Below the pieces are notes generated by a model. It saw only the letters and a program-made list of their open reading frames with translations. It was not told where the DNA came from and ran no database searches. A program made the position numbers and the translations under genes. A stretch of DNA of 64,000 nucleotides from Indolivaga macrotermitis (GTDB taxonomy: Bacteria; Bacteroidota; Bacteroidia; Bacteroidales; Dysgonomonadaceae), in the NCBI RefSeq assembly GCF_900128985.1, contig NZ_FQUC01000003.1, forward strand, positions 186,001-250,000. The letters run 5' to 3'. Numbering within the stretch: the first letter of the stretch is position 1; each line of letters starts with the position of its first letter. Shown here in pieces: positions 1 through 64,000 of the stretch.

Positions 1-209
1 AATATGTATTGCCACATTTATTATTTAATTTATTAATGTTGCTTATATAAATCTTACAATCAGATAAATACAATATTTATAATGTTGCCTGAAGGAGAAA
101 AGTACCAACTCGAAACCTATGTGATGGTGATGGTATAATATTGATGGTTGCTTTCTTGATACTTTTCTAAACTTCAGCGATTTAAAAGAGCATATGAGTG
201 ATATTTTGC
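1..209. other. Non-coding stretch downstream of the SusC gene
   Basis: No convincing gene is seen here. SusC genes are normally followed directly by a SusD gene on the same strand, which would run leftwards from about base 200, but all minus-strand ATGs close to the SusC stop give only very short frames. The only minus-strand ATG that stays open to the window edge starts at base 17 and gives five codons, too little to judge. Confidence 0.5.
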
Positions 210-3200
210 TTAAAATGTAACATTTACTCCACCGGAGAACATTCTTGACAGGGGATAAACGATTACGCTACCTCCTAATTCAGGATCGACTCCTCTGAAA
301 TCTTTACTTTTGATAGTCAGCAGATTTTCTCCGGATGCAAATATTCTGACATTGCTTAATCCTGCCTGATTAGTCCATTTATTGGGCAGAGTGTATCCTA
401 TTTGCAGTGTTCTAAGCTTCAGGAACGAAGTGTTCTGTAGAAAAAGAGTGTTTGCCGGAGATTTGCTGTTTGCAGCCAATAAACGCGGATACTTCGCATT
501 GATATTTGCATTAGGATCTGTTGCCGGATCGTAATTATCGTAATCATAAACCGACTTATAAGCATCGTATGTGTAGTATACAGATGATGCATCGGCAGGA
601 ATAGCATCGTATAATTGTGTAATATTTCCGTTCACGCCTTTATCATACACATAAGCATATGATCCTAATCTGGCTTCCCAGTTCATACTGAAATCAAAAC
701 CTTTCCATTCTCCTGTTAAAGTTAATCCCAGATTCCACTTTGGTGTAGCAGATTTTCCTGTGAATTTTTGGTCGTTACTGTCCCCATATATACCGTCACC
801 ATTCAGGTCGGCCATAATCTGGTCACCATACCACAATTCACCTCCAGATCCTCCGGTAACATTACCATTAGCATCTACTTTAGGAGATCCGACTTTGTAT
901 CCAAAATCATATCCGGCGGCAATCATGCTTTTTACCCATTCCAGATCGGCCTTTGTCCTGATCATACCATCCCTAGGCCCTCCTTTAGGATCAACTTTTC
1001 CGTCAGCGGAGAAATATTTACCGGAACCCTTGTAAGGAGTATTTAAATAGAATTCGTCTATCCGGTGTCCTTCTACTCTTCTCTTATTACTTTCTACAGT
1101 AGAAACGTCTCCCAAGTTGGAATATCCGTATACCGGACGTCCCCATATATCGTATTGGCCTGCAATCGGACCGTACTCTAAAGCGCCTCTAAATTTGGTC
1201 ACTTTATTGGTATTATATGATGCGTTTAGTACAACTCCGTATCTGAAGTCTTTTATTTTGTCATTCCATCCAAGAGTCACTTCTATTCCTTTGTTGACCA
1301 TGTCGGCTGTATTGAGCCATTGTCTGTTAGGTATACCTCCCAAAGTCAAATACATCGAAGGCTTGTCCAGAATATCGGAAGAGTGCCGTTCATAGTAGTC
1401 CATCGATAGATTCAATCTGTTGCTGAGAACATAAGCATCAAAACCTAAGTTGAAGGTCGATACCTTTTCCCATGTCAGGTTAAGATTCGATGGTTGATTC
1501 TGAGCCAAGCCGTTATTGGCTTCGCCGTTGAGAACTCCGTTCGTTTGGCCATAAAGAGCCTGCCATGGATAATAGTCGGTACCACCAATCATGTTTCCAA
1601 GTTTACCCCAAGACGCTCTGATCTTCAGATCGTTGATCTTATCTTTCAATGGAGCATAGAACTCTTCTTCCGAAATACGCCATCCTCCCGAGAATGAAGG
1701 GAAATAACCCCATCTGTGTCCCGGAGCGTATTTGGATGAACCGTCAGCGCGAAAATTAGCTTCGAATAAATATTTGCCTTTATAGTCATAATTTACACGT
1801 CCAAAATAGGAAATCATAGCATAGTCGCCTTTCGCCGGGTTAGCATAGAATTGGTCAGAATCGCCCGGTGAAGTAGGTAAGTCTGTTATACTCCAGTCTA
1901 TCATTCCCATACTTTGACCTCTATAGCCAGATTTTTCCCAGAACATTTGTTCATAACCCGCTAATGCGTTTATACCATGGTCTCCCAATTGCTTGTTGTA
2001 GTATAGGAGGAAGTTTAACTGATAGCTTGAGGTCTTTGCATGACTTCTTGTTATCGGTGCAGTTTCCAACGTATTCATAATGTTTACCGGTTGATCGGTT
2101 CCCAGACGGAAACTATACATCGGCAAATATTTGATATACCCCTCGTTATCTTCCGAAATTTCCTGATAGTTGAATTTTACTTCTCCACTGATACCGTTCC
2201 AGATATCACCCTTCATATACCAGGTTGTATTGATAGTTGTATTTTCATTCTTGCCTCCTGCTGCAGCAACGTTTCTCAGTACATTCTGCCTGTCATATTG
2301 GTTGGGGTCTTCACCTGCTCCGTAATATCCGTTGTGTTCGGGAATCATCCCCGGATATGCCTGCAGCAAGTAAGTCATAGATACATTTCCCGGATCCTTT
2401 TTCGTTTTAGCTAAATATGTTTGGGTACCGAATGTCAGAATTTTGGCTACTGTGGATTCAGCATTGATACGAACATTGAATCTTTCCTGTCCGGTATTTT
2501 TTAATGTTCCCGGATTGTTTTGATATCCTAATGATAATAAATAGTTACTGTTTTCAGAACCACCCGAAACAGATAGGTTATGTCTCTGGAAAAAGGTCGA
2601 TTTGAACATTTCTTTCGACCAGTCCGTATTCGGATAAGCCATCCAGTTGGGTATACCATATCCGTTATCAACCCCATATGGATTTGAATTTGCAGCTCTC
2701 CATGTATCTATCAAATAGTCGCTATACCATACACTTGCATTTACATCATTGTTGAGTTGTGCAGTGTTATGCCATTCCATCCATGTAGGCGTATCAGACA
2801 TAAGTTTTAGCTTTGTTACCGGTTTTTGAGTGGCAAACAGGTTACTATATGTTATTTTAGAAGCTTTTTTGCTTCCTTTTTTTGTAGTGACCAATATAAC
2901 TCCGTTTGCTGCCCGGGCTCCATAGATTGATGCAGATGATCCGTCTTTCAATACAGAAATGTTCTCTACATCGTCAGGGTTAATATCGTTCATCGATGCC
3001 TGAACCCCGTCTATAAGTATCATCGGGCTACTGTTATTAAAAGACCCTGCGCCACGAATGGTGAAATTAACGTCTTCCGATCCCGGATTACCACTTCCCT
3101 GAGAAACACTCAAACCTGTGGATAAGCCCGACAAAGAAGTCGATAAACTACCATTTGCCCTGTTTGCCAGCTTTTCGGAACTAACCGCTGATACTGCGCC

Positions 3201-3599
3201 TGTAAGATTTATTTTCTTCTGTACTCCATAACCAACGACTACAACTTCTGATAAAATTTCAGATTCCTCATGAAGTATTACGTTCAGTATCGCTTCATTG
3301 CCGGCTTTCACTTCTTTAGTTGTGAAACCCAGATAGGTGAAGACAAGTGTCCCCCCTTCCGATGGAAGTGTAAGCTTATAGTTTCCGTCCATATCTGTAA
3401 ATGTACCTACTGTACTACCTTTGAGAACTACGCTTACCCCAATCAGGGGATCTCCACTTTCGCTAGATACAATTCCACTGACTGTTGCACCAGATTGTTG
3501 TACTAGGTTTTCCTTTGCATCTACTCTTAATGGTAATGTTACCATCCAAAGAAGTATCAAGCATAATGGTTTCCACCATAAAAGCCTCTGGTTTTTCAT
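210..3599 (-). CDS. susC: SusC/RagA-type TonB-dependent outer-membrane transporter
   Basis: Outer-membrane importer of oligosaccharides in the SusC family, powered by TonB. About 1129 residues, normal for the family. In order: a signal peptide, a carboxypeptidase-regulatory-like domain (about residues 40-100, with GTFTDMDGNYKL), a TonB box-like stretch with VVVVGYG, a plug domain with a YGARAANGVILVTTKKG segment, and a long beta-barrel ending in an aromatic residue (VNVTF). The start at 3599 is chosen because TAAAATG stands there; an in-frame ATG lies four codons upstream at 3611. It follows the GH2 gene by about 40 bases and is probably the last visible gene of the GH88-GH2-SusC transcript. 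Most SusC genes are paired with SusD, and none is visible here. The substrate is inferred from the neighbouring PL8 and GH88 enzymes, not from this protein. Confidence 0.93.
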   Translation of the reverse strand: MKNQRLLWWKPLCLILLWMVTLPLRVDAKENLVQQSGATVSGIVSSESGDPLIGVSVVLKGSTVGTFTDMDGNYKLTLPSEGGTLVFTYLGFTTKEVKAGNEAILNVILHEESEILSEVVVVGYGVQKKINLTGAVSAVSSEKLANRANGSLSTSLSGLSTGLSVSQGSGNPGSEDVNFTIRGAGSFNNSSPMILIDGVQASMNDINPDDVENISVLKDGSSASIYGARAANGVILVTTKKGSKKASKITYSNLFATQKPVTKLKLMSDTPTWMEWHNTAQLNNDVNASVWYSDYLIDTWRAANSNPYGVDNGYGIPNWMAYPNTDWSKEMFKSTFFQRHNLSVSGGSENSNYLLSLGYQNNPGTLKNTGQERFNVRINAESTVAKILTFGTQTYLAKTKKDPGNVSMTYLLQAYPGMIPEHNGYYGAGEDPNQYDRQNVLRNVAAAGGKNENTTINTTWYMKGDIWNGISGEVKFNYQEISEDNEGYIKYLPMYSFRLGTDQPVNIMNTLETAPITRSHAKTSSYQLNFLLYYNKQLGDHGINALAGYEQMFWEKSGYRGQSMGMIDWSITDLPTSPGDSDQFYANPAKGDYAMISYFGRVNYDYKGKYLFEANFRADGSSKYAPGHRWGYFPSFSGGWRISEEEFYAPLKDKINDLKIRASWGKLGNMIGGTDYYPWQALYGQTNGVLNGEANNGLAQNQPSNLNLTWEKVSTFNLGFDAYVLSNRLNLSMDYYERHSSDILDKPSMYLTLGGIPNRQWLNTADMVNKGIEVTLGWNDKIKDFRYGVVLNASYNTNKVTKFRGALEYGPIAGQYDIWGRPVYGYSNLGDVSTVESNKRRVEGHRIDEFYLNTPYKGSGKYFSADGKVDPKGGPRDGMIRTKADLEWVKSMIAAGYDFGYKVGSPKVDANGNVTGGSGGELWYGDQIMADLNGDGIYGDSNDQKFTGKSATPKWNLGLTLTGEWKGFDFSMNWEARLGSYAYVYDKGVNGNITQLYDAIPADASSVYYTYDAYKSVYDYDNYDPATDPNANINAKYPRLLAANSKSPANTLFLQNTSFLKLRTLQIGYTLPNKWTNQAGLSNVRIFASGENLLTIKSKDFRGVDPELGGSVIVYPLSRMFSGGVNVTF

Positions 3600-3625
3600 T
3601 TTAAGTCCCATTTGTTTTTCATTTT
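3590..3625 (-). repeat. Duplicated start context TAAAATGAAAAAC ahead of SusC
   Basis: Read on the minus strand, TAAAATGAAAAAC occurs twice, at 3625-3613 and 3602-3590. The first copy opens an eight-codon frame (MKNKWDLK) whose TGA overlaps the ATG of the second copy, which is the chosen SusC start. It looks like a small local duplication of the translation-start region; coupling of the mini-frame to SusC is possible but unproven. Confidence 0.5.
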
Positions 3626-3642
3626 ATAAGTTATAAATAAAG

Positions 3643-6600
3643 TTAGTATTTTAGTGATGCTTTACTTTCTGCATCTTTATTGTTATTTACCGGTACAATG
3701 GTGAATGACCAAACATAATCTGTATTCGAATAGATTGTTGCAGCCGATATCGGCCTCGAACCCCAGCTATCGTATCCTCCAACACCTTGTTGTTTCATAT
3801 CCACACAGATTTCTACAAAATTGCGAGGTGTAATGTCACTTATGTGCGTTTGTTTAGGACGCCTGTTTGCAGCTTCGGCCTCATTACGGTTTGCAATTTC
3901 CTCAGGAGTAAAGTTGTACCATTGGTAAGGCGCATCTGCTTCCTGTGCATCGAAATCTTCGACTGTATTTCTTAGAGCATTGAATCCTATAGTTTCAGTG
4001 GCTTTCACCAATAAGCCTTTGCCATTATTCATTGTTGCTGTAAACCACCGGGAATCTGTATGATGTCCGTTTTCTTGTGGACGCGCGTAACCGAAATAAA
4101 GGTCTTCTGCCTTTGCTGTATATATTCCGACCAAAGTGCCTTTGTTGCGGTCTATATAATTTTCCTGAGGTCCTCTGCCAAAGTATTTAATATTATCCAT
4201 CTCCAAAGGGAGCCTGAAGCGAACTCCGATACGGGGAACCTCGAGGATCTTCTGTTTAGCTTTTTCTTCAAAATCGGAGGCAGCTTGTGGAGAATGGGTT
4301 GCAGTTTCGGCTTCCTGGGTTTTCTTTACATCATCGGCATCCTTTGCAAGTGCGGTGAATTTTGCAGAAATATGAAGTACACCCGACCGGTCTAACGAAT
4401 ATTGCATAATGTAGTAATTGCCTGCCGGTAACAGATAATCGACTTGCATGGTTACGGTATAGCCGGTGGTCATCATTTGCTCTACATTAACTACATTGAA
4501 ATTTTTGCTGGCCTGTTTCCATGTTTGTAGACGCAGAGGTGCTCCATTTCCATAATCGTTATCATTAGGCCCTCTCCAGAAGTTAGGCTGTATACCAAAA
4601 CCATCGTGGAAATATTCGGTACCATCCACTTTATAAGAAGTAACTATTCCTTGTTTTTTATTGAATACGAAGTCTACTTTTGATGAATGTATGCGTACAT
4701 TATCTCCCTCTTCGGCGTATTCTAGGCTTGGATTGTTAAGATCCCTGTTATATGTTTTCTCCTCCTGTGCCAACGGTAGCTGGAACTGGTCGTGAGCTAC
4801 CATATGTCCCGCAGGAACGAGTTGCGTTGGCTGTTTGGTAAATACTTCAAAGTTTACAAAGTATTCTCCGGATGCCGTATGTTTGAAAGATGAGTAAGGT
4901 ATTTTGATTTCGGCAGAAGTTTGTGGTGCCGTATTCAAATCGAGTACAGTTTCATTCAATAGCTTCCCGTTATTATAGATCTTATACTTTATCAGATAGT
5001 CTGACAGATTAGTAAAGTAGAATCTATTGATAATCTTAAATACTCCTTGTTCCAGATCTATGGCTTCAAATCCAATGTCTTGATAGTTGTATTTTACTTC
5101 GGTGAGTCCCGGTTGAGGGGTTTGGTCGCTACGCAGCAATCCATCACACATAAAGTTTCCGTCTGAAGGCTGGTCTACTCCCCAATCTCCACCATACCCC
5201 CAATAAGGTCTGCCTGTTTCTTCGTCTTTCATCAAAACTCCATGATCTTTCCATTCCCAAATGTATCCGCCTTGTAATTGGGGATATTTGTAAATAGCCT
5301 CCCATTGACCATACAGATCTCCTGTAGAGTTACCCATTGCATGCGCATACTCCGAAAGTACAATCGGGCGATCGGCTCCTTTGCTCCCTATTTCTTCAAG
5401 CCATGCCGCACTTGGGTATTGAGGTACAAACATATCTGTATTCCACTCCCAAAGGGCACGTTCGTAGTTAACCGGACGATTCATTAAATCTTTGTCTAAG
5501 TCTTTCAGCGTCATATAACTTACATAGAAGTTATAGCCATTACCCGCTTCATTACCTAATGACCAGATAGTTAGTGATGGAAAATTTTTATTACGCTGAA
5601 ACATATTATTGATTCTGTACAGGTGATTGTTAAGCCAGTCAGGATTATGTCCCAGAGTGCCCAACTTGGTACCGTCTTTATGTCCATAAGAACCCTTGCG
5701 TACATCGTCCAGATACCGGGTGTAATACATACCATGCGATTCGATATTGGCCTCGTCATATACATAAAAACCAAACTCGTCACACATTTCGTAGAATTTT
5801 CTGTCTTGTGGATAATGAGCCAGACGTACGGAGTTTATATTATTCAATTTCATCAGTTCAAAATCGCGCCGCATTTCTTCCGGTGTCACATAGTGACCTC
5901 CGATTTGGCTCACTTCGTGTATGTTTACCCCTTTTAGTTTGACGGGTTGACCATTGATGTAAAATAGCCTGAGCTTTTCGCCATTCTTTTCAAACTCACT
6001 TTCTTTAATTTCTATTCTGCGAAAACCCACATTGAAAGGAATCACTTCTTGACCGTTATCGCTGGTTATTGTCATAACTAACTTGAATAGGTTGGTTTTT
6101 TCGGATGTCCATGTAGCCACGTTATCCAGTATAGCATCAAATTTTACGGCTTGTTTTCCGTTTGCTTTTATCTCTATATTACTCGATCCGGCAGCAACAG
6201 AACGTTGTTTTGCATCCAGTAATTCGTACGAGACACTTGTCTTTTGGGTTGTTTTTTCATGATTTTCAATATCTAATGCCAGTTTGAAAATTCCGTTTTT
6301 ATAACTGTCATCCAATGTAGATACTACCCAAAAATCTTTTAAAGCTACTTTGGGTTGTGACCACAAATAGACATCACGCTCTATACCACTGATACGAAGA
6401 AAGTCCTGACATTCGAGATAGGAACCTGTAGTCCATCTGAATATTTTGAGCGTGAGTACATTCTTTCCTGCCTTCACATATTTGTTGATATTGAATTCTG
6501 CGGGATTCTTCGAATCTTCACTATAACCTACTTCCTGTCCATTGATATAAACATATACACCAGATTTAGCTCCTCCAATGTGAAGGTAGATATCTCTTCC

Positions 6601-7053
6601 CAGCCAATCGGCAGGTATTTCTATATCGCGCCGATAGATGCCTGCCGGAATATCCTCTGGCAGAAGTGGCGGTGTCGGGTTACGAGGTTTAAACTCGTAT
6701 CCGTGATTGGTATATATGGGTGTTCCAAAGCCCTGTATTTCCCAGTTGCCCGGCACTTTGATATCGTGCCATGAGTCTGTACTGGCATTGGGATCGGTAA
6801 TATTATCGGGTAGTTGTTTGTAACTATCAACAAAATAGAACTTCCATGTACCGTTAAGTAGTTGATAATATTTACTGTTCTCATATATCCCTGTCAAAGC
6901 TTCGGACTTATTACTGTATGACACAAAAGCAGAGCGTGCATCTTCTTTGTTAACAGAAAATACGTTGATGTCTTTCCAGTAAGGCAACTTATCTTGTGCC
7001 GGAAGATTTACGCTTATTAAATACAATAAGCAGCCGATAAGTAGTTTCTTCAT
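3643..7053 (-). CDS. Glycoside hydrolase family 2 beta-galactosidase (LacZ-like), exported
   Basis: A GH2 enzyme with the full LacZ-type layout over 1136 residues: signal peptide (about 1-19, ending LPAQ), sugar-binding domain, immunoglobulin-like domain, TIM barrel, and a C-terminal beta-galactosidase small-chain domain. The acid/base glutamate is seen in SLGNEAGNG (E502) and the nucleophile in VLSEYAHAMGN (E568). Beta-galactosidase is the family-based call; related GH2 enzymes act on other beta-linked sugars. It lies 28 bases after the GH88 gene and 31-43 bases before SusC, so co-transcription is likely. Export fits trimming of oligosaccharides in the periplasm. Odd point: the small-chain domain holds a charged, low-complexity insertion at about residues 905-935 (rich in D, E, K, Q and A) that looks like a surface loop. 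Confidence 0.93.
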   Translation of the reverse strand: MKKLLIGCLLYLISVNLPAQDKLPYWKDINVFSVNKEDARSAFVSYSNKSEALTGIYENSKYYQLLNGTWKFYFVDSYKQLPDNITDPNASTDSWHDIKVPGNWEIQGFGTPIYTNHGYEFKPRNPTPPLLPEDIPAGIYRRDIEIPADWLGRDIYLHIGGAKSGVYVYINGQEVGYSEDSKNPAEFNINKYVKAGKNVLTLKIFRWTTGSYLECQDFLRISGIERDVYLWSQPKVALKDFWVVSTLDDSYKNGIFKLALDIENHEKTTQKTSVSYELLDAKQRSVAAGSSNIEIKANGKQAVKFDAILDNVATWTSEKTNLFKLVMTITSDNGQEVIPFNVGFRRIEIKESEFEKNGEKLRLFYINGQPVKLKGVNIHEVSQIGGHYVTPEEMRRDFELMKLNNINSVRLAHYPQDRKFYEMCDEFGFYVYDEANIESHGMYYTRYLDDVRKGSYGHKDGTKLGTLGHNPDWLNNHLYRINNMFQRNKNFPSLTIWSLGNEAGNGYNFYVSYMTLKDLDKDLMNRPVNYERALWEWNTDMFVPQYPSAAWLEEIGSKGADRPIVLSEYAHAMGNSTGDLYGQWEAIYKYPQLQGGYIWEWKDHGVLMKDEETGRPYWGYGGDWGVDQPSDGNFMCDGLLRSDQTPQPGLTEVKYNYQDIGFEAIDLEQGVFKIINRFYFTNLSDYLIKYKIYNNGKLLNETVLDLNTAPQTSAEIKIPYSSFKHTASGEYFVNFEVFTKQPTQLVPAGHMVAHDQFQLPLAQEEKTYNRDLNNPSLEYAEEGDNVRIHSSKVDFVFNKKQGIVTSYKVDGTEYFHDGFGIQPNFWRGPNDNDYGNGAPLRLQTWKQASKNFNVVNVEQMMTTGYTVTMQVDYLLPAGNYYIMQYSLDRSGVLHISAKFTALAKDADDVKKTQEAETATHSPQAASDFEEKAKQKILEVPRIGVRFRLPLEMDNIKYFGRGPQENYIDRNKGTLVGIYTAKAEDLYFGYARPQENGHHTDSRWFTATMNNGKGLLVKATETIGFNALRNTVEDFDAQEADAPYQWYNFTPEEIANRNEAEAANRRPKQTHISDITPRNFVEICVDMKQQGVGGYDSWGSRPISAATIYSNTDYVWSFTIVPVNNNKDAESKASLKY

Positions 7054-7081
7054 GGTAATTGTGGTTATATTCTGTCTGTAC

Positions 7082-8311
7082 TTATTTCATGTTCTTATAT
7101 CTGACTAATGCTTCTAAGAAATAATAGTCGGCATATACAAGAGGCTTGTCAATCTCTGTTTTATGAGGAATACTGCCCACACTGTGCTTTAAGAGGAAAT
7201 TGGCATTCGTCCCAAGTTCAGCTCTGTATTGTGGAGAAGCCAAAGTGTGAAGCATTTTAACCGCATTGTCTAAGTATCTTTTGTTCTTTGTGAATTCTCC
7301 TAATTCGAATAGAGCAGAGCATGTAATTGCCGCAGCCGATACATCTTTTAGATTCTCTCCCTTAAATTCTACTGCATAAGATTTGCCTTCAGCTGTATAT
7401 CCTTTTTCATTGACATTAAAGTCCCAAAGAGGAATAAGGTCTTCAGGAAGGTGATCCAGATACCAGTTTGCCATTTTAGTAGCTGCATCCAGATAAGCCT
7501 GATCTTTTGTTTCGCGATACATCATTGTGTATCCGTATATTGCCCAGGCTTGCCCTCTCGACCAGGTAGAGTTATCACTGTATCCCTGACAAGTTCCCTG
7601 ATACTTTACGGCTCCTGTAATTGTATCGTAGTCTACAACATGGTAACTGCTGTAGTCGTCCCTGAAATGATTGATCAGTGTTGTATTAGCATGAGTGATG
7701 GCAATATCTTTGAATCTTTCATTACCCGACAATTCTGTTCCGTTAAATAACATTTCGAGATTCATCATATTATCTATGATAACAGGGTAAAACCATTCTA
7801 CAGTATCGTTCCATGCTTTACGGTAATTCCACGATTTAATTGTTTTTGTATTTTTATTGAAACGTGATGATAAAGATTCCGAACTTTGAATCAATATGTC
7901 TTTGTATTCCGGTTTAGGAGCTAACCGGTTTGCGTTGCCATAACTGCAATACATCATAAAGCCTAAATCGTGATGCTCGGTGAATGTTTTGAGGGGCTCT
8001 AAGCTCTGTGTCCACTCTTCGGCACGATTACGCCATAAGGTGTCACCGGTCAGTTCATAGAGATACCACAGCGAGCCGGGAAAAAATCCGGGTGTCCAGT
8101 CCTTCATTTGGCTTGTCACTAAATTGCCATCATCATCCATCGTTCGCGGGTAATTATCTCCTGTAGGTTTCCCCACTTTCTCCAGCATCAAAGTTGTCTG
8201 ACGAACAGAATAATTGATATTTTCGTTTATAAATGCCTCTTTCTCGCTCTCACAAGAAATGCACATGATACCAACGAGTGTGGAGATACAGATACACTTC
8301 AGTTTACTCAT
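7082..8311 (-). CDS. GH88 unsaturated glucuronyl hydrolase, lipoprotein
   Basis: Hydrolyses the unsaturated uronic acid from the non-reducing end of oligosaccharides made by polysaccharide lyases. The 409 residues carry typical family motifs: HHDLGFMMYCSYGNA with D115, VIIDNMMNLEML with D180 (the two expected catalytic aspartates), and WSRGQAWAIYG near residue 250. The N terminus has a lipoprotein-like signal with Cys16 and Cys20; Cys20 is followed by ESEKE, an acidic tail of the kind that sends Bacteroidetes lipoproteins to the surface, so location is uncertain. It heads a probable GH88-GH2-SusC operon and sits 233 bases after the PL8 gene, whose unsaturated products are its natural substrates. 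The family call is firm; the exact sugar is inferred. Confidence 0.93.
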   Translation of the reverse strand: MSKLKCICISTLVGIMCISCESEKEAFINENINYSVRQTTLMLEKVGKPTGDNYPRTMDDDGNLVTSQMKDWTPGFFPGSLWYLYELTGDTLWRNRAEEWTQSLEPLKTFTEHHDLGFMMYCSYGNANRLAPKPEYKDILIQSSESLSSRFNKNTKTIKSWNYRKAWNDTVEWFYPVIIDNMMNLEMLFNGTELSGNERFKDIAITHANTTLINHFRDDYSSYHVVDYDTITGAVKYQGTCQGYSDNSTWSRGQAWAIYGYTMMYRETKDQAYLDAATKMANWYLDHLPEDLIPLWDFNVNEKGYTAEGKSYAVEFKGENLKDVSAAAITCSALFELGEFTKNKRYLDNAVKMLHTLASPQYRAELGTNANFLLKHSVGSIPHKTEIDKPLVYADYYFLEALVRYKNMK

Positions 8312-8423
8312 CTTCAGTATTAAATTTATAGTTTTTATATATTGATTTTTTTTGTCAGATTTTGGAATTGCTTAAGGTATTACGGTATTGGTTTTTATGT
8401 TTAAATCGAGTGATTGATTATTG

Positions 8424-8431
8424 CAAATATA
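8424..8431 (-). promoter_or_regulatory. Candidate -7 promoter box upstream of GH88
   Basis: On the minus strand TATATTTG matches the Bacteroidetes -7 consensus TAnnTTTG. It lies about 113 bases upstream of the GH88 start, in the 233-base gap (8312-8544) that separates PL8 from GH88. No clear -33 TTTG partner is seen. The gap holds nothing else recognisable. Confidence 0.4.
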
Positions 8432-8544
8432 TATGATGCGATAGTATGGAATAGGACATTTTTATACTTTAAATGGGTGAATTTTGTTTAAATTACCCTT
8501 GTTAAACCTCCTTATTTAGTGCTTTTTAGTTAAAAATCTATTTG

Positions 8545-10740
8545 CTAGAGCGATTCGCCAATTATATACTGAACGGTTGCTCCTGCATAAGGATCGGGGG
8601 CGACGGGTAACTTACATTTTATTCTTTGTAAATACCCCGAGGATAGAGCCTTTACCTCTATATCAATGTTCGATTCGACGCGTGACGGATCTGCCAAATA
8701 AATCTTTGTTTGCGGCTCAGAGTTGTAGTCGAGAAGAATAACACATGGCTTATCTGCCGTTATCGAATATTTACCGTCAGAAAATGTTCCTGCGTTGTAG
8801 AAAACAATTCCGCAGATGTTTAATTTATGGTGTACTACGGCTTGCACAGAGTCTGTATTGGATAATATTGTAACATTATCCGGATTGTATTTTTTCGATT
8901 CGGCAATAGAGCCTTTATCCGGCACAATGATATAAGCATATTTTTCGTTTTGGGGTGAAACACCGTGATCGAGCCATATCTTAAATACCTCTTTTTGTAC
9001 TGTATCGCCTGATAATGGCGTGTTTATAGATTTCCAAGTGCCTTTTTGTATCTGATTACTGATAGATATATTTCCTTCTTCGGGAAAAAGGTATGATACT
9101 CCATTGTGTATTACCCACGACAAATTGTTTTGCGATTGCAGGAATCCGTTTACTGTTGTTTCTTGTCCACCAATGAATGCAGTAACGTCACCTTTGAGTG
9201 TACATTGATTTACTGTAGTATTAACAGGGTAGGGAGACGTGGAAGAGATGCCTGCGCCGAGGCAAACCACTTCTTCGTCGAAAAAGAACCATGCTTTTTT
9301 AGCTGAGATGTTCAACCCAAAGTTATTATCGTTCAAAATATAAGTTGTGACTCCATACATGCCGTTAGATGCACCTCCGGCAAATTTACTTGTTCCCTGA
9401 GTTTGCCATGCCCTGGGCAATGGAATGTCATCAACAATAGGATTTGTGACTCCCGGTAACCTGGCCCAATCCCATACCGGAAAAATCCCGTTATATTCAT
9501 CTCCTTGCATCGAGAGATTGGTGGCTCCGTCCGTCAGGAAGTATCCTTTCAGGTTTTCACCATTCCCGTTCTCGTTCCTGGATGTATGTATTGAAGCCAT
9601 TCTTACATCGAATGTATATGCCGGTCGCTGATGGAGTGTGTAATCTGAACGCCAGAAGTGAGTGTGCTCTGACTGTAAACCATAGCCCGGACATTTTTCA
9701 CCCTTCAAGCGATATATTGCATCCTCATAGTTTTGCCTGTTAGCCGGGTCGAGCATTATCATCTGTTGCATCAATCCGGGAGCAGCGGCATTCTTCAACG
9801 AACCTTTCCTGCTCAAACCTCTTCCCATTACATTATATAGAAAATATTGCCCTCTTGTTACGGGAATATAAGATTTACGTACAAAGCGGCTAAGTAGATC
9901 TAACTTCTCTGTGGGTAACACATAAGGTGTACCCTCCATATATAAAGCCAGTCTGGCGATACCACCGACAAGAACATCTCCATACCCTCCTATGTATAGT
10001 TGCGGTCCATGTTGCTGATACGAAAAATCATGTTGCAGCCCTTCATCTGTTGTCAGAATCAGAGGGTCGAAAGCTTGTTGCACACCAAAAGATAAAATAG
10101 TTTCATCGTTAAGTAAACACCCTCTATATATCCAATGAGTAGCTATATCCAGTTTATTGGCTGCTGTGCCAAGCGAACCGGGCTGGTCGGGTCTTCCTCC
10201 TGTTTTTTCCATACGTTCTATTAGTTGGTGTTCTAATTGAGAAGGGAGAGCCTTTACACCCGATCGCATGAGGATTAATATAACTCCTATACGCTGTGGA
10301 ACTGCGATCTGTTGCATATACCAGTTGGTATTTGTAGGAGCGCTGCTGTACCAGTATCGGAGCATTTTTTCAATGGCATCATAGGCTTTTACATCACCAT
10401 AATATTTACTGTTATTTATTGTATAAGCTAATACAACAGACTTCAATAGATCGAGATGGTCAAGAGGTTTCCAGTCCGTCTGATGCCTGTCTTTATAATC
10501 TATGGAGAGAAGCGAACCATCTTCTTGTAGCTGTGCCAAACAGTCTTTAGCTTCTTGCTCTATAGCTTCTAAATTTACAGCCTTGTGCGATGCTTGTATC
10601 CTTTCCATAATCAGTTCTATATTATTGGTTGATCGAGCCTCGATATGTAAAAAGAAGAGCGATAAGAATAAAAATGCAACTATCTGTCGCGGACAAAGAG
10701 TATGATAAAGAGATTTAGATATAGAGATAAAGCTTTTCAT
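8545..10740 (-). CDS. Polysaccharide lyase family 8 (chondroitin AC / hyaluronate lyase-like)
   Basis: Cleaves uronic-acid-containing polysaccharides by beta-elimination, leaving unsaturated ends. The 731 residues follow PL8: an uncleaved-looking basic N terminus then a hydrophobic signal (about 20-35), an alpha/alpha toroid with NWYMQQIAVPQRIG, TAANKLDIATHW (N195), QQHGPQLYIGGYG (H244, Y253) and NVMGRGLSRKG (R307, R311), then beta-sandwich motifs HFWRSDYTLH and GIFPVWDWARLPG. These match the Asn/His/Tyr/Arg catalytic set of Flavobacterium chondroitinase AC. First gene of the minus-strand set, divergent from the hybrid regulator. PL8 also includes xanthan lyases, so substrate is not proven; the GH88 neighbour supports a uronic-acid polymer. 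No sulfatase is in view. Confidence 0.92.
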   Translation of the reverse strand: MKSFISISKSLYHTLCPRQIVAFLFLSLFFLHIEARSTNNIELIMERIQASHKAVNLEAIEQEAKDCLAQLQEDGSLLSIDYKDRHQTDWKPLDHLDLLKSVVLAYTINNSKYYGDVKAYDAIEKMLRYWYSSAPTNTNWYMQQIAVPQRIGVILILMRSGVKALPSQLEHQLIERMEKTGGRPDQPGSLGTAANKLDIATHWIYRGCLLNDETILSFGVQQAFDPLILTTDEGLQHDFSYQQHGPQLYIGGYGDVLVGGIARLALYMEGTPYVLPTEKLDLLSRFVRKSYIPVTRGQYFLYNVMGRGLSRKGSLKNAAAPGLMQQMIMLDPANRQNYEDAIYRLKGEKCPGYGLQSEHTHFWRSDYTLHQRPAYTFDVRMASIHTSRNENGNGENLKGYFLTDGATNLSMQGDEYNGIFPVWDWARLPGVTNPIVDDIPLPRAWQTQGTSKFAGGASNGMYGVTTYILNDNNFGLNISAKKAWFFFDEEVVCLGAGISSTSPYPVNTTVNQCTLKGDVTAFIGGQETTVNGFLQSQNNLSWVIHNGVSYLFPEEGNISISNQIQKGTWKSINTPLSGDTVQKEVFKIWLDHGVSPQNEKYAYIIVPDKGSIAESKKYNPDNVTILSNTDSVQAVVHHKLNICGIVFYNAGTFSDGKYSITADKPCVILLDYNSEPQTKIYLADPSRVESNIDIEVKALSSGYLQRIKCKLPVAPDPYAGATVQYIIGESL

Positions 10741-10917
10741 GTTTTACTGTTTAAACTTAAAAAAGGTTATAATTATTTTTTCTAAAAGTACTCACTCTCG
10801 AGAAATACATTGTCTCTTTTTGTTTCTGTTATAGGGTAATTTTATACTTTAATAGGTATATGAATATTAAATTTTTAATAATGTAGGGTGTGTTTAGAAT
10901 TATTTTGTACTTTACAT

Positions 10918-10925
10918 CAAAATTA
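10918..10925 (-). promoter_or_regulatory. Candidate -7 promoter box for the PL8 gene
   Basis: On the minus strand TAATTTTG fits TAnnTTTG. A TTTG stands at 10955-10952, but the 26-base spacer is longer than usual. It would give a leader of about 170 bases. Confidence 0.35.
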
Positions 10926-11012
10926 TGAGAATGAATTTTTTTTATGAAAAGCAAAATAGTTTAGATTTAATACTCAACGAAATAACTTTTCTTACATAAA
11001 AACAACAAGCCT

Positions 11013-11020
11013 TAACTTTG
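11013..11020 (+). promoter_or_regulatory. Candidate -7 promoter box for the hybrid regulator
   Basis: TAACTTTG matches TAnnTTTG exactly and lies 27 bases before the start codon at 11048. A T-rich stretch (10986-10990) at about the right distance could serve as the -33 element but lacks the final G. Confidence 0.5.
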
Positions 11021-11047
11021 TACGAGTGTTAAAATGTATTTAATAAT

Positions 11048-14000
11048 ATGATACGGAAAGTGTTTTTTTTCGTTTTTCTTACCTTCTTTCTACTGACCAA
11101 TGCTAATGGGATATATTTCAATCACCTTGGTAGTAAGGATGGATTGTCTCAAATAAATGTAATGTCGATTTATCAGGACGAAACCGGAGCTATGTGGTTT
11201 GGAACGGCTGAAGGTATTTGCAGATACAATGGAAAAGAAACAGAAACATTCAGTTCATTAAAGAATGATGCCGGTCTCACTCAAAACAATATTTATGCTA
11301 TATGTGGAGATAACAAAGGCAGCATATATATAAAGGCGGACTTCGACCTTATCCGTTATGATATAAAAGAAGAAAAGTTCCATTTGGTAAAAGAGGGGGA
11401 GGTAAGAACTATTTCTTATCAAAACAATGTTCTCTGGTTTGCCACAAACACTGGAATATTCCGGTATGATAATCATAATATAACGAAATTCTGTTCCATA
11501 GGAACTAGCATAGGTAAGGTTTCAGCTTTGCTGGTTTCGGAGAATAATGATTTATGGTTAGGCTCGGATAAGGGGTTGACCCTGGTTTCTCAGGGGAGTG
11601 TGATAAGTGAAAAACCGATATTGAGAGATATTGGCATATATACTTTATACAAAGATACGAAAGGTAATATCTGGATTGGAAGTTCTAACGACGGCATATA
11701 TTTGTTGAACAAGGACGGGCAGATTATATCGCACTTTGAACACAAAGCAGAGCGGAATTCTATATCTAATAATCAAATTCGTACTATACTGGAAGATAGC
11801 TCGGGAAAAATGTGGATAGGCACTTTTTATGGGCTGAACAGTTTTGACCCTCTTACTCAACATTGGGAAAGCTATGTCCATGTCGACAATATTCCTCACA
11901 GTATTAGTCATACTTCTATATTCTCGCTTTACGAAGATACACAAGGTACTGTATGGGTTGGTACATATTTTGGCGGAGTCAATTATTTTAATTCCTCCAT
12001 TAATACATTCCGTCTTTATACATCTAATCCTCTTAGTAAAACTCATCTCAGCTATCCGTTCGTCGGAAAAATGACCGAGGACGGGAGTGGCAACCTCTGG
12101 ATATGCACGGAAGGAGGAGGTCTTAATTGTTTGAATTTGAAAACCAGACAATTTTCTCACTTTTTTCATGAAGGCAACAAAACGGGTTCAGGTACTACAG
12201 GCTATAACCTGAAATCGATATGGTATAGAGAAGACAAACAGCAACTTTATATAGGAATACACAATGGAGGACTTCGTATTTTTGACCTTAAAACTAAGGC
12301 GTACAAAGAGAAAATACATAATGACCTCGATAAACACTCACTTCCTGATAACATTATCAGGGATATGCAACATTATAATAACAGCCTCATACTGCTTACG
12401 GCAACGGGTATTAGCAGACTCGATCTTAAGGATGACAAAGTGTATGATTTCAGTACAGACAGTATCATCGAAAAAGCCCTGAAGCAGAGTTTTATTTATT
12501 CATTTTATATCGATACCCAAGAGCGAATGTGGTTATCCGTATTAGAAGGTATACGGTGTATAGACTTACGCACAAAAGAGGTTAGAGATTACAGATACAA
12601 TCCTGCTGATCCGTCTTCATTAGGAAAATTCCGTGTGACAACAATATTGGAAACGAGCGACCATCAGCTTTATTTTGGCACATCCGGATCGGGGTTGTTT
12701 AAGTATCAGCCCGAAACCAATGACTTTAAAAACTATATACAAAATCAAAACGGGCTGATGAGTAATTTCTGTTATCATCTGGCGGAGTCCCCGTCGGGAA
12801 ACTTAATTATATTAAGCAATGCCGGCGTTACGATTTTTGATGCCAGAAAAACAGAGAAGGTATTATTTCAGTCATCATCTAATTTCCCTTTAACAAGTTT
12901 TTTTCATGGGTCCAGCACTTATGTTTCGCATAGTAATGAGATATTTATCGGAGGGGTAAACGGCCTGGTTTCTATATTTGAATCACAACTAATCGATCAA
13001 AAAACAAAGGCATACAATCTCTATTTTGATAAACTATTTATCAATAATAAACAAATAAGACCTAACGATGAGACCAAAATACTGAATCAGACATTATCGG
13101 AAAGCAATGAGATCAGCCTTAATCATAATCAGAATAATGTTATGATAAAGTTTGCATCTTCAAACTATCTGAATACAACTATTCAGGATTACGAGTATAA
13201 ACTTGTCGGTTTTGATGAGAATTGGAACAAGACGAACTCTAATACAATAACTTATACTAATATATCGGCAGGAGATTATAAATTATTGTTGAAAGAAATA
13301 AGCAAGGATGGAAGTGTGGGCGATAGTCCATCTTGTGAAATAAGTATAATAGTAAAACCTCCATTTTATAAAAGTTCGCTTGCATATGTATTGTATGCTA
13401 TATTTTTCGTCCTGCTTTTGGTAGCCATTATCCGTTTCTTCCTTTGGCGGTCTAAGTTGAGCATGGCACTCGAAAGTGAGCGCAGAGAAAGAGAACGGAA
13501 TGAAATACTGAATCAGACTAAATTACGTTTTTTTACTAATGTATCTCATGAGTTGCGAACACCTTTGACTTTAATTCTGGGACAGTTGGATATTATTCTC
13601 CAGAACGAAACGATGAATACCGAACTGCATAATAAAATATCGAGTGTACATAGAAATGCCGGTCATATGCGCAACCTTATTAGTGAGTTGATCGATTTCA
13701 GAAAACAGGAACAAGGTTTTTCTAAATTGAGAATTCGTCAGGTTGAGCTCATCCGGTATTTGCATAACATTTATGATTTCTTTAAAGAGTATGCATTAAA
13801 ACACAATATAATCTATTTATACGAACATCTGGATGAAGATATAATAGTGTATATCGATCCGGATCAAATGCAGAAAGCTGTTTATAACTTATTGTCTAAC
13901 GCATTTAAGTATACCTCTCCGGGAGAAAAAATTATTATACGAATTGTACGACAGCCCGATAGTGTTACTATTCAGATTGAGGATAACGGTATCGGCATAC

Positions 14001-15109
14001 CTGCTGAATCTATATCTAAAATATTTGATCGTTTTTATCAAGTCGAATACCGTGCGTCCGGCTTTAGTCTGGGATCCGGTATCGGGTTGGCTCTTGCCAA
14101 AGAAATAGTTAAGAGCCATCATGGTGATATACACGTAAGAAGTACAATTAACGAAGGCAGTATTTTCGAAATAATACTACAATTAGGTAAAGCTCATTTT
14201 GGTGCTGATATTTTAGACGATTTTCTATCTTCCACACAGGAGAATGTAAGTATTGACAAAAACGAAAGCCTTGATATGATGCTGACAGAAGATACGTCAA
14301 GTACGCATGTTGATGAAAGCAAAGAAGATAAATCAAAGAATTCCATTCTGATAGTAGAAGACAATGAAGAGTTAAGGGCTATGTTAGCCGAGTCTTTTTC
14401 TGAAAGATATACTGTATATGAGGCCGTAAATGGTAAAGAAGGATTGGACATGGTACGGGAGTTACAGCCCGATATTGTTTTGAGTGATGTGATGATGCCC
14501 GGAATGTCAGGAAAAGAAATGTGCTATAAAATAAAGAATAATATAAATATCTCACATATCCCTGTAATATTACTTACAGCTCAAGATTCAGTTGCTCAGA
14601 CTATTGAGGGATATATGTATGGTGCAGATGCTTATATAACTAAACCATTTAATATGGATCTCCTGATTTCGCATTGCAATAGCCTTGTTGTAAATCGTAA
14701 ATTATTGTACCAAAGCCTGGCCAAGCAAGAAAATCCGGTGGTTACGTTCAACGTATTATCAGAACACGACCAAACACTGATAGATAAGGCAACAACTATA
14801 GTAAAAAAGAATTTCGATACTCCAGAGTTTAATATGGACATACTGGCCTCGGAGTTGGGTATTGGTAGAAATAAACTATATACAAGAATTAAAGATATAA
14901 CAGGTCTGACACCGAATGAATTTGCTCTGAATATAAAACTGAACGAAGCACAGCATTTGTTGGTTAATTCCCCGCATCTGAATGTTTCGGATATCTCGCT
15001 TCAATTAGGATTTTCGTCAGCTAAGTACTTTAGTAAATGTTTTAGAACTTTTTTTGGTGTATCTCCTATGCAGTGGCGCAGAGATGAGGATAAAAACAAA
15101 GTAGATTAG
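11048..15109 (+). CDS. Hybrid two-component system regulator (HTCS) of the polysaccharide locus
   Basis: A one-protein sensor and transcription activator of 1353 residues. In order: signal peptide (1-20); two-component regulator propeller repeats (about 25-680, many with W-G/GT patterns such as MWFGTAEG and NIWIGSSNDG); a Y_Y_Y domain (about 690-765); one membrane helix (about 778-798); a histidine kinase with VSHELRTP (H834) and an ATPase domain with NLLSNAFKYTS; a receiver with DIVLSDVMMPG (D1147); and an AraC-type helix-turn-helix (about 1245-1345). In Bacteroides such proteins bind an oligosaccharide in the periplasm and switch on the adjacent utilisation genes. Divergence from PL8 and the GH88-GH2-SusC genes marks those as likely targets. 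All key phosphotransfer residues are present. Confidence 0.96.
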   Translation: MIRKVFFFVFLTFFLLTNANGIYFNHLGSKDGLSQINVMSIYQDETGAMWFGTAEGICRYNGKETETFSSLKNDAGLTQNNIYAICGDNKGSIYIKADFDLIRYDIKEEKFHLVKEGEVRTISYQNNVLWFATNTGIFRYDNHNITKFCSIGTSIGKVSALLVSENNDLWLGSDKGLTLVSQGSVISEKPILRDIGIYTLYKDTKGNIWIGSSNDGIYLLNKDGQIISHFEHKAERNSISNNQIRTILEDSSGKMWIGTFYGLNSFDPLTQHWESYVHVDNIPHSISHTSIFSLYEDTQGTVWVGTYFGGVNYFNSSINTFRLYTSNPLSKTHLSYPFVGKMTEDGSGNLWICTEGGGLNCLNLKTRQFSHFFHEGNKTGSGTTGYNLKSIWYREDKQQLYIGIHNGGLRIFDLKTKAYKEKIHNDLDKHSLPDNIIRDMQHYNNSLILLTATGISRLDLKDDKVYDFSTDSIIEKALKQSFIYSFYIDTQERMWLSVLEGIRCIDLRTKEVRDYRYNPADPSSLGKFRVTTILETSDHQLYFGTSGSGLFKYQPETNDFKNYIQNQNGLMSNFCYHLAESPSGNLIILSNAGVTIFDARKTEKVLFQSSSNFPLTSFFHGSSTYVSHSNEIFIGGVNGLVSIFESQLIDQKTKAYNLYFDKLFINNKQIRPNDETKILNQTLSESNEISLNHNQNNVMIKFASSNYLNTTIQDYEYKLVGFDENWNKTNSNTITYTNISAGDYKLLLKEISKDGSVGDSPSCEISIIVKPPFYKSSLAYVLYAIFFVLLLVAIIRFFLWRSKLSMALESERRERERNEILNQTKLRFFTNVSHELRTPLTLILGQLDIILQNETMNTELHNKISSVHRNAGHMRNLISELIDFRKQEQGFSKLRIRQVELIRYLHNIYDFFKEYALKHNIIYLYEHLDEDIIVYIDPDQMQKAVYNLLSNAFKYTSPGEKIIIRIVRQPDSVTIQIEDNGIGIPAESISKIFDRFYQVEYRASGFSLGSGIGLALAKEIVKSHHGDIHVRSTINEGSIFEIILQLGKAHFGADILDDFLSSTQENVSIDKNESLDMMLTEDTSSTHVDESKEDKSKNSILIVEDNEELRAMLAESFSERYTVYEAVNGKEGLDMVRELQPDIVLSDVMMPGMSGKEMCYKIKNNINISHIPVILLTAQDSVAQTIEGYMYGADAYITKPFNMDLLISHCNSLVVNRKLLYQSLAKQENPVVTFNVLSEHDQTLIDKATTIVKKNFDTPEFNMDILASELGIGRNKLYTRIKDITGLTPNEFALNIKLNEAQHLLVNSPHLNVSDISLQLGFSSAKYFSKCFRTFFGVSPMQWRRDEDKNKVD

Positions 15110-15131
15110 AATGCCGAAGTTTGTGTGTATA

Positions 15132-16013
15132 TCAGAAGTTTCTAGAGTTATACAAATCTATAATGATTCCATCTGCCAAACCGATTACGGGAATCTCTAT
15201 TTCTTCTCTTTTCAGTATTTTCATCAAATGTAAATAGATTCTTATCGCCGGCATTATAACTACTGCCCTGTTTAGCCCTATATCTGAGTCGAGAATAATT
15301 CCCTCATAATTCATTTCTTTGAGGTGAGTGTAATATCTTTTTAAGTCATGTTTTTTTATTTTTCCTCGCTTTCGGAAAATTGAATTTAGTTTGTTTATAT
15401 TTCCTCCGGAACCTATTAAAGTTAATTCTTTGTATCCATTTCGCACTGTTGATATCCATTCTTCAAATCTGTTCCATTCAGTCAGTTCATCCTTTCTTTC
15501 TAAAGAACGTATCGTGCCGAGATTGAACGAATTATAAACCGGACTATATCCTTTTTTCAGTATTGTTATTTCCGTACAACCTCCACCTACGTCTGCAATT
15601 ACAAATATTCTGTTATCACCAAACTTGACATTGTCAATGTTCAGGCCTATTAAACGGGCTTCTTCGGCTGTAGGAAGAATATTAATGTATTGTCCCGTAT
15701 CATTTTGAATGTAATCGACTATCTGTTCGGCATTATTTGCTTCCCTTAAGGCTGAGGTTGCACATATCTTCCAGCTTTCAACCTCATTGATTTGCATCAG
15801 GGAAACAAATGTTTTTATTAATTGCGATAGTTTAATAATCCTTTCTTCAGAAACGTATCCTAAAGAGAATGTATCCTCGCCTAAGAGTAAAGGTACGCGT
15901 GTAAAAGAAGATGTTTTGTAGGAAATCTTACCATTACTGTCTATTACATCACTTATCAGTAACTTGACGGAATTAGAACCTATATCGATAGCCCCTAAAC
16001 GTTTAATTTTCAT
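15132..16013 (-). CDS. Ppx/GppA phosphatase family protein
   Basis: Member of the ASKHA-fold exopolyphosphatase/guanosine pentaphosphate phosphatase family, which acts on polyphosphate or pppGpp. The N terminus shows GAIDIGSNSVKLLI (phosphate-binding loop 1) and the middle VIADVGGGCTEI (loop 2). At about 293 residues it is the short form common in Bacteroidetes, lacking the extra C-terminal domains of E. coli Ppx. The start at 16013 (MKIKRLGAIDIG) is preferred over 16022 because a -7 box at 16035-16028 would place transcription start at about the upstream ATG. It stands alone, convergent with the hybrid regulator with 22 bases between stops. Which of the two substrates it uses cannot be told from sequence. 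Confidence 0.85.
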   Translation of the reverse strand: MKIKRLGAIDIGSNSVKLLISDVIDSNGKISYKTSSFTRVPLLLGEDTFSLGYVSEERIIKLSQLIKTFVSLMQINEVESWKICATSALREANNAEQIVDYIQNDTGQYINILPTAEEARLIGLNIDNVKFGDNRIFVIADVGGGCTEITILKKGYSPVYNSFNLGTIRSLERKDELTEWNRFEEWISTVRNGYKELTLIGSGGNINKLNSIFRKRGKIKKHDLKRYYTHLKEMNYEGIILDSDIGLNRAVVIMPAIRIYLHLMKILKREEIEIPVIGLADGIIIDLYNSRNF

Positions 16014-16027
16014 GTAGCTCATTTTTA

Positions 16028-16035
16028 CAAAAATA
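16028..16035 (-). promoter_or_regulatory. Candidate -7 promoter box for the Ppx/GppA gene
   Basis: On the minus strand TATTTTTG fits TAnnTTTG and lies about 15 bases upstream of the ATG at 16013. A TTTG at 16065-16062 is further away than usual for a -33 element. Confidence 0.4.
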
Positions 16036-16355
16036 CGTTATGGACTTTTCGAAATGGTTAACAAAAGGTTAAGTAAGAAATAAAATTCAGCAAATCATCT
16101 TTTTCAAGATCACAATTAGATTAAGGTCATTTGTGCTATTTATTATCTCTTTTTTAATAAGGGTAATAATAAACATTTATAGTATAACAGGTTAATAGCT
16201 AAAATAAAAAAGGAAATTATTTTTCTGAATAGATTCTTCATACTAAGGTAACAAGCCTTTAGGTCTTTTGTAGTAAAAAACATTTCTCTTCGCAGAGTAA
16301 AAAAGTGATATAGTTTTTCTGAATAATCGAAACTCATTTAAATAAACAAACTCTT
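16036..16355. other. AT-rich intergenic stretch
   Basis: About 320 bases between two divergent genes. It should contain the promoter of the tyrosine-phosphatase-like gene, but no exact TAnnTTTG box was found in that direction. A 64-codon frame on the minus strand (16143-16337) is dominated by L, K and F, as expected from random AT-rich sequence, and is not called. Confidence 0.5.
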
Positions 16356-17168
16356 ATGAAAAAGGTGTTATTCTTCTTTTTAGTGATTCCTTTTACTCTG
16401 CAAGCTCAACTGGCCGACAGCACTATCCGCGTAGTAAAAATGGAAGGAGCCGTTAATTTTAGAGATGTAGGGAATTATAAGACCCTCGATAATAAAACCA
16501 TTGTCAACGGAAAAATATTCAGGGCAGCCAGTATTGCCGGTTTAACGGACAAGGACATGCAAAAGATGGAGGAATTAAAGGTACGGACTGTTATTGATTT
16601 TCGCGGAACTAATGAGGCTGCAGCAGCGCCCGACAAGTTACTGCCCGATACCGATTATACATTGTGTCCGGCGGGGAGTGATAATTTGCCAACTCCGGAA
16701 AAAATAGCGGATATGATAAAAAGTAATGATTTCCTGATGGATATGTATAATGAGAAAAGTATTCAATATTATGGAAAACGATACAAACCCTTATTTCAGA
16801 AATTATTGACTGTTCCGGATAATGAATCACTTCTATTCCATTGTACAGGAGGCCGGGACCGTACCGGTATGGCTACAGCGTTGCTACTGTATGTTCTGAA
16901 TGTTCCGATGCCGGTGATTGAAGAAGATTTTACGGCTTCAAATGTTTATTTGGAATCGGCAAATAAACAAATGTATAAGCCTTTGGCTGAGATGTCGGGC
17001 TCGACTGTTGCAGAAATAGAGAATAAGATGAAGCTACGTCCGCAACATATCCGTCAATTTTTCAGCACAATAAAATCTCATTACGGTAGTGTTGAAAATT
17101 TTCTGGAAAAAGAATGTGGGGTAGGACCCGAAGATATAACCCGGCTTAGAGAACGGTATTCCAACTAA
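16356..17168 (+). CDS. Exported tyrosine/serine protein phosphatase-like protein
   Basis: A 270-residue protein of the Y_phosphatase3 family (tyrosine-protein phosphatase of the CX5R class). The signature is HCTGGRDRTG with nucleophile C163 and phosphate-binding R169. The family's N-terminal hallmark NFRDVGNY (35-41) and FRAASIAGLT are also present. Residues 1-18 form a clear signal peptide ending in LQAQ, so it works outside the cytoplasm, probably in the periplasm. Relatives hydrolyse phosphotyrosine or phosphoinositides; the substrate here is unknown. Single gene with its own terminator directly downstream. Confidence 0.88.
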   Translation: MKKVLFFFLVIPFTLQAQLADSTIRVVKMEGAVNFRDVGNYKTLDNKTIVNGKIFRAASIAGLTDKDMQKMEELKVRTVIDFRGTNEAAAAPDKLLPDTDYTLCPAGSDNLPTPEKIADMIKSNDFLMDMYNEKSIQYYGKRYKPLFQKLLTVPDNESLLFHCTGGRDRTGMATALLLYVLNVPMPVIEEDFTASNVYLESANKQMYKPLAEMSGSTVAEIENKMKLRPQHIRQFFSTIKSHYGSVENFLEKECGVGPEDITRLRERYSN

Positions 17169-17186
17169 ACAGGTTGATGAATAGCT

Positions 17187-17226
17187 AAACAGAATAACAA
17201 ATTATTTTTTGTTATTCTGTTTTTTT
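17187..17226 (+). terminator. Rho-independent terminator
   Basis: A perfect 15-base inverted repeat (17187-17201 AAACAGAATAACAAA, and 17208-17222) with a six-base loop, running into a T tract that ends at 17226. It ends the tyrosine-phosphatase-like transcript. Confidence 0.88.
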
Positions 17227-17335
17227 ATAATAAAATGTATCTAGACGTTTGGAGTGTTTATTCAGTGTCGAAACGAGAGGAGGGGACGAGTGGACTAACC
17301 AGCATTATTAGTAATGACGTAGTTGTGTTATAGAT

Positions 17336-18949
17336 TCAGTCGGCATTTATCTTAATGATAATTATTTCAAATGGATTTAAAGTGAGTCTTTCTGTCCCTA
17401 TCTGGTTAGGTTTTCTATTATCGTTTGAAAACAAAATATCATAGTTTCTGCCTAAAGTCAGTTTTTGAGTTTTTCGTCTGATAAATGAGAAATTAAGAAT
17501 TATCATTATTTTTTCGTTATTTATGTATCTCATGTACAATAACAAGTTGTTATTTCCGCTGTTAATGAATTTTATATCTCCCATATGCAAAGCTTTGTGT
17601 TGCTTCCTTATTTTTATAAGTTTCTCAAAGAGATTATACAATGAATCAGGGTTCTCTTTTTCCTTTTCTACATTTACATATTGGTAGTTGGAGTTTACGG
17701 GTAGCCATGGTGAGGTTTCACTAAAACCGGCATGCTCATCACTATTCCATTGCATAGGGGTTCGCATTTTGTCCCTACCCTTATAAAACGGATAGAACAT
17801 TTTTCCATATCTGTCCCTAAGGTTTTTACGTTTTAACGGCGTATTTTCCATGCCTATCTCATCTCCATAATAAATAAACGGAGAACCTTTGAGCGTAAGT
17901 AGCATTGCCGCTAATACTTTAGCCTTATTAAATTTGTAACGAGAAAAGAAATACCGTTTTAAATTCCGGCCTATATCATGGTTGGAAATAAAAAAACAAG
18001 GCCAGGATTTATCCGGGAGGCTTTGATAATAATTCCGGATGATTTTGTAATATTGTTTAGCATTGAAAGGGGAAAAGACCAATGAAAAATCAAATGCTAA
18101 ATGGAGCATATTTTCTCCGTTTCCTAAAAAGCTATTGACGAGAGATGAGTTTCCGGGAGGTGGAGCATATATCTCACCTATACTTGCCTTGTCTTTGTAC
18201 TGCGAAAGTAATATACGCAGATCTTTTAATAATTTATATACCTCGGGCTGGTTCCTGTTGTAGGCTTTCTTACCGGATAATAAGTGCAGAATAGAGTTAT
18301 TTCTCAGTGATTTATCTTTGAAGATTAAATTAATGACATCGAGCCTGATCCCGTCAATACCCAAGTCGAGCCAGAACTTAATCATCTCAAACATTGCTTT
18401 TTTTACTTCGGGATTTCTCCAATTTAAATCGGGTTGTTCCTGAAAAAAAGAATGATAGTAATATTCATCGGTCACTTTATCGAGTGTCCATGCGGTTTTC
18501 CAAAAATTTGTCCTCCAATTATTCGGCTTCTTTTCATTGAGATTATCATGCCATATATACCAGTTTCTTTTAGAATTATCTTTGGAAGAAGATGATAATT
18601 TAAACCATGGATGCCGGCTAGAAGTATGATTCAGCACTATATCCATAATTACTTTTATTTGATAAGAATGGGCTTTTTCGAGTAACTCCCGAAAATCCTG
18701 CATTGTTCCGTAAACCGGATTTATCGAATAAAAGTCAGATATATCATATCCACCGTCGATTAAGGGCGATTTATAAATAGGAGAAAGCCAGATAGCATCT
18801 ATACCCAATTCTTTGAGGTAATCCAGTTTTTGAATTATGCCTTGTAAATCGCCTGTACCATCGGCATTGGTATCGTAAAAACTTTGAGGATATATATGAT
18901 AGATTATGCCATGCTTCCACCAAACAAACGACTCTTCCTGTTCAATCAT
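17336..18949 (-). CDS. GH13 alpha-glucosidase (oligo-1,6-glucosidase-like)
   Basis: Retaining alpha-glucosidase of the alpha-amylase superfamily, 537 residues, no signal peptide, so cytoplasmic. The four GH13 regions are visible: DIVLNHTS (103-110), GIDGIRLDVINL with nucleophile D204, IGEIYAPP with acid/base E259, and FFISNHD with D325. QPDLNW and the RLDVIN form of region II are typical of the oligo-1,6-glucosidase/alpha-glucosidase group (about subfamily 31), which has this length. It overlaps the preceding PHP-glycosyltransferase gene by eight bases, so the two are co-translated and likely act on the same alpha-glucoside. The exact linkage cleaved is inferred. Confidence 0.92.
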   Translation of the reverse strand: MIEQEESFVWWKHGIIYHIYPQSFYDTNADGTGDLQGIIQKLDYLKELGIDAIWLSPIYKSPLIDGGYDISDFYSINPVYGTMQDFRELLEKAHSYQIKVIMDIVLNHTSSRHPWFKLSSSSKDNSKRNWYIWHDNLNEKKPNNWRTNFWKTAWTLDKVTDEYYYHSFFQEQPDLNWRNPEVKKAMFEMIKFWLDLGIDGIRLDVINLIFKDKSLRNNSILHLLSGKKAYNRNQPEVYKLLKDLRILLSQYKDKASIGEIYAPPPGNSSLVNSFLGNGENMLHLAFDFSLVFSPFNAKQYYKIIRNYYQSLPDKSWPCFFISNHDIGRNLKRYFFSRYKFNKAKVLAAMLLTLKGSPFIYYGDEIGMENTPLKRKNLRDRYGKMFYPFYKGRDKMRTPMQWNSDEHAGFSETSPWLPVNSNYQYVNVEKEKENPDSLYNLFEKLIKIRKQHKALHMGDIKFINSGNNNLLLYMRYINNEKIMIILNFSFIRRKTQKLTLGRNYDILFSNDNRKPNQIGTERLTLNPFEIIIIKINAD

Positions 18950-21569
18950 TATTTAGCCCCGTATAATCAATCAGCTCGTTGATGATTGTTTCCACATCAA
19001 AATCAAGAGAACGCTTGATTGCAGCAGTCTTGATTGGTTCTTTATTTTCTAAACCTAAATAGTAATTAATTTTTGCAGCCATTTCAGTAGGATATTCTAC
19101 AAGGAACCCGCACTCCATATCAATTATGATATCCTTAGGCCCTTTACTGTTATATGCAACAACAGGTAAGCCACAGCTTATAGCTTCGAGCACAACATTG
19201 CAGAATGTATCGAAGCGCGAAGGTAACAGCAATATATCAGCCGAAGAGTATATATCAGCTAGCTTTTCCTGGTCTACCCAATCTATAAATATAGCATCAG
19301 GAATTTCAACTTTTAACTCTTTTGAAGCAGGACCTTTTCCTACGATTACGAGTCTCGCATCCGGATGTACCTTTTTTACCTGTTTGTAAATAGCGGGTAT
19401 TTCTAACACTCCTTTTTCTTGACTTAGCCTGCCTACATATAATAATACAGGCACATTTTCTTCTATACCGAAGTTTATAATCTTATTACTAGACCGAGGC
19501 TTAAAACAGGGGTTTACCCAATGCGAAGTTTTACAAACTTTCTCGGGATCCAACATCATCTGAGTACCGGTAAGCCATTTCATCTGGTCGGAGTTCAGCA
19601 CCAGTACTCTGTCGAAAGATTTATAGAAGAACCTTAACATGCGTCTCATCCTGTCGGAATTACGGCTATTAAAGTTTAAAACCTTACGAGCAAACATCAG
19701 CCAATCGGTATGTAAATAAAAGCTGGCTTCTACTGTATAGGCATGTTTTAAGTATAAAGCGAATATACCCATAATGCCTTCTGTCGAACAAATAATACGG
19801 TCATACTCTCCTTCCAGAAACAAATTGTGAAGTTCTACAAAATTAGGAATGTTTATTGTCTGATCCTGATAAGAAGGAATATTGAATTGCGTAAGAGGTT
19901 TTAATACAGTTAGGTGGTCGTCACTCTCTATTTTATCACTGCATACTATTATATCGATAGGTAGGTCTCTCAGTTTGATTTGTTCATGCATCTGCTTTAA
20001 AAATATCGATACCCCATTTTTGTCACCAAAAGTATCGGTCATCCAAAGTATTCTTTTAGGATGTTGATGTTTTTTAAGCGCTTTGGAAAAGTGTTTCAGA
20101 AAAGGCCGGGTATTATATAGTGCTTTGGCACTGGTAAAATGGGCTGCAAGTATAAACAATGATGTGAAGAAAGGAAACGATAAACCATCGAGAAAACTTG
20201 AGATATCTATCTTTTTTTCATTATCGGATTTACCTATATAAGACCTTATGCTGGTTGGTAATTCCAATTCCGAAATAATACTGTCGAAAGATTTGCTCCA
20301 ATTATCTTTATCAATCTCATCCATCTTTGTTTCGAGACGTTTGGCTAATATCCCATTTATCTGATTATTGATTGATAAAAGCGAATCATAATATCCTGTG
20401 ACAAATTCGTCGCTATCTTTATTGTATAAAGACGGCATATTAGCAGCAATATCAAATACGGGTTTATAGGCTGACGAAACAAGAAGACGTTTGTAAAAAG
20501 CTGGTTTCTTGCCCATCATGCACTCATAGAAGAGCTTGATAAAGGACATTGTCACCTTATGATTCTGCACCTCACTGAATACATTAGAAACCAATATAGA
20601 TGCCACTTTCTCTGTTGTATCCCCTTTGTGCAAGAGCAATCTGATCAGCCCCGGATCTTTAAAGTTTATGGCTATCTGACACACATAATTCAGGAAAGCA
20701 AGAGTCAGTTTCTCTGTATTTTGGTGTGAGCCATACACGGCAAGATTTCCTTCTTTTATAGCCTCCAAAATTAATTGGGAACGGGATGTAGTTTCCAGTT
20801 TCTTCTGCAAATCGGGAACGTAAGCATGTACACCGGTCATTCCGGAAAAGATTCCCATATGGCTATCCGAACCGCCTGTGAGTATTTTCTTATACGGGTG
20901 TCTACAGTACTGTGTGAGCCCTATATTATATTGCTGTGAATAATTGTATAAAGATTCTTCATTCACCTGACTGATCCATTCTTTTACAAGTATGTTCTGC
21001 CATGTGTCTCTCTGCCCGTTAAGGAATTCGAACCGTTCGAAAAGCAGAAGCATTTTATTGAAAAAATCCTGGGGAGGCATTTCTTTTACCGAATAGTGAT
21101 ACAATGGGTGCGCCCATATTGTAGGAATATCATGTTCCCATGTAAATTCCTGAAATGCATATATGTTTTTTCTCAGCTTGTTGAGCCGTTTCTCTTGTTC
21201 CGGGGTGAAGCCATAGGTCAGGACATGGATTCCGGTATTAAAGTCGGGAACCCAACAACTGAATTCGGCGGCGGTGAGAATATCATATCCCTTGTCCTGC
21301 ATTATATAGCAAGAACGGGCATTATTATGATTGGTTATAGTGTAGGCGTCGCATCCATTCCTTTCCAGTTCATGTAAAAGAACCTCGCTGGATATCCACG
21401 TCTCCGGAACACGAAGCAATCGTCCTATTAATTCATCCGGTACATCACTATTATAATCGTGGCAATGTAGGTCTATCTTTAATGTGTCTTTTAATGGATA
21501 TTTATTTTTTTCGTATTCAAGGAACTTATCCAATTCATCCTTTAAATTCTTCTGAAAGTTTTTTTCCAT
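18942..21569 (-). CDS. PHP-domain phosphoesterase fused to a GT4 glycosyltransferase
   Basis: An 875-residue two-part protein. The N-terminal part (about 30-240) is a PHP metal-dependent phosphoesterase with its ligand motifs intact: HCHD (H35, H37, D38), TITNHN (H81), E102, H115, H154 and SDSH (D235, H237). A helical linker follows (about 270-530). The C-terminal part (about 535-870) is a GT-B glycosyltransferase of family 4, with VLLYVGRLSQEKG and SRFDTFCNVVLEAISCG. No signal peptide, so cytoplasmic. It may make or remodel a phosphorylated alpha-glucoside, with the overlapping GH13 gene hydrolysing it; that is inference. Both active sites look complete, so this is a real fusion and not a decaying gene. 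A hairpin with a T tract lies 32-68 bases upstream of the start. Confidence 0.85.
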   Translation of the reverse strand: MEKNFQKNLKDELDKFLEYEKNKYPLKDTLKIDLHCHDYNSDVPDELIGRLLRVPETWISSEVLLHELERNGCDAYTITNHNNARSCYIMQDKGYDILTAAEFSCWVPDFNTGIHVLTYGFTPEQEKRLNKLRKNIYAFQEFTWEHDIPTIWAHPLYHYSVKEMPPQDFFNKMLLLFERFEFLNGQRDTWQNILVKEWISQVNEESLYNYSQQYNIGLTQYCRHPYKKILTGGSDSHMGIFSGMTGVHAYVPDLQKKLETTSRSQLILEAIKEGNLAVYGSHQNTEKLTLAFLNYVCQIAINFKDPGLIRLLLHKGDTTEKVASILVSNVFSEVQNHKVTMSFIKLFYECMMGKKPAFYKRLLVSSAYKPVFDIAANMPSLYNKDSDEFVTGYYDSLLSINNQINGILAKRLETKMDEIDKDNWSKSFDSIISELELPTSIRSYIGKSDNEKKIDISSFLDGLSFPFFTSLFILAAHFTSAKALYNTRPFLKHFSKALKKHQHPKRILWMTDTFGDKNGVSIFLKQMHEQIKLRDLPIDIIVCSDKIESDDHLTVLKPLTQFNIPSYQDQTINIPNFVELHNLFLEGEYDRIICSTEGIMGIFALYLKHAYTVEASFYLHTDWLMFARKVLNFNSRNSDRMRRMLRFFYKSFDRVLVLNSDQMKWLTGTQMMLDPEKVCKTSHWVNPCFKPRSSNKIINFGIEENVPVLLYVGRLSQEKGVLEIPAIYKQVKKVHPDARLVIVGKGPASKELKVEIPDAIFIDWVDQEKLADIYSSADILLLPSRFDTFCNVVLEAISCGLPVVAYNSKGPKDIIIDMECGFLVEYPTEMAAKINYYLGLENKEPIKTAAIKRSLDFDVETIINELIDYTGLNND

Positions 21570-21600
21570 AACTCATTTAAGTATTAATCTATATAAGAAA

Positions 21601-21640
21601 AATCGGGAATATTGCTATTCATCTAACATTCCCGGTTTTT
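21601..21640. terminator. Bidirectional terminator-like hairpin in the leader of the PHP-GT4 gene
   Basis: AATCGGGAAT (21601-21610) pairs with ATTCCCGGTT (21628-21637) around a 17-base loop with one G-T pair. A T tract follows on the plus strand, and the minus strand also reads CCCGATTTTTC. It sits 32-68 bases upstream of the PHP-GT4 ATG. It could end an unseen upstream transcript or act as an attenuator. Confidence 0.55.
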
Positions 21641-22097
21641 CATTAAAGAAAGTGCTGATATGAAGCAATATTGTAAAATCTTTCTTCACACAAAAGAAGA
21701 TTGTTTTTATTACCAATATCTCACGAAATGAATACGAAATGGTTAATATTTTATGAAAAACTACGCTTGTATGTAAGGAATAGGTTACGACGATACAATT
21801 ATTCTGTTTTTAGTTTTTTTAGCTATGATTAGATGAATAAAGACACGAGGAATATTTCACTGTCTCTTGATTCGAGAGAAATTGGTCGAAATATTTAATC
21901 AGGTAAAACTATATAATATTTACTCATAGGAGAGTATTTACAATCTCGACACAATAGTCTGCTTTTTTGAGAGTCTTTTGCTGGTAAGCAAGAGGCTTCT
22001 TTCGTTTCAAATCTGTGGTCTGAATCAAACGAAAATACGTCTTTTATTTTTGTTCATTTATTTAAGAATTATTTCTTATTATTAATATAAAATTATA
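21641..22097. other. AT-rich non-coding region upstream of riboswitch 1
   Basis: About 450 bases with no convincing gene in either direction. A short hairpin (TCTCTTGATTCGAGAGA at about 21863-21879) is the only structure noticed. The promoter of the PHP-GT4 operon should lie here or in the hairpin region, but no exact TAnnTTTG box for the minus strand was found. Confidence 0.5.
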
Positions 22098-22105
22098 TAC
22101 CTTTG
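22098..22105 (+). promoter_or_regulatory. -7 promoter box of the left cobalamin operon
   Basis: TACCTTTG fits TAnnTTTG and lies just before the riboswitch, putting transcription start at about 22112. The identical octamer stands in front of the second riboswitch. A TTTC at 22072-22075 is the best -33 candidate. Confidence 0.6.
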
Positions 22106-22109
22106 CCGG

Positions 22110-22287
22110 TGCTTAGGTGCTGTAAACAGACATTCGTCTTTTACATAAAAAGGGAATCCGGTTAGAATCCGGAACAGTGCCCGCTACTGTGAATTCCATA
22201 TAATTTTTGAGCATCACCATTGCCACTGTTCTTTATAGAATGGGAAGGCTGCTCAAAACGGAACAAGTCAGGAAACCTGCCAAGCTA
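22110..22287 (+). ncRNA. Cobalamin riboswitch 1 (adenosylcobalamin/B12 element)
   Basis: The B12 box AGTCAGGAAACCTGCC is at 22266-22281. The core GGGAATCCGG...GAATCCGGAACAGTGCCCGCTACTGTG lies at 22152-22191. GCCACTGTTCTTTATAGAAT, shared almost base for base with riboswitch 2, comes between them. It senses cobalamin and is expected to shut off the six downstream genes when B12 is ample. Downstream, TATTCC (22299-22304) can pair with GGAATA (22313-22318) just before the start codon; no T tract follows, so control may be on translation. No intrinsic terminator was found between box and gene. Confidence 0.93.
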
Positions 22288-22347
22288 CAAGTAATAAATA
22301 TTCCCGGGGTCAGGAATAGAGTTATTAATTATTATACTTCATTCTTA

Positions 22348-24543
22348 ATGAGAAGGAAATTTATGCTGACAGCATTGCTGTGCTGCGCTGTAAACATTGT
22401 GTTTGCTCAGATGAGCTTGCAGGGAAAAGTTGTAGACGAAGACGAAAAACCTATTGCCGGTGCCAGTGTTTGGATTGAATACACAACCATCGGAACATCG
22501 ACCAATCAAAAAGGAGAATTTTCGCTGGAGAAGATTCCGGATGGAAGTAATTTGCTAAGAGTTAGTGCACTCGACTACACAGGAGGACGTAAGCAGATTG
22601 ATAGCTCGGTAGGAAACGTCGTAATAAAAATGAAGCATTCGCCTCTTAAATTAAATGAAGTTGTCGTTACAGGCACAGGTACATTGAATAAGCTCAAAAA
22701 TTCGCCGGTAGCAATTGATGTTATTTCTCAAAAGGAATTGCAAAATACAAGTATCCCTACTTTCGAAAATGCAATGATCGCATTGAATCCGTCACTCTCG
22801 TTTACCCCCAATGCCATGGGTTCTTATATGCAGCTCAATGGATTAAGCAACAGATATATATTAGTGCTTGTCGATGGCAAAAAACTAGGCGGAGATGTTG
22901 GTGGAAATGTTGATCTGAACAGAATCGATATGGGCAATATCAAAAGAATAGAAATCCTGAAAGGGGCGGCATCGTCATTGTATGGTTCAGACGCAATAGC
23001 CGGGGTTATCAATATTATAACCAATAGACCTAAAGATCTTCTTAATTTCTCAACAGAAACACGCCTGTCTGAATACGGGCAGTTTAATCAAAACATAAAT
23101 CTATATCTGAATGCCGGAGGATTTTCTTCTGCCACCTCTTTCCAGCGTAATCAGGCTGATGGTTGGCAGTTAAATAAAAAAGAACTGCTGAATGGAGAAG
23201 AGGTTGATACAGATAAACAAGCTATGTTACGGTTTTATTCCGATATTTTCAGTCAACGGTTTGGGTATACCCCTACAAAAGAGTTGAGCTTGTATGTCGA
23301 AGGGAGTGCATTCGATAAAAAGTTTAAACGTCCGGTAAGTGCTTACGGATTTGATATGAAATACGTTGATTATTCATTCGGAGCCGGAGCCAAATATTTG
23401 TTGAAAAACAATGGCGTGATCTCTTTGGATTGGAATACAGACCGTTTTGAATACTCGAAAGTCTATCTGAAAGAGACTACGGATAAAAACGGAACAGTCT
23501 TTATCCCAGGGCAGGAAGAATTTGTCAGAAGACAGAAATATCATAATATTAATTTGAAAAGCTCTTTCTATGCAGGGAAATACAATAAAGTAACAGTTGG
23601 CACAGAATACAAAATGGATAATCTGTATGCTCCTTCTGATAGTATCGGCGGGTCTAAAGATGTGTATACATTGGCATTTTATGCCCAGGATGAAATAAAC
23701 TTGTTCGGAAAATTAAGCATAGTACCGGGTATTCGGTATATCTACAATGAAACTTTTAAGAACAGGGTTACACCGAAGATAAGTGCGATGTATTCTCTAG
23801 ATTATTTTAATTTTAGGGCATCGTATGCTGCCGGTTTCAAAACTCCCGAATTAAAGCAACTATTTATGAAGACGGAGGTTACAAGCCGGGGTAATACGAC
23901 ATTAAGCATAGGTAATAAAGACCTGAAACCGGAAAGTTCCAACTATTATTCTCTTAATACCGAATATGTGAGGGATTTTCTCACTATCTCATTAACAGGT
24001 TATATCAATAACCTGAGGAATATGATAAATACGTATGAAGTAGAATTAACTCCCGAGGAAATAGCAGAAGGGTATAATAAAAAGTCTTCGTATCATAATA
24101 TAGGAAAATCACGAATACAAGGCATAGATCTTGCATTTAACTCATACCTAGGGGCTAACTTCACGTTAGGAGGAGGATACAGTTATGTCAATGCAAAAGA
24201 TTTGGATACCGGAAAGCGACTTCAGCGAATTAGTCGTCATACAGGGAACGTAAATCTTAACTGGTTCAAAGATTGGGGTATCCTCAAGTCTAACTTCAAT
24301 ATAAACGGACGTTTACAAAGCCGCAGATATTACGATGATGGAGACGATGCCCGTGCCTATCAGCTATGGAATATTGCAACCCGCCATACGTTTAAAAGTA
24401 TAAACGGACTTGTGTTTGAACCGGGATTCGGGATTGAGAATATTTTTGATTTTGTTGACGACAAACCATTTAACCGTAACTATGCAACCTTGTCTCCCGG
24501 ACGTACATATTATGCCAGCCTGAAAATCAAATTCAGTAAATAA
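22348..24543 (+). CDS. btuB: TonB-dependent outer-membrane receptor, BtuB-like (copy 1)
   Basis: Predicted importer of cobalamin or another corrinoid/tetrapyrrole, 731 residues from the chosen start. A signal peptide (1-20, ending VFAQ) is followed by a carboxypeptidase-regulatory-like domain (24-95), a TonB box in LNEVVVTGTGT (102-112), a plug with SLYGSDAIAGVINIITN, and a beta-barrel. The frame stays open upstream to 22207, but that part is riboswitch RNA; the start at 22348 is where the signal peptide begins. First gene of the left operon, seven bases before btuF1. It is a paralogue of the receptor at 37996-40038, sharing the QLNGL...DGK...GDVGG plug segment, but has the extra N-terminal domain. 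The B12 riboswitch strongly supports a corrinoid or cobalt role. Confidence 0.9.
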   Translation: MRRKFMLTALLCCAVNIVFAQMSLQGKVVDEDEKPIAGASVWIEYTTIGTSTNQKGEFSLEKIPDGSNLLRVSALDYTGGRKQIDSSVGNVVIKMKHSPLKLNEVVVTGTGTLNKLKNSPVAIDVISQKELQNTSIPTFENAMIALNPSLSFTPNAMGSYMQLNGLSNRYILVLVDGKKLGGDVGGNVDLNRIDMGNIKRIEILKGAASSLYGSDAIAGVINIITNRPKDLLNFSTETRLSEYGQFNQNINLYLNAGGFSSATSFQRNQADGWQLNKKELLNGEEVDTDKQAMLRFYSDIFSQRFGYTPTKELSLYVEGSAFDKKFKRPVSAYGFDMKYVDYSFGAGAKYLLKNNGVISLDWNTDRFEYSKVYLKETTDKNGTVFIPGQEEFVRRQKYHNINLKSSFYAGKYNKVTVGTEYKMDNLYAPSDSIGGSKDVYTLAFYAQDEINLFGKLSIVPGIRYIYNETFKNRVTPKISAMYSLDYFNFRASYAAGFKTPELKQLFMKTEVTSRGNTTLSIGNKDLKPESSNYYSLNTEYVRDFLTISLTGYINNLRNMINTYEVELTPEEIAEGYNKKSSYHNIGKSRIQGIDLAFNSYLGANFTLGGGYSYVNAKDLDTGKRLQRISRHTGNVNLNWFKDWGILKSNFNINGRLQSRRYYDDGDDARAYQLWNIATRHTFKSINGLVFEPGFGIENIFDFVDDKPFNRNYATLSPGRTYYASLKIKFSK

Positions 24544-24549
24544 CCGGAT

Positions 24550-25671
24550 ATGAGATTATCATATTGGATATTGTCCGCAGTTATCATCTGTACTGTAATA
24601 TCTTGTACTTCCAACACTCATAAAAATAACGATAGTGTAGGTAAGTATGACTTAAAGTATGCCCGGGGATTCAGTGTAGAGATACACGAAGAGTATAAAC
24701 TAATAAAGGTACGCGACCCATGGGATACGATCCGGACTCTTTACCAATATGTATTGATCGACAGGGATAAGCCGGTTCCATCCGGTTTGCCTGAGGGAAC
24801 ATTAGTAAAAGTTCCTTTACAAACAGTAGTGGCATTTTCTACTATTCAATGCAGCATGTTGCAGGAAATAGGTGAACAAGGTCGTATAACAGGTGTGTGT
24901 CAGGCGCAATATATTGATATTCCCTACATCCGGAAACAATTAACCAGCGGGAAGATTATTGATCTGGGAAGTATGCATAAACCGGATATAGAAAAATTAA
25001 TAGACCTAACACCCGCTGCGCTTGTTGTTTCTGCAATGGAAACAGGCTTAGGGTATCTGGATAAATTAAATATTCCGGTCATTGCAACTACCGATTATAT
25101 GGAAGATACGGCACTTGGACGTGCTGAATGGATACGCTTTCATGCATTGTTCTATCAGAAAGAAGATTATGCCGATTCTCTTTTCAGCGAGACAGAACGC
25201 CGCTATAATGCAATAAAAGACATGGTAAAAGATATCCCTCAGAAACCCTCGGTATTTAATGACCTGAAGTATGGTAAAACATGGAGAATAGCAGGGGGCA
25301 AAAGTTATCTGGCTAATATGATTCGCGATGCAGGCGGCGACTATATTTGGAGTGATGACTCGACGACAGGTTATATAAGGTTGTCTGCTGAAGTTATACT
25401 TGATAAAGCCGAATCTGCTGATATCTGGCTACTTAAATACAACAGATCCGAAGACTTTACATATAACAGGCTGAAAGGAGAGGATAGAATATATTCCGAG
25501 TTCGATTCATTCAGGAAAAAGAATATTTGGGGGTGTAATACCGACCGGATACATTATTTTGAAGACCTGCCTATTCATCCTGACCGGATATTGAAAGATA
25601 TGGCTGCAATATTCCATCCATATTTATTCCCGGATACGCAGTTAAACTACTTTAAGCAACTAACCGAGTAA
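24550..25671 (+). CDS. btuF: ABC-transporter substrate-binding lipoprotein, BtuF/FecB-like (copy 1)
   Basis: Class III periplasmic binding protein that hands a metal-chelate or corrinoid to an inner-membrane ABC importer. 373 residues; lipoprotein signal with Cys19 (TVISC). Conserved family segments are KYARGFSVEIHEEYKLIKV, GSMHKPDIEKLIDLTPAALVV, LGRAEWIRFHALFY and KTWRIAGGKSYLANMIRDAGGDY. It is a clear paralogue of the protein at 34940-36076, which has the same blocks. No permease or ATPase accompanies it in this operon, so it probably shares the BtuC and BtuD encoded in the opposite operon. Family call firm; ligand inferred from the riboswitch. Confidence 0.87.
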   Translation: MRLSYWILSAVIICTVISCTSNTHKNNDSVGKYDLKYARGFSVEIHEEYKLIKVRDPWDTIRTLYQYVLIDRDKPVPSGLPEGTLVKVPLQTVVAFSTIQCSMLQEIGEQGRITGVCQAQYIDIPYIRKQLTSGKIIDLGSMHKPDIEKLIDLTPAALVVSAMETGLGYLDKLNIPVIATTDYMEDTALGRAEWIRFHALFYQKEDYADSLFSETERRYNAIKDMVKDIPQKPSVFNDLKYGKTWRIAGGKSYLANMIRDAGGDYIWSDDSTTGYIRLSAEVILDKAESADIWLLKYNRSEDFTYNRLKGEDRIYSEFDSFRKKNIWGCNTDRIHYFEDLPIHPDRILKDMAAIFHPYLFPDTQLNYFKQLTE

Positions 25672-25688
25672 CTGAAAAATAAGCTTTT

Positions 25689-26630
25689 ATGAAAAAAACA
25701 CTATTAAGCACCTTATTATTACTATTTGCAATCACTACAACTTTAGGTCATGGTGTAACTAATTATATGCACTCTGATTTTCTAGAAGGAATGCAGGAGG
25801 GTGATAAAGCTGCTATACTGATGATACATTTCGGGACAACTCACCACGACACCCGCGAGGTAACTATCGAAGCTTTAAACAATAGAGTGAAGCAGGAATT
25901 TCCTGATCTCGAATTCAGGGAAGCATACACTTCACGCATTGTTATTAAACGGCTTGCTGATAATGAAGGGATAAGGAAAAATAATCCATTAGAGGCATTA
26001 AAGCAGTTACATGCAGATGGATATACCCATGTACTGATTCAGTCATCCACTATTATAGATGGGGTTGAAATGGAATCTATCTGTAAAAATGTAGAAGAAG
26101 TACAATCCCTTTTTAAAGACATCCGTATAGGAAATCCTTTGTTGTATACTCCTCAGGATTACGAAGATGTAATTGAGGTATTAACACCCGGTTATGATAA
26201 CGACACAGCATATATATGGGTAGGGCATGGCACGTACGATGTGACCACCGCCCAATATGCAATGATCGACTATATGCTGAAAGCAAAAGGCCATACTAAC
26301 TGTTTCGTCGGTACTATCGAGGGTTATCCCGAATACGAAGATATGCTGTCTCAGCTGAAATCTTCGGGTTTGAAGAAAGTAGTGCTTATGCCCTTCATGT
26401 TTGTAGCCGGAGACCATGCTAAAAACGATATAGCCGAAGATTGGAAAGAAAGGCTCGAAAAAGAGGGGTATCACGTAGAAGTAAGTCTGCAGGGATTAGG
26501 TGAAAACCCTAATATACAGAATATCTATATCTCTCATTTGAAGTTTATCACCGGGCATCGTAAAATCGGTATTATGGAGAAAAAGTCTGTGTATGAAAAG
26601 ACAGGAGAGAAAATAAAAGGCAATCATTAA
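25689..26630 (+). CDS. cbiK: CbiK-type cobaltochelatase with signal peptide (copy 1)
   Basis: Class II chelatase that inserts cobalt into sirohydrochlorin. 313 residues. Metal-site candidates are H180 (WVGHGTYD), E211 (VGTIEGYP) and H243 (VAGDHAKND). Residues 1-20 are a classical signal peptide with no lipobox cysteine, so the full product should be periplasmic, as reported for Desulfovibrio CbiKP. Methionines at 27 and 35 lie just before the chelatase domain; a start there would give a cytoplasmic enzyme of usual CbiK length (about 280 residues). Because the downstream methyltransferases are cytoplasmic, the location matters for pathway logic. Third gene of the left operon. Confidence 0.88.
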   Translation: MKKTLLSTLLLLFAITTTLGHGVTNYMHSDFLEGMQEGDKAAILMIHFGTTHHDTREVTIEALNNRVKQEFPDLEFREAYTSRIVIKRLADNEGIRKNNPLEALKQLHADGYTHVLIQSSTIIDGVEMESICKNVEEVQSLFKDIRIGNPLLYTPQDYEDVIEVLTPGYDNDTAYIWVGHGTYDVTTAQYAMIDYMLKAKGHTNCFVGTIEGYPEYEDMLSQLKSSGLKKVVLMPFMFVAGDHAKNDIAEDWKERLEKEGYHVEVSLQGLGENPNIQNIYISHLKFITGHRKIGIMEKKSVYEKTGEKIKGNH

Positions 26631-26652
26631 AAAACTGAAATAACAATAATAC

Positions 26653-28062
26653 ATGTCAGAAGGGAAAATAATAGTGGCGGGCATCGGTCCCGGTTCCGAA
26701 GAAGATATTACTCCGGCTGTTTTGCAGACTGTGAAAATATCCGATGTCATAATAGGATATAAATACTACTTTCAGTTTGTAGAAGGTGTTATCGGTAAAG
26801 ATGTATTATGCATTGATACGGGTATGAAGAAAGAACGGGAACGGGCTGAGGAAGCTTTCCGCTATGCTGAAGAAGGTAAAACCGTTTGCGTGATAAGTTC
26901 GGGAGATGCCGGTATATACGGAATGGCTCCCCTTGTATACGAAATGAAAAAGGAGAAGCAAAGTAATATTGAAGTTGAAGTACTACCGGGAATCAGTGCT
27001 TTTCAAAAAGCGGCAGCTCTATTGGGGGCTCCCATTGGGCACGATTTCTGTATTATTTCCCTTTCCGATTTGATGACACCTTGGGACAGGATAGAAAAGC
27101 GGATTTCAGCAGCGGCTTCCGCCGACTTTGTAACCGCTATTTATAATCCTAAAAGCAACGGGCGGTATTGGCAACTGTATCGTTTGACCGAACTATTTCT
27201 GAAAGAGCGTTCTCCCGAAACACCTGTAGGATATGTGCGTCAGGCAGGGCGCGAGGAACAGGAAATAAAAGTAACGACTTTGGGAGAGTTTGATCCCGAA
27301 GAAATAGATATGTTCACCATCATTATTATTGGTAATTCACAATCCTATATTTTCGGCAAAGAGTATATAGTAACGCCCCGTGGATATTACAGGGAGACGA
27401 AAAACGAAGATATCGGTATCGGTCAGGATATTATGATACGTAGTTTCCGAACTATCGATAGTGAATTGAGAAACAGAAATATTCCATTAGATAAAAAATG
27501 GGCATTGCTGCATGCCATCCATACAACTGCCGATTTCGATATGGAGAATATCTTCTATGCAGATGAAAAAGCCGTAGAAAATCTCCATTACAGATTCGTT
27601 AAAGGAGAACTTAAAACCATTATCACCGATGTGACTATGGTAGCTTCGGGTATTCGCAAGGGCGCATTGGAACGGTTAGACATAGAAGTGAAATGTTACT
27701 TGCATGACGAACGTGTAGCCGAGTTGGCAAAGTCAAAAGGTATCACCCGCACTCAAGCCGGAATACGTTTAGCTGTGGATGAATATCCCGATGCCTTGTA
27801 TGTATTCGGAAATGCTCCTACGGCCTTGATGGAACTGTGCGAACTTATCCGTAAAGGAAAAGCGAAACCAAACGGAATTATCGCTGCTCCTGTCGGCTTT
27901 GTCAATGTGAAGGAGTCCAAGCACATGACAAAACCATTCTCCGGTATTCCTAAATTGATTATAGAAGGTAGGAAAGGCGGAAGTAATCTGGCTGCAACAT
28001 TAGTTAATGCCATTCTTACTTTCGACGATGCAGAACAATTAAAACCGGGCAGGGATGTATGA
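26653..28062 (+). CDS. CbiH-CbiC fusion: precorrin-3B C17-methyltransferase / precorrin-8X methylmutase
   Basis: Two corrin-ring enzymes in one chain of 469 residues. Residues 1-248 are CbiH/CobJ, which contracts the ring and methylates C17, with AGIGPGSEEDITP, SSGDAGIYGMA (SAM site) and a YNPKSNGR segment. Residues 255-465 are CbiC/CobH, which moves the methyl from C11 to C12, with LHAIHTTADFD (H290 probably catalytic) and FGNAPTALMEL and AAPVGFVNVKESK. The two steps are not consecutive, so the fusion does not simply channel one product. Left operon, 22 bases after cbiK1 and three bases before cbiE-cbiT. Same fusion order is known in Porphyromonas-type genomes, from memory. Confidence 0.95.
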   Translation: MSEGKIIVAGIGPGSEEDITPAVLQTVKISDVIIGYKYYFQFVEGVIGKDVLCIDTGMKKERERAEEAFRYAEEGKTVCVISSGDAGIYGMAPLVYEMKKEKQSNIEVEVLPGISAFQKAAALLGAPIGHDFCIISLSDLMTPWDRIEKRISAAASADFVTAIYNPKSNGRYWQLYRLTELFLKERSPETPVGYVRQAGREEQEIKVTTLGEFDPEEIDMFTIIIIGNSQSYIFGKEYIVTPRGYYRETKNEDIGIGQDIMIRSFRTIDSELRNRNIPLDKKWALLHAIHTTADFDMENIFYADEKAVENLHYRFVKGELKTIITDVTMVASGIRKGALERLDIEVKCYLHDERVAELAKSKGITRTQAGIRLAVDEYPDALYVFGNAPTALMELCELIRKGKAKPNGIIAAPVGFVNVKESKHMTKPFSGIPKLIIEGRKGGSNLAATLVNAILTFDDAEQLKPGRDV

Positions 28063-28065
28063 AGT

Positions 28066-29265
28066 ATGGGTATAAAGTTTTATGTAATAGGAATAGACGA
28101 TAATAAAGAGCAATATTTCGGGAAAGAAATTTCGGAGGTAATAGCATCCCATACTGTATTTTCGGGAGGAGCGCGGCATCGGGAGATAGTAAATCACCTA
28201 TTGCCCGAAAATAATCAATGGATAGAAATTACTGTCCCTTTGGATAAGGTTTTTTTCCAATACAATAGTTATAACGAGATTGTTGTTTTCGCCTCGGGCG
28301 ACCCTCTGTTTTTTGGTTTTGCCAACACTATACAACGTATTGTCCCCGGCGCTGAAATCATTTTGTTTCCATCTTTCAATTCTTTACAATTATTGGCTCA
28401 CCGTTTGCTGATGCCTTATCAGGATATGCACATTGTCTCTTTGACAGGACGCCCGTGGGATAAATTTGATGAAGCTATCATTTCAGGTTACGAAAAAATA
28501 GGGGTGTTGACTGATAATAAAGAACATACGCCTGCCAATATAGCAAAAAGAATGCTGCAATATGGCTATGATAATTATCAGATGGATATCGGCGAATTAT
28601 TAGGAAACAAAGAATACGAGAAAGTCTCTACTTTGAATTTGGAAGAAGTAATTGATAAGGGCTTTGCTTTTCCGAACAACCTTATATTACGAAAGACGCG
28701 TAACCGGTTCCGACCTTTCGGTATACACGAAAATGAGTTTAATCTATTGAATGGCAGGACAAAAATGATAACCAAAATGCCGGTACGTTTATTATCTCTT
28801 AGCCTTTTGGATTTGAGAGAAAAAAACGTCTTTTGGGATGTTGGCTTCTGCACAGGTTCGGTCTCGGTAGAAGCAAAAATTCAATTTCCCCATTTAAAAA
28901 TATATGCCTTTGAAAAAAGAAAAGAAGGTAAGATGCTAATGGAAAGTAATTCCCGAAAATTTGGTACTCCCGGTATACTAGCTATCGAAGGGGATTTCTC
29001 GGAAACCGATATTACAGATTTTCCGCAACCCGATGCTGTTTTTATTGGAGGGCATGGAGGTAAAATGAGTGAAATAGTGACTAAACTATCGGGTGTGTTG
29101 AATGATAAAGGTGTTATTGTATTTAATTCGGTCTCGGACGAAAGCCGGCATATGTTTCTAAATGCAATAAATGAGAACAATTTGTTTCTGGCTCAGAATA
29201 TATCTATCAAAGTCGATGATTTTAATACCATCGAGGTAATGAAAGCAACCAAAAAACATGAATAA
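28066..29265 (+). CDS. cobL: CbiE-CbiT (CobL) precorrin-6B C5,15-methyltransferase/decarboxylase
   Basis: Bifunctional enzyme of 399 residues that methylates C5 and C15 and removes the C12 acetate carboxyl. Residues 1-212 are the CbiE half, with FASGDPLFFGFA. Residues 215-399 are the CbiT half, a class I SAM methyltransferase with NVFWDVGFCTGSVSVEA (D258) and a PDAVFIGGHGG segment. The length and fusion are those of CobL. It begins three bases after the CbiH-CbiC stop, and its end overlaps the next gene by eight bases, so these are translationally coupled. Confidence 0.95.
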   Translation: MGIKFYVIGIDDNKEQYFGKEISEVIASHTVFSGGARHREIVNHLLPENNQWIEITVPLDKVFFQYNSYNEIVVFASGDPLFFGFANTIQRIVPGAEIILFPSFNSLQLLAHRLLMPYQDMHIVSLTGRPWDKFDEAIISGYEKIGVLTDNKEHTPANIAKRMLQYGYDNYQMDIGELLGNKEYEKVSTLNLEEVIDKGFAFPNNLILRKTRNRFRPFGIHENEFNLLNGRTKMITKMPVRLLSLSLLDLREKNVFWDVGFCTGSVSVEAKIQFPHLKIYAFEKRKEGKMLMESNSRKFGTPGILAIEGDFSETDITDFPQPDAVFIGGHGGKMSEIVTKLSGVLNDKGVIVFNSVSDESRHMFLNAINENNLFLAQNISIKVDDFNTIEVMKATKKHE

Positions 29266-31078
29266 ACGAGCAATAATATTAACATCGGAACTGGCGTATC
29301 CAATAGCTCTAACAATAGTGAAAGAGTTGTCTGATTCTTCTATATTCAGTAAATCAGGAATCGAAGGTACTACTCTTATAACATCGATAGGGGAATGTGT
29401 CAGCGAAATATTTAACCGGTATGAATCCATTATTTTTATTGGGGCAATGGGTATATGTGTGCGTAGTATAGCTCCGCATATCAAAGATAAATATTCCGAT
29501 CCGGCAGTTGTGAATATCGATAGTACAGGAAGATATGTGGTGTCGGTACTGTCGGGGCATGTCGGAGGGGCTAATGAGCTGGCAGAAAGTCTGGCCCGTA
29601 TTATCGCAGGAGAAGCTGTGATTACGACTCAAAGTGATAATACGAATCTCTGGGCTCTCGATACTATAGGTAAGAAATTCGGATGGGAAACAACTTCGAA
29701 CAGGACGAATTTCAACGAACCTCTGACATCCTTTGTAAATAAAAAAGCCACAGCTTTATTGCTGGATATTAAAGATGAAGGGATTCTATATATGGAGCGC
29801 ACAGCCCCGGAACATGTGAAAATCTTTTATAAGTACGAAGATATTGACTTATCCGGATTTGATCTACTAATAGCAGTTACTCCATATATATATCCGGATA
29901 TAGAAATACCGGTTATCTATTATCATCCTAAGGTTTTGCATCTGGGAGTCGGTTGTCGTAAAAATTGTAATCCGGAGGGGATCAGTAAGTATATCGGACG
30001 GATATTGTTTGAGAAAAACATAAGTATGTTATCGGTAAAAGATATTTCGACTATAGATTTAAAAAAAGAAGAACCTTTACTTTCTAAATTACAATCTTAT
30101 TTTGATGGGACACCGGTTCATATTTATACAGCAGATGACCTGAAAGACATTGAAGTAGCCAATCCGTCTCAAAAGGTGAAAGAAGTAACCTCGATACCGG
30201 GCGTTGCAGAATCGACAGCTGTAAAAAGTGCGGATTACGGAACTCTGGTTTTAGAAAAGCAAAAAGGTAAACTCAGCGAAGGTAATGACTTTACATTTGC
30301 TGTAGCAATAGCAAGAAATGCCGTAAGGCAAGGACATATCGAAATTGTAGGGGCAGGACCCGGTGATCCGGATCTTATTTCGGTAAAAGGGCGCCAATTC
30401 CTCGAAGCAGCAGATTTGATATTGTATGCAGGTAGCCTTGTTCCTATAGAATTAACATATTGTGCTAAAGAAGGCGCAACGGTACGAAGTTCGGCATCTA
30501 TGGATTTGGAGGAACAGTTTGCGATCATGAAGGAGTTTTATGATAAAGGAAAGCTTGTAGTACGCTTGCATACAGGTGATCCTTGTATTTACGGGGCAAT
30601 ACAGGAACAGATGGCCTTTTTCGACAAATACAATATGTCTTATCATATTACACCGGGTATATCATCTTTTCTGGCCGCAGCTGCTGCATTAGAGTCCCAG
30701 TTTACAATCCCGGAAAAAGTACAGACTATAATACTGACGAGAGGGGAGGGTAGAACTCCTATGCCGGAAAAAGAAAAATTACATCTTTTGGCCCGTTCGC
30801 AAAGCACAATGTGTATTTTCCTTAGTGCTACAGTTGTAGAACAAGTACAAGCTGAACTATTAGAACATTATCCACCTGAAACTCCTGTAGCAGCATGTTA
30901 TAAACTGACATGGAAGGACGAAAAGATATATAGGGGAGAGTTGAAGAATCTGGCTCGGATAGTGAAAGAGAATGGTCTGATACTAACTACAATGATTGTT
31001 GTGGGTGAAGCGATCGGTAACCGGGAAGGATTATCGAAACTCTATTCACATCAATTTAAGCATATGTTCCGTTCTTAG
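29258..31078 (+). CDS. CbiG-CbiF fusion: cobalt-precorrin-5A hydrolase / precorrin-4 C11-methyltransferase
   Basis: A 606-residue fusion. Residues 1-353 are CbiG, which opens the delta-lactone and releases acetaldehyde in the anaerobic pathway (IGAMGICVRSIAPHI, VLSGHVGGANELAE, LHLGVGCRKNC). Residues 359-606 are CbiF/CobM, which methylates C11 (VGAGPGDPDLISVKG, RLHTGDPCIYGA, SFLAAAAALE). CbiG acts right after CbiF, so the fusion joins neighbouring steps. Presence of CbiG marks the anaerobic, early-cobalt route. Last gene of the left operon; its stop is only three bases from the stop of the converging cbiJ-cbiD gene. Confidence 0.95.
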   Translation: MNKRAIILTSELAYPIALTIVKELSDSSIFSKSGIEGTTLITSIGECVSEIFNRYESIIFIGAMGICVRSIAPHIKDKYSDPAVVNIDSTGRYVVSVLSGHVGGANELAESLARIIAGEAVITTQSDNTNLWALDTIGKKFGWETTSNRTNFNEPLTSFVNKKATALLLDIKDEGILYMERTAPEHVKIFYKYEDIDLSGFDLLIAVTPYIYPDIEIPVIYYHPKVLHLGVGCRKNCNPEGISKYIGRILFEKNISMLSVKDISTIDLKKEEPLLSKLQSYFDGTPVHIYTADDLKDIEVANPSQKVKEVTSIPGVAESTAVKSADYGTLVLEKQKGKLSEGNDFTFAVAIARNAVRQGHIEIVGAGPGDPDLISVKGRQFLEAADLILYAGSLVPIELTYCAKEGATVRSSASMDLEEQFAIMKEFYDKGKLVVRLHTGDPCIYGAIQEQMAFFDKYNMSYHITPGISSFLAAAAALESQFTIPEKVQTIILTRGEGRTPMPEKEKLHLLARSQSTMCIFLSATVVEQVQAELLEHYPPETPVAACYKLTWKDEKIYRGELKNLARIVKENGLILTTMIVVGEAIGNREGLSKLYSHQFKHMFRS

Positions 31079-31081
31079 GCT

Positions 31082-32905
31082 CTATTGTCTTATATTACCC
31101 GATTCGTCGATCAATAATATTGCGAGAGTGCCATCAGGAAGTAAAGGATTACATACCTGATGGCACTTTCTTATTATTTCGGCAAAAAAAGTAGCCTCGT
31201 TTTCCTTTATTATATCCCATAGTTGCCTAGCCATAGTCATGTCTTGTATCGAGGCTATTGTTTGGTCAGAACAATAACAATCTTTAGCAATAGAAGATAG
31301 AAAGTCTTTATTCATAACGACTTTTTTACTGTGTGTATCAAGAAACCCTTCTGCAAGTTTCACAGCCTTACCAATCATGATTCCCATAGTTAGTTGCGGG
31401 AAGCCCAGGTCGGAAGCAATCTTTATTGTTTCACCTATAAAGTTTCCGTAATGAATAAAAGCCTGACTTGGTAAATCGGGATATAGCTGTTTTATAAATT
31501 TTTCGCTTTTAGCTCCTGAGTTAATGATAACGTGTTTGCATCCTAAAGCCTTTGTAACCTGCATTTCACGATGGATGGAAGCTATAAAGGCTTCCGACGA
31601 AAAAGGCTTTACTATGCCGGATGTCCCGATAATAGATATCCCTCCGGTTATACCTAGTTTAGGATTGAATGTTTTTAGGGCTATTAGTTCCCCGTCCGGA
31701 ACGGATATCGTTATATCAATTCCCGTTTTTAGGCTTTCATCCGGTAGCTTATACTGATAGTGCCGCATTACTTTAAATACCTCCTTTTTCATCATCATAC
31801 GTGGTGTCTTATTGATCGCAGGATCTCCGATTTTGAGACCTAGTCCCGGTAGGGTTACCATTCCTACTCCTTTTCCATGAAGAAAACGTACTCCTTTGTG
31901 CTTAAGGTTTAATTGTACGGTAGATATTATCTCGTGCCCGTTAGTTATATCAGGATCATCCCCGGCATCTTTTATCACAGAACAGCTTACTTCGGAACTA
32001 TTTAAAATTGTAGAGTGGATAGGTAGCTTTATCCATTCGCCATTGGGAAGAGTTATACTTGTTTCGGTTTGTATTTCCTGTGTTAATAGTGCTGTTAATG
32101 CAGCTTTAGTTGCTGCTGTAGCACACGTACCGGTTGTATACCCTGTTTTAAGCTCGAAAAAGTCAGGAGTAAGCTTTTCTATTTGTTTTCTCAGCCCGTT
32201 TTCGCCATAAACACTGATGAAATTTGGAGACAGAACAGGACGTCTGATCACAAGCATCGGAATGCCAAGTTTCCGGGCAGCTTTTACCTTCTCATTAAAA
32301 CCACCCGATTCTCCACTCTCTTTTGTTACAATTGCTTGAGGCTTTAGTTTCTCGAATACGGATATTTCTTCTTCTCCCTGTTGGTAATACAGGACTTTGT
32401 CCATTGGGAATCCTTCAGACAAGACAATAGACCGTGACTCATCACGGTCCAAAATTCTGAACCAGCAGGTATTATTTTTCCAGTAAGGTTTTAACTTAGA
32501 AATAGTATTTACTCCGGTCAAGGCCAGTAGTTTGTCTATATGGTTTTTCTTAAGATAATTAATGGCCTCATTATAGGAGTCAAACCAAAGTAAGTCCCTT
32601 TCCTGCTCTGGATAGTTACGCTCGTATCTGATTACCGGTATATTCATACGATTGGCCACAGTAGCAATATTCTGATGCAAGCTTTCAGCAAAAGGGTGGG
32701 CGGCATCAATGATCAACCGGATTTCTTTTTCGAGACAACAATCCATCATACTTTTCTCATCTAACCCTCCTGTAATGTGAATACCATGTACGGTATTTAT
32801 TTTCTGAGATTCGCTCTTAGTCGAGTAGTAAAAGGGTTTAGCTGCACCTTCGCAAACTGTGGCAACTATTCGTCCTTCTGTAGTACCTCCGAATATCAGT
32901 ATCAT
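31082..32905 (-). CDS. CbiJ-CbiD fusion: precorrin-6A reductase / cobalt-precorrin-5B C1-methyltransferase
   Basis: A 607-residue fusion. Residues 1-248 are CbiJ/CobK, the NADH-dependent reductase of cobalt-precorrin-6A (MILIFGGTTEGR, IIDAAHPFAESLH, ALTGVNTISKL). Residues 252-607 are CbiD, the C1-methyltransferase of the anaerobic pathway (LKTGYTTGTCATAATKAAL, GDDPDITNG, GISIIGTSGIV). CbiD makes the substrate of CbiJ, so the fused activities are consecutive. Last gene of the right operon, overlapping btuD by four bases. With the left-operon enzymes and CbiL it completes the path to cobyrinic acid. Confidence 0.95.
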   Translation of the reverse strand: MILIFGGTTEGRIVATVCEGAAKPFYYSTKSESQKINTVHGIHITGGLDEKSMMDCCLEKEIRLIIDAAHPFAESLHQNIATVANRMNIPVIRYERNYPEQERDLLWFDSYNEAINYLKKNHIDKLLALTGVNTISKLKPYWKNNTCWFRILDRDESRSIVLSEGFPMDKVLYYQQGEEEISVFEKLKPQAIVTKESGESGGFNEKVKAARKLGIPMLVIRRPVLSPNFISVYGENGLRKQIEKLTPDFFELKTGYTTGTCATAATKAALTALLTQEIQTETSITLPNGEWIKLPIHSTILNSSEVSCSVIKDAGDDPDITNGHEIISTVQLNLKHKGVRFLHGKGVGMVTLPGLGLKIGDPAINKTPRMMMKKEVFKVMRHYQYKLPDESLKTGIDITISVPDGELIALKTFNPKLGITGGISIIGTSGIVKPFSSEAFIASIHREMQVTKALGCKHVIINSGAKSEKFIKQLYPDLPSQAFIHYGNFIGETIKIASDLGFPQLTMGIMIGKAVKLAEGFLDTHSKKVVMNKDFLSSIAKDCYCSDQTIASIQDMTMARQLWDIIKENEATFFAEIIRKCHQVCNPLLPDGTLAILLIDESGNIRQ

Positions 32906-33903
32906 ATGATAATATAATTTAATAGTTCTTCAATACTGGAAATAAGTATGGGCTTCTGTTCCGGTTGATATAATACAATTTGGTTATCTTGAATATCGAT
33001 TGACAAACCAGAGTCAATATCTCCTGAAGCCAAAATACCATTTCTTAAAAGAGCTTTTTGTATCATAGCATATTTTTGTCCGCAACCGGATACCTTTATC
33101 TTCCTGTTAAAATCGTTTTCAACACGGAATAATCCTGTATTTTGGTCAAATACTATTCCTTTCCGGGCAAAGAAATTACTTAAATTTCCATTTAAGGATA
33201 AATCTTCGGGTGTGCCAATCTGGATTCCGTGTTCAGTGTCCATCAGCCATATCTTATCTGCTATTTGCAGCGCTAGTTCCAGATCGTGGGTCGATAGAAA
33301 GATTGTCTTGTTCGTTTTTCGAGATAATTGATGCAACAATTGCATTATTTCGACCTTACTCGGAAAGTCGAGAAAGGCGGTCGGTTCATCCAGAAGAATG
33401 ATCGGAGTGTCTTGAGCCAGAGCTTTGGCAATCATAACTTTTTGCCTTTCCCCGTCACTTAATGTATCGACCATTCGTGGAGAAAGGTCTTTTATTTTGA
33501 CCTGATCAATGGCTTCTTCAATATGTCTTTTGTCATCCGGTGTCAGTTTTCCCCAGAATCCGGTATACGGACTTCGCCCTAAGCCTATTAATTCGTAAGA
33601 GGTCATGTTTTTTATATCAAACTTCTCTGTCAGTACAACACTGACTAAAGTTGCCAATTCTTTTTCCGAATAATTCTTTATTCTCTTATTATAAATAAAA
33701 ATATCGCCTACTAGTTGAGGTTGGAAACCAGTTAAAGTTCTCAGTAAGGTCGATTTGCCAATGCCATTGGAACCAAGCAGGCATGTAAGTTCTCCGCTGT
33801 ATATTGTGGATATAATGCTTTCGGCAACGATTCTGGTATTCTTTTTAGAACGGTATCCGATCGATAGGTCTTTGATCTCTATTGTTTTTTCTTTTTTATA
33901 CAT
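32902..33903 (-). CDS. btuD: ABC-transporter ATPase, BtuD/FecE-like, with C-terminal extension
   Basis: ATP-binding subunit of a cobalamin/siderophore-type importer, about 333 residues. Walker A is GSNGIGKST, the signature is LSDGERQK, and Walker B is PIILLDEPTAFLD. The start at 33903 (MYKKEKTIEIKDL) is chosen because the ABC domain begins there, five bases after the permease stop; the frame is open to ATGs at 33921 and 33963. After the usual roughly 250-residue domain there is an extra segment of about 80 residues (with VSGCGQKYAMIQKALLRNGI) of unknown role. Right operon, next to its permease; it is the only ATPase for both binding proteins in the window. Confidence 0.92.
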   Translation of the reverse strand: MYKKEKTIEIKDLSIGYRSKKNTRIVAESIISTIYSGELTCLLGSNGIGKSTLLRTLTGFQPQLVGDIFIYNKRIKNYSEKELATLVSVVLTEKFDIKNMTSYELIGLGRSPYTGFWGKLTPDDKRHIEEAIDQVKIKDLSPRMVDTLSDGERQKVMIAKALAQDTPIILLDEPTAFLDFPSKVEIMQLLHQLSRKTNKTIFLSTHDLELALQIADKIWLMDTEHGIQIGTPEDLSLNGNLSNFFARKGIVFDQNTGLFRVENDFNRKIKVSGCGQKYAMIQKALLRNGILASGDIDSGLSIDIQDNQIVLYQPEQKPILISSIEELLNYIII

Positions 33904-33907
33904 AGAT

Positions 33908-34939
33908 TTAGCCGATTTCATTCTTTCGTTTGCCAAATAATACAGAGATAACAATAGGTGCACCTATCAAAGCTGTAACCGAATTTATAGGGAGAGCACC
34001 TTCGAATCCCGGCATTCGTGCCACCAGATTGCAGAACAAGGCTAAAGAGGCCCCGGTTAAGGTAACAGCCGGCATAAGTATCCGATGATCGGACGACACA
34101 AATATTGTACGGCATAAATGAGGTACAGCCAGACCCAGAAAAACGATAGGGCCACAGTAGGCTGTGATAATTGCGGTAATAACACACGAACAAATTATAA
34201 CATACAGCCGTGCCCGTCCGACATTCAAACCCAGATTGCGGGCATAGCCTTCACCCAGTAACATCAGATTGAGTGTTTTTATTAAGAAGAACGATAGAGG
34301 AATCAATATAGCCATAATACAAACAAAAGTATAAACCTGATTGCCCGATACCTTTGCAAAACTGCCCAGTCCCCATATTACATACGCCCTGACATCTTCA
34401 TCGTTACTAAAGAATTTTAATACACCGATAATGGCTGTTGCAATATAACCTATCATAACGCCAATAATGAGTAGTATGACATTTCCTTTCACATATCGGG
34501 ATATTGTTATAATAATTGACATCACTGCCATAGATCCGGCTATTGCGGCTACAGATATGGCTATTTCTCCGAATAGTCCCATTTTGATAAGGGCAGTTCC
34601 GGCAATATTTCCCGACAATAAAATTATAAAGGCAACACCTAAGCTCGCTCCCGAACTGATACCTAATTCGGAAGGCCCTGCTAATGGATTCCGGAATAGA
34701 GTTTGCATTTGTAATCCACTGATAGATAATCCCGAACCGGCAATGAGCGCCGTTAAAGTTTGTGGGAAACGGGATTTCCAGATTATATTTTCCCATATAT
34801 CCGGCTCTTTCTTCGTGCCTAGAAGAATATTCCAGACAGAACCGACAGGAATAGAAATACTCCCCAATACCAGATTAAGTATAAAAAAGAGCACTATAGA
34901 AATAAAAATAAGAATAAAAGCAATAGCAGGACGTCTCAT
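33908..34939 (-). CDS. btuC: ABC-transporter permease, BtuC/FecCD family
   Basis: Inner-membrane channel of the importer, 343 residues, about nine to ten hydrophobic helices. Family motifs include LSISGLQMQTLFRNPLAGP near residue 55-75, FLGLAVPHLCR, and GALPINSVTALIGAPI near the C terminus. It begins one base after the stop of btuF2 and is followed at once by the ATPase gene, giving a complete btuF-btuC-btuD unit in the right operon. Confidence 0.95.
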   Translation of the reverse strand: MRRPAIAFILIFISIVLFFILNLVLGSISIPVGSVWNILLGTKKEPDIWENIIWKSRFPQTLTALIAGSGLSISGLQMQTLFRNPLAGPSELGISSGASLGVAFIILLSGNIAGTALIKMGLFGEIAISVAAIAGSMAVMSIIITISRYVKGNVILLIIGVMIGYIATAIIGVLKFFSNDEDVRAYVIWGLGSFAKVSGNQVYTFVCIMAILIPLSFFLIKTLNLMLLGEGYARNLGLNVGRARLYVIICSCVITAIITAYCGPIVFLGLAVPHLCRTIFVSSDHRILMPAVTLTGASLALFCNLVARMPGFEGALPINSVTALIGAPIVISVLFGKRKNEIG

Positions 34940-36076
34940 TTATTTAAGTAATTCGTAATAAACAGTTTTATGATCCGGAAGTAATTCCGGATGGAATATT
35001 TTAATCAGGTCAGCTAATACAATCTCGGGTTCTACAGGTGTATTCTCGTAAAATGGTTTTTCTCGTAAATTGCAATAGATCAACCGTTTTTCTTTGAATG
35101 CATCAAAGTCTGCATAGCGGGCATCACTCTGTTTCAGAGCATCGTAAGTGAAGCTTCCGTTATAACTGTTTACCATACGCCAGTAATCGGCCTTTGCTCC
35201 CTGAGAATAGACTGTTTCAAAATCTACGTAAAACCCTCCCGATTCATTGTCATTCTGCATAAAGTAATCAGCTCCGGCATCCCTGAACAGCTGGGCTAGG
35301 TAGCTTTTGCCTCCTACTACATACCAGTTACCCGAATGTAGTTCACCACTCAAGACCTTAGGGTGCTGGGAAACAGCCGTAGCTAGTTTTTTAAGTTCAT
35401 TATACCGATTTTCTATTTCTTTAAATTGATTGTTTGCCTGTTCCTCAATACCCAGAAGCATAGCTGTAAATTTGATCCATTCTGCCTGTCCCAGAGGTGA
35501 GCTCTCTTTATAACCGAGAAAACTTACCAAAGGAATATCCAAATTACGAATGGCATCATATCCTCCTTTTTTGAATGGAGATACTAATATAATATCGGGA
35601 TTGAGAGCTATTACAATCTCACTGTCAAACTCGCCTTCTATGCCTATTTTACTAGTTTTACCTTCCTTTAGTTGCTTATTTATCTGTTCGTTGAACAGAA
35701 ACCGTGTACTGGTTATTCCTACAACTTTATTCAGGGCATTTAGTTTTATGAAGTTGGAGAGTTGCAAAGTAGTCATGCATATTGCACTTCGTACAGGAAC
35801 CTCTATAATCTGATAATCCGCAGGGATACCTTCTTTATCAGCTCCCCTGTTTAAAAAGGCATATTTATAGCTTATATTACTTTCTCCGGATGGGTCGGTT
35901 ACATTGACCAACTTGTAGTTCCCGTAATCATCTATAGTAAATCCTTTGGCATACTTAATCTCTATAGAACTTGTGTTTTTGGGATGTTCTTTATTTGCAG
36001 TTTCCGATTTTTTGTTTTGATTGCAACTAAGAAATAAGATTGCCGGAATAATAATGATATATAGTATATTCTTCAT
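34940..36076 (-). CDS. btuF: ABC-transporter substrate-binding lipoprotein, BtuF/FecB-like (copy 2)
   Basis: 378 residues; lipoprotein signal with Cys18 (LFLSCNQ). Blocks KYAKGFTIDDYGNYKLVNV, TSTRFLFNEQINKQLKEGK, LNPDIILVSPF, SPLGQAEWIKFTAMLLG and GGKSYLAQLFRDAGADY match the first copy at 24550-25671, so the two are paralogues. It directly precedes the permease and ATPase genes. Position in an iht-like gene order suggests the role of IhtC. Whether it carries cobalamin, a precursor or a metal-tetrapyrrole cannot be told from sequence. Confidence 0.88.
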   Translation of the reverse strand: MKNILYIIIIPAILFLSCNQNKKSETANKEHPKNTSSIEIKYAKGFTIDDYGNYKLVNVTDPSGESNISYKYAFLNRGADKEGIPADYQIIEVPVRSAICMTTLQLSNFIKLNALNKVVGITSTRFLFNEQINKQLKEGKTSKIGIEGEFDSEIVIALNPDIILVSPFKKGGYDAIRNLDIPLVSFLGYKESSPLGQAEWIKFTAMLLGIEEQANNQFKEIENRYNELKKLATAVSQHPKVLSGELHSGNWYVVGGKSYLAQLFRDAGADYFMQNDNESGGFYVDFETVYSQGAKADYWRMVNSYNGSFTYDALKQSDARYADFDAFKEKRLIYCNLREKPFYENTPVEPEIVLADLIKIFHPELLPDHKTVYYELLK

Positions 36077-36084
36077 GTAATTAT

Positions 36085-36789
36085 TTATTTACATATAATA
36101 AATAGAGAAAAGTAGGGGAATTTACGTTCAATAATATTTTGTTTATGAGAACTGTAAAATTCTTTATCCTTAATACCGACATTTTCGAAATAATGAAATG
36201 TTACATACTGCATAGAGGATATTACTTTTTTGATAGCCTCCTCTGATTGAGATGGTTTCATTATCACAATAGAACTGCCGTACAGTATTCTTTCTTCCAG
36301 ATCTTTTTGTGTAATAACTCCGGGAATAATATATAACTCTTCTTCCTGCTTTACTGTATGTATATTGGCTAGTGCACCACAGGCTATGAATGCGGGTACC
36401 CCGGCAATTCTTTTTGTAGGTATATTGTTGACCGAAAGATTATCACATATATAGTGAGTTGAGGAATAAAAGCCGGCATCACCTTCTGCTGCAACTGCAA
36501 TTCTGCTCCCGTTTTTATATCGTTTTTCTATCTTGGTAGATATCTTTTTATAAGATATGATCGCTTCGGAGCGATTTTTATCCATAGGTACACTAAATAG
36601 AGATATTCTGGATTCTTCGAGGCCTAGTTCCAAAAGAATATCCTTGCTCCGCGAAGAGACTTTTCCAGAAGGGGTGAGTGTAGACGGACAGAATATAATA
36701 TCAGCCTGTTGTAAAAAATTCAGCCCCTTTAAAGTAATTAATTCCGGATCTCCCGGACCAAGGGATACGAACATAACAGAGTTTTCCAT
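36085..36789 (-). CDS. cbiL: CbiL (CobI) precorrin-2 / cobalt-factor II C20-methyltransferase
   Basis: SAM-dependent methyltransferase of 234 residues, the first methylation after cobalt insertion. Family motifs are FVSLGPGDPELITLKGL (8-24), VAAEGDAGFYSS, and IAGVPAFIACGALA. It is the only corrin methyltransferase here that is not fused to another activity. It lies between cbiK2 (93 bases upstream) and btuF2 (eight bases downstream), inside an otherwise transport-like gene set. Confidence 0.93.
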   Translation of the reverse strand: MENSVMFVSLGPGDPELITLKGLNFLQQADIIFCPSTLTPSGKVSSRSKDILLELGLEESRISLFSVPMDKNRSEAIISYKKISTKIEKRYKNGSRIAVAAEGDAGFYSSTHYICDNLSVNNIPTKRIAGVPAFIACGALANIHTVKQEEELYIIPGVITQKDLEERILYGSSIVIMKPSQSEEAIKKVISSMQYVTFHYFENVGIKDKEFYSSHKQNIIERKFPYFSLFIICK

Positions 36790-36882
36790 CTGTAAATTTG
36801 AATAATATATATTTTAAAAGTATTAGAAAGAGTAACCGTTCAGTTTTCTCTTTCTAATACGTGAGTTAAATGGTTCTCTGGC

Positions 36883-37968
36883 TTATTCCCCCAGATGTTC
36901 ATTCCATGATTCGGCTTTTAACACAGCCTCTTTCATGTGGTTAATCCAGATTTTACGTATAGCCTCATGATCAGCTAATCCTATAACATTAAAGCTATCA
37001 GCGTCAGTATTTGTTCCATCATTGCTGATCGTAAATCCTAGTTTACCTAATTTCAGTTTCCAACTGTATTCAGCTTCCCAGTCGTCTTCATCGGGATTAA
37101 TGCTTTCAGTTGTTTGTCCATCTTCCAGACCGCCTAAAAGGTCGTTTTGTGCATGGTCTCCTGCTATCGACATCAATGGAGCAAGGCTAACGGTAATCTC
37201 TTTATAATTGTCTTTAGTAATACCTTTTCGTGTAGCAAAAGCTTTGATCTCATCGCGTACGTGAGAGAACATCTTATCACCCCAGTCTACGGTTCCAACA
37301 AATATGTTTTTCTCGCCGCTTAGTTCTTGTAATGTAGATTCCAACTGGTCATATCTTTCGTTTGCGTGGGTGTATTCTGTATCGGGATTACCGTGTCCCA
37401 TCAAAGCAACCACTTCCCCATTATCCAGACGGGGCTTGTAATAAGCATAGAGAATCTTGGCTATGGATTGTACATCTTCTTCGGTTTCCAGCAAGCAGGC
37501 ACTTTTAGCCACTTTAATATCCGGAAACGGAACCATGAAGTTTTTCTTTACATCGGTATTCATGAGGCTTAAATATTCCTCTCCCGGAATAATGTGTAAT
37601 GATTGTACATATACATTCTTATATCCGGCATTGCCGATAGCTGTAAGCCATAAGTCGGGTTGAGCATAAGCTATTCCTATCTGGGCATATACGCGTGATA
37701 CAATAGTGCGTGATGTAAAGGACATATAAATGTCGGTGTTAGGATAAGCCGCCTGATAGTCGGCTATAATCTTGTCATAAGTAGCTTGTGGTTGTTCGTA
37801 AGTACTTCCGAAAGAGCACAAAAGTAAGGCAGTGTCATTTTTTTTCTCTATAACAACCGCACTTCTGGTATTAGTGTCATCTTTGTTGTCGTCATCCGAA
37901 CATGCAGAAAAAAATCCGGCGGAAAGAATCACCGAAACGGTTAACAGGTTTTTAAAGAACTTTTTCAT
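36883..37968 (-). CDS. CbiK-like chelatase, lipoprotein with surface-export-like tail (copy 2)
   Basis: A 361-residue chelatase-fold protein. The lipobox FFSAC places Cys23 at the mature N terminus, followed by SDDDNKDD; serine then acidic residues after the cysteine is the kind of signal that sends Bacteroidetes lipoproteins to the cell surface. Metal-site candidates H192 (MGHGN) and H272 (IAGDHAQND) are kept; the glutamate of copy 1 (VGTIEG) is replaced (VGTVDW, D228). There is an acidic insertion at about 280-300. It lies 27 bases after the receptor gene. P. gingivalis IhtB, a surface haem-binding protein, is also CbiK-like and lies in the same gene order, so this may bind or demetallate tetrapyrroles and not make cobalamin. 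Confidence 0.85.
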   Translation of the reverse strand: MKKFFKNLLTVSVILSAGFFSACSDDDNKDDTNTRSAVVIEKKNDTALLLCSFGSTYEQPQATYDKIIADYQAAYPNTDIYMSFTSRTIVSRVYAQIGIAYAQPDLWLTAIGNAGYKNVYVQSLHIIPGEEYLSLMNTDVKKNFMVPFPDIKVAKSACLLETEEDVQSIAKILYAYYKPRLDNGEVVALMGHGNPDTEYTHANERYDQLESTLQELSGEKNIFVGTVDWGDKMFSHVRDEIKAFATRKGITKDNYKEITVSLAPLMSIAGDHAQNDLLGGLEDGQTTESINPDEDDWEAEYSWKLKLGKLGFTISNDGTNTDADSFNVIGLADHEAIRKIWINHMKEAVLKAESWNEHLGE

Positions 37969-37995
37969 ACTAAAAATGATTTTTTTAAGTAAACA

Positions 37996-40038
37996 TTATT
38001 GGTTTTGATTCTGAAATTTTAAGATAAACGATGTGTAGATATTCCTTCCGGGCGATGTGGTACCCCTGTTATGACCGAAAGGTGTACGGTCTATATAATT
38101 GAAGAGATTATCTATTCCTACATTCATATCTAACTTCCATTTTTTTGTGTTAAGAAAGGAATGTGATGTGTTAAGTCTCCATAGTTGGTATCCTTCGGCA
38201 TTTCCATCCGTTGTATAGTAGCGCTCTGATTGATACCTGCCGTTGAGATTGATTCCCAGTTTGTATTCTTTCCATGATTTGAACCACGAAAGCCTGATAT
38301 TCGCATTGTGGCGCGAAGTCCCGTTTATATATACGTATTTCATATAATCGGCCGAGGTTTCGTCGTCCGTACGCTGCCCTTTAGCATCCAGATAACTATA
38401 TCCTCCACTGATCTTTATGTTCTTGGGTAATTCAGCATCGAAAGTGAAGTCTATCCCGTATGTTCGTCCTTTTGCAAGGTTTACGTACTTCATAGTTTCT
38501 TCGACCAACTGTAGCTTATCTTCGTAAGAAGTTTCAACAGTCTGAAGAGAGATCATATTCCTGATATTATTGTGATAACCCGTTATACTGGCTTTGAACC
38601 GTGGCCGGTGATATTCGACATTTAATGCGTAGTAGTCCGATTTTTGTGCTTTTAAATCGATATTTCCGTAATAGGCTTTGTAACTGCTCATTATTGTTGC
38701 ATAATAATGATAGTAAAGTTCTTTTATGGTAGGTGCCTTGAATCCATTGGAGTAGGTTCCTCTCAATCTGAAGTTATCCAGTTTATACATCGCCGAGATC
38801 TTCGGTGTAAATGTTTGTCCAAATTCTTTATGCTGTCCGAATCGTATTCCGGCTGTAACGTTCAGCTTCTCGGTTATATTCCATTCGTCCTGAGCATATG
38901 CAGATATAGAATAAGCTGTGGCTCTGTCCCCTTCTAAACGATAGGGCGACACCAGCTTATCGTGGATGTATTCTACCCCTGTATTTAATATATTTTGTTC
39001 ATTTAAATAGAATACTCCTTTAAGGTTGCTCAATATTCTCTGTTGAGAAGTTTGTAAAATCCGGTCTCCTTCATAATATACAATCCGGTTGCCGTTTTCA
39101 TCAAAGTAGTCGGTGTATTCACGGCTCGTATAGTCATAGAAATAATCGTATCTGTCATATGATACATCAAAAGAAAGGTAGTTCTTGCCGTGTAATGTAT
39201 ATTTTGCTCCGATACCGTATGATTGGTTCCTGTAATAAAAATCGTTCAACCGCCATTGAGGTTCGCCTGTGGGTCTGTAAATCCATTTTTCGTAATAAGA
39301 AGCATTTGCATTCAGCAAAAGTTCTTTAGTTGCCCGGTAGGATAAATCTTCCGAGATAGAATAATTTGTAGAACGGTTAACCGTTTTTGTAACACTGTTG
39401 GTGTATAGTTTTCCTCTGTACCATTCTTCAGTTGTGTTTCTCCAGCCATCAGTATGGTTTAAAGTAAAAGAAGTGTTGGAGGATAGCCGTCCATGATTCA
39501 GGCTTATGGTGTTACTTTGATTAATATCGGCATATTCGCCTATCCGTGAAATATTGGATATACTGAGTTTATCTTTGTCCTTTTTCGATATGAAATTTAT
39601 AACCCCGCCTATTGCATCCGAACCGTAAAGAGACGAGACTGCTCCTTTAACGATCTCTATACGCTCTATATTATTCATGTTAATCCGGCTCAAATCGTTT
39701 TGTCCTCCGACATCGCCATTTATTCTTTTACCATCTACGAGTATTAGGATATAGTCATTCTTTAATCCATTGAGTTGAATATTACTCCCCATATCACTAC
39801 GGCTGAAAGTAAAAGAAGAAGACAGTCCTCCCAGAATATCCTCGATATCCCGTCCCGCATATTCTTTCAGGGCTGTTCCTGATATAACTTCAGTCTGAAT
39901 AGGAGCATCTTTAGTATAGTGCTCGGTTCCGGTACCGGTTACTACTACCTCATTTAAAGAAACTGACTTTATTTCCTGCTGGGCTTTTGTATGTATACTG
40001 CACAAAAAAGTTACTGCCAAAAGCATGTAATACCTCAT
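37996..40038 (-). CDS. btuB: TonB-dependent outer-membrane receptor, BtuB/IhtA-like (copy 2)
   Basis: Predicted importer of a corrinoid or tetrapyrrole, 680 residues. Signal peptide (1-19, ending TKAQ), TonB box in LNEVVVTGTGT (28-38), plug with SLYGSDAIGGVINFIS, and a 22-strand-type barrel ending in an aromatic-rich strand (SFILKFQ). It lacks the N-terminal regulatory domain of copy 1 but shares the plug segment NIQLNGL...GDVGG. First gene of the right operon, behind riboswitch 2. A leader of about 110 bases with a 16-base direct repeat separates riboswitch and start codon. Confidence 0.9.
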   Translation of the reverse strand: MRYYMLLAVTFLCSIHTKAQQEIKSVSLNEVVVTGTGTEHYTKDAPIQTEVISGTALKEYAGRDIEDILGGLSSSFTFSRSDMGSNIQLNGLKNDYILILVDGKRINGDVGGQNDLSRINMNNIERIEIVKGAVSSLYGSDAIGGVINFISKKDKDKLSISNISRIGEYADINQSNTISLNHGRLSSNTSFTLNHTDGWRNTTEEWYRGKLYTNSVTKTVNRSTNYSISEDLSYRATKELLLNANASYYEKWIYRPTGEPQWRLNDFYYRNQSYGIGAKYTLHGKNYLSFDVSYDRYDYFYDYTSREYTDYFDENGNRIVYYEGDRILQTSQQRILSNLKGVFYLNEQNILNTGVEYIHDKLVSPYRLEGDRATAYSISAYAQDEWNITEKLNVTAGIRFGQHKEFGQTFTPKISAMYKLDNFRLRGTYSNGFKAPTIKELYYHYYATIMSSYKAYYGNIDLKAQKSDYYALNVEYHRPRFKASITGYHNNIRNMISLQTVETSYEDKLQLVEETMKYVNLAKGRTYGIDFTFDAELPKNIKISGGYSYLDAKGQRTDDETSADYMKYVYINGTSRHNANIRLSWFKSWKEYKLGINLNGRYQSERYYTTDGNAEGYQLWRLNTSHSFLNTKKWKLDMNVGIDNLFNYIDRTPFGHNRGTTSPGRNIYTSFILKFQNQNQ

Positions 40039-40057
40039 ATCTTATTTTATTATTTTT

Positions 40058-40105
40058 GAAAATCAATAAAATAAAACAACGAGTTTCCCGAAAATCAATA
40101 AAATA
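40058..40105 (-). repeat. Two 16-base direct repeats in the btuB2 leader
   Basis: GAAAATCAATAAAATA occurs at 40058-40073 and again at 40090-40105, a 32-base period. The pair lies between riboswitch 2 and the receptor start (40038). It could be part of the switching region or a small duplication; no function is known. Confidence 0.7.
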
Positions 40106-40151
40106 GTAATGAATACATATGTATTTCACAACCACTCCTAACCCTGGAAGC

Positions 40152-40340
40152 TTGGTGTTTATTCGTCGAATCTGGCAGGTCTTCTGGCTATCCTCTGGTT
40201 AAAAGCCTTCCCATTCTAAAAGAACAGTGGCATAGAATATTTAACCAACATAACGAGGAATTACAGCTGCAGGTACAGCCCCGGATTCTCACCGGGTTCC
40301 CTTTTCATTACAATATCATGAGTATGATTTGTAACACCAA
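40152..40340 (-). ncRNA. Cobalamin riboswitch 2 (adenosylcobalamin/B12 element)
   Basis: On the minus strand the B12 box AGCCAGAAGACCTGCC occupies 40189-40174, an almost perfect match to consensus. The core GGGAACCCGG...GAATCCGGGGCTGTACCTGCAGCTG lies at 40305-40264. A perfect closing stem is formed by 40333-40340 and 40152-40159 (TTGGTGTT with AACACCAA). GCCACTGTTCTTTTAGAAT is shared with riboswitch 1. It should repress the seven-gene right operon when B12 is ample. Confidence 0.95.
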
Positions 40341-40349
40341 AATCTGGGT

Positions 40350-40357
40350 CAAAGGTA
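40350..40357 (-). promoter_or_regulatory. -7 promoter box of the right cobalamin operon
   Basis: On the minus strand TACCTTTG, the same octamer as in front of riboswitch 1, ends ten bases before the aptamer's closing stem. Transcription start would be at about 40343. No exact TTTG -33 element is seen. Confidence 0.6.
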
Positions 40358-40545
40358 TTAATATTTCTTATATTCGGGGTTAAAAGATGTAAATAAATTT
40401 CATCACTAATTTTTATATTGTAAAGTTCTCTCTATTGATGACTGTTTCTTGAAAAATTATGGTTTAGCTAATGTTTTTTATGTAAAATGCTAACCATTAT
40501 ATATAAGATATTGGATAAGATAGGAGCATCTTATCTGAGATAGCA

Positions 40546-40746
40546 TTAATAAAAAAAGTAGACTATTACAACAATAAGACTTCCTAAAACAGTAAGTCCT
40601 ATCAAACAATTAAAGATAGAGTATGCTTGGTGGGATATTATACGATATGGCTTATTTCTACCTGTCAATTTATAAAAAAGATAGCGTATACGAGCCCCGA
40701 TGAGTCCCGCAATCTTCCCTATAATATTTAAAATCAGTTCGTCCAT
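40546..40746 (-). CDS. Small hypothetical membrane protein
   Basis: 66 residues with non-random layout: an amphipathic N-terminal part (MDELILNIIGKIAGLIGARI), a basic middle (KLTGRNKPYR), and one C-terminal hydrophobic helix (about 45-65, rich in V, I, L and ending YFFY). Unlike chance frames nearby, it has a clean charge-then-helix pattern. It resembles no family I can name. It lies between riboswitch 2 and the YdeI-like gene and is divergent from the latter. Real gene status is uncertain. Confidence 0.5.
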   Translation of the reverse strand: MDELILNIIGKIAGLIGARIRYLFYKLTGRNKPYRIISHQAYSIFNCLIGLTVLGSLIVVIVYFFY

Positions 40747-40970
40747 AGAACAAAGATCTTGTTTAAATTATCGGTAAAATATACTCTTATATTCTATAAG
40801 AAAGGAGAATAATTTAAAAGTATAACATAATTAGCAAATATTCAAAAACTAAATACTAATTTCTGCCGATTGGATACTGTTTATAGATACCTACATATTC
40901 AAGTATCATTCGTTGAGGGTAGATGTTGACTTCGCTTTGTCCTTTTGTTCTAAAAGAACTTTTTTGTACG

Positions 40971-40998
40971 TTTGATTAATAACACAGTTTTAAGTTTG
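40971..40998 (+). promoter_or_regulatory. Candidate promoter of the YdeI-like gene
   Basis: TTTG (40971-40974) and TAAGTTTG (40991-40998) match the Bacteroidetes -33 and -7 elements with a 16-base spacer, slightly short. It lies 29 bases upstream of the start codon at 41028. Confidence 0.5.
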
Positions 40999-41027
40999 AT
41001 TTGTGAAGCTAATTGTATTAAAGGGAG

Positions 41028-41507
41028 ATGGAAAATCTATTGGTTGATAAAGATTATGTACTATATAAAACAGAGGGTAAAGGGGGATGGACATTTGCCG
41101 AATTACCCGAAATCCCGATGCCTAAAAGTGCTTTTGGAATGTTGAAAGTAAAAGGGAAAATAGACGATTATGAGTTTTCTAATGTACATTTGATGCCAAC
41201 GGGAAACGGGCATGTGGGCTTGGCTGTTAAATCGGAAATAAGGAAGAAAATAAAGAAACAGGCGGGTGATACAGTACATATTATCCTTTATGAAGATAAG
41301 GTACCCACTGAAATCCCCGAAGAACTAATTTTATGCATGAAATACGAAGATGGTATCTTCGAAAGATTTAAAACTTTTAGTGATGCGGAGAAAAAGGCTT
41401 TTATAAATTGGATATATTCGGCAAAAACAGAACAAACCAAGGCTGACCGGATTGCCAAAACTATAATAATGATACAAAAAGGTGAAAAATTTTATAAAGC
41501 GTGGTAA
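41028..41507 (+). CDS. DUF1905 / YdeI (OmpD-associated) family protein
   Basis: 159 residues, no signal peptide, so cytoplasmic. The N-terminal half (about 8-90) matches the DUF1905 beta-barrel-like domain (GGWTFAELPEI, MLKVKGKIDDYEF, GHVGLAVKSEIRKKI). The C-terminal half (about 100-159) matches the YdeI/OmpD-associated helical part (FSDAEKKAFINWIYSAKTEQTKADRIAKTI). The family is linked with resistance to membrane-active peptides in some reports, but its biochemical role is not known. Single gene with its own candidate promoter. Confidence 0.8.
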   Translation: MENLLVDKDYVLYKTEGKGGWTFAELPEIPMPKSAFGMLKVKGKIDDYEFSNVHLMPTGNGHVGLAVKSEIRKKIKKQAGDTVHIILYEDKVPTEIPEELILCMKYEDGIFERFKTFSDAEKKAFINWIYSAKTEQTKADRIAKTIIMIQKGEKFYKAW

Positions 41508-41631
41508 TAGCGCCTTCTTTATATAAGAAACAGGATTTACATCAGAATCTATTTAAGAGCAATAGGGATTATGTTAATCATGTAAGAAATTTTTATCATT
41601 CTAGTTTCATTAATGTTTAATTTATTATACA

Positions 41632-42018
41632 ATGGTACCTATTGATGAGAATGAAAAATTATTACTTCAGCATATATTACAATGTGGCGGAGCTTTTTTA
41701 GAAGCACATAAAGAGTTTTACCCCTTTGGTATGGCAATGGGATATGATTTTGAAATCTATACGATTGCCGCATCTGATGGGAATGAATTCCCAAATTCAC
41801 AGGATTTAATATCTCTACTTGAAAAAATTCTTTCCTCTGGGATTAATGAAGGAAACTATCTGCTATGTGCGATATGTTATGACATATATTTGAAAGAGAC
41901 TATTAATGGTATGGAACGCAAAAGGGATGCAATTAAAATCTGTTTTATAGCGAATGACCACAAAAATGAGGTCGTATTACCATATATCTTTACTTCTGAG
42001 GGGATAATCTTTGAATAA
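41632..42018 (+). CDS. Hypothetical protein of 128 residues
   Basis: A soluble, acidic protein with no signal peptide, no membrane segment and no family I recognise. The composition is protein-like, with alternating hydrophobic beta-type stretches (YDFEIYTIAA, YLLCAICYDIYL, AIKICFIAND). Small standalone proteins of this style in Bacteroidetes accessory regions are sometimes immunity-like, but no toxin partner is adjacent. The ATG at 41632 follows an AT-rich leader with no clear promoter box. Confidence 0.65.
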   Translation: MVPIDENEKLLLQHILQCGGAFLEAHKEFYPFGMAMGYDFEIYTIAASDGNEFPNSQDLISLLEKILSSGINEGNYLLCAICYDIYLKETINGMERKRDAIKICFIANDHKNEVVLPYIFTSEGIIFE

Positions 42019-42090
42019 GGGCTTATCTGTCTCATTTCAATATAATTTTCTTTTTTACCTATCTTTATATCTTAAAAAAATGAACGTTTA

Positions 42091-43746
42091 ATGAAATTAT
42101 ATTTAAAAATATTATCACTGGTAAGCATTTTTATGATAACCATATTTACTTCTTGTCATAAAAGTGATAACCAGATATTGAAAGAGGTCAATGAAATTGT
42201 TAAGATGAAGCCAGATAGCACGCTCATACTTTTATCAATGATAGAAAATCCATCTCAATTGGAAGGTAAAGACAAAGCTGATTATTGGAGAATACGTAGT
42301 CGGGCTCATTATCAGATGCATAATGCAATGACAACAGATTCACTAATACTTTACTCTGTTGATTATTACCAGTACAATCAAGATACCTCCAATTTAATCG
42401 AATCATATTTACTTTTAGGAGAATATTATCGATGGATAAACCAACCTGACAGCACTAACTCTGTATTAAACAAAGGACTTGAAATAGTCAAATCCAGAGA
42501 AGACTCAATATACATATCTCAGTTTTTATACAAAATTGGAATAAATGAATTATCCAGAGGAAAAAGTCAGGAAGCAATAAACTATTTTAAAAGAAGAATA
42601 TCTTTTGACAAAAAGTCTCATAACTCATACTATTTAGCAGGAATTTACTCCAACGATGACTCAACACAATACTATTTAGATGAGTCTGTAAGATTGGCTT
42701 TACAAATAGGAGATACATTATCAGCGGCTCATTATTTACGTAACTACGCAAGTATCTTTCTAAAAAATAAAGATTATTCAAATGCAATAAAACTTATTGA
42801 AAAAACAGGTGAATTATCAGATTTTTATAAAGATTTCGGGGCAAACCATCAGCTTATGACTCAAATATTTATTGTTACAGAAAGATTAGATTCTGCTCAA
42901 TATTATTTAGATAAAGCAAAGAATGAATACAGGAAAAGTTCTTTTGGAAGCTACAGTGATTTAAATCTTATAGGAAATCAAAATGCTTTGTATGTATTAC
43001 AAGCGATAATAGATACCAAACACAATAAAGAGGTTGATCTTGCACCAATGTATCGTTTCAATGATTCTATTATATCAGAAACGAACAGAAAGAATGAGAT
43101 ATTACTGGAACAAATAACTGAACGGAATAATCTTGAACAACAAAATTTAAGATTACTAATTAATAGACAACAAACTCATATTCTTCTAATTATTATTTTC
43201 TCTTTTGTTATATTTTTATCAATTATTGCTTACCTATATACTCAGAAGAAAAAAAGAAAGCTTCAAGAAATAACGGAAAGAGCTGAATCATTACAAATAC
43301 TTTTTCGGGAAGCTTTAAATGTCAAAGATGAAAAACAAAACAATAGCCAGCTTTTCCGCAAAACCCTATTGCAACAATTAGGAATTATAAAGTTGGTTGC
43401 TACAACTCCGGCAAAACAAAATAAAGGATTATTACATCAGATAATTGATATTTCTAATGAGTCAGTCTCAACCGAATCCTTGTTAAAATGGAACGATTTA
43501 TATTCAATTATCGACTCTATATATGATAATTTTCATACCAAACTGAAAGAAAAATATGGCAATATATTGATTGAAAAAGAGATACAGTTATGTTGTTTAC
43601 TCCGTGCTGATTTCTCTACAGTCGAGATTAGTGCCATCATGCAACAAAGTATGCAAACAATCTATCAACGTAAATCTACAATACGGGGTAAACTGAAAAT
43701 GGAGGATAAAGAAGATATTTTGCCCTTCTTAGAGGAGCAATTTTAA
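42091..43746 (+). CDS. TPR-containing lipoprotein with C-terminal helix-turn-helix (transcriptional regulator)
   Basis: A membrane-bound regulator typical of Bacteroidetes, 551 residues. Lipoprotein-like signal with TSCHKS near residue 22; TPR-like helical repeats (about 30-330); a coiled segment (about 330-360, EQITERNNLEQQNLRLL); one membrane helix (about 365-385, LLIIIFSFVIFLSIIAYLY); and a cytoplasmic LuxR-like helix-turn-helix at the C terminus (EKEIQLCCLLRADFSTVEISAIMQQ split over about 495-545). It probably senses a signal outside the cytoplasm and controls nearby genes. The outer-membrane receptor-like gene starting 182 bases downstream is the likely target. Base composition is visibly more AT-rich than the cobalamin and housekeeping parts. 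Confidence 0.82.
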   Translation: MKLYLKILSLVSIFMITIFTSCHKSDNQILKEVNEIVKMKPDSTLILLSMIENPSQLEGKDKADYWRIRSRAHYQMHNAMTTDSLILYSVDYYQYNQDTSNLIESYLLLGEYYRWINQPDSTNSVLNKGLEIVKSREDSIYISQFLYKIGINELSRGKSQEAINYFKRRISFDKKSHNSYYLAGIYSNDDSTQYYLDESVRLALQIGDTLSAAHYLRNYASIFLKNKDYSNAIKLIEKTGELSDFYKDFGANHQLMTQIFIVTERLDSAQYYLDKAKNEYRKSSFGSYSDLNLIGNQNALYVLQAIIDTKHNKEVDLAPMYRFNDSIISETNRKNEILLEQITERNNLEQQNLRLLINRQQTHILLIIIFSFVIFLSIIAYLYTQKKKRKLQEITERAESLQILFREALNVKDEKQNNSQLFRKTLLQQLGIIKLVATTPAKQNKGLLHQIIDISNESVSTESLLKWNDLYSIIDSIYDNFHTKLKEKYGNILIEKEIQLCCLLRADFSTVEISAIMQQSMQTIYQRKSTIRGKLKMEDKEDILPFLEEQF

Positions 43747-43928
43747 ACCTAAAATGAAGATATAAGTAGATTTTAATCCAATATAAATTATTTAACCTTT
43801 CAAAAGATGTATCAGCCTGTTTATCTTATACTTGACATCTATACAATATAAAGGAGATATAGGCTGTTATAAATAAATAATTAGCATCAAAACATATAGA
43901 TTTGCTTTCATAATTAATTCCCAATAAT

Positions 43929-46262
43929 ATGAAAACAAGTTATTTAAAAAAGGTTTTGTTCAATCTATTCTTGTTGTGTTGTACCTCCAGTATGATAGGT
44001 CAAACTATAACAGGTAAAGTTATTGACACAGAATCCTCCGAACCACTCGCTTTTGCTAACGTTATTCTCTTAAATTCTGTTGATTCTACTTTTATTGCAG
44101 GAAGTATAACCGATGATAATGGCTCTTTCTCGTTAAAGGCTTCAAATGCAACAGAAAATTATTTAATTCGAGTACAATATGTAGGATATGAAGCTTTGAC
44201 TTTAAGGGTCGGCTCTGCAAATTTGGGAATACTATCACTTTCTCCAAGCCAGACAACCCTAAAGGAAGTGCAAATTACAGCTTCAGCTAAAACATTCCGG
44301 ATGGAGAATGGAGGTATTTCTGCTGATATTCAGAATAGCAGGCTCAAAGATATGGGCAGTCTTTCCGATGTATTGGGGCAATTACCTTTCATTCTGAAAG
44401 ATCAAGATAATTATACTGTATTTGGCAAAGGGACTCCTGTCTTTTACATTAACAACCGTTTAGTTCGTAATAATATTGAAATACAGAAAATAAGTTCAAA
44501 AGATATCAAGAACGTAACTATAATTACCAGTCCTGGCACAGAGTATGATTCTTCTGTAAATGCCGTTATAAAAATAGAAACTATACGCCCTGTGGGTGAG
44601 GGTATTAGTGGAGATATTTTTACTTACAACAGATACAATAGCAAACTTTCGACATTGAATAACGTTTCACTAAATTACCGAAAAGAAAATTTAGATATTT
44701 TCGGTAGTTTTGGATATGCAGATATGTCTTTTCCTAAAGACAGAATAATTACTAATAGCATATTAACAAATAGCTCTGTTACTAATATTGGAACACAATC
44801 CAAAGAAAAGGATTCTTTCAGACATATTATTCCACAAATAGGATTTAACTATATGATAGATAAGAATCATTCATTTGGTGGTAAGTATGAATACTATAAC
44901 CAACTGAATCTTTCCGGAAAACATAATCAATATATTGAGGTCTTAAAGAATAATCTAAAGGAAAATGAACTTCATTCAGACAAGTGTTATGATGGTAGTA
45001 GTAAAAGCCATTATGTAAATGTTTATTATACTGGCATATTGAGTAAATGGCTGAGTATGAAAGTGGATATTGATTATAAAACAGCAAGTAATGAGAATGG
45101 TACTGATATTAACAACTTGTTAGAAAATGGAACTATTGAAAAGGTTGCAACATCAAATACTGCATCATCGGACCTTTATGCAGCAAAAATCGTTTTGACT
45201 ACCCCTATATGGGATGGAAATCTGGTATATGGTGCGGAAATTTCACATACTAAGAACAGGCAAGACTCATATGTTATCGAAAATGAAGGTGCTCCGGGAA
45301 TTATTCCAAGCAGTAATGATGTTAATCAAAACTTAATTGCAGGTTTTTTATCTTTTGAAAAATCTTTTGGACAGCTTTCGGGAGACATAGGCTTGCGCTT
45401 TGAAAACATTTCTTCTGAGTATATACAAAATGGTAATAAGATACAAGAACAAAGTAAAGATTATCAAAACTTATTTCCCAGCATACGTTTATCATATAAG
45501 CATGACAAATTTCAAACTGAACTTTCATATAGATACACTATTCGAAGACCTAGTTATTCCGATTTGCGAAGTGGTATTGTTTATTTAGCTCCATATTCTT
45601 ATTTTAGTGGCAATCCTTTGCTTCAGCCAACCTATCAGCAGAGCCTGACATTTACATTGATGTGGCAAAAATTCACATTTATGACTGTTTATAGTCATTA
45701 TAAAGATCGTTTTTTTGAAATGATTCCACAACTATATCTGGAAAACTCAATCTTATTAAAACCTGTAAATTTTGACAAAAGTCAGCAATTGTCAATAAGT
45801 TTGAATTACTCCTCAACTGTTGGTATTTGGAACCCAAATATAGAAATTGGGATGGAAAAAGGGTTCATTAAGTTTGGAACTCCGAGTTTGACATATAATG
45901 AACCAATCTTTAAGGCATCTTTACGTAATAATTTGAAAATAAAAGAATGGCAAGTAGGCTGTGATATTCATGGAAGAACAAGGGGCAATAGAGGTCTTGA
46001 ATATCTTGAAAAAAGTTCATGGAATACTAATATATATATAAGCAAGTCTTTTTTGAAAGGGAACTTATCTGTCAATGTTACTGCCAATGATATTTTTAAC
46101 ACTATTGACGACAAGATGAGTATTGCAAATAATAATGTAAATGTTTATTATGACAATTCAATGTATAGAAGAAATGTACAACTGACAGTAACCTATCGCT
46201 TCAATACTTCAAAAAATCGATATAAAGGAAATAGAGCAAGTAATGAGTTAGATAGGTTGTAA
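43929..46262 (+). CDS. Outer-membrane beta-barrel protein with carboxypeptidase-regulatory domain (TonB receptor-like)
   Basis: 777 residues. A signal peptide (1-24) is followed by a carboxypeptidase-regulatory-like domain (about 26-105, VIDTESSEPLAFANVILLNS), a shortened plug (GGISADIQNSRLKDMGSLSDVL, TPVFYINNRLV), and a long barrel of the OMP_b-brl_3 type. Such proteins are relatives of TonB receptors whose ligands are mostly unknown. It follows the TPR/HTH regulator on the same strand, a frequent pairing in Bacteroidetes. AT-rich like its neighbour. No SusD partner is present. Confidence 0.85.
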   Translation: MKTSYLKKVLFNLFLLCCTSSMIGQTITGKVIDTESSEPLAFANVILLNSVDSTFIAGSITDDNGSFSLKASNATENYLIRVQYVGYEALTLRVGSANLGILSLSPSQTTLKEVQITASAKTFRMENGGISADIQNSRLKDMGSLSDVLGQLPFILKDQDNYTVFGKGTPVFYINNRLVRNNIEIQKISSKDIKNVTIITSPGTEYDSSVNAVIKIETIRPVGEGISGDIFTYNRYNSKLSTLNNVSLNYRKENLDIFGSFGYADMSFPKDRIITNSILTNSSVTNIGTQSKEKDSFRHIIPQIGFNYMIDKNHSFGGKYEYYNQLNLSGKHNQYIEVLKNNLKENELHSDKCYDGSSKSHYVNVYYTGILSKWLSMKVDIDYKTASNENGTDINNLLENGTIEKVATSNTASSDLYAAKIVLTTPIWDGNLVYGAEISHTKNRQDSYVIENEGAPGIIPSSNDVNQNLIAGFLSFEKSFGQLSGDIGLRFENISSEYIQNGNKIQEQSKDYQNLFPSIRLSYKHDKFQTELSYRYTIRRPSYSDLRSGIVYLAPYSYFSGNPLLQPTYQQSLTFTLMWQKFTFMTVYSHYKDRFFEMIPQLYLENSILLKPVNFDKSQQLSISLNYSSTVGIWNPNIEIGMEKGFIKFGTPSLTYNEPIFKASLRNNLKIKEWQVGCDIHGRTRGNRGLEYLEKSSWNTNIYISKSFLKGNLSVNVTANDIFNTIDDKMSIANNNVNVYYDNSMYRRNVQLTVTYRFNTSKNRYKGNRASNELDRL

Positions 46263-46490
46263 CTGTTTAGTGAATAGGAAGTCTGTTCAGTAGTTTTTAT
46301 CATGTGAATATGATGAGATAAATTAGATTAAAATTCAAGATAAATAATATTTTCTTGTCAGGAAAGACTATAGCAGGGATTATTGGCTCTATCGGAAAAA
46401 TATACATTCCTATTGAATAGGACATCGAACCCTATTATAATAATTTGTTGATTAAATTTTGCATGCAAATTGCATGTACGGATAAAAAGA
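46263..46490. other. Non-coding stretch between receptor gene and tRNA-Pro
   Basis: No gene is seen. The only structure noticed is the inverted repeat at 46461-46475. Many short tracts of A and T. Confidence 0.5.
46461..46475. repeat. Perfect short palindrome CATGCAA-A-TTGCATG
   Basis: Seven-base arms around a single central A. It could be a binding site for a dimeric regulator, but no promoter or gene start is close on either side. Confidence 0.45.
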
Positions 46491-46520
46491 AAAAGAGTTA
46501 GACAATAACTCTAACTCTTT
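46491..46520 (-). terminator. Terminator of tRNA-Pro
   Basis: AAAGAGTTAG (46491-46500) and CTAACTCTTT (46511-46520) form a perfect ten-base stem with a ten-base loop. Read on the minus strand it lies 13 bases after the tRNA and is followed by TTCTTTTTAT. Confidence 0.8.
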
Positions 46521-46532
46521 AATTCTTAATTG

Positions 46533-46607
46533 TCGGGATACCAGGATTCGAACCTGGGACCCCCTGCTCCCAAAGCAGGTGCGCTAACCGGACTGCGCTA
46601 CATCCCG
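46533..46607 (-). tRNA. tRNA-Pro (anticodon TGG)
   Basis: Folds as a full cloverleaf on the minus strand: acceptor stem CGGGATG/TATCCCG plus discriminator A, D-stem GCGC/GCGC, anticodon stem CCTGC/GCAGG with loop TTTGGGA (anticodon TGG), variable loop GGGTC, and T-stem CCAGG/CCTGG with loop TTCGAAT. CCA is not encoded. Confidence 0.97.
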
Positions 46608-46630
46608 TATTTGATTTCTCAAATGCGATG

Positions 46631-46660
46631 CAAAGGTACAATATATTTTTAAAAAGCAAA
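46631..46660 (-). promoter_or_regulatory. Promoter of tRNA-Pro
   Basis: On the minus strand TTTG (46660-46657) and TACCTTTG (46638-46631) with an 18-base spacer, a near-ideal Bacteroidetes promoter, placing transcription start about 17 bases before the tRNA. Confidence 0.75.
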
Positions 46661-46710
46661 ATTTAGAGCGTATTTTTTTGAAAATATTCTCTGATCAGTA
46701 ATAAAAACAG

Positions 46711-46718
46711 TATTTTTG
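46711..46718 (+). promoter_or_regulatory. Candidate -7 promoter box of aspS
   Basis: TATTTTTG fits TAnnTTTG and lies 43 bases upstream of the aspS start. No well-spaced TTTG -33 element was found. Confidence 0.45.
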
Positions 46719-46761
46719 CATCATTAGAAAATCAGATTTAATTTATAGAAATATTCTTGCT

Positions 46762-48516
46762 ATGTACAGAAGTCATACATGTGGTGAACTGAGGCTTGCC
46801 GACCAAAACAAAGAAGTTATCCTAGCCGGATGGGTACAAAAAGTTCGTAAATTAGGAGGTGGTATTACTTTTGTCGATCTACGAGACCGCTATGGAATTA
46901 CTCAGTTGGCATTTTATAAAGATGCAAATGCAGATCTTTATGAAGAAGCAAATAAATTTGGCCGCGAATGGGTTCTGCAAGTTACAGGTAAAGTTCAGGA
47001 AAGATCCAGTAAGAATAAGAATATACCTACAGGAGAGGTAGAATTGGTTCCGACCAAGGTGACAATACTTAATACATCGGAAGTCCCTCCTTTTACAATC
47101 GAAGATGAAACAGATGGAGGAGACGATATTCGTATGAAATACCGTTATCTGGATTTGAGAAGAAATCCGGTCAGGAATAATCTCGAATTGCGTCATAGAA
47201 TAGCTTTCGAAACAAGAAATTATTTAGATAAGCAAAACTTTTTAGAAGTAGAAACTCCTGTATTAATAGGTTCCACACCTGAAGGTGCCCGAGACTTTGT
47301 GGTTCCATCGAGAATGAACCCGGGCGAATTTTATGCATTACCGCAATCGCCACAATTATTTAAGCAATTGTTGATGGTATCGGGATTCGACCGCTATTTC
47401 CAGATTGTGAAATGTTTCAGGGATGAGGATCTGCGCGCAGACCGCCAGCCCGAATTTACCCAGATAGATTGCGAAATGTCTTATGTCGGTCAGGAAGATG
47501 TCCTTCAGACATTCGAAGGATTAGCAAAATATTTATTCAAGACTGTTAAAGGAATTGATATAGCCAATTTCCCTCGTATGCCATATGCCGAAGCTATGAA
47601 GTATTATGGCTCTGATAAGCCTGATACCCGTTTCGAAATGAAGTTTGTGGAAATCAAAGATTTAACTAAAAATAAAGATTTCGTCGTTTTTGACAGCAGT
47701 GAGTATGTCGGTGCAATATGTGCAAAAGGTTGTGCGGAGTATACCCGTAAGCAACTGGATGAACTGACTAACTTCGTGAAAAAACCTCAGATAGGAGCAA
47801 AGGGACTTGTTTATGTTAAATGTGAAGCCGATGGTAGTTTTAAGTCATCAGTAGACAAATTTTATAATCAGGATGATTTGTCAAAATGGGCAGAACGTTG
47901 TGGTGCAGAAAAGGGAGACCTTATACTTATTATATGCGGAGAAACCGAAAAAGCACAGAAGCAATTATGCGAACTTCGTCTCGAAGTAGGAGAACGCTTA
48001 GGTTTACGTGATAAGAATGTATTCAGTTGCCTTTGGGTTGTCGATTTCCCTCTTTTGGAAAAAGATGAAGAACTGAACCGTTACTTTGCAAAACACCATC
48101 CGTTTACAAGTCCTAAAGAAGAAGACTTACATTTATTGGATTCTGATCCCGGAGCCGTAAGGGCAAGTGCCTATGATATGGTGATAAACGGAGTCGAAGT
48201 AGGAGGTGGATCGGTACGTATCCATGATAGTGCTTTACAAAAGAGAATGTTTTCGGTTCTGGGTTTCACTGAAGAAAAAGCGCAAGAGCAATTCGGATTC
48301 CTGATGAATGCTTTTAAATATGGAGCACCTCCACATGCCGGATTGGCATTTGGTCTGGATCGTTTGGTATCTCTGTTTGCCGGACTCGATTCTATAAGGG
48401 ATTGTATTGCATTTCCTAAGAATAATTCGGGTCGGGACGTTATGATCAACGCTCCGGCAAAACTGGAACCGGAACAATTAGACGAGCTGAATATAAAAGT
48501 GGAGATCAAAGAATAA
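46762..48516 (+). CDS. aspS: Aspartyl-tRNA synthetase
   Basis: Charges tRNA-Asp with aspartate; 584 residues, normal for bacterial AspRS. An N-terminal OB-fold anticodon-binding domain (1-105, [26 protein letters not shown]) is followed by the class II core: motif 1/flipping-loop region ([24 protein letters not shown]), motif 2 ([18 protein letters not shown]) and motif 3 ([12 protein letters not shown]). A GAD-type insertion lies at about 290-420. Single gene with a candidate promoter upstream and a terminator downstream. Confidence 0.98.
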
Positions 48517-48540
48517 ATACATCTTCGAATAAGAAAAAAT

Positions 48541-48571
48541 AAGGCCGGTTAATCAATCGGTCTTGTTTTTT
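48541..48571 (+). terminator. Terminator of aspS
   Basis: AAGGCCG (48541-48547) pairs with CGGTCTT (48558-48564), including one G-T pair, with a ten-base loop, followed by GTTTTTT. Confidence 0.75.
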
Positions 48572-48622
48572 ATAGTGAAAAATATGTTAAAAAACATAAA
48601 ACATTACAATATTATTGATACA

Positions 48623-48658
48623 TAAGCATACATATAGTAAGTGTGCTTATTATATTTG
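48623..48658 (+). promoter_or_regulatory. Promoter with overlapping inverted repeat, upstream of the MarR gene
   Basis: TATATTTG (48651-48658) is a -7 box. Immediately upstream, TAAGCATAC (48623-48631) and GTGTGCTTA (48641-48649) form an inverted repeat with one mismatch and a nine-base spacer, filling the region between the -33 and -7 positions. This is where a MarR repressor dimer would block transcription, so it is a likely autoregulatory operator. Confidence 0.6.
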
Positions 48659-48681
48659 CAGCCAATTACAAATATGTAGAA

Positions 48682-49149
48682 ATGAATGATTGTTCTAAAT
48701 TTGATAATCCTGAAGAAGATCTGGGATATTTAATCTGGAGGATTACTAAATATTGGCAGCGAGGGAAGCATCGAATGCTGGATGAATTTGGACTTACCGG
48801 TTCGCAAATGGAGGTTTTAGGGGCTATATTCCATTTGTCGAAAGATGAGAAAGAAGTAACCCAAATATTTTTATCTCAGGAAACAGGGATTGATCCGATG
48901 ACGGTTTCGACAATATTACGGAATCTTCAGAAAAAGGGATTGATTACCCGTAAAGAAAGTAAAATCGACACAAGAGCGAGGGTTGTCGAACTTACTGAAG
49001 AAGGGAGAAGTTTGTTTGCAATGGCACTAACGAAGGTAAAAGAATTGCAAGAGGTCCTTTTCGAAAGCATTGATGTGGATGCTTTGCGAAAACAATTAAA
49101 AATATTATTAAACGAGTTAAATAGATTAAGTATTCATTCAATAAATTAA
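48682..49149 (+). CDS. MarR-family transcriptional regulator
   Basis: Winged-helix regulator of 155 residues from the chosen start. The recognition region reads LSQETGIDPMTVSTILRNLQKKGLI and the wing RKESKIDTRARVVELTEEG, as in MarR proteins. The frame is open to 48643, but that lies in the promoter; ATG at 48682 follows the -7 box by 23 bases. It is the first gene of the efflux operon, 12 bases before the adaptor gene, and probably represses it in the absence of a ligand, as in many marR-linked pumps. Confidence 0.9.
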   Translation: MNDCSKFDNPEEDLGYLIWRITKYWQRGKHRMLDEFGLTGSQMEVLGAIFHLSKDEKEVTQIFLSQETGIDPMTVSTILRNLQKKGLITRKESKIDTRARVVELTEEGRSLFAMALTKVKELQEVLFESIDVDALRKQLKILLNELNRLSIHSIN

Positions 49150-49161
49150 TAAGTGTAAGGT

Positions 49162-50274
49162 ATGGATTTGAAAAAAATGAGTGTCGGTCTTTTCTCGGTA
49201 CTACTGTTGGTGTCTTGTGGAGGTAAACAAGATGCAAAACAAGAAGCACCGGCCAGTGTATATCCTACACTGGTGTTGAGCGCACAGAACGCTCAATTAG
49301 AAACTGTATATCCGGTTACCATTAAGGGACAGGAAGATATAGAAATAAGACCAAGGATTGATGGGTTTATCGAAGCGATTTACGTAGACGAGGGGTCTGT
49401 CGTAAGAAAGGGGCAAACTTTATTTAAAATTAATTCGCCATCGTCGGAGCAGGCATTATCTTCAGCTAAAGCAGCTGTAAATAGTGCACAGGCTTCTGTA
49501 AATACAGCGAAACTGAATGTGGATAGAATACGTCCGCTGGCAGAAAAAGGGATTGTGAGTAAGGTTCAATTAGAAACAAACGAGAATGTGTATCAGTCGT
49601 CTTTAGCAACATTGGCTCAATCGCAGGCAACGTTAGCACAGGCACAGGCTACAATGAGTTGGACGAATGTAACCAGCCCAGTAGACGGAATTGTGGGGGA
49701 AATACCTTACCGTCAAGGAAGTTTGGTTGATAAAGCTAACGCACTTACTACTGTAGCTAATACAAGTAATGTATATGCATACTTCTCTTTGAATGAAAAA
49801 GATTTACTAGGTTTCTTAAGCAATGCAGAAGGAAAAACACAGGCTGAGAAAATTAAAAATATGCCTGAAGTTACTCTGATTCTGGCTGATGGTAGTGTAT
49901 ATCCTGAGAAGGGTAAAATCGAAACAATATCCGGAGTAGTAAATGTATCTACAGGATCTGCCGGATTCAGGGCTGAATTCCCTAATCCTCATGGTTTGTT
50001 GAGAAGTGGTGCAAGCGGTAAAGTAAGCATCCCGAGACATCTTGACAATGTATACGTTATACCACAGAAGGCGACATTCAGCCAGCAAGATAAAGTCTTG
50101 GTTTATAAAGTCGAAGGAGACTCGGTTATGCAGTCATTAATAACAGTTTCTGTTATGCCTGACGGAAAGAGCTATGCAGTAACAAGTGGTCTGAAAGATG
50201 GTGACCGTATCGTTACCGATGGTGTAGCAACTTTATCAAATGGTAAAAAAATCAAGATAGAGAACCAGCAATAA
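49162..50274 (+). CDS. RND efflux periplasmic adaptor (membrane-fusion protein), lipoprotein
   Basis: AcrA/MexA-type adaptor of 370 residues linking the pump to the outer-membrane channel. Lipobox LLVSC with Cys19. The biotinyl-lipoyl-like halves (RPRIDGFIEAIYVDEGSVVRKG about 68-89, and VTSPVDGIVGEI about 172-183) flank an alpha-hairpin (about 95-165) rich in A, Q and S. Then follow beta-barrel and membrane-proximal domains. Tightly placed between the MarR gene and the pump gene. Confidence 0.95.
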   Translation: MDLKKMSVGLFSVLLLVSCGGKQDAKQEAPASVYPTLVLSAQNAQLETVYPVTIKGQEDIEIRPRIDGFIEAIYVDEGSVVRKGQTLFKINSPSSEQALSSAKAAVNSAQASVNTAKLNVDRIRPLAEKGIVSKVQLETNENVYQSSLATLAQSQATLAQAQATMSWTNVTSPVDGIVGEIPYRQGSLVDKANALTTVANTSNVYAYFSLNEKDLLGFLSNAEGKTQAEKIKNMPEVTLILADGSVYPEKGKIETISGVVNVSTGSAGFRAEFPNPHGLLRSGASGKVSIPRHLDNVYVIPQKATFSQQDKVLVYKVEGDSVMQSLITVSVMPDGKSYAVTSGLKDGDRIVTDGVATLSNGKKIKIENQQ

Positions 50275-50296
50275 AAAATTAAAACAGTAAAATACA

Positions 50297-53200
50297 ATGT
50301 TAAAGACATTTATAGAAAGACCGGTGCTATCGACCGTGATCTCTATTATCATCGTGGTATTAGGGATTATCGGACTAGTAACCCTTCCTATTGAACAATA
50401 TCCGAACATTGCTCCTCCTACAGTTGTAGTTAGTACTACATATAGTGGGGCCAATGCAGATGTGGTGATGAATAGTGTGATTGTACCTATCGAAGAACAA
50501 GTGAACGGGGTAGAAGGTATGACATACATGACATCATCTGCCACAAATAACGGACAGGCTACAGTTACAGTATACTTTAAGCAGGGAGTAGACCCTGATA
50601 TTGCTGCTGTAAACGTGCAAAACATGGTTGCGCGCGCTACACCCTTATTGCCATCGGAAGTTGTTTCTGTGGGGGTAACCGTAAGAAAACAACAAAGTAG
50701 TACGATTCTTTTCTTGGCATTGTCAAGTGATAATCCCGATTACGATGGGGAGTTTATACAGAACTATGCCAATATCAATATCTTACCACAGATCAAGCGT
50801 GTATATGGGGTAGGGGATGCCAATGTATACGGAGCGAAAGACTATTCGATGCGTGTATGGTTGAAACCCGACCTTATGACTACCTATAAGATTGCGCCGG
50901 AAGAAATAATTGCAGCATTGAATGATCAGAATATAGAAGCCGCTCCGGGTGAGTTGGGTCAAAATAGCGATCAGTCGTTTCAGTATACCCTTAAGTATAC
51001 AGGGCGGTTAAAGACAGCAGAACAATTCGGTAACGTTATAGTTAGAGCAAATGATGGCCATATACTAAGGGTTAAGGATGTAGCCGATGTAGAATTAGGC
51101 TCACTTAACTATACAGTGCATTCGGCTACAAACGGTTCTGAATCAGTCGTTATTGCAATCAGTCAAACTGCGGGTTCTAATGCACAGGAAGTAATTGAAA
51201 ACATTCAGAAGGTTCTCGAAACAGAGTCTAAGACATTCCCTAAAGGGATGAAAGTGACTTACTTGATGAATGCCAATGATTTCTTGGATGCATCAATCGA
51301 AAAGGTTATTCACACATTGATAGAAGCATTCTTACTGGTGTTCCTTGTTGTGTTTGTATTCCTTCAGGACTTCAGATCGACATTGATACCTGCAATAGCC
51401 GTACCGGTGGCGATTATCGGAACATTCTTCTTCTTGCAGATGTTCGGGTTCTCTATCAACCTTCTTACATTGTTTGCACTTGTACTGGCAATCGGTATTG
51501 TGGTGGATGATGCTATTGTCGTCGTCGAGGCAGTCCACGCTCAGCTTGATGCAGGAGAAAAAGATCCGAAAGTAGCGACAATGGCAGCGATGAAAGAAAT
51601 TGCTCCGGCGATCGTTTCTATCACATTGGTTATGTCGGCAGTATTTATTCCTGTCAGCTTTATCGGAGGTACCAGTGGTATTTTCTACAAGCAGTTCGGT
51701 TTAACTCTGGCTATCTCCATTGTAATTTCTGCGATCAATGCATTGACATTAAGTCCGGCTCTTTGTGCCTTATTCTTAAAAGGACACGATGAAGAGCACG
51801 GGCAGAAGAAGAGTTTACTGAAACGTTTCTACTATAGCTTTAATATCGCATTTAATTCGGCTACTCAGAAATATAAGTCAAGCTTACAATTCTTAGGAAG
51901 ACGTGGTCATAGATGGATTACTGTTGCTATTATAGCTGTAAGTTCTTTCCTTTTAGTTTTCTTGATGAAACAAATACCAACAGGATTTGTGCCACAGGAA
52001 GACGGTGGAGGTGTAATGGGGATGATAACTTTACCTCCGGGAGCATCTCTGGAACGGACAGATTCATTAGTGGCAGAAGTTACTGCTATTGCAAAAAGTA
52101 TCGAAGGTGTAAATGATGTTACCAGTATTGCCGGTGTTAGTTTTATGAGTGGTCTGGGTAGCTCGTATGCTTCTGTCATCATAAAAATGGTGCCTTGGAA
52201 TGATCGTAAAATTAATACAAATGAGGTGGCAGCGATGCTAACGGAAAAAACCTCGCATATACAGAATGCAACATTTATGTTCTTTGGTATGCCTACTCTG
52301 CAAGGGTTCGGTTTGAGTACAGGGGTCGAAATGCAGCTTCAGGACAAAACTGGTGGAGATATAAATAAATTTTATGATATAACCACAAACTTCTTGAACG
52401 AAGTGAGGAAGAGTGAGTCTGTGATGATGGCTATGACAACCTTTAATCCTAACTTCCCTCAAAAGGAGATCGAAGCTGATATTCCTAAAATTAAGCAATC
52501 GGGCTTGACATTGACTCAGGTTATGACAGCCATGCAGGCTTATATCGGTAGTATGTATATCTCGAATTTCAACCTATACGGAAAGCAATTCAGGGTTATG
52601 GTACAGGCCTCTCCCGAATACCGTGCTAGTATGTCTGACTTGGATAAGTTATATGTACAGACCGGCTCAGGAGAAATGGCTCCTATCACCGAATTCCTGA
52701 AAATTACAGATGTATCAGGACCTCAAGCCTTGACCCGTTTCAATATGTTCTCGTCAATGAGTGTTACCATTATCCCTAACTTCTATAAAGGATATAGTAC
52801 CGGTGACGTTATACAATTGGTAGATCAGGTGGGTAAAGATGTTTTACCGGAAGGTTATGGTTATGAATATTCAGGTATGACCCGTGAAGAGGTTAATACA
52901 GGTAGTCAGACAATACTTATCTTCGGACTTTGTTTGATATTCGTATATCTGCTGCTTGCAGCCCTTTATGAAAGTTATATACTTCCGCTGGCGGTAATAT
53001 TCTCATTACCTGTCGGTCTTGCCGGAGTATTTATATTCATCTTTGTCGCGATGTTAGGAGGTAGCGGTATCGTTAATAACATCTATGTTCAGATATCGCT
53101 CGTCATGTTGATAGGGCTGTTGGCTAAGAATGCTATTCTTATTGTAGAGTACGCGATCCAGCGTCGTCAGCAAGGTATGAGTATCGTTGAGTCTGCCGTG

Positions 53201-53467
53201 AATGGTGCTGTTGCACGTCTCCGTCCTATCTTGATGACATCGTTTGCGTTTATCTTTGGTCTTATGCCTTTGATGTTCGCATCGGGTGCAGGTGCTATTG
53301 GTAACCGTTCTATCGGTATCAGTGCTATCGGTGGTATGTTTATCGGTACGATGATCGGGGTGTTGGTTATTCCATCACTGTATATCATCTTCCAAACTAT
53401 ACAGGATAAATTCAGTAAGTCAGGCATGATTAATTCTAATGACGAGGTAGTGAATAGAAAACAATGA
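50297..53467 (+). CDS. RND multidrug efflux pump, AcrB/MexB (HAE1) type
   Basis: Inner-membrane drug/proton antiporter of 1056 residues with 12 membrane helices and two large periplasmic loops. It starts MLKTFIERPVLSTVISI, as HAE1 pumps do, and carries the proton-relay aspartates in IGIVVDDAIVVVEAVH (D404, D405). GFVPQEDGG follows the large loop, and LVMLIGLLAKNAILIVEYA (split around residue 945) holds the partner lysine. Substrates are likely hydrophobic antibiotics, bile salts or dyes, which the sequence does not settle. Its stop overlaps the next start by four bases. Confidence 0.96.
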   Translation: MLKTFIERPVLSTVISIIIVVLGIIGLVTLPIEQYPNIAPPTVVVSTTYSGANADVVMNSVIVPIEEQVNGVEGMTYMTSSATNNGQATVTVYFKQGVDPDIAAVNVQNMVARATPLLPSEVVSVGVTVRKQQSSTILFLALSSDNPDYDGEFIQNYANINILPQIKRVYGVGDANVYGAKDYSMRVWLKPDLMTTYKIAPEEIIAALNDQNIEAAPGELGQNSDQSFQYTLKYTGRLKTAEQFGNVIVRANDGHILRVKDVADVELGSLNYTVHSATNGSESVVIAISQTAGSNAQEVIENIQKVLETESKTFPKGMKVTYLMNANDFLDASIEKVIHTLIEAFLLVFLVVFVFLQDFRSTLIPAIAVPVAIIGTFFFLQMFGFSINLLTLFALVLAIGIVVDDAIVVVEAVHAQLDAGEKDPKVATMAAMKEIAPAIVSITLVMSAVFIPVSFIGGTSGIFYKQFGLTLAISIVISAINALTLSPALCALFLKGHDEEHGQKKSLLKRFYYSFNIAFNSATQKYKSSLQFLGRRGHRWITVAIIAVSSFLLVFLMKQIPTGFVPQEDGGGVMGMITLPPGASLERTDSLVAEVTAIAKSIEGVNDVTSIAGVSFMSGLGSSYASVIIKMVPWNDRKINTNEVAAMLTEKTSHIQNATFMFFGMPTLQGFGLSTGVEMQLQDKTGGDINKFYDITTNFLNEVRKSESVMMAMTTFNPNFPQKEIEADIPKIKQSGLTLTQVMTAMQAYIGSMYISNFNLYGKQFRVMVQASPEYRASMSDLDKLYVQTGSGEMAPITEFLKITDVSGPQALTRFNMFSSMSVTIIPNFYKGYSTGDVIQLVDQVGKDVLPEGYGYEYSGMTREEVNTGSQTILIFGLCLIFVYLLLAALYESYILPLAVIFSLPVGLAGVFIFIFVAMLGGSGIVNNIYVQISLVMLIGLLAKNAILIVEYAIQRRQQGMSIVESAVNGAVARLRPILMTSFAFIFGLMPLMFASGAGAIGNRSIGISAIGGMFIGTMIGVLVIPSLYIIFQTIQDKFSKSGMINSNDEVVNRKQ

Positions 53468-54897
53468 CAAATATGAACAAAAGATATGTTAAAGGAGTAA
53501 TTCTATTGGGGCTGACCGCCTCAATAGGGTTCACATCCTGTCAGATAACCAATAAATATAAAGCTCCGGAGTATGATTCCGAGAACTTATATCGTGACGG
53601 TAATTCTGCTGATACTACATCAATCGCCGCTATTCCTTGGAGGCAATATTTTACTGACCCTATTTTACAAGGTCTGATAGAAGAAGGATTAGAGAAGAAT
53701 TTCGACTTGCAGATTGCTTTTACACGTATCAAGCAGGCCGAAGCTAACTTAGGAATGGCCAAAGCGGCTTATTTTCCTTCAGTAGCATTGGTTGGGCAAG
53801 TAGAGCAAACCCGTTTGAGTGCAGCCGATCCATTGACCGGAGCAGCAAGGGAAAGAAAAAGTTTGGCTTATCATAAGGAAACTTATACATTAGGAATTTC
53901 TGCCAGTTGGGAATTAGATGTATGGGGTAAACTGAATAGGCAGTCTCGTGCTACGTATGCTCAGTTTCTGAATAGCCATGCTTATAAGAATCTTATACAG
54001 ACTTCGTTGATCTCTAATCTGGCAACTTCATATTATTCTTTATTAGCTCTTGACGAACAATTGAGGGTGACTAAAGAAAATATCGAAATACTGAAAGAGA
54101 GTGCAGCTACTATGGAAGCTATGAGGGATGCAGGTATGCTTACCAGTGCTTCTGTAGAGCAAAGCCGTGCCTTGCTATATTCGACTCAGGTCACTGTACC
54201 TGATTTGGAAAACCAGATCCGTCAGATGGAAAACAGTATTTGCTTATTGATAGGCCGTAAGCCTGAAAGCATTTTGAGAACATCTATTGCAGAGCAAAAT
54301 GTCCCCTCAGAAATGAAATTCGGGGTACCTGCTCAAATGTTGGCTCTGCGTCCTGATGTTCAACAGGCAGAACTATCGTTCCGTCAGTCATTCGAATTGG
54401 TTAATGTTGCAAAAGCTAGTTTTTATCCAACGATCAGTTTGAGTTCGGGTATGATTGGTTATTCAACCGTGAATGGACTTTCTCAATTCTTCAAACCCGA
54501 AAACTTGTTTGCAAGTATAGTAGGAGGGCTTACTCAGCCTCTGTTTGCCAGAAAACAACTGATTACTCAATTGAAGGTTGCTAAAGCACAACAGGAAGAA
54601 TCTTATCTGACATTCGAAAAGACAGTGCTTGCAGCAGGAAAAGAAGTATCTGATATATTGTATACTTACGAATCTTCTCTATCGAAGAACGAACTTCGTA
54701 GTAAGCAAGTTGCATCTTTGAATAATGCAGTATATTTCACGCAGGAATTGTTGAAAGCCGGTGAAGCTAATTACACCGAGGTACTGACAGCAGAGCAAAG
54801 TCTGCTTCAGGCACAACTAGGTCAGGTTAGTGATAAACTGGAACAACTTCAGGCTTCTGTAGACTTATACAGAGCACTGGGTGGAGGAATACAGTAA
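53464..54897 (+). CDS. RND efflux outer-membrane factor, TolC/NodT family lipoprotein
   Basis: Outer-membrane channel of the tripartite pump, 477 residues. Lipoprotein signal with GFTSCQIT (Cys26). Two repeated helical halves of the OEP family, with PWRQYFTDPILQGLIEEGLEKN near the N terminus and LALRPDVQQAEL in the middle, are typical of NodT-type factors. ATG overlaps the pump stop (ATGA); an in-frame ATG three codons later is an alternative. Last gene of the operon, followed by a terminator. Confidence 0.95.
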   Translation: MTNMNKRYVKGVILLGLTASIGFTSCQITNKYKAPEYDSENLYRDGNSADTTSIAAIPWRQYFTDPILQGLIEEGLEKNFDLQIAFTRIKQAEANLGMAKAAYFPSVALVGQVEQTRLSAADPLTGAARERKSLAYHKETYTLGISASWELDVWGKLNRQSRATYAQFLNSHAYKNLIQTSLISNLATSYYSLLALDEQLRVTKENIEILKESAATMEAMRDAGMLTSASVEQSRALLYSTQVTVPDLENQIRQMENSICLLIGRKPESILRTSIAEQNVPSEMKFGVPAQMLALRPDVQQAELSFRQSFELVNVAKASFYPTISLSSGMIGYSTVNGLSQFFKPENLFASIVGGLTQPLFARKQLITQLKVAKAQQEESYLTFEKTVLAAGKEVSDILYTYESSLSKNELRSKQVASLNNAVYFTQELLKAGEANYTEVLTAEQSLLQAQLGQVSDKLEQLQASVDLYRALGGGIQ

Positions 54898-54919
54898 ATA
54901 TAATTATCTTTCAAATATG

Positions 54920-54960
54920 AAAAAGCATATCTTCAGGTTGAGGATGTGCTTTTTCTCTTT
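54920..54960. terminator. Bidirectional terminator between the efflux operon and the UBA-like gene
   Basis: AAAAAGCATATC (54920-54931) pairs with GATGTGCTTTTT (54943-54954), one G-T pair, 11-base loop. T-rich tails exist on both strands, and the two flanking genes converge here. Confidence 0.8.
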
Positions 54961-54972
54961 TATTAGGATTAC

Positions 54973-55581
54973 TTATTTAGTATTTCGTCTGTGGCGTATT
55001 ATTTCCTCCTTTAATATAGCGAGGCTTACAGTAACGGAGTGAAATAATTTACGAAATTCGTCATTGTCGTCTAATTTTACATTGCGGCGGATAAATTCAT
55101 CGATGCTCAGGTCGTCGCTGTATTTATCGAATATAGTATCTTTTATTTTGCGGGCACGCTGAATGGCTATGCCAAAGTGTTTAGTCTCAGGAATTAAAAG
55201 TAATGTTTGAATAACTTCTTGTATCTCATTATAATCGAGAGCTGATGCAAAATCTTTTTCTTCAACAAAGGCAATCCATGAACGCACTTTGCTCAAACGA
55301 TCGGCTGTGACTTCCGCAATCGACTTATAGTTTTTATCATAGATGTCTTCCCTGATCATCGAAATAGTACGGTTGATATCAAACTTTTCTCTCTCATAAT
55401 ATTTCTGGGCAGTCTTTTTATTACATCCGGCTTCTTTACTGATATAGTCAATTGTTTTCTTTTTGAATATTTCAACACAACTTTGTATATCACCATCATT
55501 ATCCTTTAATAATTGTATAGCTTCGGACATAGGAATGGGAAGCAAGTTCCGGAGTTCTTTTATTTTAGATTTATAATCCAT
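54973..55581 (-). CDS. Hypothetical protein with UBA/EF-Ts-N-like segments
   Basis: 202 residues, soluble, no signal peptide. Residues 5-40 (KIKELRNLLPIPMSEAIQLL then DNDGDIQSCVEIF) have the three-helix pattern of a UBA/EF-Ts N-terminal domain, with the typical D/N-G-D between helices. Residues 45-80 look like a second degenerate copy. The remaining 120 residues are helical and unrecognised, ending in basic HRRNTK. In bacteria this small fold is best known from EF-Ts and nascent-chain factors, so a ribosome- or protein-binding role is possible but only inferred. It is divergent from recN with separate candidate promoters. Confidence 0.75.
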   Translation of the reverse strand: MDYKSKIKELRNLLPIPMSEAIQLLKDNDGDIQSCVEIFKKKTIDYISKEAGCNKKTAQKYYEREKFDINRTISMIREDIYDKNYKSIAEVTADRLSKVRSWIAFVEEKDFASALDYNEIQEVIQTLLLIPETKHFGIAIQRARKIKDTIFDKYSDDLSIDEFIRRNVKLDDNDEFRKLFHSVTVSLAILKEEIIRHRRNTK

Positions 55582-55608
55582 CCTTTAATCGATTTATTTT
55601 AATATTTG

Positions 55609-55616
55609 CAAATATA
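55609..55616 (-). promoter_or_regulatory. Candidate -7 promoter box of the UBA-like gene
   Basis: On the minus strand TATATTTG fits TAnnTTTG, 28-35 bases upstream of the start at 55581. Confidence 0.5.
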
Positions 55617-55646
55617 CAAAGGTGTCTCAACATGATGAAATTTCAC

Positions 55647-55654
55647 TACCTTTG
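55647..55654 (+). promoter_or_regulatory. Candidate -7 promoter box of recN
   Basis: TACCTTTG fits TAnnTTTG and lies 20 bases before the recN start, giving a very short leader. It is the same octamer as at the riboswitch and tRNA promoters. It faces away from the promoter at 55609-55616. Confidence 0.5.
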
Positions 55655-55674
55655 CTTACCTATAATGTTACTAT

Positions 55675-57336
55675 ATGCTTAAGTCGTTATATATAAAAAA
55701 TTATGCGCTGATAGATAGTCTGGAGATGGACTTCGAATCGGGCTTTTCTGTTATTACAGGAGAAACCGGAGCCGGAAAGTCTATAATTCTCGGAGCTTTA
55801 TCATTGATTTTAGGACAAAGAGCCGATACAAAAGCACTGAAACAAGGCGAGGCAAAATGTGTGATAGAAGGGACATTTGATGTCTCGGCATATGATCTGA
55901 AAAGCTTTTGCGAAGAAGCCGGCATCGAATACGATCCCGAAACATATATTCTGCGAAGGGAGATACTATCTTCGGGTAAATCACGCGCATTCATAAACGA
56001 TTCGCCTGTGTCGTTAAACGAATTGAAAGACCTTGGCGGATTTCTGATAGATATACATTCGCAACACCAAAACCTGATGCTGGGCGATACACACTTTCAG
56101 ATGCAGGTAGTAGACTCGCTGGCCGGAACCGGGCTGTTGCTGAAAGATTACAAAGAAGCTTTTAAGATATACCGGCTGGCAGATAAGGCTTTAACTGAAT
56201 TAAAAGAACTGGCTGCACAAAATAAAGCCGACGAAGATTATTTCCGTTTTCAATACGAAGCACTATCCGAAGCAAAGCTTTCTGAGGATGAGCAGCAGGA
56301 ACTGGAACAAGAACAAGAATTGCTAAACCATGCCGAGGATATAAAGTCGGCTCTATATAAAATACATACACTATTGTCGGATGACGATAAGGGTATAGTT
56401 ACATCTCTGAAAGACAGTATACATACTGCTAATAACCTGAATGGTGTATACCCCAATGCTGAATCTATTATACAACGGCTCGATTCTGCGTATATAGATC
56501 TTAAGGACTTAAGTGGAGAGATTGAGCGTTCGGCGGGGGATGTGGAGTTCGACCCTGAGCGATTGTCTTTTATCGAAGAGCGTCTTGACCAGTTATACAC
56601 TTTGCAACAAAAGCACAGGGTATCTTCTGTAGCCGAGCTGTTAGTTATTTATAACGATCTGAAAACGAAATTGGCAAATATAGATTCGTTTGACCAACAA
56701 ATAGAAGATCAAGAGAAAGACCTTAGGATAAAACAGGAAAAAATGCTGGTGCTTGCCGAAAAGTTGAGTAAACAGCGTAAGACATCCGCACCGAAAATTG
56801 AAAAACAACTGATTGATAAAATCACTTATCTAGGAATGCCAAATGTACGCTTTGAGTGCAGGATCGAAGCAAAGTCGCATCCGGATACTTCCGGAATAGA
56901 TGATTTGCAGTTTATGTTTTCGGCAAATAAGAATATGCCCTTGCAGCCTGTAGCTGACGTAGCTTCGGGTGGTGAAATTTCGCGTGTGATGCTTTGTCTG
57001 AAATCGATGATTGCAGGAGCAACAGCGTTACCTACTATTATTTTTGACGAAATAGATACCGGGGTTTCGGGTGAGGTTGCGGATAAGATGGGCCAGATAA
57101 TGAAAGATTTTGGCCAGCAAATGCAAGTAATAGCAATTACTCACTTGCCGCAAATAGCCGCAAAAGGTAAAGCCCATTATTTTGTGTATAAGGCGGATGA
57201 CCAGAAAGGTACAACTACTAACCTGAAGCGGTTGACAGACGGACAACGCATACAGGAAATAGCCCAGATGCTGAGTGGTGCAAAAATAACAGATGCAGCA
57301 ATAGAAAACGCAAAAGAAATGTTAGAATTGAAATGA
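55675..57336 (+). CDS. recN: DNA repair protein RecN
   Basis: SMC-like ATPase acting in double-strand-break repair, 553 residues as usual. Walker A is ITGETGAGKSIIL (about 28-40); the central coiled coil spans about 150-370; the C-terminal ABC signature SGGEISRVML and Walker B IIFDEIDTGVSG follow. Start at 55675 gives MLKSLYIKNYALIDSL, the family's standard opening. First gene of a tight cluster; its stop overlaps the next gene by four bases. Confidence 0.97.
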   Translation: MLKSLYIKNYALIDSLEMDFESGFSVITGETGAGKSIILGALSLILGQRADTKALKQGEAKCVIEGTFDVSAYDLKSFCEEAGIEYDPETYILRREILSSGKSRAFINDSPVSLNELKDLGGFLIDIHSQHQNLMLGDTHFQMQVVDSLAGTGLLLKDYKEAFKIYRLADKALTELKELAAQNKADEDYFRFQYEALSEAKLSEDEQQELEQEQELLNHAEDIKSALYKIHTLLSDDDKGIVTSLKDSIHTANNLNGVYPNAESIIQRLDSAYIDLKDLSGEIERSAGDVEFDPERLSFIEERLDQLYTLQQKHRVSSVAELLVIYNDLKTKLANIDSFDQQIEDQEKDLRIKQEKMLVLAEKLSKQRKTSAPKIEKQLIDKITYLGMPNVRFECRIEAKSHPDTSGIDDLQFMFSANKNMPLQPVADVASGGEISRVMLCLKSMIAGATALPTIIFDEIDTGVSGEVADKMGQIMKDFGQQMQVIAITHLPQIAAKGKAHYFVYKADDQKGTTTNLKRLTDGQRIQEIAQMLSGAKITDAAIENAKEMLELK

Positions 57337-58043
57337 ATAAGATAACGGATACAGTAATCAAGATATTAGGACGGCAGCCTGATCCATCGGAAGGATTGAG
57401 CCCGGATGCAATAAACAGTGCCGAAAGTAAGTTGGGGGTGAAGTTACCACCGGCTTTGCGGGAGTTTTATCAATCTGTGGGAAAAATGCCCATATTTACA
57501 GATGCATTTGAATTTTTCGCACAGCCGAAGCAAATATATATCAAGAGTAATAAGCTTATATTTCTGGAAGAAAATCAGGCAATGTTATCCTGGGGTATAG
57601 ACTTGAATGAAATAAATAGTGACGAAGTAAAAGTATATCATTCTCCGAATATTGGAGAGGCTGAGAAAAATGTAGTCTGGCATACTGAAACTCTTTTGTT
57701 ACCCGACTTTTTGGAGATGATTATGTATTATCAGGTAGCGAGCGCCGACACCGAGCTTCAGCAAAAAACAAAAGGTGCATACCCTTATGACTTTATGACT
57801 TATAAAAGCGAGCTAAAGGGCAATAACTTATGGGATAGCTTCGAAAAAGAGATGTCTGCACACTGGAATAAAGTGGTCGATAACAATGGATTGATGATCT
57901 ATCACACTCAGGATGCCCTTCTCTTGTATTATACAGTTCAGGATTTGGACACCGATGTCGACGATCTGATATATGTAAATACAAAGAAAGAAAATACGCA
58001 GACCGCATTCCTTAATAAATACGGATTTGAAGAATTAAACTAA
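57333..58043 (+). CDS. SMI1/KNR4-family protein
   Basis: 236 residues, cytoplasmic. The N-terminal half carries the SMI1/KNR4 signature: LSPDAINSAESKLGVKLPPA, LREFYQSVGKMP, and FFAQPKQIYI, with an aspartate-rich end. This superfamily includes bacterial toxin-immunity proteins, but also standalone proteins of unknown role. Here it overlaps recN by four bases and precedes rlmB by 16, so it sits in a housekeeping transcript with no toxin nearby. Function unknown. Confidence 0.8.
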   Translation: MNKITDTVIKILGRQPDPSEGLSPDAINSAESKLGVKLPPALREFYQSVGKMPIFTDAFEFFAQPKQIYIKSNKLIFLEENQAMLSWGIDLNEINSDEVKVYHSPNIGEAEKNVVWHTETLLLPDFLEMIMYYQVASADTELQQKTKGAYPYDFMTYKSELKGNNLWDSFEKEMSAHWNKVVDNNGLMIYHTQDALLLYYTVQDLDTDVDDLIYVNTKKENTQTAFLNKYGFEELN

Positions 58044-58059
58044 GGCTTATAAAGAATAA

Positions 58060-58797
58060 ATGAAAGAAAAAGAAATGATTTTCGGCATACGTGCCGTTAT
58101 AGAAGCGGTAGAAGCCGGAAAAGAGATAGATAAAGTTTTAGTAAAACGCGAACTGTCGGGAGACTTGTTCAAGGAATTGTCTACAGTACTGACTACACAT
58201 AATATACCTATGCAGAAGGTACCGATAGAACGGATAGATAAATTTACACGTAAAAACCATCAGGGGGTGATCGCCTTTCTTTCGGCAATTACCTACGAAC
58301 GCATCGAAGATATTATTCCGTTTTTGTATGAACAAGGTAAAAGCCCTTTCATCGTAGTGCTTGATGGATTGACCGATGTGCGGAATTTCGGAGCTATTGC
58401 ACGTACCTGCGAGGTCGCAGGAGTGGACGCAATCGTTATTCCGGCGAGAGGCAGTGTAACAGTAAATGCCGATGCGGTAAAAACTTCGGCGGGGGCTTTA
58501 CTCAAAATTCCCGTATGTAAAGAGCAAAATCTGACAGAAGCCCTTCATTTTATACAAAATAGCGGAGTGAAACTTATTGCAGCAACCGAACGGGGAGCCG
58601 AAGTTTATACGAAAGTAGACTATACAGGGCCTGTAGCAATTGTAATGGGAGCGGAAGATACCGGGGTGTCTAACGATAACCTGAGGATTTGCGACGAGTT
58701 GGTCAAGATTCCACAGTTTGGAACTATCGGCTCATTGAACGTTTCGGTAGCTGCCGGTGTTCTTATTTATGAAGTAATACGTCAGAAAAGCATATAA
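58060..58797 (+). CDS. rlmB: 23S rRNA (guanosine-2'-O-)-methyltransferase, TrmH/RlmB family
   Basis: SPOUT-class RNA methyltransferase of 245 residues. An N-terminal substrate-binding domain (1-75, MIFGIRAVIEAVEAGKEIDK) is followed by the knotted domain with LDGLTDVRNFGAIARTCEVA, VMGAEDTGVS and GSLNVSVAAGVLIYE (motifs 1-3). RlmB is the best match for length and layout; closely related TrmH-type enzymes modify other sites. Fourth-from-last member of the recN cluster. Confidence 0.9.
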   Translation: MKEKEMIFGIRAVIEAVEAGKEIDKVLVKRELSGDLFKELSTVLTTHNIPMQKVPIERIDKFTRKNHQGVIAFLSAITYERIEDIIPFLYEQGKSPFIVVLDGLTDVRNFGAIARTCEVAGVDAIVIPARGSVTVNADAVKTSAGALLKIPVCKEQNLTEALHFIQNSGVKLIAATERGAEVYTKVDYTGPVAIVMGAEDTGVSNDNLRICDELVKIPQFGTIGSLNVSVAAGVLIYEVIRQKSI

Positions 58798-58822
58798 TAG
58801 AATAAATTTATCAGATATATCA

Positions 58823-59200
58823 ATGAAAAAAGTAATATCAACATCCGGTGCTCCGGCAGCAATCGGACCATATAGTCAGGCAATAGAAGTAAACGGAACA
58901 ATATATGCATCGGGTCAGATTCCTATCGACCCTTCTACAGGAGAATTTGTATCCGGAGGAATCAAAGAACAGACCGAGCAGGTTTTCAAGAATATTAAAG
59001 CAATCTTGGCAGAAGCAGGACTTACAACAGGTAATATTGTTAAAACAACAGTTTTGTTGTCGGATATAGCTAATTTTGTGGCAATGAACGAAGTATATGC
59101 GACTCAATTCGAAGGGGCATATCCTGCACGTTCGGCATTTGCTGTTAAGGATTTGCCTAAAGGGGCCTTGGTTGAGATAGAAGTTATAGCTGTCCGGTAA
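58823..59200 (+). CDS. ridA: RidA-family enamine/imine deaminase
   Basis: 125 residues, the family's normal length. Hydrolyses reactive enamines and imines formed by PLP enzymes. Motifs are GAPAAIGPYSQAIEVNG, ASGQIPIDP and the C-terminal PARSAFAVKDLPKGALVEIEV with the key arginine (R in YPARSAF). It lies 25 bases after rlmB and 14 before the yccF-like gene. Confidence 0.96.
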   Translation: MKKVISTSGAPAAIGPYSQAIEVNGTIYASGQIPIDPSTGEFVSGGIKEQTEQVFKNIKAILAEAGLTTGNIVKTTVLLSDIANFVAMNEVYATQFEGAYPARSAFAVKDLPKGALVEIEVIAVR

Positions 59201-59214
59201 ATAAGAGGAAGAAG

Positions 59215-59589
59215 ATGAAGACTATCGGTAATTTAATCTGGCTGGTATTTGGCGGTTTCGTGATAGCCATGGAATATTTTATGTCAAGTATACTGATGAT
59301 GCTCTCTATAATAGGTATTCCTTTTGGATTACAGACACTCAAAATGGGTATTCTGGCCCTTTGGCCTTTTGGAAGCAGGGTGGTAACGAGCGAAGATTCA
59401 TCGGGTTGCTTAAATACGATAATGAATGTGATCTGGATTCTCTGCGGAGGGTTCTGGATTGCTGTTACCCATATAATATTAGGAGTGTTGTTGTGTATTA
59501 CTATTATAGGTATTCCTTTCGGAAAACAGCATTTTAAATTTATAAAACTGGCATTTTTTCCATTTGGGAAGCAGATCGTAGATGCCTGA
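59215..59589 (+). CDS. YccF (DUF307) family inner-membrane protein
   Basis: 124 residues with two repeats of the YccF unit: a hydrophobic stretch then IPFGLQTLKMGILALWPFG, and later IPFGKQHFKFIKLAFFPFG. Each has a helix pair, so four membrane helices are likely. The role of the family is not known. Last gene of the recN cluster. Confidence 0.88.
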   Translation: MKTIGNLIWLVFGGFVIAMEYFMSSILMMLSIIGIPFGLQTLKMGILALWPFGSRVVTSEDSSGCLNTIMNVIWILCGGFWIAVTHIILGVLLCITIIGIPFGKQHFKFIKLAFFPFGKQIVDA

Positions 59590-59631
59590 TGATAGAGTAG
59601 GCTTTCATTTCGATACTTCCGAAGAAAAGAT

Positions 59632-59639
59632 TATTTTTG
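59632..59639 (+). promoter_or_regulatory. Candidate -7 promoter box of the small outer-membrane protein
   Basis: TATTTTTG fits TAnnTTTG, 27 bases upstream of the start at 59666, in the 76-base gap after the yccF-like gene. Confidence 0.45.
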
Positions 59640-59665
59640 TATACGAATAACAGAAGGGATTATAG

Positions 59666-60178
59666 ATGAGAAAAGTAAAAAGCGTATTATTTCTGATATT
59701 GGTTTTTGTTCCGGTATTGAGTTACGGACAGTTTTTAGGTTTAGGTGGACAATATTCCGAGAAATCTGACGGGCAATTCGTTGCCAGTTTTTCATTTCCA
59801 ACGATTCATCCGGCACACAATAAACTTAATTCGTTCGTATCGAGCGGAATGGAGTTTACAACTTCGGGTGGTGCCAAAATGAGCGGGCTGCACTTAAAAC
59901 CAGTACAGATAAGTACATTTTTTTCTGAAGATTTCTTTAATAATACACCTTATACCATATTGTTTGGAGTAGATGGAGGATATCTGTTTGATTTTCGCCA
60001 CGACCGTAAAAATGCAATTACGATTACTCCTAACTTATATTTCGACTATAAATTTGTATTTGTAAAAGCCGGATACGAATTTGACGTAAGCCACGGACGC
60101 AGCCAGTATTTTGTGCGGGCGGGCGTTTGTTTCGGTATGGGAACGTTGAAAATGTTCGGTAATACCAAGATTTGGTAA
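59666..60178 (+). CDS. Small predicted outer-membrane beta-barrel protein
   Basis: 170 residues. Signal peptide 1-21 (ending LSYGQ), then alternating hydrophobic beta-strand pattern (QFVASFSFPT, YTILFGVDGGYLFDF, ITITPNLYFDYKFVFVKAGYEF, YFVRAGVCFGMG), fitting an eight-stranded barrel. No named family recognised. It precedes mnmA by about 65 bases. Confidence 0.7.
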   Translation: MRKVKSVLFLILVFVPVLSYGQFLGLGGQYSEKSDGQFVASFSFPTIHPAHNKLNSFVSSGMEFTTSGGAKMSGLHLKPVQISTFFSEDFFNNTPYTILFGVDGGYLFDFRHDRKNAITITPNLYFDYKFVFVKAGYEFDVSHGRSQYFVRAGVCFGMGTLKMFGNTKIW

Positions 60179-60243
60179 TTCTAAATAATAAAAGAAGGTT
60201 TTGATACCTTGATTAAAGACGACTGGGAGATCGTCATTTGAGT

Positions 60244-61323
60244 ATGAAAATAGCAGCTCTTGTATCAGGAGGAGTAGACAGTTCGGTAGTTGTACATCAA
60301 CTGAAAGAACAAGGTTATGATCCTACCATTTTCTATATACGTATAGGGATGGAAGATAAAGACGGGTATATTGATTGCCCTGCGGAAGAAGATATTGAGA
60401 TTACCTCTTATATTGCAAAAAAATACGGATGTAAATTCGAGATAGTGTCTCTGCACGAAGAGTATTGGGAAAATGTGGTCAGTTATACCATAGAAGCTGT
60501 AAAGCGTGGTTTGACACCCAATCCGGATATGATGTGCAATAAGATGATTAAATTCGGGTGCTTTGAGCAAAACTGGGGGCACGAGTTTGATAAGATCGCT
60601 ACAGGGCATTATGCTACAACTACTGAGTTGAATGATAAAACGTGGTTATCGACAGCGGCGGATCATGTGAAAGACCAGACCTATTTTTTAGGCCAGATTA
60701 ATTATATGCAGGTCTCCAAATTAATGTTTCCGATAGGGCATTTGCAAAAGAGCGAAGTGCGGGCAATAGCTGCACAACAGGGATTACCTTCTGCATTGAG
60801 GAAAGATAGCCAGGGAATCTGTTTTCTGGGAAAAATCAATTATAACGATTTTATAGGGCGTTACTTAGGTGAACGTCCCGGTAAGATTGTGGAACTCGAA
60901 ACAGGTAAAATTCTGGGCAAACACAATGGTTACTGGTATCATACCATCGGGCAGCGCAAGGGGCTAGGACTTAGCGGCGGACCTTGGTTTGTAATTAAAA
61001 AAGATATAAAGCGTAATATTATATATGTGTCGAACGGATACGATCCCGACACTCAGTATGGAAAAGTGGTTAACCTTGCCGGATTTTCATTTATAACAGA
61101 AGATATCTGGGGCGATTTTGAAGGTACAAGAGATATAACATTCAAAGTACGACACACACCCGAATTCACCCGCGGAAAAATCGAAAAGATAGGAGATATA
61201 TACCGTATCCAGTCTGAAGAAAAGATACAGGGGATTGCCGCCGGACAGTTTGGAGTTGTTTATGATGAAGAATCCCGGCTTTGTCTCGGAAGTGGAGTTA
61301 TTGCAGACGAAACAGCAGAATAA
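60244..61323 (+). CDS. mnmA: tRNA-specific 2-thiouridylase MnmA
   Basis: Makes 2-thiouridine at position 34 of Lys, Glu and Gln tRNAs. 359 residues from the ATG at 60244; a TTG two codons upstream (60238) keeps the frame but is less likely. The PP-loop is [10 protein letters not shown] (8-17); the two active-site cysteines are C98 ([12 protein letters not shown]) and C193 (DSQGICFLG). The central PRC-like and C-terminal barrel domains are present ([15 protein letters not shown]). Two small hairpins (60195-60209 and 60218-60235) lie just before the start. Confidence 0.95.
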
Positions 61324-61355
61324 ATTTGAAATATAAAAAGTTATATTAGGGATAT

Positions 61356-61994
61356 ATGGAGCAGGTTCCGGATTTTTGGCAGAACATTAAGCTGGTCGAT
61401 ATAATCGAATTTTTAGGAACATTTGCTTTCGCAATCAGCGGTATACGTTTGGCATCGGCCAAGCAGTTCGATTGGTTCGGAGCTATAGTCGTTGGTTTGG
61501 TTACCGCTATCGGAGGAGGTACGTTACGCGATTTATTATTGGATGTAACCCCGTTTTGGCTATTATCCAGTGTATATATATGGTGTACGGTTATAGCATT
61601 ACTTTTTGTAGTGACATTCCGTAAATCGCTTGTAAGGTTGAATAATACATTCTTTTGGTTCGACAGCATCGGACTTGGATTATTTGTCGTTGTAGGATCC
61701 GAAAAAGCGATGACTTTGGGATATCCCTGGTGGGTCGTTATAATTATGGGTACCATAACCGGAGTAGTCGGAGGTATTATCCGGGATATATTGATCAATG
61801 AGATCCCGATCATTTTTACACAAGAATTATATGCTGTGGCATGTATATTAGGAGCCGGCTTATTTTGTATTTTGCACTATCTGGGCGTAGATATGATAAT
61901 TGTACAGGTTGCCAGTGCTGTGTTCGTTTTTGTAATCCGGATTATAGCTACGCGCTATCAGCTGAAATTACCTGTACTAAAAGGAGAGGACTAG
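61356..61994 (+). CDS. TRIC cation channel / YicG (UPF0126) family membrane protein
   Basis: 212 residues, about seven membrane helices, with the family's two internal repeats: FAFAISGIRLASAKQFDWFG and GGGTLRDLLLDVTPFWLL in the first, VVGGIIRDILINEIPIIF in the second. Bacterial TRIC proteins conduct potassium and other monovalent cations. It lies 32 bases after mnmA, possibly in one transcript. Confidence 0.9.
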   Translation: MEQVPDFWQNIKLVDIIEFLGTFAFAISGIRLASAKQFDWFGAIVVGLVTAIGGGTLRDLLLDVTPFWLLSSVYIWCTVIALLFVVTFRKSLVRLNNTFFWFDSIGLGLFVVVGSEKAMTLGYPWWVVIIMGTITGVVGGIIRDILINEIPIIFTQELYAVACILGAGLFCILHYLGVDMIIVQVASAVFVFVIRIIATRYQLKLPVLKGED

Positions 61995-62061
61995 TTTTGT
62001 AGTATTGTTTTGATTATAAAATGGGTATTGCTAGTATCTATATTTCTATAATAAATATCTA

Positions 62062-62093
62062 TTTGATTTATTAAAAGCTAATTTGTAGTTTTG
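62062..62093 (+). promoter_or_regulatory. Promoter of the peroxiredoxin gene
   Basis: TTTG (62062-62065) and TAGTTTTG (62086-62093) with a 20-base spacer match the Bacteroidetes consensus closely. The leader would be about 39 bases. Confidence 0.75.
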
Positions 62094-62138
62094 TATCAGA
62101 TAACGAAACAAATATTAAATTAAAAAAATTACAAAATT

Positions 62139-62774
62139 ATGGCAGTATTAGTAGGCAAAAAAGCACCGGTGTTTTCAACAGGTGCAGTGATAAATGGTAA
62201 TGAAATCGTAGAAAACTTTTCTTTGGAACAGTACATCGGGAAGAAATATGTAGTATTTTTCTTCTATCCTGCAGACTTTACATTTGTATGTCCTACAGAG
62301 TTGATCGCATTCCAGGAGCAAATCGCAGAATTCGAATCTCGTGATGTTGTTGTTGTAGGTGCATCTGTTGACTCGGCATTCTCTCACTGGAAATGGCTTC
62401 AAACTCCACAAAATGAAGGTGGTATCCAAGGCGTTAAATATCCTATCATTGCAGATCAAACATTATTGATTTCTAAAAATTATGATGTATTGGCTGGCGA
62501 TTTTGACTATAACGAAGAAGGTGAAGATATATTTGTTGGAGCACCTCAGGCTTACCGTGGTCTTTTCTTGATCGACAAACAAGGAATTGTACGTCACCAA
62601 GTTGTAAACGATATGCCATTAGGCCGTAGTGTAGAAGAAGCTATCCGTGTAATCGATGCGCTTCAATTTACAGAAGAGTATGGAGAAGTATGTCCGGCTA
62701 ACTGGAAAAAAGGCAAAGGCGGTTTGAAGGCTACACAAGAAGGTATCTCTGATTATCTATCTCATTCACACTAA
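62139..62774 (+). CDS. 2-Cys peroxiredoxin (AhpC/Prx1 type)
   Basis: Reduces hydrogen peroxide and organic peroxides using a thiol cycle; 211 residues, cytoplasmic. The peroxidatic cysteine is C51 in FTFVCPTE and the resolving one C185 in GEVCPANW, both intact. GGIQGVKYPIIAD and PLGRSVEEAIRVIDALQ are family features, as is the typical 2-Cys C-terminal tail. The length exceeds E. coli AhpC (187) and fits the Prx1 group. No ahpF reductase gene follows. Strong promoter and terminator flank it, in line with high expression. Confidence 0.95.
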   Translation: MAVLVGKKAPVFSTGAVINGNEIVENFSLEQYIGKKYVVFFFYPADFTFVCPTELIAFQEQIAEFESRDVVVVGASVDSAFSHWKWLQTPQNEGGIQGVKYPIIADQTLLISKNYDVLAGDFDYNEEGEDIFVGAPQAYRGLFLIDKQGIVRHQVVNDMPLGRSVEEAIRVIDALQFTEEYGEVCPANWKKGKGGLKATQEGISDYLSHSH

Positions 62775-62815
62775 ATAAAGGAAAGATAATCTCTTTTTGA
62801 TATAATGATTAATGT

Positions 62816-62850
62816 AAAAAGAGTAGTTCATTTGGAACTACTCTTTTTTT
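62816..62850. terminator. Bidirectional terminator between peroxiredoxin and GAPDH genes
   Basis: GAGTAGTTC (62821-62829) and GAACTACTC (62835-62843), extended by AAAAA/TTTTT, form a perfect stem with a five-base loop. A T tract follows on the plus strand and an A tract precedes it, so it can serve both converging genes. Confidence 0.9.
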
Positions 62851-62868
62851 TGGCTAATATTTATCTAT

Positions 62869-63885
<1,017 letters not shown>

Positions 63886-63926
63886 CTAAATTTTAATTAT
63901 TAATACCTTGTTTAACTTCTGTATTA

Positions 63927-63934
63927 CAAATGTA
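63927..63934 (-). promoter_or_regulatory. Candidate -7 promoter box of GAPDH
   Basis: On the minus strand TACATTTG fits TAnnTTTG, 48-55 bases upstream of the start at 63879. A TTTG at 63964-63961 is at a longer spacing (26) than usual. Confidence 0.5.
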
Positions 63935-64000
63935 CTTATTATATCTCTTGTCTGTTATGACAAAAAATATGAAAATTCTGCCATATGATGTTTACTTCCG

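Follow-up and report, generated by a model that had tools for sequence, protein, structure and literature searches.

The question raised by this locus is what a CbiK-family chelatase would do on the outside of a cell. Within the window, by which we mean the whole 64,000-nucleotide stretch of Indolivaga macrotermitis DNA that was analysed, an open reading frame designated cbiK2 (36883-37968, minus strand, ATG start) encodes a 361-aa protein that matches the Pfam CbiK family (PF06180) with 147.6 bits against a curated cut-off of 26.2 (E 5.5e-43). An earlier note on this DNA had described the product as a surface-type lipoprotein next to a TonB receptor, in a B12-controlled, iht-like uptake operon interleaved with cbiL and cbiJ-cbiD, and had suggested that it may capture corrinoids or tetrapyrroles, or exchange their metal, in a role analogous to BtuG. 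The family assignment, the lipobox and the adjoining receptor were confirmed, and the interpretation was supported in part; it overlooked a second riboswitch locus with another exported CbiK, CbiK1, and also that neither HemB nor a methyltransferase was found in the genome. The missing HemB and uroporphyrinogen-III methyltransferase (SUMT) are the key to reading the locus.

The N-terminus of CbiK2 (MKKFFKNLLTVSVILSAGFFSAC-SDDDNKDD) carries a lipobox, with the lipoprotein cysteine at Cys23, and then acidic residues. Lauber et al. 2016 (PMC5080379) describe the surface lipoproteins of B. fragilis as having S at +2 and D at +3/+4. The C-S-D-D-D of CbiK2 fits this rule, whereas the two binding lipoproteins of the window, SBP_A and SBP_B, do not. 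At least two acidic residues were present at positions +2 to +6 in 33 of 39 lipobox-bearing CbiK2 rows of the comparison versus 1 of 13 SBP_B lipoproteins, where lipoboxes were called by script and five CbiK2 rows and six SBP_B rows had none under it. CbiK2 is thus, by prediction, a surface-exposed lipoprotein, as had been proposed.

CbiK2 has H192, D228 and H272 at the metal-ligand positions, and its AlphaFold model has pLDDT 86 and pTM 0.84. H192 and H272 align with His145 and His207, the catalytic residues of Salmonella CbiK (PMC7689651), and were invariant in 34 of 34 aligned relatives. A QSLH histidine was also considered as a catalytic residue and was ruled out, as it is not invariant in the CbiK2 clade. 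The third metal ligand of the family, which we take to be Glu (175 in Salmonella CbiK, 184 in CbiKP), is Asp228 in CbiK2 and Asp in at least 90% of the aligned relatives, which is a conservative change within the CbiK family. CbiK2 scored 92 bits with the SiroCoChCbiK equivalog model NF047852, which requires 400. The best solved relative by sequence was FetB (8.9e-41), and the nearest solved folds were FetB (Z 31.8, 40% identity over 261 residues), CbiKP (Z 31.2, tied) and Salmonella CbiK (Z 27.7). A CbiK fold was assigned, and BtuG was absent among the 50 fold matches listed.

On the minus strand, cbiK2 belongs to a gene set (locus B) ordered TonB_B, cbiK2, cbiL, SBP_B, permease, ATPase and cbiJ-cbiD. 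The receptor gene, TonB_B (37996-40038, minus strand), with plug and beta-barrel Pfam matches over cut-off, lies upstream of cbiK2 with a gap of 27 nt; its solved relatives, all remote, are the Cir, FepA/PirA-type and BtuB receptors. The receptor-chelatase unit stands behind a cobalamin riboswitch (40157-40356, minus strand; RF00174, 105.1 bits against a gathering score of 31.5, E 2.8e-25), in agreement with the B12 control that had been claimed. Downstream, all on the minus strand, lie the gene for CbiL (36085-36789), the C20-methyltransferase of the step after cobalt insertion (TP_methylase over cut-off; TIGR01467 142.7 bits, under its cut-off of 163.25); SBP_B (34940-36076), a Peripla_BP_2 substrate-binding lipoprotein with the mature end C-NQNKK and without an acidic export signal; a FecCD/BtuC-type permease (33908-34939; PF01032, 244 bits), whose top NCBIfam model is BtuC at 198 bits, under the cut-off of 334; an ABC ATPase with a C-terminal extension (32902-33963; PF00005), matched by FecE and corrinoid-ATPase models under their cut-offs; and a CbiJ-CbiD fusion (31082-32905; PF02571 and PF01888). 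The interleaving of uptake and cbi genes was as described. The extension of the ATPase (32902-33165, about 85 residues) had no Pfam match.

An attenuator- or terminator-like hairpin with a U-run lies between cbiK2 and cbiL (36820-36860, minus strand), with an A+T-rich 13-bp outer stem followed by UUUU; the region folds at -18.6 kcal/mol (z -4.6 versus shuffles). At this strong hairpin, which is possibly an attenuator or a processing site, cbiK2 and cbiL may be uncoupled, so that the same-strand gene set need not be a single uninterrupted operon or one transcript. Promoter and terminator scans gave results at chance level and were set aside.

A second riboswitch locus (locus A, 22098-31078, plus strand) converges tail to tail on locus B (31078/31082), with 3 bases between the frames. 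It begins with a cobalamin riboswitch (22098-22298; RF00174, 99.1 bits), followed by TonB_A (22348-24543), a TonB-dependent receptor with a carboxypeptidase-regulatory-like domain (plug, barrel and CarbopepD_reg_2 over cut-off), for which the open reading frame was listed from a TTG at 22207 and the start inferred at the ATG at 22348. SBP_A (24550-25671), a substrate-binding lipoprotein with the mature end C-TSNTH (Peripla_BP_2, 70.3 bits), and CbiK1 (25689-26630; PF06180, 278.4 bits) come next, and then fusions of CbiH-CbiC (26653-28062), CbiE-CbiT (28066-29265) and CbiG-CbiF (29258-31078), each identified by profile matches and all on the plus strand. CbiK1 has a type-I-like signal peptide and is predicted to be periplasmic; it keeps the His-Glu-His ligands (H180, E211, H243), and its best solved relative is Salmonella CbiK (1.7e-46). 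The window accordingly encodes corrin-ring steps (chelatase, CbiL, H, F, G, D, J, E, T and C), with two exported chelatases.

The genome (4.66 Mb, 99.99% complete) was then searched by profile. HemB (porphobilinogen synthase, ALAD) had no match. The five TP-methylase matches genome-wide were CbiF, CbiH, CbiL, CbiE and RsmI, with RsmI over its own cut-off, and none of the five reached the cut-off for SUMT. With neither HemB nor SUMT found, the cell should lack the means to produce sirohydrochlorin, so an imported ring is necessary if the corrin pathway works. In having corrin-ring genes but no HemB match, the genome fits the pattern of the tetrapyrrole precursor salvagers. PF06180 detected two CbiK in the genome, both signal-bearing; a profile search for a separate CbiX matched CbiK1 only, and a cytosolic second chelatase, sought with PF06180 and PF01903, was not found. 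No cytosolic enzyme for cobalt insertion, of the CbiK/CbiX class, is thus apparent in the genome.

On balance, we consider it somewhat probable that CbiK2, anchored at the surface, acts as a cobaltochelatase in a route to B12 that salvages a tetrapyrrole precursor. The riboswitches, export signals, catalytic histidines, gene unit, early-pathway gap and lack of a signal-less CbiK or separate CbiX are read directly from the sequence, whereas surface exposure, substrate, metal, direction of reaction and handover to TonB_B are the parts that we infer. At low B12, the riboswitches would allow production of the receptors, chelatases and importer. Sirohydrochlorin, scavenged as such or formed by oxidation of precorrin-2, would bind CbiK2 beside TonB_B, and CbiK2 would insert Co(II) at the surface, outside the cytoplasm; the export signals and the adjoining receptor are what place it there. 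Cobalt-sirohydrochlorin would then cross the outer membrane via TonB_B, possibly also via TonB_A, and periplasmic CbiK1 might metallate any ring missed by CbiK2. The cobalt-containing ring would pass from the binding lipoproteins to the FecCD-type ABC importer and enter the pathway at CbiL. A cobaltochelatase is favoured by the riboswitch, the kept catalytic residues, the cbi company and signal-less sister proteins that lie beside cobalt uptake genes.

The distribution of these genes was assessed in 246 genomes of the order, of which 17 had CbiK, 43 HemB and 21 CbiD. Eleven of the 17 CbiK-bearing genomes were without HemB, and every CbiK with a readable start in these was signal-bearing; a partial second CbiK match in one genome (G201) has an unreadable start and stands outside this count. 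In the same 11 genomes, the CbiX profile matched nothing beyond CbiK itself. The six HemB+ genomes with CbiK were split, with signal-less CbiK in G070, G112 and G179 and exported CbiK in G024, G067 and G235. A separate CbiX was present in G067 and none was found in G024 or G235. In HemB+ genomes such as these, salvage need not be the purpose of an exported CbiK. One further genome (G084) had CbiD, and HemB, CbiK and CbiX were not found in it at the thresholds used.

Named relatives were taken as the best 80 of 586 in a scan of genome contigs, and 35 CbiK2-type loci were counted from these 80; the signal-less L048 and L049 were not included, nor was L081, which a contig end truncates. A script recognised a lipobox in 34 of the 35, and the start of L075 is ambiguous. 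Among these best 80 of 586, a TonB_B-type receptor lay directly upstream of CbiK2 in 35/35 loci and a cobalamin riboswitch preceded the unit in all 34 loci checked (L075 was left out); in L060, L068 and L071 the riboswitch precedes a TonB_A that itself precedes TonB_B. Further cbi genes occurred in 23 of these 35 loci from the best 80 and ABC parts in 22; neither was seen in 10, some of which are on short contigs. HemB was not found in 34 of the 35 genomes (L080 is the exception), calls that for these named genomes, many of them MAGs, carry no completeness figure. At one locus (L024:1486-3641, minus strand), two CbiK2-type genes are in tandem, one a lipoprotein with GDDD and the other with a plainer signal, which may be another route to a pair with one member at the surface and one in the periplasm. 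SUMT was kept, and HemB not found, in the L046 and L047 genomes (P. somerae, which is G199, and P. levii) and in the L087 genome, and HemB-less G126 had a SUMT-like match of 160 bits, under cut-off. SUMT without HemB might be an intermediate state, with possible entry at uroporphyrinogen III.

In a rival reading, CbiK2 is a FetB/IhtB-like chelatase for haem or porphyrin, which would take out or exchange the metal of haem on the cell surface and so gain iron or porphyrin. The likeness to IhtB in the earlier note was borne out, as FetB (= IhtB) is the closest solved relative by sequence and ties with CbiKP by fold, and a review (PMC13402209) credits FetB with forming Mn-protoporphyrin on the surface of P. 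gingivalis. However, in the tree (109 rows, a quick tree with SH-aLRT support only and no bootstrap), the window CbiK2 falls in a 44-row clade (SH-aLRT 100), and FetB (9b86) branches outside this clade, in a group of 50 rows (SH-aLRT 99), with two G235 lipoproteins and one Puteibacter protein as neighbours, so that CbiK2 is not an IhtB ortholog. The B12 riboswitch in the window and in 34/34 loci checked, together with the cbi genes in 23/35 loci, also speaks against haem. The position that we take to be the haem ligand of CbiKP (96) is Leu in CbiK2. Disruption of a B. fragilis cbiK, of unspecified CbiK type, is mentioned as being without effect on haem-iron use (unpublished data, PMC6460266). 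Riboswitches, tree position and neighbouring cbi genes were the grounds for setting aside the haem or iht reading as first choice, and we regard it as unlikely. The suggestion that iht-like systems are wider than haem uptake gained support from the riboswitches of the exported CbiK2 loci (34/34 among the best 80 of 586) and from the FetB-side Puteibacter relative. The gene for that exported CbiK (L078:9653-10867) comes immediately after a cobalamin riboswitch, and the genome is HemB+.

Three signal-less proteins (L023, L048 and L049) stand at the base of the 44-row clade, all from HemB+ and SUMT+ genomes; CbiK2 otherwise showed no grouping with cytoplasmic CbiK without a surface location. In two of the three, both Porphyromonas-type, CbiK is followed immediately by CbiM, with CbiN, a cobalt-ion importer (L023:1441-3418 and L048:2615-4560); the third, from P. 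crevioricanis, had no CbiM adjoining. No upstream TonB receptor was found in the three loci and no cobalamin riboswitch either, L048 and L023 being short. That two of three signal-less sisters sit beside cobalt uptake is a biosynthetic setting, which argues against CbiK2 being a BtuG-like capture protein that binds external cobamides or cobinamide for TonB_B and performs no catalysis. Such a protein would suit the predicted surface lipoprotein, the adjoining TonB receptor, the B12 control and the BtuC-like permease, but the two catalytic histidines are invariant in all 34 aligned relatives, and CbiK substrates are flat, uncontracted rings, unlike B12 with its axial ligands. We consider passive capture improbable. 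Since the histidines are kept, CbiK2 is better explained as a chelatase of corrin synthesis than as a passive, BtuG-like binder of corrinoids.

CbiK1 belongs to a separate clade (SH-aLRT 100) of nine rows, none of which comes from a genome where HemB was detected. That one genome holds exported chelatases from two clades, with Asp as ligand in CbiK2 versus Glu in CbiK1, could point to a division of labour in which CbiK2 takes the iron out of siroheme at the surface, and CbiK1, in the periplasm, afterwards puts in cobalt. G105, G126 and G208, however, each have a single CbiK, of the CbiK1 clade, and reverse chelation by the CbiK family is not established by the present evidence; we judge this arrangement quite unlikely.

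Export and HemB status were both known for 92 of the 109 rows, which are related by descent and not independent: 52 were exported/HemB-, 24 exported/HemB+, 16 signal-less/HemB+ and none signal-less/HemB-. The corresponding counts within the CbiK2 clade were 38, 1, 3 and 0. Phylogenetically independent contrasts numbered four overall, three in Bacteroidota and one in the CbiK2 clade, with none opposed and none significant, too few for a phylogenetic sign test to serve as support. A two-way rule, by which HemB- means exported and HemB+ means cytosolic, is ruled out by the 24 exported versus 16 signal-less HemB+ rows. Ten of those 24 are from Bacteroidota (L080; G024; G067; G235 twice; L078, L082, L084, L085 and L098). 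The one-way rule stands: HemB-less rows carry an exported CbiK (52 versus 0 signal-less). Two of the 52 are outside Bacteroidota, a Synergistaceae MAG (L111) and a Clostridia MAG (L122), each with a lipobox CbiK and with permease and ATPase matches nearby.

CbiM was present in 5/5 CbiX loci (4/5 of the CbiX read as signal-less) and next to one signal-less CbiK from Lachnospiraceae; the exported-CbiK loci examined yielded no CbiM. We read this pattern as suggesting that where the enzyme is inside, the ring, and mostly the cobalt too, would be supplied inside, and that where the ring cannot be made the enzyme would be outside, in Bacteroidales beside a receptor. A cobalt-getting device, in which a tetrapyrrole of the cell or its neighbours is loaded by exported CbiK as a cobalt carrier in place of a cobalt-ion importer, would suit the missing CbiM, the cbiK-bearing delta-proteobacteria reported to lack known cobalt transporters, the single B12 element over cbiK-cbiL and btuCDF in Desulfovibrio (PMC545781) and the exported CbiK of HemB+ genomes, but is very improbable here, as HemB-less cells cannot make the carrier and another cobalt transporter, CbtX, is predicted beside cbiK in the same source. 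Since CbtX is predicted beside delta-proteobacterial cbiK, a missing CbiM is no proof against cobalt-ion import.

The surface cobaltochelatase reading of CbiK2 suggests that a gut-type bacterium that seems unable to make the ring starts B12 synthesis outside the cell, from a scavenged precursor. More tentatively, and with a little less than an even chance in our estimation, HemB-less Bacteroidales in general may have moved cobalt insertion outside. The chelatase would be held against a TonB receptor at the surface and would work on a precursor that neighbours release, so that B12 synthesis is shared out over the community and cobalt enters only within the ring. If true, the proposal would account for the retention, by HemB-less Bacteroidales of gut, rumen and mouth, of a corrin pathway that they are unable to feed, and would name the point of entry into it. 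An early tetrapyrrole would also join the list of metabolites that members of gut communities share. It would also make testable the Porphyromonas 'enigma' raised in 2000, and would offer a B12-side reading of FetB/IhtB-type proteins, which are treated as haem or porphyrin factors in the literature consulted.

Among known systems, Salmonella CbiK (1qgo) shares the two catalytic histidines and the fold with CbiK2 and differs in its Glu ligand and in being cytosolic. In BtuG/BtuB of Bacteroides, as is predicted for CbiK2-TonB_B, a lipoprotein at the surface partners a TonB receptor and B12 exerts control, but BtuG belongs to a different fold family and only binds, without chelatase activity. CbiKP of Desulfovibrio vulgaris (2xvx), a periplasmic cobaltochelatase, is likewise an exported CbiK of similar fold (Z 31.2), yet it is periplasmic rather than a surface lipoprotein and falls in a separate tree group. 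A CbiKP-related locus (L105) has permease, ATPase and CbiL matches behind CbiK, like the window, but no TonB receptor match, and its genome is HemB+. Desulfovibrio cbiK-cbiL and btuCDF under a B12 element, as described in PMC545781, provide a precedent for the B12-controlled arrangement. FetB/IhtB of P. gingivalis, encoded in ihtABCDE, known here by its component list (PMC10913741), combines a CbiK-fold lipoprotein, a TonB receptor and an ABC importer as the CbiK2 unit does, and, from the Mn-protoporphyrin that the review attributes to it (PMC13402209), is a precedent for a working surface chelatase; in contrast, it lies outside the CbiK2 clade, and CbiK2 has a B12 riboswitch, cbi genes and Asp for the Glu ligand. 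Tetrapyrrole precursor salvagers are a named class, mostly Firmicutes (PMC6461909), in which P. gingivalis is cited as lacking the steps to precorrin-2, its corrin genes being the 'enigma' (Roper 2000, as cited in PMC6461909). In the open-licence PMC literature, as far as it was covered, no published proposal tying an exported CbiK and a receptor to precursor salvage was found. The window genome resembles that class in having a corrin pathway without the early steps, and whereas no uptake machinery is proposed for the class in the parts of PMC6461909 consulted, here an exported chelatase and a receptor would be tied to the salvage.
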